Under the pieces are notes generated by a model. It had not been told where the DNA came from. It was given only the letters and a program-made list of their open reading frames with translations, and did not search any database. A stretch of 32,191 bases of DNA, from contig CAKRON010000019.1 in the NCBI GenBank assembly GCA_934373455.1, positions 1 through 32,191 of the forward strand, given 5' to 3'. The position numbers and the translations under genes are program-made. Below are positions 1 to 32,191 of the stretch, piece after piece. Each line of letters opens with the position of its first letter. The stretch's first letter is position 1. Source of the stretch: an uncultured Marvinbryantia sp. (GTDB taxonomy: Bacteria; Bacillota; Clostridia; Lachnospirales; Lachnospiraceae).

Positions 1-1
1 A

Positions 2-34
2 CCGATGGATGAAGCGTTAAAAAATGTGGAGTAG
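2..34 (+). CDS. C-terminal tail of an upstream gene (partial)
   Basis: Frame 2 is open from the window edge and ends PMDEALKNVE before a TAG stop at 32-34. A strong terminator follows 5 bases later, which is the main reason to believe this frame. The other two frames stop at 10-12 and 16-18, so they are not excluded. The family cannot be told from ten residues. In many Firmicutes hpt or tilS lies here, upstream of ftsH, but these residues do not resemble the usual Hpt C-terminus. Confidence 0.35.
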   Translation, partial: PMDEALKNVE

Positions 35-39
35 AAAAT

Positions 40-72
40 ACCGCCGGCGAAACCGTTCGTCTGGCGGTTTTT
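40..72 (+). terminator. Intrinsic terminator of the gene upstream of ftsH
   Basis: ACCGCC at 40-45 pairs with GGCGGT at 63-68 and is followed directly by a T run, then a further AT-rich stretch. It separates the upstream unit from ftsH. Confidence 0.8.
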
Positions 73-115
73 ATAATTTTTTAAGAAATAAACAAATCTT
101 TTTCGAAAGTGTATA

Positions 116-144
116 TTGATTTCTGAACGGATAATCCTTATACT
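116..144 (+). promoter_or_regulatory. Sigma-A-type promoter of ftsH
   Basis: TTGATT (116-121) and TATACT (139-144) are separated by exactly 17 bases. This predicts transcription from about 150, giving a short leader to the ATG at 181. Confidence 0.75.
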
Positions 145-180
145 TAATATTAAGTGTTTTTACGCTTAAGGAGGAATGAA

Positions 181-2289
181 ATGGATAATAACCAAAATGG
201 CTCAAACAATGGACCAGACAAGCGAAAAGGACCCAAAAACGGGCAGACAATCATTATATTTCTGATTGTTACGGTAATTACGCTGATTGTTATGGCATTG
301 TTTAACAGCATGATGAACGGGACGACGAATCAGGAGATTACGTATAACAAGTTCATGGAGATGCTGAACAATGATGAAGTAGATAGTGTAGTAATTGAAT
401 CAAATCAGTATGTGATCACACCTAAGGAGCAGCCTTACGGATTTTCATCGCTGAAGGGCATGAAATTCACGTATTATACCGGTGTAGTGAACGATCCACT
501 GTTGTCAGAAAAGCTTCTGAAAGCAGGCGTTGACTTTAAGAAAGAGATACCGGATATGTCATCCGAACTTCTGTACAGTATTTTATCTTTTGTACTTCCG
601 TTGATTCTGATCTGGGTAATTATGGGATTTGCCATGAGAAGAATGGGCGGCGGAGGCGGCGGTGTCATGGGCATCGGCAAGAATAAGGCCAGAGTATATG
701 CTCAGAAAGAGACCGGCGTGACGTTTAAAGATGTGGCAGGTCAGGATGAAGCCAAAGAATCTTTGCAGGAAGTAGTAGATTTCCTGGAGAATCCTGGAAA
801 GTACACCAAGATAGGTGCCAAGCTTCCAAAGGGAGCATTGTTAGTCGGACCTCCTGGTACAGGTAAGACACTGCTTGCCAAAGCAGTGGCAGGAGAAGCT
901 CATGCACCGTTCTTTTCACTGTCAGGTTCTGAGTTCGTAGAGATGTTTGTCGGTGTCGGAGCATCCCGTGTACGTGAATTGTTCGAAGAAGCAAAGAAGA
1001 ATGCACCTTGTATTATCTTTATCGATGAGATCGATGCTATCGGAAAGAGCCGAGACAGCCGATTCGGCGGCGGTAATGATGAACGTGAGCAGACATTGAA
1101 TCAGCTGCTTGCGGAAATGGATGGATTTGACAGTGGATCAGGTCTTTTGATTCTGGCAGCGACGAACCGTCCGGAAGTACTGGATCAGGCCCTTTTAAGA
1201 CCAGGTCGTTTTGACCGCCGGGTAGTAGTAGATAAGCCGGATCTTCAGGGACGTATCGATGTCCTGAAGGTACATTCTAAGAATGTCATGATGGATGAGA
1301 CGGTAGATCTTGAAGCGATCGCACTTGCGACATCCGGAGCAGTGGGATCTGATCTGGCGAATATGATCAATGAGGCAGCGATTCTTGCTGTTAAGAAGGG
1401 AAGAAACGCAGTCAGCCAGAAGGATCTGTTTGAATCAGTAGAAGTAGTATTGGTTGGTAAAGAGAAGAAGAACAAGATTCTCAGCAAAGAAGAAAGAAGA
1501 ATTGTTTCTTACCATGAAGTCGGACATGCGTTGGTCAGCGCACTTCAGAAGGATTCTGAACCTGTTCAGAAGATCACGATTGTACCAAGAACCATGGGTG
1601 CTCTCGGATATGTTATGAATGTACCGGAAGAAGAGAAGTATCTGAATACCAAGGCAGAGATTCAGGCTCGTATTGTGGAATGCGTCGGTGGACGTGCGGC
1701 AGAAGAGATTGTATTTAACAGTATTACAACAGGCGCTGCCAATGATATTGAACAGGCTACGAAGATGGCAAGAGCTATGATCACACAGTATGGTATGTCT
1801 GAGAAGTTCGGCATGGTTGGTCTGGAATCACCGGAGAATCAGTATCTGAATGGCAGAAATGTTCTGAACTGCAGTGATGAGACTGCTACAGAGATTGACC
1901 GTGAAGTTGTGAAGATCATCAAAGATGCATATGAATCTGCTTTAACACTGCTTAGAGAGCATAGAAAAGCACTGGATGAGATCGCAGCATTTTTGATTGA
2001 GAAAGAGACGATTACCGGAAAAGAGTTCATGGAGATCTTCCATGAAGTAGAAAGACGGGAAGAAGAAGCTGCAGAAATTCAGCCAGAGCAGGCAGAAGCA
2101 GACGCAGAAGTTCAGCCAGAACAGGCAGAAGAAGCAGACGCAGAAGCTCAGCCAGAGCAGGCAGAAGAAGCAGACGCAGAAGCTCAGCCAGAGCAGGCAG
2201 AAGAAGCAGACGCAGAAGCTCAGCCAGAACAGGCAGAAGAAGATGCAGAAGTTCAGCCAGAGAAGAACGAAGATACGCAAAATGAATAA
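181..2289 (+). CDS. ftsH: ATP-dependent zinc metalloprotease FtsH with acidic repeat tail
   Basis: Membrane-anchored AAA+ protease that degrades unstable or misassembled membrane proteins and some cytosolic regulators. Two hydrophobic segments (about 23-43 and 133-152) bracket an extracytoplasmic loop. A glycine-rich linker (155-161) follows. Walker A GPPGTGKT is at 223-230, Walker B with IIFIDEID around 278-285, and an SRH-type LRPGRFDR around 339-346. The zinc motif is HEVGH at 445-449, where most FtsH have HEAGH. The [10 protein letters not shown] helix is present. The ATG at 181 is chosen because AAGGAGG ends 6 bases upstream; an in-frame GTG at 154 lies before that site and would not fit. 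At 702 residues it is longer than the usual 600-650, the excess being a Glu/Ala/Gln/Pro tail from about residue 631 built from 12-residue repeats. Confidence 0.97.
2071..2274 (+). repeat. 36-bp tandem repeat encoding the acidic C-terminal tail of FtsH
   Basis: Six units start at 2071, 2104, 2140, 2176, 2212 and 2245 with lengths 33, 36, 36, 36, 33 and 30. Units 2140-2175 and 2176-2211 are identical at the DNA level. Each full unit encodes [12 protein letters not shown] or a close variant. Unit lengths are all multiples of three, so copy changes keep the frame. The opposite strand carries a long Phe/Cys-rich open frame that is only a shadow of this repeat. Confidence 0.95.
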
Positions 2290-2300
2290 AAGATAAGAAA

Positions 2301-2339
2301 AAGAGAAGAAATCCAATGAAACGGATCTCTTCTCTTTTT
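2301..2339. terminator. Bidirectional terminator between ftsH and the convergent peptidase gene
   Basis: AGAGAAGA (2302-2309) pairs with TCTTCTCT (2328-2335), and inside it ATCC (2311-2314) pairs with GGAT (2323-2326), with one mismatch between. A T run follows on the plus strand. A-rich sequence precedes it, which becomes a T-rich tail on the minus strand, so it can serve both genes. Confidence 0.85.
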
Positions 2340-2358
2340 AAGTTGTTCAGAGCAAAAA

Positions 2359-3312
2359 TTATTGAATAACGACAGCCATTTTCCCAAGTTTATTATAAAT
2401 ACGTTCAAACGAGCTGGCTTTTCTCCAAACCAGACCACTTAAAGGGTCATTGATCAGGACTTTTTTCTTCTTTTTATCATATCCGCAAAGGACAACACAG
2501 TGTTCGTAGCGGTAGAAGCGCCATGTTTTACCATTGCATCGGTAAGAATGGACGGCCACCGGATTGTACATATACATAGAGTTCCATACAATGACCGGAA
2601 TATTATTATCGAGATAAGTATACAAGTCAGAAAAACGAATTCCGGTGAGATCATAGGCACGTTTCGAAGACTTCTTTGCTTTCAGAAACTTGTTGGCAGT
2701 GATAGTCAGACCGGGAGCATAGATGCCGCCTCCGGAGCTGCTGAAAGGATTGCCCCAGAATCTTGTGACAAAATTAGATCCGCTTCTGGAGAGATAGCGG
2801 GAGGCAATCGTGGTCTTCGATAAAGAGAATCCCATATGTTTTAAGACGATGGTAAGGGCTACAGATTCACAGCCGGTTGGCAGCTGTGGCCTTTGCCGTA
2901 TGTTCTTCATAGAAATCACCTTTCGGAGTTTTTGCGAAGAACCGGAGGATGTGGAGGCGGTTTGAATAGGCTTTCCGGTACGTTTCCCGGAACTGTTAAA
3001 ATAATAGCCATTGATCCAGGTATTTTTAGAAAGAGCACCGCTGGAACTTGCATGATAAATGTTCCCTTTATAAGAAAAGTCGCGGTTCTTGTACATCTGA
3101 CCGTTTTTATCAAAATAGTAGGTTTTCTTTTTTAATGTCACCATAGAATTCCTGACAATTTTGCCTTTTTTATTATAATAATATGTGTATCCCTGTTGTG
3201 TGACCAGTTTATTCTTTGGAATATTTGATTTGGCACTGGCTGAAATCGGCATCATTGTAAGGAGAAGAAGAAGCAGCAGTGCATGGAAAAAATATTTTTT
3301 GCGAACTCTCAT
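2359..3312 (-). CDS. Secreted C39-like cysteine peptidase with cell-wall-binding-type repeats
   Basis: 317-residue exported protein. A signal peptide covers about residues 1-27 (basic start, Leu-rich core, ASA-K region). Residues 35-115 hold three to four short aromatic repeats of the type YTYYYNKKGKIV or KTYYFDKNGQMY, resembling choline/cell-wall-binding repeats. Residues 133-317 resemble the Peptidase_C39_2 domain. Candidate catalytic residues are Cys148 in PTGCESVA, His271 in EHCVVLCGY and Asp289 in INDPLSG. It starts at 3312 with CAGGAG on the minus strand about six bases upstream. It sits alone, convergent with ftsH and divergent from the VWA gene. Family is inferred from motifs; the substrate is unknown, and bacteriocin-leader processing is not implied because no ABC transporter is fused or adjacent. 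Confidence 0.8.
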   Translation of the reverse strand: MRVRKKYFFHALLLLLLLTMMPISASAKSNIPKNKLVTQQGYTYYYNKKGKIVRNSMVTLKKKTYYFDKNGQMYKNRDFSYKGNIYHASSSGALSKNTWINGYYFNSSGKRTGKPIQTASTSSGSSQKLRKVISMKNIRQRPQLPTGCESVALTIVLKHMGFSLSKTTIASRYLSRSGSNFVTRFWGNPFSSSGGGIYAPGLTITANKFLKAKKSSKRAYDLTGIRFSDLYTYLDNNIPVIVWNSMYMYNPVAVHSYRCNGKTWRFYRYEHCVVLCGYDKKKKKVLINDPLSGLVWRKASSFERIYNKLGKMAVVIQ

Positions 3313-3336
3313 AGTAACTCCTGTTTAAATATATGA

Positions 3337-3342
3337 TATAAT
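3337..3342 (+). promoter_or_regulatory. Possible -10 box of the VWA gene in a 66-bp divergent intergenic region
   Basis: A perfect TATAAT lies 37 bases before the ATG at 3379. No convincing -35 box is visible at 16-18 bases, so this is tentative. The same 66-bp gap must also hold the promoter of the minus-strand peptidase. Confidence 0.35.
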
Positions 3343-3378
3343 CATTCTAACATAGAAGAGCGGAGAAAAGTAGAGAAT

Positions 3379-5154
3379 ATGCAGGAAAATTTATACGATT
3401 TAGAAGATAATCAGATGGAGATTGAGAACCGCATACGAAATCTGATGTGGACAGTAAGTGGAAATTATGATCTGAATACCAGGCTGGATTTGGAATCCTT
3501 TTCCAGAAGTAAATACATTTCCCTTTATGATGCCATTAAGCAGGGAGCTTTTGCAAAATACTACGATACAAATGCCCTTTCCATGTATATCGTAAAGAAG
3601 TCTTTTTATGGTGTAGAAGAACCTGTTCTGATGAATATCGCGCAGCTTTGTGTGGATATGGCGGTATATCAGAAAATTGTTTCAGAGCGGCCGGGCGTAT
3701 GCAATATTCGGAGAAAAGCACTTGAAGCCATGCTGGAACTGGATTTTGATAAAATGAACAAATCTTTCATTGGAAGAGTGAAGCTGGAGATACTCCGTCA
3801 GTTTTTAAATGGAAGAGGAAGAGCAGAGAAAAGAATACAGGATGTTTGTGACAGAATTTATCAGCTGGAAGATGCCAGAGATACGATGGAGATTATTTGC
3901 ACGATTGATTTCATATACAATTCAGCGATAGACCGGTCCTTCGAAAAAAAACATGGGGATCTGGAGTTTGTATTAAATACGTCCTTGGAAGAACTTGCAG
4001 AAGCAACCTGGCAGGATTTTCTGGATGAAGAGATGTATGAATCTGTACTGGAGCAGCTGGTAGATCAGGTAAACCAGCAAGTGGTCAGCCTGGAAGAGCA
4101 AAATCAAAAAGAAGAAAAACAGGATAAAGGACCGAAGAAAAAGAGCATTGTAGTATTGGATGAAAAGGCTCTGGAGAAGATGAACAGCTATATGCAGCTG
4201 AATTTTGGAAAGTCCTATCTCTCAGAAGCAGAGCAGAAAAAGACAGACCGCAGACTGTGCAACGGTGCCCATGCAGACTGCAGCCTGTATTACACAGACG
4301 GAATCCTGGAACATCCTGTGCTGGTGAATGCGCAATATGTGAATGCAAAAAAGCAGGCAGATAAAAATCTTTTGCTTCTTCGCAACAGCAAGAACATGAC
4401 AAAACGGAATGTGGATATTCTGACAGACAATCTGAAGCGTTCTCTGGTGACCAGAACACAGCAGGATGAACTGCTGGCAGATCATGGTCAGATTCTGCCC
4501 AACCGTCTCTGGAAACTGGGACGCAGTGAAGATACAAAGTTGTTTCAGCGCATTATCCGGCAGAACCAGACAGATTTTGTAGTAGATATTCTGATGGATG
4601 CAAGCGGATCCCAGCGTGACCGTCAGAGTCAGGTAGCATTGCAGGCATTTATCATCAGTGAGGCATTGAGTAACGTGCAGATTCCACATCGTGTGATGAG
4701 TTTCTGTACATTCTGGGATTATACCGTGATGCAGAGATTTCGTGAATACGATGCACCGAAGAGTGAAAACCGGAAGATTTTTCAGTATACGACATCTTCG
4801 AATAATCGTGATGGACTGGCGATTCGTGCCGCAGCAGATTCCTTGCTGCAAAGAGAAGAAGAAAACAAGATCTTGATCGTATTAAGTGACGGACGTCCTA
4901 ATGATGTGATAGTAAACCGTCCAAACAGTAAAAATCCAAAGGCCTACTGCGGTGATTATGCAGTGAAAGATACGGCTCAGGAAGTACGTAAGATAAGGAA
5001 CAAAGGAGTCTTTGTTTTAGGAGTATTTGCCGGCAAAGAGCAGGATCTGCAGGCGGAAAAGAAAATCTTCGGAAAAGATTTTGCATATATTAAGGATATT
5101 CGAAACTTTTCAAATGTAGTAGGACAATATCTGCAAAAATTACTGGACTGGTGA
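3379..5154 (+). CDS. VWA-domain protein, NorD/CobT-like (nitric oxide reductase activation protein family)
   Basis: 591-residue cytosolic protein with no signal peptide. The N-terminal 250 residues are helical and of unknown role, then comes a Lys/Glu-rich linker. The C-terminal 190 residues form a von Willebrand factor A domain with the MIDAS motif D407-A-S-G-S411 and a downstream SDGRPND segment. Proteins of this build usually work with a MoxR-type AAA+ ATPase to insert metal or remodel a partner complex. No such ATPase is next to it here. The NorD name is a family label only; no nitric oxide reductase gene is nearby. GGAG at 3362-3365 is rather far from the ATG, so translation may be modest or the start slightly different. 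Confidence 0.75.
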   Translation: MQENLYDLEDNQMEIENRIRNLMWTVSGNYDLNTRLDLESFSRSKYISLYDAIKQGAFAKYYDTNALSMYIVKKSFYGVEEPVLMNIAQLCVDMAVYQKIVSERPGVCNIRRKALEAMLELDFDKMNKSFIGRVKLEILRQFLNGRGRAEKRIQDVCDRIYQLEDARDTMEIICTIDFIYNSAIDRSFEKKHGDLEFVLNTSLEELAEATWQDFLDEEMYESVLEQLVDQVNQQVVSLEEQNQKEEKQDKGPKKKSIVVLDEKALEKMNSYMQLNFGKSYLSEAEQKKTDRRLCNGAHADCSLYYTDGILEHPVLVNAQYVNAKKQADKNLLLLRNSKNMTKRNVDILTDNLKRSLVTRTQQDELLADHGQILPNRLWKLGRSEDTKLFQRIIRQNQTDFVVDILMDASGSQRDRQSQVALQAFIISEALSNVQIPHRVMSFCTFWDYTVMQRFREYDAPKSENRKIFQYTTSSNNRDGLAIRAAADSLLQREEENKILIVLSDGRPNDVIVNRPNSKNPKAYCGDYAVKDTAQEVRKIRNKGVFVLGVFAGKEQDLQAEKKIFGKDFAYIKDIRNFSNVVGQYLQKLLDW

Positions 5155-5157
5155 AAA

Positions 5158-5174
5158 TGTAACAGAAATGTTAC
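5158..5174 (+). promoter_or_regulatory. WalR-like box upstream of the NlpC/P60 gene
   Basis: TGTAAC-AGAAA-TGTTAC matches the published WalR (YycF) consensus TGTWAH-N5-TGTWAH at all constrained positions. It lies 46 bases upstream of the -35 box of the NlpC/P60 promoter, a position suited to activation. The same bases can also fold as TGTAAC/GTTACA, so a weak 3' hairpin of the VWA gene is an alternative reading. Confidence 0.55.
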
Positions 5175-5220
5175 AAAAAAGATGGAAAAGCGCTAAAAGT
5201 TAAAAAAACTGTAAAATTCA

Positions 5221-5249
5221 TTGACAAATCAAATCTCATATGTTAAGAT
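5221..5249 (+). promoter_or_regulatory. Sigma-A promoter with extended -10 for the NlpC/P60 gene
   Basis: TTGACA (5221-5226), 17-base spacer, TAAGAT (5244-5249), with TGT at 5241-5243 giving an extended -10. The predicted start near 5256 leaves a leader of about 88 bases before the ATG at 5344. Confidence 0.8.
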
Positions 5250-5274
5250 GGCAAGGTAATAAATTTAACACTTA

Positions 5275-5291
5275 TGTAACAAATATGTATT
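5275..5291 (+). promoter_or_regulatory. Second, imperfect WalR-like box in the leader
   Basis: TGTAAC-AAATA-TGTATT has the correct 5-base spacing and one mismatch (T for A at the fifth position of the second half). It lies downstream of the predicted transcription start, so any role would differ from that of the upstream box. Confidence 0.3.
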
Positions 5292-5343
5292 TAATTGTAT
5301 TGATTTCGTATTTATTGATTGATTATTTGGAGGTTTGATTTTG

Positions 5344-6891
5344 ATGAATAAGGGTATGAAGAAACATGTGATGAGAGCGGCTGCTTGTTTCGTAACAGGT
5401 AGTATGCTCGTTGGAAGCAGTTCTATGTCAGCATTTGCAGCTGGAACAAGCCTGGTGGGTGTGGGTACAGCAGCTGTGAAAGAAGCAGATACAAAGGAAG
5501 CAGATACAAAGGAAGAAGAGACAAAGACAGAAGAGACAGAGGCGGCAGAAGAGACAACAGAAGCTGCAGCAGATACTTCTTCTGAAGAGACAACAGAAGA
5601 GACAGAAGCAGCTCAGGACAGCATGGTAGGAACCATTGCAGTTGCACAGCCTGGTGAAGAGACTTATTTCAACATCAGAGCCAATGCAGATGCAAATTCA
5701 GAAGTAGTCGGTTATTTATATGACAGCAACTGTGCAACGATTCTTGGAGAAGAAGGTGACTGGTATTATGTACAGTCCGGTAACTGTACCGGATATGTTG
5801 CCAAGTATCTTCTGACAACAGGAGAAGCAGCAGCAGAGACGATTAACCAGGTGGCAACACCGGTGGCACAGGTAAATGCAGAAGCATTGATGGTGCGCAG
5901 TGAGCCGTCTGAAGATGCAGATGTAGTAGATACCGTGACAGCAGATCAGATCGTATATCTGGAAGAAGACCTTGGCGGATGGGCTAAGATTTCTACAGGA
6001 TCTACAGAAGGTTATGTCAGTGCAGATTATGTAAGCTATGCGACTTATCTTCCGCAGGGTGAGACTCAGGAAGAAGCAGAGGCAAGAATTGCTGAAGAAG
6101 AAGCTGCATATCAGGCATGGCTGGATGAACAGGAAAGACTGTATCAGGAACAGTTAGCTGCAGAGCAGGCTGAATGGGAAGCACAGAACCAGGCATGGAT
6201 TGAATATCTTCAGAGCCAGAGCGACTATGCAGATCAGGCACAGGCAGCGGCAGATCAGGCAGCAGCAGATCAGGCTTACGCAGAGCAGGTAGCAGCAGAT
6301 GCACAGGCGGCACTGGATGAAGCATATAGTTCAGGAGACGCAGAGACAATTGCAAATGCAGAGTCTTATGCACAGCAGACAGCACAGAATGCACAGACAG
6401 CAGCAGATCAGGCACAGGCAGCACAGGATGAGGCGACAGCAGCAGACCAGACAGTATATGATACAGTTGCTGATGCAGGAATTGACACATCTGAAGTGAC
6501 AAGCACAACAGACAGCAGTTCTTCATCCTTAAGACAGCAGATTGTAGATTATGCACTTCAGTTTGTTGGTAACCCATATGTATATGGTGGTACTTCACTG
6601 ACAAACGGAACAGACTGCTCAGGATTTACACAGTCTGTACTTGCAAACTTTGGTATCAATATTAACAGAACAGCCGGAGCACAGTCTCAGGGTGGTAAAT
6701 CCGTTGACTTAAGTCAGCTGGAGCCAGGCGATCTGTTATTCTATGAAGGAAGCGGAGATTATGGAATCGGACATGTAACCATGTACATCGGTAATGGTCA
6801 GGTGGTACATGCCAGCAGTTCTACTACCGGTATCATCGTATCAGATGTGAACTACAGAACACCGGTATCTGCTTCAGATTATATCGGATAA
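5344..6891 (+). CDS. Secreted SH3b/coiled-coil/NlpC-P60 peptidoglycan endopeptidase
   Basis: 515-residue exported hydrolase predicted to cleave a D,L-bond in peptidoglycan stem peptides. Signal peptide about 1-33 ending SAFAA. A Thr/Glu-rich low-complexity segment (45-90) follows. Two bacterial SH3 domains lie near 105-158 and 175-230. An Ala/Gln-rich coiled coil spans about 240-375, then a Ser/Thr linker. The NlpC/P60 domain covers 395-515 with the triad Cys425 (TDCSGF), His477 (GHVTMY) and His489 (VVHASS). The coiled coil plus C-terminal NlpC/P60 recalls CwlO and enterococcal SagA. ATG 5344 is preferred: GGAGG at 5329-5333 is 10 bases upstream, while TTG codons at 5335 and 5341 are in frame but less likely. 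WalR-like boxes upstream suggest cell-wall-stress control. Confidence 0.9.
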   Translation: MNKGMKKHVMRAAACFVTGSMLVGSSSMSAFAAGTSLVGVGTAAVKEADTKEADTKEEETKTEETEAAEETTEAAADTSSEETTEETEAAQDSMVGTIAVAQPGEETYFNIRANADANSEVVGYLYDSNCATILGEEGDWYYVQSGNCTGYVAKYLLTTGEAAAETINQVATPVAQVNAEALMVRSEPSEDADVVDTVTADQIVYLEEDLGGWAKISTGSTEGYVSADYVSYATYLPQGETQEEAEARIAEEEAAYQAWLDEQERLYQEQLAAEQAEWEAQNQAWIEYLQSQSDYADQAQAAADQAAADQAYAEQVAADAQAALDEAYSSGDAETIANAESYAQQTAQNAQTAADQAQAAQDEATAADQTVYDTVADAGIDTSEVTSTTDSSSSSLRQQIVDYALQFVGNPYVYGGTSLTNGTDCSGFTQSVLANFGININRTAGAQSQGGKSVDLSQLEPGDLLFYEGSGDYGIGHVTMYIGNGQVVHASSSTTGIIVSDVNYRTPVSASDYIG

Positions 6892-6892
6892 A

Positions 6893-6908
6893 TGGGAGAA
6901 AGCTCCCA
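6893..6908 (+). other. Short hairpin directly after the NlpC/P60 stop codon
   Basis: TGGGAG and CTCCCA pair across a 4-base loop, starting 2 bases after the stop. No T run follows, so it is more likely an mRNA 3' stabiliser than a terminator. Confidence 0.4.
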
Positions 6909-6948
6909 GTGGTAAGAGCCAATCAGATAATCAATAAATACATAAAAG

Positions 6949-6988
6949 AGAGGGTACTGCAAAACTATGCAGTGCCCTCTTGCATTTT
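6949..6988 (+). terminator. Terminator-like hairpin between the NlpC/P60 gene and glnN
   Basis: AGAGGG-T-ACTGCA pairs with TGCAGT-G-CCCTCT around a six-base A-rich loop. The tail is TTGCATTTT, an imperfect T tract. It probably ends the NlpC/P60 transcript. Its build, two arms joined by a T-G pair and a hexaloop starting with A, is shared with the first hairpin of the amt leader, so a leader role for glnN cannot be excluded. Confidence 0.6.
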
Positions 6989-7008
6989 CGGAATAAATCG
7001 AGTATCAT
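6980..7008 (+). promoter_or_regulatory. Possible promoter of glnN
   Basis: TTGCAT (6980-6985) and TATCAT (7003-7008) are 17 bases apart. The -10 is good, the -35 weak. It starts at the last base of the hairpin above, so the unit would begin just after that terminator. Confidence 0.4.
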
Positions 7009-7048
7009 TTTTCATAGCAAAAAATATACATACTGCGAAGGAGGATAT

Positions 7049-9160
7049 ATGGGCGAGATCATAAATGTACAGGAGCTGTTTGGCGAAAATGTCTTTAATG
7101 ACAAAGTAATGCTGGAAAAGCTGCCGAAAAAAGTGTACAAGGAACTTCATAAAACCATAGACGATGGAAAAGAACTGGATCCTATGATTGCGGAAGTAGT
7201 TGCAGGTGCAATGAAGGAATGGGCAATTGAAAAGGGTGCGACACACTTTACCCACTGGTTCCAGCCACTGACCGGATTTACTGCAGAGAAGCATGATGCG
7301 TTTATTACAGCACCGAAGGCAGATGGTTCTGTGCAGCTGGAATTTTCAGGAAAAGAGCTGATTAAAGGGGAACCGGATGCATCTTCATTCCCGTCCGGAG
7401 GGCTTCGTGCTACTTTTGAGGCAAGAGGATATACAGCCTGGGATTGTACTTCACCGGCATTTGTCAGACAGGACGCTGCCGGAGCGATTCTCTGTATTCC
7501 GACGGCATTTTGTTCTTATACAGGCGAAGCACTGGATCAGAAGACTCCTCTTTTGCGTTCCATGGAAGCAATTCAGACGCAGACGCTTCGTTTATTAAGA
7601 CTTTTGGGTAACACCACATCTCGCAAGGTGAAACCGTCTGTTGGTGTAGAGCAGGAGTATTTTATTGTAGACCGTGCCAAATATTTAAAGAGAAAAGACT
7701 TGATTTTTACAGGACGTACATTATTTGGTGCTATGCCGCCAAAGGGACAGGAACTGGATGACCATTATTTTGGAGTAATCCGTCCGCGTATTGCTGCATT
7801 TATGAAAGATGTAAATAAGGAATTGTGGAAACTGGGAGTTTCTGCCAGAACACAGCATAATGAAGTGGCACCGGCACAGCATGAACTTGCGCCGATTTAT
7901 GCAGAGTGTAATGTGGCAGCAGATCACAACCAGATCATCATGGAGACTCTGAAGCGTGTAGCAGAAGAACATGGTCTGCAGTGCCTTCTTCATGAAAAAC
8001 CATTTGCAGGTGTAAATGGCTCTGGTAAGCATAATAACTGGTCACTGACTACGGATGATGGCATCAATCTGCTGGATCCGGGTAAGACACCTCATGAGAA
8101 TATTCAGTTTTTATTGATTTTGACCTGTATCTTACGTGCGGTGGATAAGCATGCGGATCTTCTCCGTGAATCAGCAGCAGATGTGGGAAATGATCACAGA
8201 CTTGGTGCGAATGAGGCACCTCCTGCTATTATCTCTGTATTTTTGGGTGATCAGCTTCAGGATGTATTAACACAGCTCATTGATACCGGAGAAGCAACAC
8301 ACAGCTTAAAGGGTGGTACATTACACACAGGTGTTAAGACACTGCCTGACTTCACAAAAGATGCAACAGACCGTAACCGTACTTCACCATTTGCCTTTAC
8401 CGGCAACAAGTTTGAATTCCGTATGGTTGGCTCCAGAGATTCTGTGGCAGAATGTAATGTGGTCATTAATACAATCGTAGCAGAAGCATTTTCAGATGCC
8501 TGCGATGAATTGGAAAAAGCAGACAATATCTCTGTGGCAGTACATGATCTGATTAAGAAATATGCCAGTGAGCATCAGAGAATTGTATTTAATGGCAATG
8601 GCTATTCTGATGAATGGGTAGTAGAAGCGCAGCGTCGCGGACTTCCGAATATCAAGTCCATGGTAGAGGCTATCCCTGCACTGGTAACAGAGAAAGCAGT
8701 AGATTTATTTGAAAAATTCCATGTATTTACCAGAGCGGAACTGGAATCCCGTGCAGAGATTCAGTATGAAGGTTATTCTAAGGCAATCAATATCGAAGCA
8801 AGAGCAATGATTGATATTGCCAGCAAGCATATTATTCCTGCAGTTCTGCGCTTTAATAAGAGCCTGTCTGATACAGTGAATACCATGAATATGACGGGAG
8901 TGGAGACAGATGTGCCAATGGATATGCTCAGAGAGTCAGCGCATCTTTTGACAGAAACCAAGAAAAAATTACAGAAGCTGGTCGAGGCAACAGATCATGC
9001 GACAGCGATGGATCCGGGAAGAGAACAGGCAATATACTATTTCGAAGAAGTATGCACCGCCATGGAAGCACTTCGTATTCCTGTGGATGAACTGGAAATG
9101 ATCGTGGACAAAGAGATGTGGCCAATGCCATCTTACGGTGATCTGTTATTCGAGGTGTAA
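7049..9160 (+). CDS. glnN: Glutamine synthetase type III (GlnN)
   Basis: Makes glutamine from glutamate, ammonia and ATP in the cytosol. At 703 residues it matches the GSIII family (about 700), well above GSI (about 470). Family-typical stretches include the N-terminal [24 protein letters not shown], the active-site-like GVEQEYF and [12 protein letters not shown], and the GKHNNWSL loop. The ATG at 7049 follows AGGAGG (7039-7044) by 4 bases; an in-frame upstream extension to 6980 has no ribosome site and runs into the terminator. It is followed by the Amt-GlnK gene, forming a nitrogen-assimilation pair, but the two have separate promoters. Confidence 0.97.
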
Positions 9161-9259
9161 TTTATAAAATGAATTATTGTAATTTTGACGATTTGTTTTA
9201 CTGCAATAAATATAAATTTCTCCAAACCGGACAAATCTAAAAAAATTATAAAATTTGCA

Positions 9260-9288
9260 TTGACTTTTAAAAATTGCAGTGTTATTAT
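9260..9288 (+). promoter_or_regulatory. Promoter of the amt leader
   Basis: TTGACT (9260-9265), 17 bases, TATTAT (9283-9288). Transcription should begin near 9295, just before the two leader hairpins. An imperfect GlnR/TnrA-type palindrome at 9280-9296 overlaps the -10. Confidence 0.75.
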
Positions 9289-9301
9289 GCAGTACATAAA
9301 A

Positions 9302-9342
9302 GCAAGGGCGCTATGGAAAACAAATTCCATGGCGCCTTTTGC
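9302..9342 (+). promoter_or_regulatory. First stem-loop of the amt leader
   Basis: Bases 9307-9318 pair continuously with 9325-9336 (12 pairs, one T-G wobble) and close a six-base loop AACAAA. Extra pairing of GCAA with TTGC extends the base. A short T run (9337-9340) follows, too weak for a firm terminator call. It is the only candidate for an upstream ANTAR-type hairpin, but loop position 4 is A rather than G. Confidence 0.6.
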
Positions 9343-9354
9343 AATATAAAGAAG

Positions 9355-9419
9355 AGCGAAACAATGAGGTTTTGTGAGGGAATGGTATTCCGACAGAACT
9401 TTGATGTTTCGCTTTTTTT
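9355..9419 (+). promoter_or_regulatory. Attenuator in the amt leader: terminator overlapping a hexaloop hairpin
   Basis: AGCGAAACA (9355-9363) pairs with TGTTTCGCT (9405-9413), followed by a T run to 9419, an intrinsic terminator ending only 4 bases before the ribosome binding site. Inside it GGAAT/ATTCC and GTTTTGT/ACAGAAC can extend the stem. Alternatively, GCGAAAC (9356-9362) pairs with GTTTTGT (9369-9375) around loop AATGAG, with A at position 1 and G at position 4, as in ANTAR-protein targets. That hairpin uses the 5' strand of the terminator, so the two folds exclude each other. The terminator is clearly visible; the ANTAR reading is inference. Confidence 0.7.
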
Positions 9420-9438
9420 AAAAGAGGAGGAGAAAAAT

Positions 9439-11229
9439 ATGACACAAGAAATTTTAAACGCAATTTCCGGTGAAGTGTATGGCGTCTGGTTCCTGATCGG
9501 CGCGGCACTGGTATTCTGGATGCAGGCAGGATTCGCTATGGTAGAGGCTGGTTTTACCAGAGCAAAGAATACCGGTAACATTCTGATGAAGAACCTGATG
9601 GATTTTTGTATCGGTACAGTAGTATTCATTCTGATTGGTTTTGGATTATTCCTGGGTGAAGACTGGATGGGAATTCTCGGAAAACCTGGATTTGACATTT
9701 TTACAAATTATGCAGAATTTGACTGGTCTAATTTTGTATTCAACCTGGTCTTTTGTGCAACGACAGCAACCATCGTATCCGGTGCGATGGCTGAAAGAAC
9801 AAAATTTATTTCCTACTGTGTATATTCTGCAATTATTTCCGCAGTGATCTATCCGATTGAAGCTCACTGGACATGGGGCGGCGGATGGCTGGCACAGATT
9901 GGATTTCATGATTTTGCAGGTTCCAACTGTATCCACATGGTAGGTGGTATTTCCGCACTGATAGGTGCAGCAATGCTTGGTCCCCGTATTGGAAAGTTTA
10001 CGAAAGATAAATCCGGTAAGATAACAAAGGTCAATGCGTTTCCTGGACATAACCTTCCGCTTGGATGTCTTGGGGTATTCATTCTCTGGCTGGGCTGGTA
10101 TGGATTCAACGGTGCAGCAGCCACATCCGTAGAAGAACTTGGATCTATTTTCGTAACAACCACCATTGCTCCGGCAATTGCAACCGTTGTTTGTATGGTA
10201 TTTACCTGGATTAAATATGGCAAACCAGATGTATCCATGTGTCTGAATGCATCTCTGGCAGGTCTGGTAGCCATTACAGCACCATGTGATGTATGTGATG
10301 CTTTTGGTGCAATTATCATCGGTGCCGTTGCAGGTGTGCTGGTAGTATTTGGTGTATGGCTTCTGGATTATGTCCTTCGTATTGATGACCCGGTAGGTGC
10401 TGTAGCAGTTCATTGCTTAAATGGTATCTGGGGAACGATAGCAGTTGGTTTATTTGCAACAGATACAGCTCCTGCATTTGCAAGAGGTTATGGAGACGGC
10501 GTAAACTTTGGTGCAAACCAGATTGCAGGAAAAGGTCTTTTCTACGGCGGCGGTTTCCACCAGTTAGGATTACAGCTGGAAGGTATGCTGGCAACAGCAG
10601 CATGGACAGCAATCACAATTACGATTGCATATATGATTATCAAAGCGATCTTTGGTCTTCGTGTAACAGAAGAAGAAGAGATTGTCGGACTGGATGCAAT
10701 GGAACATGGTCTGACCAGTGCCTATGCAGGATTCTCAATCATGGATGTATCTAATACCATGATTATGGAAGTCAATGACCGTACTCAGATTGGTGATGAC
10801 GATTATGCATCCGCATCAAACGTACAGAGAGATACTGCAGTGAAAGTGGTCAACACTGTACCGGCAGAAGATACCGGAATCCATAAAGTGGTTATCATTG
10901 CAAGACTGTCCCGTTACGACGCACTGAGAAAAGCCATGAACGATCTTGGTGTAACCGGAATGACCGTGACACAGGTTATGGGTTGTGGTATTCAGAAAGG
11001 TGCAGGCGAGATGTATCGTGGAGCAGAAGTCGATGCAACCCTGCTTCCAAAGGTAAAAGTAGAAATCATCGTAGCTTCCATTCCGGTAGAAGATGTTATC
11101 GAAGCTGCAAAGAAGACACTGTACACAGGTCATATTGGCGATGGCAAGATCTTTGTATACAATGTTGATAAAGTCGTAAAAATCCGTACCGGCGAAGAAG
11201 ATTTCGCGGCACTGGAAGATGTAGAGTAA
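9439..11229 (+). CDS. amt: Ammonium transporter Amt fused to a PII (GlnK) domain
   Basis: 596-residue membrane protein carrying ammonium across the cytoplasmic membrane, with its own regulator attached. Residues 1-410 form the Amt channel with about 11 hydrophobic segments. It has the DFAGSNCIHM segment with the conserved Asp and first pore His, and AVHCLNGIWGT with the second pore His. A cytoplasmic linker follows. Residues 481-592 form a PII domain: T-loop with Gln519 in QKG (2-oxoglutarate/Mg binding in PII), Tyr526 at the Tyr46 position and Val531 where Tyr51 would be, and a GHIGDGKIFVY B-loop. Loss of Tyr51 argues against uridylylation. GAGGAGG (9424-9430) sets ATG 9439; upstream in-frame codons run through the leader terminator. 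Regulated by the leader attenuator, and possibly by nitrogen state at the promoter. Confidence 0.95.
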   Translation: MTQEILNAISGEVYGVWFLIGAALVFWMQAGFAMVEAGFTRAKNTGNILMKNLMDFCIGTVVFILIGFGLFLGEDWMGILGKPGFDIFTNYAEFDWSNFVFNLVFCATTATIVSGAMAERTKFISYCVYSAIISAVIYPIEAHWTWGGGWLAQIGFHDFAGSNCIHMVGGISALIGAAMLGPRIGKFTKDKSGKITKVNAFPGHNLPLGCLGVFILWLGWYGFNGAAATSVEELGSIFVTTTIAPAIATVVCMVFTWIKYGKPDVSMCLNASLAGLVAITAPCDVCDAFGAIIIGAVAGVLVVFGVWLLDYVLRIDDPVGAVAVHCLNGIWGTIAVGLFATDTAPAFARGYGDGVNFGANQIAGKGLFYGGGFHQLGLQLEGMLATAAWTAITITIAYMIIKAIFGLRVTEEEEIVGLDAMEHGLTSAYAGFSIMDVSNTMIMEVNDRTQIGDDDYASASNVQRDTAVKVVNTVPAEDTGIHKVVIIARLSRYDALRKAMNDLGVTGMTVTQVMGCGIQKGAGEMYRGAEVDATLLPKVKVEIIVASIPVEDVIEAAKKTLYTGHIGDGKIFVYNVDKVVKIRTGEEDFAALEDVE

Positions 11230-11294
11230 CCGTTGGGGACGGAGTTTTTTGGCTCTCCCCGGCAAATCCAACCTCCTAAGTATTTGGGTAAAAG

Positions 11295-11338
11295 AAAACT
11301 GTTCCATTTGTGTGAAAACACAGTCGGGGCAGTTTTTT
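11295..11338 (+). terminator. Intrinsic terminator after amt
   Basis: AAAACTG pairs with CAGTTTT, TCC with GGG inside it, and an inner TGTGT-GAAA-ACACA tetraloop hairpin tops the structure; six Ts follow. A second hairpin without a T run (GGGGA/TCCCC, around 11237-11260) lies just after the stop codon. Confidence 0.85.
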
Positions 11339-11392
11339 ATGTGCCCATTTGTGATGTATTTTTAAAATTCAATATTTTGACAATAAAACTAC

Positions 11393-11421
11393 TTGACAAA
11401 CAAACTATCCTGACATATACT
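11393..11421 (+). promoter_or_regulatory. Promoter of the fab operon
   Basis: Perfect TTGACA (11393-11398), 17 bases, TATACT (11416-11421). Start of transcription about 11428. Another TTGACA at 11377-11382 has no matching -10. A strong consensus promoter fits an operon held in check by a repressor. Confidence 0.88.
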
Positions 11422-11433
11422 TTGAAAGTCAAA
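11421..11433 (+). promoter_or_regulatory. FabT-type operator on the fabH promoter
   Basis: TTTGA-AAG-TCAAA is a perfect inverted repeat beginning at the last base of the -10 box and covering the predicted start site. From memory, FabT sites in streptococci have the core TTTGA-N3-TCAAA. A MarR-family gene lies downstream in the same cluster (21884-22357), so autoregulated repression of the whole island is the simplest reading. Confidence 0.7.
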
Positions 11434-11487
11434 TATATTTAAAGTAAAAATATACGAAGATCAAACATTATATGGAAGGAGACTTTC

Positions 11488-12453
11488 ATGAAAGCAGTAG
11501 TATGTGGAACAGGATCGTCAGTTCCGGCATGTGTCTGGGACAATGATGATCTGTCCAGAATGGTAGATACCAATGACGAGTGGATTCGTGAACGAACCGG
11601 TATTATCACAAGGCACATTGCAAAAGAAGAAACCTGTGTGTCGATGGCTTCTGAAGCGGCCAGAAGGGCGCTGGCGCAAGCCGGGATACCTGCAGAAGAA
11701 GTGGATCTGCTGATTGTATCTACAATTTCATCCAACATCGTGCTTCCTTGTACAGCATGTGAAGTACAAAAAGAAATAGGCGCAGTAAATGCAGTCGCCT
11801 ATGACCTGAGTGCCGCATGTACCGGATTTGTTCTGGCATATCAATGTGCACAGAGTTTTCTTCAGGCAGGAATCTACCGGACAGCACTGCTGATCGGCAG
11901 CGAATGTTTGTCCAATCTGGTGAACTGGAAGGACCGTGGGACATGCATTCTGTTTGGAGATGGTGCAGGAGCAGCCGTAATAAAAGCAGAAGAAGGAAAA
12001 AGCTATCTTCCGGCAACCCATTCCGATGGGAAAAAAGGCGACGCACTAAAATGCAAAAGCATGATGGATGGAGAAAAAGAAAACCAGAAGCAGCATCCGG
12101 AAGAATACAAGATGCAGATGGATGGACAGGCAGTATTTAAATTTGCGGTACGCCAGGTTCCGGCAGTGATAAAAGAAGTGCTGGAAAAAAATAATCTGAG
12201 TCTGGAAGAGATTGACTGGATCATTTTGCACCAGGCAAACAAGCGGATTGTGGAAGCTGTCAGCAGATATCTGAATGTGCCTCTGGAAAAATTTCCGATG
12301 AATATGCAGGAATATGGGAATACTTCATCGGCCAGCATACCGATTCTGCTGGATGAAATGAATCGAAATCAGAGACTGAAAAAAGGACAGAAAATAGTAC
12401 TCGCGGGATTTGGCGCGGGATTGACCTGGGGAGCAAGCGTCCTTGAGTGGTAA
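11488..12453 (+). CDS. fabH: 3-oxoacyl-ACP synthase III (FabH)
   Basis: Starts fatty-acid synthesis by condensing an acyl-CoA primer with malonyl-ACP. 321 residues, normal for the family. Catalytic triad visible as Cys111 (LSAACTGF), His248 (LHQANKR) and Asn278 (YGNTSSAS). AAGGAG ends 6 bases before the ATG. First gene of the operon, directly under the FabT-type operator. Primer preference (acetyl or branched) cannot be read from the sequence. Confidence 0.96.
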   Translation: MKAVVCGTGSSVPACVWDNDDLSRMVDTNDEWIRERTGIITRHIAKEETCVSMASEAARRALAQAGIPAEEVDLLIVSTISSNIVLPCTACEVQKEIGAVNAVAYDLSAACTGFVLAYQCAQSFLQAGIYRTALLIGSECLSNLVNWKDRGTCILFGDGAGAAVIKAEEGKSYLPATHSDGKKGDALKCKSMMDGEKENQKQHPEEYKMQMDGQAVFKFAVRQVPAVIKEVLEKNNLSLEEIDWIILHQANKRIVEAVSRYLNVPLEKFPMNMQEYGNTSSASIPILLDEMNRNQRLKKGQKIVLAGFGAGLTWGASVLEW

Positions 12454-12520
12454 TGTAAGAATGTTTGTACCAGATCAGAAATGATAACAATAGAATGGAA
12501 AGAAAAAGGAGATTAAACAC

Positions 12521-12748
12521 ATGTTTGAAAAAATTAGAGAAATGATCGCAGAAAACCTGAATATTGAAAAGGATACCATTACAGAAGGAGCTTCTTTTAA
12601 GGAAGATTTGGGAGTAGATTCCCTGGATCTGTTTGAGCTGGTAATGGCTTTAGAAGAAGAATTCGGAGTAGAAATTCCGACAGAAGATCTGGAAGGACTG
12701 ACAACCGTCGGAGATGTTGCAAGATATGTGGAGAGTCATCAGGAATAG
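12521..12748 (+). CDS. acpP: Acyl carrier protein
   Basis: 75-residue acidic helical carrier. Ser34 in GVDSLDLFEL is the 4'-phosphopantetheine attachment site. It carries the growing acyl chain for all Fab enzymes encoded around it. AAAAGGAG lies about 9 bases before the ATG. The 67-base gap from fabH holds no clear promoter. Confidence 0.96.
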   Translation: MFEKIREMIAENLNIEKDTITEGASFKEDLGVDSLDLFELVMALEEEFGVEIPTEDLEGLTTVGDVARYVESHQE

Positions 12749-12769
12749 TAAAGCATACGAGGTTTAAAC

Positions 12770-13708
12770 ATGAAGACAGAAATTACAGAGTTACTTGGAA
12801 TCGAATACCCGATTATCCAGGGAGGTATGGCCTGGGTAGCGGAACATCATCTGGCAGCAGCAGTATCAGAAGCCGGAGGTCTTGGATTGATCGGTGCCGC
12901 AAGTGCACCGGCAGAATGGGTCAGAGAAGAGATTCGAAAAGCAAAAGAACTGACACAGAAACCATTTGGTGTAAATATCATGCTTATGAGTCCACATGCG
13001 GATGATGTGGCAAAAGTAATTGTAGAAGAAGGCGTAAAGGTCGTAACTACAGGAGCCGGAAATCCGGAAAAATATATGAAGATGTGGAAAGATGCCGGTG
13101 TGAAAGTGATACCTGTGGTAGCCTCCGTAGCCATGGCAAAAAGAATGCAGCGTACAGGAGCAGATGCAGTGGTAGCAGAAGGCTGCGAATCCGGCGGTCA
13201 CGTGGGAGAAAGCACCACCATGGCACTGGTGCCGCAGGTGGTAGATGCTGTAGATATCCCGGTGATCGCAGCCGGCGGAATCGGTGATGGAAGAGGTATT
13301 GCAGCAGCCTTTATGCTGGGGGCAAGAGGTGTACAGATGGGAACCCATTTTGTAGTCACGACAGAATCCCAGGTACATGAAAATTACAAAGATATGATCA
13401 TTCGTGCCAAAGATATCGACACCCGTGTAACAGGAAGAAGTACAGGTCATCCGGTACGTGCACTCAGAAATGAAATGACAAAAAAATACCTGGAACTGGA
13501 AAACAGTGGCGCAGGATTTGAAGAATTGGAATTATTAACACTTGGAGGACTGCGAAAAGCGGTAGTCGAAGGAGATGTAAAAACTGGAAGCGTGATGTCA
13601 GGTCAGATTGCAGGTCTTGTAAAAGAAAAAATGTCTTGCAAAGAACTGATTCAGAAGCTGGTGACAGAAACAGATACATTACTGAAAGGAACTGGAATAT
13701 ATGAGTAA
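12770..13708 (+). CDS. fabK: Enoyl-ACP reductase, FMN type (FabK)
   Basis: Last reduction step of each elongation cycle, NAD(P)H and FMN dependent. 312-residue TIM barrel of the NPD family with IIQGGMAWV at the start, His144 in ESGGHVGE (the catalytic His in pneumococcal FabK is at the same position), and the phosphate-binding AAGGIGDGRGIAAAFMLGARGVQMGT. Its last 8 bases overlap fabD. It lacks the four-cysteine segment found in the paralogue at 20747-21835. FabK rather than FabI predicts low triclosan sensitivity. Confidence 0.95.
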   Translation: MKTEITELLGIEYPIIQGGMAWVAEHHLAAAVSEAGGLGLIGAASAPAEWVREEIRKAKELTQKPFGVNIMLMSPHADDVAKVIVEEGVKVVTTGAGNPEKYMKMWKDAGVKVIPVVASVAMAKRMQRTGADAVVAEGCESGGHVGESTTMALVPQVVDAVDIPVIAAGGIGDGRGIAAAFMLGARGVQMGTHFVVTTESQVHENYKDMIIRAKDIDTRVTGRSTGHPVRALRNEMTKKYLELENSGAGFEELELLTLGGLRKAVVEGDVKTGSVMSGQIAGLVKEKMSCKELIQKLVTETDTLLKGTGIYE

Positions 13709-14606
13709 AACAGCCTTTCTTTTTCCCGGACAGGGCGTACAAAAATGTGGTATGGGCGAAGATTTTTATCGCAGCAGTCCACAGGCAGCCAGACTTTTTG
13801 ATGAAGCAGGCAAAGCAATCGGACTGGACATGAAAGCACTTTGTTTTGAAAAAAATGATTTGCTGGATCAGACAGAATACACGCAGGCGGCACTGGTTAC
13901 TACCTATCTTGCCATCAGCCGGGAACTGGAGCAGCGCGGAATAAAACCTGATATTACAGCAGGCTTGAGCCTTGGAGAATATGCAGCGATAGCAGTGGCA
14001 GGTGCGATGAGCGATCTGGAAGCAATCCGTCTGGTGAGAAAACGCGGTATGCTGATGCAGCATACGGTACCGGCTGGAGAAGGTGCAATGTGTGCAATTC
14101 TGGCACTGGATGAAAAGAAGATTGAAGAAGTTCTGGACGATATACCAGATGTAACCATTGCAAACTACAACTGTCCGGGACAGATTGTCATTACCGGAAA
14201 AACAGAAGCGGTAAAGACAGCTGCAGAAAAATTAAAAGAAGCCGGAGCCAGAAGAACTTTAATGCTGAATGTCAGCGGACCATTTCATTCTCCGATGTTA
14301 AAGGCGGCAGAGAAAGATCTGAGACAGGAACTGGAACAGATACAGTTTAAAAAATTGCAGATCCCATATGTAACCAATGTGAATGCACAGAAAATAACAG
14401 AAGAATCAGAAATCGCTGACCTGTTGGTAAGACAGATGTATTCCCCGGTACGTTGGATGCAAAGTATGCAGACACTCATAGAAGATCAGGTGGATACCTT
14501 TATAGAAATCGGTCCGGGAAAAACATTAGAAGGATTTTTAAAGAAGATTGATAAAAATGTACAGGTGCTTCATGTATCCTGTTGGGAAGACCTGGAAAAA
14601 TTCTGA
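13701..14606 (+). CDS. fabD: Malonyl-CoA:ACP transacylase (FabD)
   Basis: Loads malonyl units onto ACP. 301 residues; nucleophile Ser90 in GLSLGE, catalytic His196 in SGPFHSPML, N-terminal FPGQGVQ. Starts within the end of fabK (8-base overlap, ATG 13701 with AAAGGA upstream), indicating translational coupling. Confidence 0.96.
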   Translation: MSKTAFLFPGQGVQKCGMGEDFYRSSPQAARLFDEAGKAIGLDMKALCFEKNDLLDQTEYTQAALVTTYLAISRELEQRGIKPDITAGLSLGEYAAIAVAGAMSDLEAIRLVRKRGMLMQHTVPAGEGAMCAILALDEKKIEEVLDDIPDVTIANYNCPGQIVITGKTEAVKTAAEKLKEAGARRTLMLNVSGPFHSPMLKAAEKDLRQELEQIQFKKLQIPYVTNVNAQKITEESEIADLLVRQMYSPVRWMQSMQTLIEDQVDTFIEIGPGKTLEGFLKKIDKNVQVLHVSCWEDLEKF

Positions 14607-14634
14607 AACATTCTTGAATGAAATAGGAGATATT

Positions 14635-15372
14635 ATGTCAGAACAGAAAATAGCAGTTGTAACCGGTGCCTCCAGGGGAATTGGCAAGGCCATCGCCCTG
14701 CGCCTGGCAAAAGACGGATACAAAGTAATCATTAATTATAATGGATCAGAAACTGCAGCCCTGGAAGTAAAGGCGCAGATCGAACAGATGGGAGCACAGG
14801 CAGATACCATGCAGTGCAATGTGGCAGATTTTGAAAGCTGCCAGAAGTTTGTAGAAAGAGTCATAACAGAAAACGGACGAATCGATGTGTTAGTGAATAA
14901 TGCAGGAATTACAAGAGACGGACTTTTAATGCGTATGTCAGAAGAAGACTTTGACCAGGTGCTGGATACGAATTTAAAAGGAACTTTTCATATGATTCGT
15001 TTTGTATCCCGCTATATGTTGAAACAGAAAAGCGGACGAATCGTAAATATGGCATCTGTCGTAGGAGTAGCCGGAAATGCCGGACAGGCAAATTATGCGG
15101 CATCGAAGGCCGGAGTAATCGGACTCACCAAGACAGCAGCAAAGGAACTGGCATCCAGAGGAATTACCGTCAATGCAATTGCACCAGGATTTATCGAAAC
15201 CGATATGACAGACGTATTAAGTGACAGCGTAAAAGAAAACAGCAGAAAACAGATTCCTCTCGGAAAGTTTGGCAAACCGGAAGATGTGGCAGCGGCAGCG
15301 GCATTTCTGGCATCAGAAGATGCCCGATACATTACCGGACAGGTGCTTCATGTAGACGGTGGAATGTGCTGA
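14635..15372 (+). CDS. fabG: 3-oxoacyl-ACP reductase (FabG)
   Basis: NADPH-dependent reduction of beta-ketoacyl-ACP. 245-residue short-chain dehydrogenase. Cofactor loop TGASRGIG (10-17), NNAG (88-91), catalytic Ser141, Tyr154 and Lys158 (YAASK), and a C-terminal GQVLHVDGGM. ATG 14635 is chosen because AGGAG lies 5 bases before it; the longer frame from 14548 overlaps fabD and adds residues foreign to the family. Confidence 0.96.
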   Translation: MSEQKIAVVTGASRGIGKAIALRLAKDGYKVIINYNGSETAALEVKAQIEQMGAQADTMQCNVADFESCQKFVERVITENGRIDVLVNNAGITRDGLLMRMSEEDFDQVLDTNLKGTFHMIRFVSRYMLKQKSGRIVNMASVVGVAGNAGQANYAASKAGVIGLTKTAAKELASRGITVNAIAPGFIETDMTDVLSDSVKENSRKQIPLGKFGKPEDVAAAAAFLASEDARYITGQVLHVDGGMC

Positions 15373-15399
15373 CACCAGGGTTCAAATGTCAGAAAGCCG

Positions 15400-15415
15400 T
15401 TCATGCTTGCATGAA
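15400..15415 (+). other. Intercistronic hairpin between fabG and fabF
   Basis: TTCATGC and GCATGAA form a near-perfect palindrome in the 65-base gap, with no T run. It is probably an mRNA processing or stability element, possibly tuning fabG against fabF. Confidence 0.45.
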
Positions 15416-15437
15416 AGGAAAAGAAAGGAAAACAAAC

Positions 15438-16676
15438 ATGAAAAGAAGAGTAGTAGTAACTGGTCTGGGAGCTGTGACTCCAATTGGAAATACGGTAGAG
15501 GAATTCTGGAATTCCATCAAAGCCGGAACAGTCGGAATCGGTGAAATTACAAAATTTGATACAACAGCATATAAAGTAAAGCTGGCTGCAGAAGTAAAAG
15601 ATTTTCAGGCAAAAGAGCGTATGGATGCAAAAGCAGCCCGCAGAATGGAGACATTTTCTCAGTTTGCAGTGGCAGCAGCAAAAGAGGCATTTGAAGATGC
15701 AGGACTGGATATGGAACAGGAAGATCCATTTCGCGCCGGAGTGATTATCGGATCAGGAATCGGATCTTTAGGCATTATTGAAAAAGAATATGAAAAAATT
15801 CTCACAAAAGGACCGGGAAGAGTGAATCCACTGCTGGTACCGTTGATGATATCCAATATGGCAGCAGGAAATGTATCCATCCAGCTTGGCTTGAAAGGAA
15901 AATGTACCAATGTAGTAACCGCCTGTGCATCCGGAACAAATTGTATCGGAGATGCTCTTCGGGCGATTCAGTATGGAGATGCGGAAATTATGCTGGCGGG
16001 AGGAACAGAGAGCAGTATTACGCCGACAGCCATAGCCGGATTTACCAATCTGACGGCACTGACCACATCCACTGATCCTCTTCGTGCGTCGATTCCATTT
16101 GATAAAGACCGCAGCGGATTTGTGCTGGGTGAAGGCGCCGGAGTCGTAGTACTGGAAGAACTGGAACACGCACTTGCCAGAAATGCACATATTTATGCAG
16201 AACTGGCAGGCTATGGTGCAACAGGAGATGCTTATCATATTACATCACCATGTGAAGATGGAAGCGGCGCAGCAAAAGCGATGGAATATGCCATGAAAGA
16301 AGCAGATGTAAAACCAGAAGAAGTGGATTATATCAATGCTCATGGAACCAGTACCCATCATAATGATCTGTTTGAGACAAGAGCTATTAAGAAGGCATTT
16401 GGTGAAGCTGCGAAAAATCTGCACATCAATTCCACAAAATCCATGATCGGACATTTGCTTGGTGCAGCCGGTGGAGTAGAATTCGTTACCTGTGTAAAAT
16501 CCCTGGAAGAAGGCTATATCCATCCAACAGTCGGCACTACAGAAGCAGATCCGGAATGTGATTTGAATTATACAATCGGTGAACCTGTAAAGAAAGAATT
16601 ACACTGTGTTATGACAAATTCTCTGGGATTTGGCGGACATAATGCAACATTATTGTTAAAGCGTTATTCAGAATAA
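15438..16676 (+). CDS. fabF: 3-oxoacyl-ACP synthase II (FabF)
   Basis: Elongating condensing enzyme. 412 residues. Active-site Cys163 (TACASGTN), His302 (NAHGTSTHHND) and His339 (KSMIGHLLGAAG). Translation starts at 15438 (MKRRVVVTGLG) after an AAAGGAA site; the open frame extends upstream to 15366 but without a good ribosome site and with residues unlike the family. No FabB is present in the window, so FabF is the only elongating synthase here. Confidence 0.96.
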   Translation: MKRRVVVTGLGAVTPIGNTVEEFWNSIKAGTVGIGEITKFDTTAYKVKLAAEVKDFQAKERMDAKAARRMETFSQFAVAAAKEAFEDAGLDMEQEDPFRAGVIIGSGIGSLGIIEKEYEKILTKGPGRVNPLLVPLMISNMAAGNVSIQLGLKGKCTNVVTACASGTNCIGDALRAIQYGDAEIMLAGGTESSITPTAIAGFTNLTALTTSTDPLRASIPFDKDRSGFVLGEGAGVVVLEELEHALARNAHIYAELAGYGATGDAYHITSPCEDGSGAAKAMEYAMKEADVKPEEVDYINAHGTSTHHNDLFETRAIKKAFGEAAKNLHINSTKSMIGHLLGAAGGVEFVTCVKSLEEGYIHPTVGTTEADPECDLNYTIGEPVKKELHCVMTNSLGFGGHNATLLLKRYSE

Positions 16677-16694
16677 CCGGAAAGGAAGCAGAAG

Positions 16695-17168
16695 ATGGAT
16701 ATCGAACAGATGATTCGGCTGGTCAATACAGTTTCAGCATCAAACTTAACGGAATTTTCATATGAAGAAAGCGGTATGACAGTCAGACTGGCAAAAAAAC
16801 AGGGTAAAACCGTGATCTATCAGAATACAGGATCATCGGAACAGTCGCCGCTGGTTACTGCGGCAGTATCTCCGCAGATATCTGTACCATCACAGGAAAT
16901 GGCTGCTGCAGAAGAAACTGCCTTATCAGCAGAAGGAAAAACGATCACATCTCCGCTGGTAGGTGTATTTTATGCAGCGCCGGCAGAAGATGCGGATGCT
17001 TTCGTACAAGTGGGAGATACGATAAAAAAAGGTCAGGTACTGGCCATTGTAGAAGCTATGAAACTTATGAATGAAATCGAGAGCGATTACGACGGAACCA
17101 TAGCAGAAATATTAGTAGAAAACGGCCAGCCGGTAGAATACGGGCAGCCTTTATTCAGAATACGTTAA
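16695..17168 (+). CDS. accB: Biotin carboxyl carrier protein of acetyl-CoA carboxylase (AccB)
   Basis: Carries carboxybiotin between AccC and the carboxyltransferase. 157 residues: a short N-terminal helix, an Ala/Ser/Glu-rich flexible linker (45-80), and a biotinyl domain (84-157) with Lys123 in EAMKLMNEI as biotin site. Starts 18 bases after the fabF stop with an AAAGGAAG site. Confidence 0.95.
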   Translation: MDIEQMIRLVNTVSASNLTEFSYEESGMTVRLAKKQGKTVIYQNTGSSEQSPLVTAAVSPQISVPSQEMAAAEETALSAEGKTITSPLVGVFYAAPAEDADAFVQVGDTIKKGQVLAIVEAMKLMNEIESDYDGTIAEILVENGQPVEYGQPLFRIR

Positions 17169-17170
17169 GG

Positions 17171-17201
17171 TCATTGAGCAAGTTTTGAAATTGAGCAATG
17201 A
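17171..17201 (+). repeat. Repeat and stem-loop between accB and fabZ
   Basis: TTGAGCAA occurs twice (17174-17181 and 17191-17198), 17 bases apart, and TCATTG (17171-17176) pairs with CAATGA (17196-17201). No T run follows. Could be an mRNA processing hairpin or a protein site; function unknown. Confidence 0.4.
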
Positions 17202-17218
17202 TGTAAAGGAGTATAAGT

Positions 17219-17647
17219 ATGAGACATTTGGATATTAAGGGGATTCAGGAGATCATTCCTCACAGACATCCATTTCTTCTTTTGGATTATGTAGAAGATT
17301 ATGAACCGGGACAGTATGCGGTCGCATATAAATGCGTATCCTACCGAGAGGAATTTTTTGCCGGACATTTTCCACAGGAACCGGTAATGCCGGGAGTCCT
17401 GACAGTAGAAGCTCTGGCTCAGGCCGGAGCAGTTGCAATCTTGAGTCTGGAAGAAAATAAGGGAAAAACAGCATATTTTGGAGGAATCCAAAAGTGCAAA
17501 TTCCGCGGTAAAGTTGTTCCGGGAGATAAACTCCGTCTGGAAACCAGAATTATCAAATCCAAAGGACCGGTAGGAGTCGGAGAAGCAGTTGCTTCTGTAG
17601 ATGGAAAAGTAGTAGTCAGTGCAGAACTGACCTTTATGGTTGGTTAG
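17219..17647 (+). CDS. fabZ: 3-hydroxyacyl-ACP dehydratase (FabZ)
   Basis: Dehydrates 3-hydroxyacyl-ACP to trans-2-enoyl-ACP. 142-residue hot-dog fold. PHRHPFLLLD at 14-23, catalytic His50 in AGHFPQEPVMPG and Glu64 in VEALAQAG. AAAGGAG sits 7 bases before the ATG. Some FabZ-like proteins (FabN) also isomerise the double bond, which cannot be judged by eye; this is the only dehydratase in the cluster, so the usual FabZ/FabN pair is absent. Confidence 0.95.
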   Translation: MRHLDIKGIQEIIPHRHPFLLLDYVEDYEPGQYAVAYKCVSYREEFFAGHFPQEPVMPGVLTVEALAQAGAVAILSLEENKGKTAYFGGIQKCKFRGKVVPGDKLRLETRIIKSKGPVGVGEAVASVDGKVVVSAELTFMVG

Positions 17648-17656
17648 AAAGGATAC

Positions 17657-18994
17657 ATGATGAAGAAAATACTCATTGCCAACCGCGGAGAGATTGCGGT
17701 TCGTATCATACGTGCATGTCGGGAAATGGGAATAGAAACAGTGGCTGTTTATTCAGAAGCAGATAAAGAAGCACTGCATACCAAACTGGCAGATGAAGCG
17801 ATCTGTATCGGTCCGGCAGCCTCATCGGAAAGTTATCTGAGTATGGAACGCATCATCAGTGCAACCATTGTTTCCGGGGCGGATGCCATTCATCCCGGAT
17901 TTGGATTTCTGTCAGAAAACAGCAAGTTTGCAGAACTGTGTGAGCAATGTCATATTACTTTTATTGGACCGGATGCAAAAACAATTGCCAGACTGGGAAA
18001 TAAACAGGAGGCAAGAAATACCATGATTGCCGCCGGTGTTCCGGTAATCCCGGGAAGTAAAGAAGCTATTTATACCGCCGAAGAAGGAAAACGGCTTGCA
18101 GAAGAAATCGGCTATCCGATTATGATCAAAGCAGCCCTTGGAGGCGGCGGAAAAGGTATGCGTGAAGTATACGAACCGGAAGAATTTGAAGCTGCATTTC
18201 GAATGGCTCAGAAAGAAGCAGAAAATGCGTTTCATGATAAGACGATGTATCTGGAACATCTGGTACTTCATCCACGTCACATAGAATTTCAGATTCTGGC
18301 AGACAATTATGGAAATGTGGTACATTTGGGCGAACGAGACTGTTCTATACAGAGAAATCATCAGAAATTAATAGAAGAATCCCCATCTCCGGCATTGTCT
18401 GAGGAGCTTCGCAGTAAAATGGGAGAAGCAGCGGTAAAAGCGGCGAAAGCAGCCGGATATACCAACGCCGGAACGATTGAATTTTTGCTGGAAAAAAATG
18501 AAAACTTTTATTTCATGGAAATGAATACCAGAATACAGGTAGAACATCCGGTGACAGAATGTGTGACAGGAATCGATCTGATAAAAGCACAAATTCGCAT
18601 TGCATCCGGAGAAAAACTGATGTTTACGCAAAAAGATATTCATATTTCCGGTCATGCCATTGAGTGCAGAATCAATGCAGAAAATCCGGAAAAAAACTTT
18701 CGACCGTCTCCAGGAACGATCCGTGATATGTATCTTCCGGGCGGAAAAGGTGTGAGAATTGACACGGCAATTTACAGTGGATACACCATTACACCTTTTT
18801 ATGATTCTATGATTGCCAAGCTGATTGTCTGGGCAAACAGCCGGAAAGAGGCAATTGATAAGCTGCGCAGTGCCCTGGGTGAAGTGATCATTGAAGGGGT
18901 TGACACAAATGTGGATTACCAGTATGGAATTGTGAACCATCCTGATTTTGTTTCAGGAAACATTGATATAGAGTTTATAAGGAATCAATTATGA
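17657..18994 (+). CDS. accC: Biotin carboxylase subunit of acetyl-CoA carboxylase (AccC)
   Basis: ATP-dependent carboxylation of the biotin on AccB. 445 residues, usual length. N-terminal [21 protein letters not shown]-grasp loop [27 protein letters not shown] and catalytic [14 protein letters not shown]. Two adjacent ATG codons (17657 and 17660); either may be used. The stop overlaps the next start as ATGA, so accC and accDA are translationally coupled. Confidence 0.96.
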
Positions 18995-20694
18995 AGCTGG
19001 ATAATATGTTTAAGAAAAACAGAAGTATATCTCTGAGACGTGTGGAAAACAGGCAGTATAAGCCAGAAGTGCCGGAAGGACTGATGCGAAAGTGTAATCA
19101 GTGTGAGAAAGCAATTATTGCAGAAGAGGCAGAAGCTGGATATTATATCTGTCCCAAATGTGGTGGCTACTTTCATGTGCCGGCCTATAAACGTCTGGAG
19201 ATGATTCTGGATGAAAATAGTTTTGAAGAATGGGATGCGCAGATGCCTGTGTCAAATCCTATGGAATATCGTGGTTATCCGGAAAAACTGGAAGCATTGA
19301 AAGCAAAGACTGGATTAAATGAAGCAGTGGTGACCGGAAAAGGCAGAATCAATGGCAGTGAGACTGTCATAGGTGTATGCGATGGACGTTTTCTCATGGC
19401 CAGCATGGGCGAAAATGTGGGAGAAAAGATCACTCGCGCCGTGGAACGTGCAACAGAAGAACATCTGCCGGTTATTTTATTTTGCTGCTCAGGGGGAGCC
19501 AGAATGCAGGAAGGAATCATATCTCTGATGCAGATGGCTAAGACGTCAGCGGCTTTTAAGCGTCACAGTGACGCAGGACTTCTGTATATCAGTGTGCTGA
19601 CAGATCCGACGACAGGCGGAGTAACGGCCAGTTTTGCCATGCTTGGAGATATACTTCTTGCAGAGCCGGGAGCGCTGATAGGATTTGCCGGACCAAGAGT
19701 GATTGAACAGACCATTCGTCAGAGACTTCCGAAAGGATTTCAAAGAGCAGAATTTTTGCTGGAACATGGATTCTTAGATGCCATAGTAGAAAGACCACAC
19801 ATGAAAGAAGTGCTGGGAAATCTGCTGGATCTTCACAGCGAGAAGGATGAAACCGTCCGTGACTTCCAGAACGAAAATCAGATCATACAGGAAATAGAAC
19901 CGAAACAGACAAAAAGAGATGTCTGGGACCGGGTTTTGATTTCAAGAAAAAAAGACCGTCCGGTAGGAAGTGACTATATTCAGGCACTGTTCACTGATTT
20001 TCAGGAGTTTCACGGAGACCGTCTGTATGGAGATGATCCGGCGGTAATCGGCGGAATTGCCAGATTTAATGGTCAGACAGTAACCGTAATTGCCCAGGAA
20101 AAAGGAAGCAGCACAAAAGAAAATATTGAGCGTAATTTTGCGATGCCAAAACCAGAAGGATATCGGAAAGCACTGCGTCTGATGAAACAGGCAGAAAAAT
20201 TCCACCGTCCGGTGATTTGTTTTGTGGATACACCCGGAGCTTTTTGCGGAATCGAAGCAGAAGAACGGGGACAGGGAGAAGCAATTGCCAGAAATATTTA
20301 TGAGATGTCATCGCTGAAAGTACCGGTGCTGACTGTGATCATTGGAGAAGGCGGAAGTGGAGGCGCGCTGGCGCTTGCCACATCGGATGAAGTATGGATG
20401 CTGGAGAATGCCGTGTATTCGATTTTATCGCCGGAAGGGTTTGCCAGCATTTTATGGAAAGACAGTACCAAAGCAAAAGAAGCGGCAAAAGTGATGAAAC
20501 TCACATCAGATTGTTTAAAAACGCAGGGAATTGTGGATAAAGTAATTCCGGAACCGGAGGATTTTACCAGAGAAAATTTGTATCAGGTGACATATTCGCT
20601 GGAAAATGACATAGGCTGTTTCTTACGCAAATATGAGAAAATGACAGAAGCGGAACTGACAGAACATCGTTACCAGAGGTTTCGAAAATTATAA
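18991..20694 (+). CDS. accDA: Acetyl-CoA carboxylase carboxyltransferase, AccD-AccA fusion
   Basis: Transfers the carboxyl group from biotin to acetyl-CoA, giving malonyl-CoA. A single 567-residue chain replaces the usual two subunits. Residues 1-285 are AccD (beta) with the zinc ribbon Cys35, Cys38, Cys54, Cys57 and the GGARMQEG crotonase-like segment. After a charged linker (about 285-325), residues 325-567 are AccA (alpha) with [30 protein letters not shown] and [11 protein letters not shown]. The frame is continuous with no stop or slippery site near the joint. The AccA part lacks much of the usual N-terminal helical extension. Confidence 0.93.
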
Positions 20695-20696
20695 TA

Positions 20697-20717
20697 GATG
20701 GGTGAGAATCTCCCATC
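20697..20717 (+). other. Intercistronic hairpin after accDA
   Basis: GATGGG pairs with CCCATC, with inner AG/CT pairing, right after the accDA stop and before the ribosome site of the next gene. No T run, so read-through into the next gene is expected. Confidence 0.4.
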
Positions 20718-20746
20718 GAAAAGATGCTCAGTTTATGGAGGAACAA

Positions 20747-21835
20747 ATGGAAAAAGAATTGCAGATCGGTGGACTGACTGTAAAAAGACCGATTCTTCAA
20801 GGTGGTATGGGTATTGGAATCAGTCTTGGAAATCTGGCAGGTGCAGTGGCAAAACACGGTGGAGTAGGAATCATTTCAGCGGCACAGATTGGCTTTCGGG
20901 AACCTGATTTTGATGGAAATACAGAAGAGGCAAATGCGCGGGCGATACACAGTGAATATCAAAAGGCGCGAAAGATTTCACCGGACGGTGTCATTGGATT
21001 TAATATAATGGTGGCAATGCAGCACTATGAGCGATATGTAAAAGAGGCAATACAGGCAGGAGCAGATATTATTGTATCAGGTGCGGGACTTCCGATGGAT
21101 TTGCCGGCGATTGCAGGTAAAGCCAAAACAGCCCTGGCTCCGATTGTATCATCTGAGAGATCAGCCAGATTAATTTTAAAATACTGGGAGAAAAAATATC
21201 AGCGTCTGCCGGATCTTGTTGTAATTGAAGGACCACTGGCAGGGGGACATCTTGGCTTCTCCCCGGAACAGCTGACGGAATATGTAAAGGAAAAAAAGAA
21301 AAACTATGATGAAGAAGTTTGCCGGATCATGGAAACGGTAAAAGAGTACGCGCAAAAAGCGAAAAAAAGTATTCCGATAGCGCTGGCAGGAGGCATCAGC
21401 AGCCCAAAAGAGGTCAGACATGCCTTTGAATTGGGCGCAGATGCCGTTCAGGTGGCCACTCGTTTTGTCACAACGAAAGAATGTGATGCAGATATTCGTT
21501 ATAAACAGGCATACATTGATGCAAAAGAAACAGATATCGTAATCACCAAAAGTCCTGTGGGAATGCCTGGCAGAGCAATTTTAAATTCATTTTTGAAAAA
21601 AGTGCAGAGCGGAGAAAAAATCAGACCGCAAAAATGCCATGGATGCCTGAAAAAATGTAAACCAATGGAGATTCCATATTGTATTACAGATGCGTTGGTT
21701 CACGCAGCAAAAGGTGAAGTAGAAGATGCACTTTTGTTTTGCGGAGCAGATGCGTGGAAAGCAGAGAAAATCGAAACGGTGGAAGAAGTAATAAATTCTT
21801 TATTTACGGATAAAAAATGGTTGCCCCAAAACTGA
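20747..21835 (+). CDS. NPD-family FMN protein with a four-cysteine cluster; candidate FabX/UfaA-like unsaturated fatty-acid enzyme
   Basis: 362-residue flavin TIM barrel related to FabK and nitronate monooxygenase: ILQGGMGIGISLGN at the N-terminus, His168 in AGGHLGF and the phosphate loop ALAGGISSPKEVRHAFELGADAVQVATRF. Unlike FabK (12770-13708), it has a C-terminal segment with Cys297, Cys300, Cys304 and Cys312 (C-x2-C-x3-C-x7-C), a plausible [4Fe-4S] site. Known relatives with roles in making unsaturated acyl-ACP are Helicobacter FabX (FMN plus 4Fe-4S) and Neisseria UfaA. No FabA, FabM or second FabZ is encoded nearby. Function is inferred; a second enoyl reductase or true nitronate monooxygenase is possible. 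GGAGG 5 bases upstream favours ATG 20747 over the in-frame ATG 20735. Confidence 0.75.
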   Translation: MEKELQIGGLTVKRPILQGGMGIGISLGNLAGAVAKHGGVGIISAAQIGFREPDFDGNTEEANARAIHSEYQKARKISPDGVIGFNIMVAMQHYERYVKEAIQAGADIIVSGAGLPMDLPAIAGKAKTALAPIVSSERSARLILKYWEKKYQRLPDLVVIEGPLAGGHLGFSPEQLTEYVKEKKKNYDEEVCRIMETVKEYAQKAKKSIPIALAGGISSPKEVRHAFELGADAVQVATRFVTTKECDADIRYKQAYIDAKETDIVITKSPVGMPGRAILNSFLKKVQSGEKIRPQKCHGCLKKCKPMEIPYCITDALVHAAKGEVEDALLFCGADAWKAEKIETVEEVINSLFTDKKWLPQN

Positions 21836-21850
21836 AAAAAAGGATATAAT
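21821..21850 (+). promoter_or_regulatory. Possible internal promoter for the MarR/patatin pair
   Basis: TTGCCC (21821-21826), 18 bases, TATAAT (21845-21850), starting inside the end of the NPD gene. The -10 is perfect and the -35 half-matched. It would let the repressor gene be expressed apart from the fab promoter. Confidence 0.5.
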
Positions 21851-21883
21851 CAGATATGAGATAACAAATAGCAGTAGAAAGAT

Positions 21884-22357
21884 ATGGTAGCATACATGGA
21901 AGAGAAAATGGATAACGCAGCAGAGAAGATCAATTATATACTGGTGAATCTGATTAATGAGGTGTGGGTTCTGGAAGAGAAGGCAATTATCACCGATGAG
22001 TTTAAGGATATCACGAATAATGATATGCATGTGATAGAAGCAATTGGACTGGGAGAAGGAAGTAATATGTCTTCTGTTGCCAGAAAGCTGAATATTACAG
22101 TTGGGTCACTGACTACAGCCATCAATCATCTTGTCAGAAAAAATTATGTGGAACGCTACAGGGGCGAAGAAGACCGCCGGCTGGTTTTTGTCAGATTGAC
22201 AGAAAAAGGCGTTGCGGCCTATGAACATCATGCAGATTATCATCGGCAGATGACGCAGGCAGTTATGGAAAAACTGACAGATGAGGAGACGCCGGTATTG
22301 GTAAAAACTCTGGATGCGCTGTCAGACTTTTTTAAAGGATATGGAAAAAGGAAGTAG
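21884..22357 (+). CDS. fabT: MarR-family repressor, probably FabT
   Basis: 157-residue winged-helix regulator. The recognition region is ITVGSLTTAINHLVRKNYVERYRGEEDRRLVFVRLTEKG, with the DRR and VxLTEKG wing typical of MarR. In streptococci FabT sits at the head of an almost identical fab gene order and represses it when bound to long-chain acyl-ACP; here it sits at the tail. The TTTGA-N3-TCAAA operator on the fabH promoter supports the same job. The ribosome site is weak for ATG 21884; the in-frame ATG 21896 is an alternative start. Confidence 0.8.
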   Translation: MVAYMEEKMDNAAEKINYILVNLINEVWVLEEKAIITDEFKDITNNDMHVIEAIGLGEGSNMSSVARKLNITVGSLTTAINHLVRKNYVERYRGEEDRRLVFVRLTEKGVAAYEHHADYHRQMTQAVMEKLTDEETPVLVKTLDALSDFFKGYGKRK

Positions 22358-22362
22358 ATAGA

Positions 22363-23232
22363 ATGAAGACAGGTTTGATACTGGAAGGCGGTGCCATGCG
22401 TGGCATGTATACAGCAGGTGTGCTGGATGTCATGATGGAGAACAACATATGGGTAGACGGAGCTGTGGGAGTCTCTGCCGGAGCAGTATTTGGCTGCAAT
22501 TACAAATCAAAGCAGATTGGTCGGAGCATTCGTTATAATAAGAAATATGGAAGGGATCCTCGGTATGCAGGATTCCATTCTTTGCTTAAAACAGGTGATT
22601 ATTTTGGCACGGAATTTTGCTATCATGAGATTCCGGAAAAACTGGATCCCTTTGATACGGAGACATTCCAGAATAATCCGGCTGAATTTTATGTGGTGGG
22701 TACGGATGTGACTACCGGAGAGGCAGTGTATCACAAATGCACCACCGGAAAAGATAAAGACCTGGACTGGTTCAGGGCGTCTGCCTCGATGCCTTTATTA
22801 TCCAATATTGTTGAAGTGGACGGGTATCAGCTGCTGGATGGCGGGATTGCGGATTCCATTCCGCTGGAATGGTTTCGCAGTATAGGATATGAGAGAAATA
22901 TCATTATCTTGACCAGAGATAAGACATATCATAAGAAGAAAAACAAGATGATTCCTCTTTTTAAAACGCTGCTGCATAAATATCCGGAAGTGGCAAAAGC
23001 CATGAAACAACGCCATATCATGTATAATGAAGAACTGCGTCTGGTAGAAGAACAGGAAAAAGCAGGAAAGGCGCTGGTCATTCGCCCAAGCGAGCCAATC
23101 ACCATTTCCCGCACAGAAAATGATCCGGAGAAACTGGAAGAAGTATATCAGCTTGGAAGAAAAGACGGACAAAAAAATCTGGAAAAAATGAAGATTTTCC
23201 TGAAAACATCCAGAGCCGGCATTCCGGAATGA
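22363..23232 (+). CDS. Patatin-like phospholipase
   Basis: 289-residue lipid acyl hydrolase with a Ser-Asp dyad: oxyanion loop GGAMRG (9-14), nucleophile Ser38 in GVSAG and Asp159 in LLDGGIAD. No signal peptide, so probably acts on the inner face of the membrane. Starts 5 bases after fabT with an AAGGAAG site, so the two are co-transcribed. Placed after fabT it may recycle or remodel acyl chains, but that is inference. Resembles bacterial YjjU/RssA-type proteins; exact substrate unknown. Confidence 0.88.
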   Translation: MKTGLILEGGAMRGMYTAGVLDVMMENNIWVDGAVGVSAGAVFGCNYKSKQIGRSIRYNKKYGRDPRYAGFHSLLKTGDYFGTEFCYHEIPEKLDPFDTETFQNNPAEFYVVGTDVTTGEAVYHKCTTGKDKDLDWFRASASMPLLSNIVEVDGYQLLDGGIADSIPLEWFRSIGYERNIIILTRDKTYHKKKNKMIPLFKTLLHKYPEVAKAMKQRHIMYNEELRLVEEQEKAGKALVIRPSEPITISRTENDPEKLEEVYQLGRKDGQKNLEKMKIFLKTSRAGIPE

Positions 23233-23262
23233 GATGCCTGAATAAGACGTTGCGTTGATCCC

Positions 23263-23334
23263 TTGACGCAAGATCAAATAGGCATTATAATCGATCATGA
23301 AAGTGTCTTGCCGTAGAGACTCGTGGCAGAACAC
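23263..23334 (+). promoter_or_regulatory. Promoter and leader hairpin of the DUF1858 gene
   Basis: TTGACG (23263-23268), 17 bases, perfect TATAAT (23286-23291). Two interlocked inverted repeats cover the -35: TTGCGT (23250-23255) with ACGCAA (23266-23271), and TTGATC (23255-23260) with GATCAA (23272-23277). In the leader, GTGT (23303-23306) and TGCC pair with GGCA and ACAC (23331-23334), forming an imperfect hairpin. Confidence 0.75.
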
Positions 23335-23367
23335 AAAAGAAGAATACGATACCAGGAGGAAATAAAA

Positions 23368-23577
23368 ATGGCAAAAGTAAATAAAGACATGCTGATTGGC
23401 GAAATCCTTCAGTTAGATCCAAATATGGCAGGAGTATTAATGGCTAGTGGAATGCACTGTGTAGGATGCCCTTCTTCACAGGCAGAATCTTTAGAAGAAG
23501 CAGCTATGGTTCATGGACTTCCAGTAGATCTTGTAGTAGCAAGACTGAATGCATATCTGGAAAGCGTTGGCAAATAA
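23368..23577 (+). CDS. DUF1858 small redox-disulfide-type protein
   Basis: 69 residues, cytosolic. Matches the DUF1858 family, described as a hybrid-cluster-protein-associated redox disulfide domain: a short helix pair with GVLMASGMHCVGCPSS, Cys31 and Cys34 forming the CxxC, then ESLEEAAMVHGL and a C-terminal helix. AGGAGG (23354-23359) is 8 bases before ATG 23368, so the longer frame from 23323 is rejected. Stands alone between its own promoter and a strong terminator. No hybrid-cluster protein gene is in the window. Confidence 0.88.
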   Translation: MAKVNKDMLIGEILQLDPNMAGVLMASGMHCVGCPSSQAESLEEAAMVHGLPVDLVVARLNAYLESVGK

Positions 23578-23604
23578 GTCAAAGCGATGTACCTTTTTAT
23601 CATG

Positions 23605-23640
23605 AAAATGGAGCGGTTGTTATGCAACCGCTCCATTTTT
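23605..23640. terminator. Bidirectional terminator between DUF1858 and mecA
   Basis: AAAATGGAGCGGTTG pairs perfectly with CAACCGCTCCATTTT around a 5-base loop. T-rich on both exits, so it serves both convergent genes. Confidence 0.93.
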
Positions 23641-23654
23641 GGATTTTGTGAAAT

Positions 23655-24419
23655 TCAGATCGCTGCAAGTTTCTGCAGTGCATTTTCCAGAACAATTGCC
23701 TCTCCGTGTTCTATCAGATAAGCTTCTGTTCCGGCAGAATATTTTAAGCTGCTTCCGTATTCAGAAATCATATTACAGATACGGTTAAATTCCTCCGGTG
23801 AATGAGAAGATTTGTTCAGAATCAGATGATAAGATCCATCGGAAGGATCTTTATAAAGAGAATTTACACCGGTGTAACTTCCCTGAAGAATATGGGCTGC
23901 CCGGATCACATGATCCAGACTGTAGAATCCATAGATCTTCTTCATTTCTACATAGAGATCTTCCTCTGTGTCAGATTCTGATTTCTTTTCATCAGAATTA
24001 TCGTCTGCTTTGCCCGATAAAGCTTTATGTGCATCGCGTATTTTCTGAAAAAGATTCAGAATATCATCGGCGCCTTCTGTTTTCATGGAAGAAAGTGCAC
24101 CAAGCAGATCATTATTATCGTCTGAAACTGTTCCCTGAGAAAACTTCGCAAATCGGGTATCCAGTTCTTCCGGATCTTCAACTTTTGTAATAATCAGGAT
24201 AATGGAATCCGCAGATATTGGAATTGCCTCAATCATAAGAGGAATATCATTTGCTTCAAAACCACATTCATAGGCAGCTTGCTGCATCATATCCCGGAAA
24301 AGAGATTTTGCTTTTTCGGTACCATATGCCAGTTCGCTGAGCTTCAGTTTACGGTCAGCCAGGTCTTCACGAGTTAATGTACAGCGTATCTGATTTTCAT
24401 TGAGTCTTTCAATTTTCAT
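23655..24419 (-). CDS. mecA: Adaptor protein MecA
   Basis: 254-residue adaptor that delivers substrates to the ClpC-ClpP protease and helps assemble ClpC hexamers. N-terminal substrate-binding domain MKIERLNENQIRCTLTREDLADR (1-85), an acidic low-complexity linker (about 90-160, with KSESDTEED), and a C-terminal ClpC-binding domain with YVEMKKIYGFYSLDHVIRAAHIL. The start is set by AGGAAG on the minus strand about 7 bases before ATG 24419; the longer frame to 24467 lacks a ribosome site. In spore-formers MecA also affects competence or sporulation regulators, but no such target is in this window. Confidence 0.9.
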   Translation of the reverse strand: MKIERLNENQIRCTLTREDLADRKLKLSELAYGTEKAKSLFRDMMQQAAYECGFEANDIPLMIEAIPISADSIILIITKVEDPEELDTRFAKFSQGTVSDDNNDLLGALSSMKTEGADDILNLFQKIRDAHKALSGKADDNSDEKKSESDTEEDLYVEMKKIYGFYSLDHVIRAAHILQGSYTGVNSLYKDPSDGSYHLILNKSSHSPEEFNRICNMISEYGSSLKYSAGTEAYLIEHGEAIVLENALQKLAAI

Positions 24420-24480
24420 GAAATCACTTCCTTGCCTGATATCTTGAAAGGCTACTGATGTCAGCAACCTTTCTGTTTAC

Positions 24481-24510
24481 AGTATATCCTACTTTACTCA
24501 AAAATGTAAA
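24481..24510 (-). promoter_or_regulatory. Promoter of mecA
   Basis: On the minus strand, TTTACA, 18 bases, then TATACT. An inverted repeat ACTTTAC-N8-GTAAAGT (24491-24512) covers the spacer and -35, so a repressor may bind here. The leader also has a GAAAGG/CCTTTC hairpin (about 24449-24476) before the ribosome site. Confidence 0.6.
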
Positions 24511-24549
24511 GTGCAATACGGTAAACAAAAAGAAAAATTAAGAAATAAC

Positions 24550-24578
24550 TTGCCAAATAAAACCTTGTGATATATAAT
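24550..24578 (+). promoter_or_regulatory. Promoter of the basic hypothetical gene
   Basis: TTGCCA (24550-24555), 17 bases, perfect TATAAT (24573-24578). Transcription should start near 24585, about 128 bases before the ATG at 24713. Confidence 0.7.
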
Positions 24579-24610
24579 GACAATAAGAGAAGACACATAT
24601 TAAATATAAA

Positions 24611-24706
24611 AGGAAGGAGGACATTATCATTCTGCAGGTTCTTCTGCAACTATTTCTCAGATGCGAAGGTCTTCGCATTCATTTCAAAAAAGCAACAGAT
24701 ACATGA
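24611..24706 (+). promoter_or_regulatory. Structured leader with a strong ribosome site but no ATG
   Basis: AGGAAGGAGG (24611-24620) is followed, at normal spacing, by ATT, ATC or CTG codons rather than ATG. The open frame from ATT 24629 or CTG 24632 ends at TGA 24704-24706 after about 25 codons, in the same frame as the gene at 24713. Two hairpins lie inside it: TGCAG-GTTCTT-CTGCA and ATGCGAA-GGTC-TTCGCAT (24661-24678). Either a leader peptide with a non-ATG start or the remains of a longer N-terminus. Confidence 0.45.
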
Positions 24707-24712
24707 ATTATA

Positions 24713-25090
24713 ATGACCGTCTTCTCTGAAAATAGTCTTCTTCCGGACTTCAAACAGAAATATATCACACATGCATCTCTCGGCAAAGTTCGAAAGAAGA
24801 AACAGAAAGAAGTGAGGGACATCGGATACAGAAAGTCACAAGATATGTTTTATGCCGGAGAAACTCCCCAAAAGCGCAGGGAAAAAGTACTGGGAAGCAG
24901 TCTGTACAAGGAACTGGAAGAGTATCAGAATGCCGGACTTTCACTGTGGCTGAACGGAAGACCAAGTACCAGTTACGGGATAGCAAATTACGTCCGAGAA
25001 GAATCTGATTATATGCGGGATTATCGCTTTAATCAGAAAAATGAAATATGCGGAATAGGATTCGATAAAGTAGGAAAAATGAAATTATAA
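24713..25090 (+). CDS. Unrecognised basic protein
   Basis: 125 residues, not assigned to any family I know. Very rich in Lys and Arg (KVRKKKQKEVRD near 25-36, PQKRREKVLG near 53-62), no signal peptide and no membrane segment. The C-terminal half has an ordered look with LSLWLNGRPSTSYGIANYVREESDYMRDY, suggesting a small folded domain after a charged N-terminus. Has its own promoter and an unusual leader. No ribosome site directly before ATG 24713; an in-frame TGA lies 9 bases upstream. Codon use resembles its neighbours, so it is probably a real gene. Confidence 0.6.
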   Translation: MTVFSENSLLPDFKQKYITHASLGKVRKKKQKEVRDIGYRKSQDMFYAGETPQKRREKVLGSSLYKELEEYQNAGLSLWLNGRPSTSYGIANYVREESDYMRDYRFNQKNEICGIGFDKVGKMKL

Positions 25091-25159
25091 ACCTTTGGAA
25101 CTCCCTGAACAGATAATACTTAAGTTTATATGAAGTTTTTATGAAAAAGTCGAAAACTG

Positions 25160-25189
25160 TTAGATGTATGCCTTAAAGTATGCTATACT
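25160..25189 (+). promoter_or_regulatory. Promoter of the GH18 gene, extended -10
   Basis: TGC then TATACT (25184-25189) forms an extended -10; a weak TTAGAT (25160-25165) lies 18 bases upstream. The -10 is embedded in a set of AAAGTAT half-sites (see next entry). Confidence 0.6.
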
Positions 25190-25207
25190 TTTGAGCAGAA
25201 AGTATAG
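25175..25207 (+). repeat. Three alternating AAAGTAT half-sites at the GH18 promoter
   Basis: AAAGTAT (25175-25181), ATACTTT (25185-25191) and AAAGTATAG (25199-25207). The first pair is a 7-3-7 inverted repeat over the -10; the second pair, CTATACTTT and AAAGTATAG, is a 9-7-9 inverted repeat over the start site. Looks like a repressor operator; the second could also fold as an RNA hairpin. Confidence 0.6.
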
Positions 25208-25226
25208 TGTAACGAAAGGAGCAGAC

Positions 25227-26927
25227 ATGAAGAAAAAGGCGGCGCCGATACTGGCGGTAGTTCTGTTGATTGTGGTGGTAGCCGGTATAGGATTTCTTAC
25301 CAGGCTGATCCAGAAATATACACCATCCTCAGAGGTAATGGACAGTCAGGAATATTTTGGATTGAACAGTGAAGATGAGGCAGCCATTGTGGTGGACAGC
25401 GAAATCCTGCCCTATAAAGGGAAGATTATAGATGAAGTAGCATATGTGGATTATCAGGCAGTCAAAGATGAGCTGAATGATTATTTTTACTGGGATTCAG
25501 AGAATAATACCATGTTATATACCATGCCGACGGATATTGTTCAGATTCCGGCGGGAAGCAGCAGTTATACAGCAGATGGAAAGGCACAGAGTCTGACATA
25601 TAATATTGTATTGATTGATGGCTCACAGACTTATATTTCTCTGGATTTTGTAAAACAGTATACAGATATTTCCTTTGAGATCTTTCATGAACCGGACAGA
25701 ATAGTCATCAATAAGGTGCGGGGGGATGTGACAGTTGCGAGTATCCGCAAGAAAGGCAAAGTAAGAACCCTTGGTGGAATTAAGAGTCCGATTCTTCGGG
25801 AAGTGGAGAAGAATGAAGTTGTCCGGATTCTGGAACCAATGGAAGACTGGACCAAGATACTGACGCAGGATGGCTATATCGGCTACATAAAGAATGACAG
25901 ACTGGTGAAGGAGCGTACAGAGACCATTACCAGTGATTTTACAGCGCCGGAATATACGAATATAGAGAAAAACTATAAGATAAATATGGTATGGCATCAG
26001 ACCACCAGCATGGATGCCAATTACAATATCATATACGATATTGCAAATGTTAAGAAGGTGAATACCATATCACCGACCTGGTTTAGCATAGCAGCGAACG
26101 ATGGCACACTGGATTCACTGGCGTTGTCAGATTATGTAGAAACAGCCCATAATAATAACATGGAAGTTTGGCCGCTGATCGATAATTTCAGTGAGAATAT
26201 TGATTTTGCGAAAGTGATGAACAGTACTTCTTCAAGAAACAAGATTCAAAATCAGCTGATTGCCGCAGCGATAGAGTATAGTTTTGATGGAATTAATGTG
26301 GATTTTGAGAACATCTCAGAAGATGCGGCAGACGGTTACGTGCAGTTCGTGAGAGAATTGTCTGTCATGTGCAGAAAGAATGGCATTGTATTGTCAGTCG
26401 ATGTACCTGTACCGATGGATTTCACGGCTCATTATAACAGAAAAGCACTGGGTGAAGTGTGTGATTATGTGATCATTATGGGATATGATGAGCATTATGC
26501 CGGATCAGAAGCAGCCGGATCCGTAGCCAGTCTGTCATTTGAAGAAGAGGGAATCAAAAATACTCTGACAGATGTAGCAGCTTCCAAGATTATCAGTGGC
26601 ATACCATTCTATACAAGATTGTGGTGCACAACGACAAATGAAGACGGAACCACATCTGTAACCAGTGAAGCGATGGGCATGAGTACGGCACAGCAGACCC
26701 TGGAGAATAATCAGGCAGAAAGCACCTGGGATGAGACGACTGGTCAGAATTATGCAGAATTTACCGGTTCTGATGGAGCGTTGTATCAGATCTGGCTGGA
26801 AGACAGCAAATCACTGACCAAGAAGCTGGAATTGATTAAGAATTATAATCTGGCCGGTGTGGCAGAATGGAAACTGGGGCTGGAAGATGATTCTGTATGG
26901 GATCTGATTGCCAAATATATAAGCTAG
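25227..26927 (+). CDS. Membrane-anchored GH18 glycosidase with SH3 domain (SleL/YaaH-like catalytic domain)
   Basis: 566 residues. An N-terminal membrane anchor or uncleaved signal (5-25) is followed by a copper-amine-oxidase-N-like domain (about 60-160), an SH3-type domain (166-228) and a GH18 barrel (250-560). The GH18 signature reads FDGINVDFEN, with D354, D359 and the acid catalyst E361; the usual middle Asp of DGxDxDxE is Asn. The same kind of variation occurs in SleL/YaaH-type cortex-lytic N-acetylglucosaminidases. The following gene encodes a CwlD-type amidase, supporting a role in peptidoglycan or spore cortex. AAAGGAG precedes ATG 25227; the longer frame from 25164 runs through the promoter. 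Confidence 0.88.
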   Translation: MKKKAAPILAVVLLIVVVAGIGFLTRLIQKYTPSSEVMDSQEYFGLNSEDEAAIVVDSEILPYKGKIIDEVAYVDYQAVKDELNDYFYWDSENNTMLYTMPTDIVQIPAGSSSYTADGKAQSLTYNIVLIDGSQTYISLDFVKQYTDISFEIFHEPDRIVINKVRGDVTVASIRKKGKVRTLGGIKSPILREVEKNEVVRILEPMEDWTKILTQDGYIGYIKNDRLVKERTETITSDFTAPEYTNIEKNYKINMVWHQTTSMDANYNIIYDIANVKKVNTISPTWFSIAANDGTLDSLALSDYVETAHNNNMEVWPLIDNFSENIDFAKVMNSTSSRNKIQNQLIAAAIEYSFDGINVDFENISEDAADGYVQFVRELSVMCRKNGIVLSVDVPVPMDFTAHYNRKALGEVCDYVIIMGYDEHYAGSEAAGSVASLSFEEEGIKNTLTDVAASKIISGIPFYTRLWCTTTNEDGTTSVTSEAMGMSTAQQTLENNQAESTWDETTGQNYAEFTGSDGALYQIWLEDSKSLTKKLELIKNYNLAGVAEWKLGLEDDSVWDLIAKYIS

Positions 26928-26960
26928 TACATCATATAAAAATAAAACAATAAAAGAAAC

Positions 26961-27004
26961 TCCTGCTGCATACATTAGTAGAAAGATGGGCAGCAGGAAT
27001 TTTT
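26961..27004 (+). terminator. Terminator or attenuator overlapping the cwlD ribosome site
   Basis: TCCTGCTGC (26961-26969) pairs with GCAGCAGGA (26990-26998) over a 20-base loop, followed by a T run that ends at the ATG of the next gene. The only candidate ribosome site of that gene (CAGGA) is in the 3' arm. Confidence 0.75.
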
Positions 27005-27724
27005 ATGGGAAAAAGACAGCTGGAACTTGTGATGGCAGTACTGATTCTGATAGGAGCGTTCTATATAGGAAGGCTCGGAGCACAGATGCAGGAAATACAC
27101 AGAAATCTTACTATGTCTGTATCAGCCGTAATAAAAGAATATAAAGTAGTGATAGATGCCGGTCACGGAGGATTTGACTCCGGAAAAGTAGGGGTTGGAG
27201 GAATCCTGGAAAAAGAAATAAATCTGTCAATTGCGCAAAAAGTACAGAAGAAACTGGCGGATCGTGGAATTAAGACTGTTATGACCAGAGAAAAAGATCA
27301 GGGCTTATATGATGAAACAGAAGAGAATAAAAAGCAGCAGGATATGAAAAAAAGATGTAAGCTGATAAATGAATCCGGCGCAGATCTTGCAGTGAGCATT
27401 CATCAAAACAGTTATACGCAGGAATCCGTATGCGGACCCCAGGTTTTTTATTATGAGACATCTCAGGAAGGTAAAAAACTGGCAGAAATATTGCAGGAAT
27501 CACTCAATCAGAAGCTTCAGATTGACAGACCGCGGGAAATTAAGGCCAATGATACATATTATATACTGAAGAAAACAGAAATTCCCACAGTCATTGCAGA
27601 ATGCGGATTTTTAAGCAATAGCAGCGAAGCAGAAAAACTGACAGATGAGGATTATCAGGATCTGGTGGCAGAGGCAATCTGTGAAGGCATATTGACATTT
27701 TTAAACCTCTATTGCGTTCAGTAG
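27005..27724 (+). CDS. cwlD: N-acetylmuramoyl-L-alanine amidase, CwlD type
   Basis: Zinc amidase of the Amidase_3 family. 239 residues with an N-terminal membrane segment (7-26). Zinc ligands His54 (DAGHGG), Glu69 (LEKEINL) and His133 (SIHQNS), catalytic Glu199 (IAECGFLSN). Length and single N-terminal anchor match CwlD (about 237), which removes peptides from spore peptidoglycan for muramic-delta-lactam formation; a vegetative amidase is possible because the partner deacetylase (PdaA) is not here. Translation start sits right after the T run of the preceding hairpin. Confidence 0.85.
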   Translation: MGKRQLELVMAVLILIGAFYIGRLGAQMQEIHRNLTMSVSAVIKEYKVVIDAGHGGFDSGKVGVGGILEKEINLSIAQKVQKKLADRGIKTVMTREKDQGLYDETEENKKQQDMKKRCKLINESGADLAVSIHQNSYTQESVCGPQVFYYETSQEGKKLAEILQESLNQKLQIDRPREIKANDTYYILKKTEIPTVIAECGFLSNSSEAEKLTDEDYQDLVAEAICEGILTFLNLYCVQ

Positions 27725-27740
27725 CAGTAAATGGTATACT
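27712..27740 (+). promoter_or_regulatory. Promoter of the tsaC-ywlE-rpiB-comEB operon
   Basis: TTGCGT (27712-27717), 17 bases, TATACT (27735-27740) with TGG before it as an extended -10. It overlaps the last codons of cwlD. Confidence 0.65.
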
Positions 27741-27767
27741 TACAAGAAAAAAAGGAAGCGAATATTC

Positions 27768-28814
27768 ATGCAGACGATCATAGCAGATATGACGAATCAG
27801 ATAGATGAAAACGATATGGAAAAGGCAGGTCAGATCCTGCGGGCAGGCGGCCTGGTGGCGTTCCCGACAGAGACAGTATACGGTTTGGGAGCGAATGCCC
27901 TGGATGAACAGGCGGCATTTAAGATCTATGCAGCGAAGGGAAGACCTTCAGATAATCCGTTGATTGTTCACATAGCCAGAATGGAAGATCTGTATAAGAT
28001 AGCAGAAAAAGTTCCGAAAGAAGCCGAATTGCTGGCAGATGCTTTTTGGCCGGGACCGCTGACGATGATTTTTCAAAAAAAGGATGTGGTGCCGCATGGA
28101 ACAACCGGCGGGCTGGATACTGTAGCAGTACGTATGCCGAATCATCCGGTAGCCTTGAAGATGATTGAAGCAGGCGGCGGCTATATAGCAGCGCCAAGTG
28201 CAAATACATCAGGAAGACCAAGTCCTACGACAGCACAGCACGTGGCAGATGATATGACGGGAAAGATAGATATGATTCTGGATGGAGGAAGTGTGGGAAT
28301 CGGAGTGGAATCCACGATTGTGGACTTAAGTACCGGTGTACCGACCATCTTACGTCCCGGATACATTAATAAAGGAATGCTGGAAGAAGTGATCGGACAG
28401 GTGGAAGTAGATCCGACTTTGTTATCAGCAGATTGTAAGCAGCGTCCGAAAGCACCGGGGATGCGTTATAAACATTATGCACCAAAAGCAGATATGGTAA
28501 TTGTAGAAGGAGAAGAGGAGAAAGTTATTTCCTATATTAATGAGCGTATCTGTGAAGAATTGAAGAAAGGAAATTGTCCCGGAGTCATTGCTTCGGATGA
28601 GACGAAGCACAGATACTGCGGCGGTGCGGTAAAATCAATGGGCAGCAGAAAGGATGAACTGAGTATTTCCAGACATCTGTATGCAGTTCTGCGGGAATTT
28701 GATGAACAGCAAGTGAGTTGTATATATTCGGAAGCCTTTGAGACACCAAATCTGGGACAGGCAATCATGAATCGGATGGTGAAAGCTGCCGGGCATCAGA
28801 TTGTCCAGGTTTAA
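27768..28814 (+). CDS. tsaC: L-threonylcarbamoyladenylate synthase (TsaC2/Sua5)
   Basis: Makes threonylcarbamoyl-AMP from threonine, bicarbonate and ATP, the first step of the t6A37 tRNA modification. 348 residues: a YrdC domain (about 10-200) with FPTETVYGLGANA, KGRPSDNPLIVHI and SANTSGRPSPTTAQHV, a linker with PKAPGMRYKHYAPKA, and a C-terminal Sua5 domain. The long two-domain form corresponds to Bacillus YwlC. AAAGGAAG precedes ATG 27768. First gene of a four-gene operon. Confidence 0.95.
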   Translation: MQTIIADMTNQIDENDMEKAGQILRAGGLVAFPTETVYGLGANALDEQAAFKIYAAKGRPSDNPLIVHIARMEDLYKIAEKVPKEAELLADAFWPGPLTMIFQKKDVVPHGTTGGLDTVAVRMPNHPVALKMIEAGGGYIAAPSANTSGRPSPTTAQHVADDMTGKIDMILDGGSVGIGVESTIVDLSTGVPTILRPGYINKGMLEEVIGQVEVDPTLLSADCKQRPKAPGMRYKHYAPKADMVIVEGEEEKVISYINERICEELKKGNCPGVIASDETKHRYCGGAVKSMGSRKDELSISRHLYAVLREFDEQQVSCIYSEAFETPNLGQAIMNRMVKAAGHQIVQV

Positions 28815-28828
28815 CAGGGGAAAGTTAT

Positions 28829-29311
28829 ATGAAGAAATATGATAAAGTATTGTTTGTAAGTCACAGTGACACTTGCAGAGGACCGATGGCAGAAGCTATT
28901 TTACAGAACAAGCTGCTGCTGGAAGATATTCTGGTGGATTCTAAGGGAATGATTGTACTATTCCCGGAACCTGTGAATCCAAAAGCGAAGGATATTCTGG
29001 AACAGCATAATCTGGATGTGAGTGAGCATGTGGCTGTCCAGTTTTCAGAAGATGATTTTGATGAACGGACATTGATTCTGACGATGGAGCAGATACAGAA
29101 GGAGAAGATTCAGGAAGAATACGGCGAGAAAGTACAGAATCTCTATACCATTGCAGAATACAGTCAGACAGAAGAGGAACAGATTTATGATCCTCATGGG
29201 AAAGCACTGGAAGAATACGGACATTGCTTTGATGTACTGGAAATTATTATTTCAAAATTAACAAATGTATTATTACAGGAGGAAGAGGAGCATGATAGCA
29301 GTAGCATGTGA
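28829..29311 (+). CDS. ywlE: YwlE/LMW-PTP family protein with nucleophilic Cys replaced by Ser
   Basis: 160 residues, low-molecular-weight phosphatase fold. By position between tsaC and rpiB it corresponds to Bacillus YwlE, the arginine phosphatase. The P-loop, usually C-x5-R as CTGNTCRSPMAEA, reads SHSDTCRGPMAEA: Ser11 replaces the nucleophile, His12-Ser13-Asp14 replace TGN, but Thr15 (linked to arginine specificity), Cys16 and Arg17 remain. Asp121 in YDPHGK matches the general acid. So it keeps the fold and the acid but lacks the normal nucleophile, which predicts a pseudophosphatase or altered chemistry. The codon is AGT and the frame is otherwise intact. Acidic C-terminal end overlaps rpiB by 20 bases. 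Confidence 0.85.
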   Translation: MKKYDKVLFVSHSDTCRGPMAEAILQNKLLLEDILVDSKGMIVLFPEPVNPKAKDILEQHNLDVSEHVAVQFSEDDFDERTLILTMEQIQKEKIQEEYGEKVQNLYTIAEYSQTEEEQIYDPHGKALEEYGHCFDVLEIIISKLTNVLLQEEEEHDSSSM

Positions 29312-29723
29312 CCACGGCGGTTACAAATTAAAAAAAGAGATTTTAAAGCATCTGGAAGAAAGAGGACTGGAATATAAAGATTTCGGATGTGACAGCGAAG
29401 AGGCTGTAGATTATCCGATCTATGCGAGAAAAGTAACATCTGCCATTAATTCCGGAGAATGCGACAGAGGAATTCTGATCTGCGGAACAGGAATTGGGAT
29501 TTCTATCGCAGCAAATAAAGTAAAAGGAATCCGGGCAGCACTTTGCACTGACTGTTTTACGGCAGAAGCTACCAGACAGCATAATGATGCCAATATTCTT
29601 GCACTTGGGGGAAGAGTGGTAGGACCTGGACTGGCACTGAAGATTGTCGATACTTTCCTGGATACTCCGTTTTCCAATGCGGAACGTCATAAGAGAAGAA
29701 TTGAACTGATTGAACAGGATTAA
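29292..29723 (+). CDS. rpiB: Ribose-5-phosphate isomerase B
   Basis: Interconverts ribose-5-phosphate and ribulose-5-phosphate. 143 residues, RpiB/LacAB fold: ACDHGGYKLK at the start, the active-site loop with Cys64 in ICGTGIGISIAANK, and HNDANILALGGRVVG. Starts inside the end of the preceding gene (20-base overlap) after GGAGGAAGAGGAG; the longer frame from 29265 lies before that site and is rejected. Confidence 0.95.
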   Translation: MIAVACDHGGYKLKKEILKHLEERGLEYKDFGCDSEEAVDYPIYARKVTSAINSGECDRGILICGTGIGISIAANKVKGIRAALCTDCFTAEATRQHNDANILALGGRVVGPGLALKIVDTFLDTPFSNAERHKRRIELIEQD

Positions 29724-29738
29724 ATAAAGGTGGAGATC

Positions 29739-30224
29739 ATGTCAAATAAACGTACAGACTATATTACATGGGATGAATACTTTATGGGAGTTGCCATATT
29801 GGCAGGTATGAGATCCAAGGATCCGAATACTCAGGTAGGAGCCTGCATTGTAAGCCCGGATAATAAAATTTTGTCCATGGGATATAATGGATTCCCGATA
29901 GGATGTTCTGATGATGAATATCCATGGAGCAGAGATGCAGAAGGACTGGACAGCAAATATTGGTATACCACTCATTCAGAGCTGAATGCGATCCTGAACT
30001 ACAGAGGAGGCAGCCTGGAAGGAGCAACTTTATATGTTACACTGTTTCCGTGCAATGAATGTGCAAAAGCCATCATTCAGTCGGGAATCAGAAAACTGGT
30101 CTATGCATCAGATAAATATGCAGATGAGACAAATGTTCTGGCATCCAAAAGAATGCTGAAATCAGCAGGAGTAGAGATGGTGCCATATCGACCATCGGGA
30201 AGAAAGATTGTATTAGAAGTATAG
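29739..30224 (+). CDS. comEB: Deoxycytidylate (dCMP) deaminase, ComEB type
   Basis: Converts dCMP to dUMP for thymidylate synthesis. 161 residues. Zinc site His79-x-Glu81 in THSELNAIL (Ser where most have Ala) and PCNEC with Cys105 and Cys108. N-terminal WDEYFMGVAILAGMRSKDPNTQVGAC is typical. ATG 29739 is taken because AAAGGTGGAG lies before it; GTG 29730 would fall within that site. Last gene of the operon, followed by a strong terminator. Confidence 0.94.
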   Translation: MSNKRTDYITWDEYFMGVAILAGMRSKDPNTQVGACIVSPDNKILSMGYNGFPIGCSDDEYPWSRDAEGLDSKYWYTTHSELNAILNYRGGSLEGATLYVTLFPCNECAKAIIQSGIRKLVYASDKYADETNVLASKRMLKSAGVEMVPYRPSGRKIVLEV

Positions 30225-30242
30225 AGTTCAAGTCGAACAAAT

Positions 30243-30273
30243 GGGAAACCTTAAATGGTTTCCCGCTTTTTTT
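30243..30273 (+). terminator. Terminator of the tsaC-comEB operon
   Basis: GGGAAACC (30243-30250), loop TTAAAT, GGTTTCCC (30257-30264), then GC and a T run. The stop codon of the minus-strand DUF402 gene lies in the loop, so that gene's last codons form part of this hairpin. Confidence 0.9.
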
Positions 30274-30754
30274 CATTATTTTCAATATTTTCAAGATACT
30301 CCTGGTATTTTGAAAAGCTGCCGTCATAGATGTGGGACAGGAGATCATTGAGCTGTCGAAGTGCAGTGAGAAGCATATCCTGAGAGATAAGATGCTGTTC
30401 AACGGCATCAGCGAGTTCATCAAGATCCACGACTTTTACCTCTCCATTTGGATAAATCAGCACATCTGCCAGCAGATCAATCGTGATATAAGTATTGGTT
30501 TCAGGGGAATATTCATGCGTAATGATGTCACAGTACCAGCAGATCAGCTGATCTTTGTGGTCATAGAACTTACTGACTTTTACCCCCTGCTTCCAGAAAA
30601 AAGCAGAGATACCATGACTGAGCTCTTTCTTTGGGCGTATGGTATCCCAGGTTGTGACCAGAAGATCTTCTGTACACAGGATGACACGATCCCGGTCAAG
30701 AAGAACACATTCAGCAGGAATCAGACGTTTTCTGTAAAGAACAGGAGAGTTCAT
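30251..30754 (-). CDS. DUF402 domain protein
   Basis: 167 residues. Resembles the DUF402 family (nucleoside tri- and diphosphatase Ntdp and FomD-like proteins): core with FYDHKDQLICWYCDIITHEYSPETNTYITIDLLADVLIYPNGEVKVVDLDELADAV, where the YCDI, TIDLLADV and DLDEL acids are the expected metal ligands. The start is placed at 30754 (MNSPVLYRKR) because AAAGGGG on the minus strand lies 6 bases before it; the open frame continues 79 codons further but runs over the proS promoter and looks non-coding. Substrate not known here. Confidence 0.82.
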   Translation of the reverse strand: MNSPVLYRKRLIPAECVLLDRDRVILCTEDLLVTTWDTIRPKKELSHGISAFFWKQGVKVSKFYDHKDQLICWYCDIITHEYSPETNTYITIDLLADVLIYPNGEVKVVDLDELADAVEQHLISQDMLLTALRQLNDLLSHIYDGSFSKYQEYLENIENNEKKRETI

Positions 30755-30868
30755 AAAAGCCCCTTTCCGCGACAGCGCTATGACAATATTTGTGGGAAAT
30801 GTGACACATATCCTTTCTATAAATCTAGCATAACAAATGGAAAAATACCAGAAAAATTTAGGAGATTC

Positions 30869-30897
30869 TTGACGAAATCGCATGAAATCGTTATAGT
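30869..30897 (+). promoter_or_regulatory. Promoter of proS
   Basis: TTGACG (30869-30874), 17 bases, TATAGT (30892-30897). The spacer contains a direct repeat GAAATCG-CAT-GAAATCG (30874-30890). In the leader GGATGCC-AGC-GGCATTC can form a small hairpin. No T-box sequence is present. Confidence 0.75.
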
Positions 30898-30960
30898 AGA
30901 GACTAATAAGGATGCCAGCGGCATTCCAATTGAAGAATATGAGAGAATGAGGTGGAAAAC

Positions 30961-32191
30961 ATGGCAAAGGAAAAGAAACTCGTAGAGTCAATTACTTCCA
31001 TGGAAGAAGATTTTGCGCAATGGTATACAGACGTTGTTAAAAAAGCAGAATTGACAGATTATACAAGTGTAAAAGGCTGCATGGTTATCAAACCGGCCGG
31101 ATACGCGATCTGGGAAAATATCCAGCATGAACTGGACAGAAGATTCAAGGAAACAGGTGTGGAGAATGTCTATCTGCCGATGCTGATTCCGGAAAGTCTT
31201 CTTCAAAAAGAAAAAGATCACGTAGAAGGATTTGCACCGGAAGTAGCATGGGTGACTCATGGAGGTCTGGAACCACTGCCGGAAAGAATGTGTGTACGTC
31301 CGACATCTGAGACTTTGTTCTGTGATTTCTATGCGAATGACATTCATTCTTATCGTGACCTTCCAAAGGTATATAATCAGTGGTGCTCTGTTATGCGTTG
31401 GGAAAAGACAACCAGACCATTTTTACGTTCCAGAGAATTCCTGTGGCAGGAAGGACATACCGCACACGCTACAGCAGAAGATGCAGAAGCACGTACCATT
31501 CAGATGCTGAATGTATATGCAGATTTTTGTGAAGAAGTGCTGGCAATTCCGGTTATCAAAGGCCGCAAGACAGATAAAGAGAAATTTGCAGGTGCAGAAG
31601 CTACTTATACGATTGAATCTCTGATGCATGACGGTAAGGCACTGCAGTCCGGAACCAGCCATAATTTTGGTGATGGATTTGCGAAAGCATTTGATATTCA
31701 GTATACAGACAAAGACAATACTTTAAAATATGTACATCAGACATCCTGGGGTATGACAACACGTATGATCGGTGCCATCATTATGGTGCATGGTGATAAC
31801 AGCGGACTGGTTCTGCCTCCTAGAATCGCACCGGTACAGGCAATGGTAATTCCGATTCAGCAGAAGAAGGAAGGCGTTCTGGAGAAAGCAGCAGAAGTAA
31901 AAGAAGCACTGGTTAAGAGCGGTATCCGTGCAAGAATGGATGATTCTGATAAGAGTCCTGGATGGAAGTTCTCTGAAAGCGAAATGCGTGGTATCCCGGT
32001 ACGTATCGAACTGGGACCAAAGGATATCGAAGCAGGACAGGCTGTGATCGTTCGTCGTGATACCAGAGAAAAGATTGCAGTATCTCTGGAAGAACTGAAC
32101 AGCAAGGTGGCAGAAGTTCTGGAAACTATGCAGAAAGATATGCTGGAGCGGGCAAGAACACACAGAGAGACCCATACTTATACGGCAAAGA
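30961..32191 (+). CDS. proS: Prolyl-tRNA synthetase, 5' part (runs off the window)
   Basis: Charges tRNA-Pro. 410 residues are visible and the frame is still open at the window end. Starts [22 protein letters not shown] after GAGGTGG. It is the shorter archaeal/eukaryotic-like (ProS type 3) form without the editing insertion: motif 1 region [12 protein letters not shown], then [11 protein letters not shown], motif 2 [26 protein letters not shown], then [17 protein letters not shown] and the motif 3 area with [24 protein letters not shown]. The anticodon-binding domain begins near residue 300. The zinc-binding C-terminal domain would lie beyond the window. Confidence 0.95.

Follow-up and report, generated by a model that had tools for sequence, protein, structure and literature searches.

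The fatty acid synthesis (fab) genes carried by a contig of an uncultured Marvinbryantia sp. (Lachnospiraceae; CAKRON010000019.1, positions 1–32,191, this whole stretch of 32,191 nucleotides being called the window here) raise the question of how the organism sets double bonds into its membrane lipids. A preliminary description of the DNA had counted one FabK, one FabF and one FabZ in the fab island and no FabA, FabM or FabN/FabZ pair, and had proposed a neighboring flavoprotein of the FabX/UfaA type for the missing step. The counts are right (genes at 12770, 15366 and 17219, respectively), and among the 29 distinct window frames scanned with Pfam or NCBIfam models we found no FabA above cut-off and no crotonase-family protein.

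A Flavoprotein Gene in a fab Operon

The flavoprotein gene stands in a run of fab and acc genes that we read as one operon:

11488–12453, plus strand: fabH, by profile match
12521–12748, plus strand: acpP, by profile match
12770–13708, plus strand: fabK, enoyl-ACP reductase (490 bits, above the FabK cut-off)
13701–14606, plus strand: fabD, by profile match
14548–15372, plus strand: fabG, true start probably further in, by profile match
15366–16676, plus strand: fabF, true start probably further in, by profile match
16695–17168, plus strand: accB, by profile match
17219–17647, plus strand: fabZ, the sole FabA/FabZ-family gene among the scanned frames, by profile match
17657–18994, plus strand: accC, by profile match
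18991–20694, plus strand: accDA, fused carboxyltransferase, by profile match
20747–21835, plus strand: fabX/ufaA-type gene for a 362-aa NPD-superfamily flavoprotein with a predicted [4Fe-4S] subdomain, by profiles, alignment, tree and fold
21884–22357, plus strand: FabT-like MarR regulator, best NCBIfam match FabT (130.9 bits, cut-off 200)
22363–23232, plus strand: patatin-like phospholipase, probably the last gene of the operon, by profile match

The gene had been placed between accDA and a fabT-type repressor; its position holds, next to the MarR gene at 21884, but the repressor falls short of the FabT model. A promoter-like sequence (TTGACA-17-TATACT, 11393–11421, 11 of 12 matches) lies 5' of fabH, another promoter-like site is found at 23263, past the phospholipase gene, and a terminator-like hairpin (23603–23641) follows one gene further. 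In consensus scans of 11230–23700, promoter-like sites show no excess over shuffled sequence (25 vs. 22.7) and terminator-like sites do (19 vs. 10.5), five of the latter (stems of 5–8 pairs) lying on the plus strand within the fab run; a promoter-like site (10 of 12) is also present at 21821–21850, directly 5' of the MarR gene. Transcription may also start anew just 5' of the MarR gene, or terminate in part within the run.

Two further observations concern the surroundings of the gene. A perfect inverted repeat (GATGGG...CCCATC, 20697–20717), noticed by eye between accDA and fabX and followed by no T run, is possibly an mRNA processing or stability hairpin, and the window encodes a type III glutamine synthetase (6980–9160) followed downstream by an ammonium transporter that carries a fused P-II regulator domain (9274–11229).

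Family Membership, Predicted Cluster Ligands and Fold

The frame at 20747–21835 is open on the plus strand for 362 amino acids (protein P0001), with GGAGG 5' of its ATG. P0001 matches the NMO/NPD family of Pfam (PF03060) with 154.7 bits and reaches 119 bits on the FabK model (TIGR03151, NCBIfam) against a curated cut-off of 453.1, which the window's own FabK exceeds; the label "FabK-like" given to P0001 at the outset is therefore apt for the superfamily and wrong for the family. In trees of the superfamily, P0001 groups with FabX and a UfaA candidate, away from FabK and from nitronate monooxygenases (so called by annotation only). The FabX/UfaA side of the branch comprises 57 rows with a support of 100/99 in the second tree, which omitted L002, L003, L010, L018, L020, L088, one long nitronate monooxygenase row and six FabK rows; the first tree agrees. 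P0001 shares 39–41% identity with Helicobacter pylori FabX, and the Fusobacterium vincentii copy (L241) is 56% identical to H. pylori FabX and 40% to P0001. The UfaA row is a candidate ORF in L117, presumably NGO1024 itself, with 35% identity, a long branch and four cysteines spaced C-x5-C-x3-C-x12-C.

Several relatives fall outside the main clade. Proteins of ∼311 aa from Ilyobacter (L121:2995–3930, adjoining fabK) and Cetobacterium (L244:3049–3936) branch off next to the FabX/UfaA clade without belonging to it and have no cysteine segment; they have either lost the cluster or kept an older state. Three short Clostridia proteins (319–327 aa; L183:6072–7001, L184:5980–6903, L185:6436–7359) carry a compact motif, C-x2-C-x3-C-x4-C; these were tagged "noFeS" in the tree together with the Ilyobacter and Cetobacterium rows, which alone are truly free of the cysteines.

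The four cysteines that had drawn attention to the protein, Cys297, Cys300, Cys304 and Cys312, are indeed present (CHGCLKKCKPMEIPYC), and they and the putative catalytic residue are encoded as follows:

21635–21682, plus strand: codons of Cys297, Cys300, Cys304 and Cys312 (C-x2-C-x3-C-x7-C), predicted [4Fe-4S] ligands, aligned with FabX C300/C304/C308/C320
21248–21250, plus strand: codon of His168, the equivalent of H. pylori FabX catalytic His182, by alignment

We aligned 56 FabX-type and 17 FabK rows and mapped onto them the H. pylori FabX residues described in PMC8626469. Each cluster cysteine is conserved in 55/56 FabX-type rows and in none of the 17 FabK rows, which rules out cysteines placed by chance; the single row without them should be that of L020, whose frame ends early. 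The histidine corresponding to His182, the catalytic residue of H. pylori FabX (PMC8626469), is found in all 56 FabX-type and all 17 FabK rows, and Glu175, Asn99, Gln240, Ser149 and Ser273 (FabX numbering) are conserved in 56/56 FabX-type rows. The Ser273 partner is Ser269 in P0001; FabK rows mostly have arginine there (13/17), serine not being among the residues printed. On the ACP-binding face, charge is retained at three of four basic sites (FabX Lys152, Lys159 and Arg164 correspond to Arg138, Lys145 and Lys150), Arg160 is replaced by Tyr146, and Thr130 by Met117. The tunnel-lining Phe74 and Tyr75 of FabX have no counterpart in P0001 and Tyr277 is replaced by Met273, so the chain-length preference may differ from that of FabX.

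Residues 1–355 of the predicted structure of P0001 (pLDDT 91.8) superpose on FabX, with 344 residues matched at 1.8 Å. The match includes the C-terminal [4Fe-4S] subdomain, where the cysteines of the model align with the FabX ligands; in FabK the NAD(P)H part occupies the position of this segment (PMC8626469). The Pfam match and the database names of close homologues would suit a true nitronate monooxygenase carried along by chance, but tree, fold and cluster ligands all speak against one, as do the operon and operator evidence given below, and an oxygen-using enzyme makes little sense in this host. We regard that reading as extremely improbable and reject it as an identity, P0001 not grouping with proteins so annotated within PF03060. 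The FabX/UfaA-like reading is instead supported by tree, fold and aligned ligands.

The Unsaturation Step in Relatives

Known alternatives are nearly absent from 26 relatives obtained by a pattern scan, all of them picked because they bear the gene. Of the FabA/FabZ family (PF07977), 23 relatives encode a single member, two encode none and one (G008) encodes three. FabM was assessed through its whole family (crotonase/FabM, PF00378, E 1e-10), which is missing from 22 relatives and present in four; three of these four genes sit between thiolase-like and HBD-like frames (judged by eye from frame starts), as crotonase does, and the fourth, in G026, cannot be classed by its neighbors. On these counts 25 of the 26 relatives have no FabA or FabN in addition to FabZ, and 25 are unlikely to have a FabM. 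A FabK search of 195 genomes of one relative's phylum (that of G019), yielding 20 regions from 33 matching genomes, gave no recognized fabM–fabT locus. The two extra FabA/FabZ-family genes of the Lachnospiraceae genome G008 (L081, L082; G008:C44:74514–76283) flank a second, divergent FabK-like gene, and are perhaps a separate lipid or polyketide cluster.

A single FabZ could suffice if it were bifunctional and made the cis bond itself, the flavoprotein then having another role in lipid synthesis. An isomerase ability of the FabN type is described as having no sequence signature (PMC2700279), which leaves room for such a FabZ. The FabZ of Clostridium acetobutylicum, however, is reported to show no isomerization when tested (PMC2700279), and the characterized members of the clade of P0001, FabX and UfaA, act in unsaturated fatty acid synthesis; we therefore hold a bifunctional FabZ to be very unlikely.

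P0001 might also be a second enoyl-ACP reductase with no part in double-bond formation, given that it shares a superfamily with FabK and is located in fab operons, and that FabX of Fusobacterium nucleatum partly offsets FabK inhibition (PMC11091888). Against this stand its low score on the FabK model, its place outside FabK in the tree and the cluster segment, which takes the position of the NAD(P)H part of FabK (PMC8626469); we also reject a plain FabK paralogue. Moreover, 16 of the 26 gene-bearing genomes also have a verified FabK, two have FabI-like matches (G018 and G019; 264–269 bits, below the model cut-off of 362) and three have FabV above the model cut-off, the others showing only a partial NPD-family match (two) or nothing above thresholds (three). 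As fabX stays while the reductase changes, it is not simply that reductase, and we consider a reductase role for P0001 highly improbable. Ter was ruled out as the identity of the three PF07055 matches, all of which pass FabV models; in one of these genomes (G025, Spirochaetales; L247:2633–4843) FabV adjoins FabZ-like and FabF-like frames, and fabX lies elsewhere.

Gene Neighborhoods and a Putative FabT-Type Operator

Of 293 genomes from the class of one relative (G005, Lachnospiraceae, so Clostridia), 74 contain a match to P0001; four weak ones (G093, G113, G114, G183) were dropped, leaving 70 counted; 60 regions were fetched from 59 of the 74. A FabA/FabZ-family gene is present in 69 of the 70 fabX genomes versus 150 of the 223 without fabX (Fisher p 2.7e-9, with kinship ignored), which indicates that fabX accompanies fatty acid synthesis. 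Two or more such genes are found in 3/69 genomes with fabX and in 5/150 without, so that fabX and a second FabA/FabZ-family gene are both lacking in 145 of the 150. Since only 70 of the 293 carry fabX and most others with fab genes have a single FabA/FabZ-family gene as well, fabX cannot explain all genomes of the class.

At 39 of 91 loci, some of them cut by contig ends, fab genes lie within 6 kb of fabX. The order accDA–fabX–fabT is found in the window and in L001–L008, L011 and L020, and seven loci (L132, L136, L140, L145, L146, L149, L180) show fabX–fabT–fabH–fabK–fabD; as the Streptococcus pneumoniae order is fabM, fabT, fabH (gene tags 0378, 0379 and 0380; PMC8406281), fabX holds the place of fabM in these seven. 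Other arrangements are fabK–fabX–fabD (L166, L179, L182, L186), fabG–fabX–fabF (L165), fabZ–fabX–fabH (L128) and fabX divergent or convergent to the fab operon (L026, L138, L143, L147). Among 20 fab regions picked by FabK rather than FabX, the fetched stretch contains fabX in six, where it heads an acc–fab cluster (L218, L222, L223) or directly follows fabK (L229, L234, L236).

Some neighborhoods are of another kind. In two uncultured Bacilli (L018, L019), fabX is followed by a biotin-protein-ligase-like gene (by eye) and then fabD. On plasmid pHG1 of Cupriavidus necator H16 (L243:7959–9137), a FabX/UfaA homologue has two U32-peptidase genes and an SCP2-domain gene as neighbors, a set that we take to recall UbiU/UbiV/UbiT of oxygen-independent ubiquinone synthesis, and is close to nosZ and a Crp/Fnr regulator; these surroundings are likely an anaerobic-growth island. 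On plasmid p1 of Caballeronia grimmiae (L120:2938–4146), a homologue lies downstream of narI, presumably for nitrate respiration, a chemotaxis-transducer-like sensor gene and a response regulator.

Two operator-like sites precede the fab operon of the window:

11421–11433, no strand assigned: FabT-type operator TTTGAAAGTCAAA, beginning at the last base of the −10-like hexamer and separated from the fabH start by 54 bp
11376–11388, no strand assigned: second, weaker operator-like site with one mismatch, 45 bp upstream of the first

The window by itself is at chance level (four sites with at most one mismatch vs. 3.2 expected). The position of the 11421–11433 site is conserved in relatives, and the pair of sites 45 bp apart recurs with both members perfect in L001, L004, L005 and L006. 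The pattern TTTGANNNTCAAA was picked after viewing the window site and the pneumococcal FabT consensus, a palindrome (PMC8406281), so the loci with lone fabX copies serve as the independent test. In 1.415 Mb of 106 loci, the pattern occurs at 92 sites versus 5.5 expected from single-base shuffles, and downstream of 83 of them, at a distance of up to ∼500 bp, there is a fab, acc, marR or fabX gene, the loci having been chosen as fab-rich. Among lone copies, i.e. those with no fab gene nearby (leaving out five plasmid-collection loci and L183–L185), 13/45 have a perfect site within 300 bp upstream, compared with 0/305 other genes of the same loci and 0.1% of shuffled upstream sequences; with one mismatch allowed, the figures are 18/45, 12/305 and 4.2%. 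At the level of the family, a FabT-type operator before presumably regulated genes is thus supported.

That 32 of the 45 lone copies have no perfect operator directly upstream counts against a regulon, and where the FabT-type box is missing (27 lone copies), a count of gapped palindromes gave none recurring in four or more loci. Copies near fab genes have a perfect site directly upstream in 9/37 cases and none in 28/37; a copy inside an operon is expected to have no operator of its own.

We infer from these comparisons that P0001 binds FMN and a [4Fe-4S] cluster, that it acts on an enoyl- or acyl-ACP, and that its gene is controlled by the FabT-like repressor of the window. The best explanation for family, fold, conservation of ligands and active site, operon and regulon association, and the near-absence of known alternatives in relatives is that the product of 20747–21835 is very probably the enzyme that sets a double bond into membrane fats. 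We hold with high confidence that it belongs to the FabX/UfaA family, binds FMN and very probably also one [4Fe-4S] cluster, and is encoded by the eleventh gene of a fab operon under a FabT-like repressor. Counterpoints are the identity of no more than 39–41% to H. pylori FabX, the altered residues at the acyl-chain and ACP contacts, and the oxygen requirement and dehydrogenase activity of that enzyme (PMC8626469).

Possible Chemistry without Oxygen

H. pylori FabX carries out an O2-dependent oxidation of decanoyl-ACP and then isomerizes the product (PMC8626469). This route is impossible for the window host, presumed to be a fermenting strict anaerobe; the caution in the preliminary description that the acceptor would have to differ was well placed, as O2 cannot serve there. 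If P0001 has the role assigned to it, we favor, at about even chances, a redox-neutral isomerization, in which FabZ would release trans-2-enoyl-ACP as the substrate of P0001, and P0001 would isomerize it to the cis-3 form with no net redox change and no acceptor, flavin and cluster being held in a fixed or internally cycled redox state. P0001 would then do the job that FabM does in Streptococcus.

Dehydrogenation of acyl-ACP with an acceptor other than O2 is, given the same role, a somewhat less than even prospect. Taken as a rival account in its own right, this "backtracking" from the saturated acyl-ACP, with electrons passing to, for example, ETF, ferredoxin, flavodoxin or NAD+, seems to us less likely than not, though several points speak for it: the FabX catalytic histidine, its serine partner and the cluster ligands are conserved in P0001, a conserved cluster is puzzling if no electrons leave, UfaA is active without oxygen, with an acceptor that PMC11300592 leaves unidentified, and anaerobic gonococci induce ETF-ubiquinone oxidoreductase along with NGO1024 (PMC3032703).

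Three considerations favor isomerization over backtracking. Ferredoxin and NAD+ have potentials too low to take up electrons from the acyl/enoyl couple, so that dehydrogenation with low-potential carriers would be thermodynamically uphill. No redox gene stood out as an electron-transfer partner within four places of fabX when neighbors at 91 loci were clustered and representatives viewed by eye. Lastly, over-expressed FabX shields anaerobic F. nucleatum from FabK inhibition: with FabX induced, the MIC of a FabK inhibitor is 3.1 µg/ml, compared with 0.4 for the induced empty vector and 0.8 uninduced (PMC11091888), whereas a dehydrogenase supplying extra enoyl-ACP should have the reverse effect. 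Inhibitor binding or reverse (reductase) action by FabX could also produce this effect. A GltD/NfnB-like flavoprotein was seen near fabX in L155, L164, L121, L181 and L135 (close copies at 2/91 loci, distant matches at three more); it is possibly an electron partner or a chance neighbor, and we take it as no evidence.

Fatty acid profiles of cultured relatives bear on the position of the double bond. Faecalicatena contorta ET51 (G001) has fabX, one FabA/FabZ-family gene and no crotonase-family gene, and the type strain of the species contains 21.9% 18:1n9 and 36.3% 18:1w9c DMA (PMC8003473); the Faecalimonas species are reported to have predominantly 16:0 and 18:1w9c DMA (PMC12778736), and a Faecalimonas MAG (L011) carries fabX. 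Another member of the Lachnospiraceae, Allocoprococcus similis, has predominantly 14:0 and 16:0 (PMC12778736). The unsaturated chains of F. contorta could come partly from the growth medium; if they are home-made, a w9 bond would imply insertion at C12 rather than C10. We tentatively extend the proposal to the family in strict anaerobes, as an acceptor-free FMN/[4Fe-4S] trans-2 to cis-3 enoyl-ACP isomerase acting on the FabZ product, at the C12 stage in some Lachnospiraceae. If true, C12-stage isomerization explains 18:1 w9 chains, the oxygen-using dehydrogenase of H. pylori derives from an ancient isomerase of anaerobes, and the family is the cis-double-bond enzyme that has been missing in many Clostridia since Goldfine and Bloch.

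Significance for Clostridia and for FabX as a Drug Target

The family was reportedly suggested for anaerobes lacking FabA by Isabella and Clark (2011). FabX and UfaA are known already, and the Fusobacterium and Parabacteroides copies have been named FabX (PMC11091888, PMC11300592); the window protein is a member of a distinct branch, with new context evidence, and we found no account of a FabT-regulated FabX in Bacillota fab operons in the open-access literature, subscription papers lying outside the survey. The clostridial double-bond enzyme was still described as "novel and unknown" in 2009, and the organism of the classic labeling work was C. butyricum ATCC 6015, now C. beijerinckii (PMC2700279). 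For part of the Clostridia with a missing enzyme, fabX, its place in fab operons and the FabT-type operator now provide a concrete candidate. A lone, operator-bearing copy of the same clade (L159, G158) shares 99% identity with a protein named Clostridium saccharobutylicum and 81–82% with proteins named C. butyricum (from metagenome-assembled genomes).

The family is large and labeled in databases as nitronate-degrading: at least 7,991 clusters (90% identity) match the L159 copy at E 1e-60, under source names such as nitronate monooxygenase, 2-nitropropane dioxygenase and NAD(P)H-dependent flavin oxidoreductase, and FabX homologues of >50% identity are reported from 31 genera and seven phyla, mostly anaerobes (PMC8626469). 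The family also bears on FabX as a drug target, which has been described as rare in healthy gut bacteria and species-specific (PMC8626469, PMC12079444). Gut genera do carry homologues (Dorea MAGs, Faecalicatena, [Clostridium] scindens, Parabacteroides distasonis), and 7 of 11 residues named as FabX inhibitor contacts are conserved in P0001 (Ser269, Val271, Pro274, Arg276, Ile313, Leu317, Phe331).

Comparison with Known Systems

H. pylori FabX (HP0773; PDB 7e1q) and P0001 belong to one clade and share the TIM barrel with its FMN site, the catalytic histidine and Ser273 partner, the C-terminal [4Fe-4S] subdomain with four aligned cysteines, and, at three of four basic sites, the positive charge of the ACP helix. 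They differ in the spacing of the cysteines (C-x3-C-x3-C-x11-C in FabX), in the shorter stretch of P0001 around Phe74/Tyr75 and its methionine for Tyr277, and in setting: the window gene lies inside a fab operon with a FabT-like repressor gene, unlike that of H. pylori, and its presumed strictly anaerobic host has no O2 acceptor, whereas H. pylori FabX is a dehydrogenase that needs oxygen (PMC8626469). UfaA of Neisseria gonorrhoeae (NGO1024) shares the clade and, in the candidate ORF, the four cysteines, and is needed for anaerobic unsaturated fatty acid synthesis (PMC11300592), but its host is, unlike that of the window, a facultative anaerobe with a respiratory chain. The FabX homologue of F. 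nucleatum (C4N14_08920) resembles P0001 in its four cysteines, its anaerobic host and its coexistence with FabK, and differs in lying in an operon described as containing a hypothetical gene rather than fab genes (PMC11091888). FabK shares the superfamily, the FMN site and the histidine, but is an NAD(P)H reductase of a separate clade without cluster cysteines. FabM of S. pneumoniae, which works without flavin or cluster, is closest in the job proposed for P0001, the making of a cis-3 product from what FabZ releases, and in the place that fabX takes at seven loci, where it opens the fab operon and adjoins fabT, although as a member of the enoyl-CoA hydratase/isomerase family (PMC8406281) it has no sequence relation to P0001.
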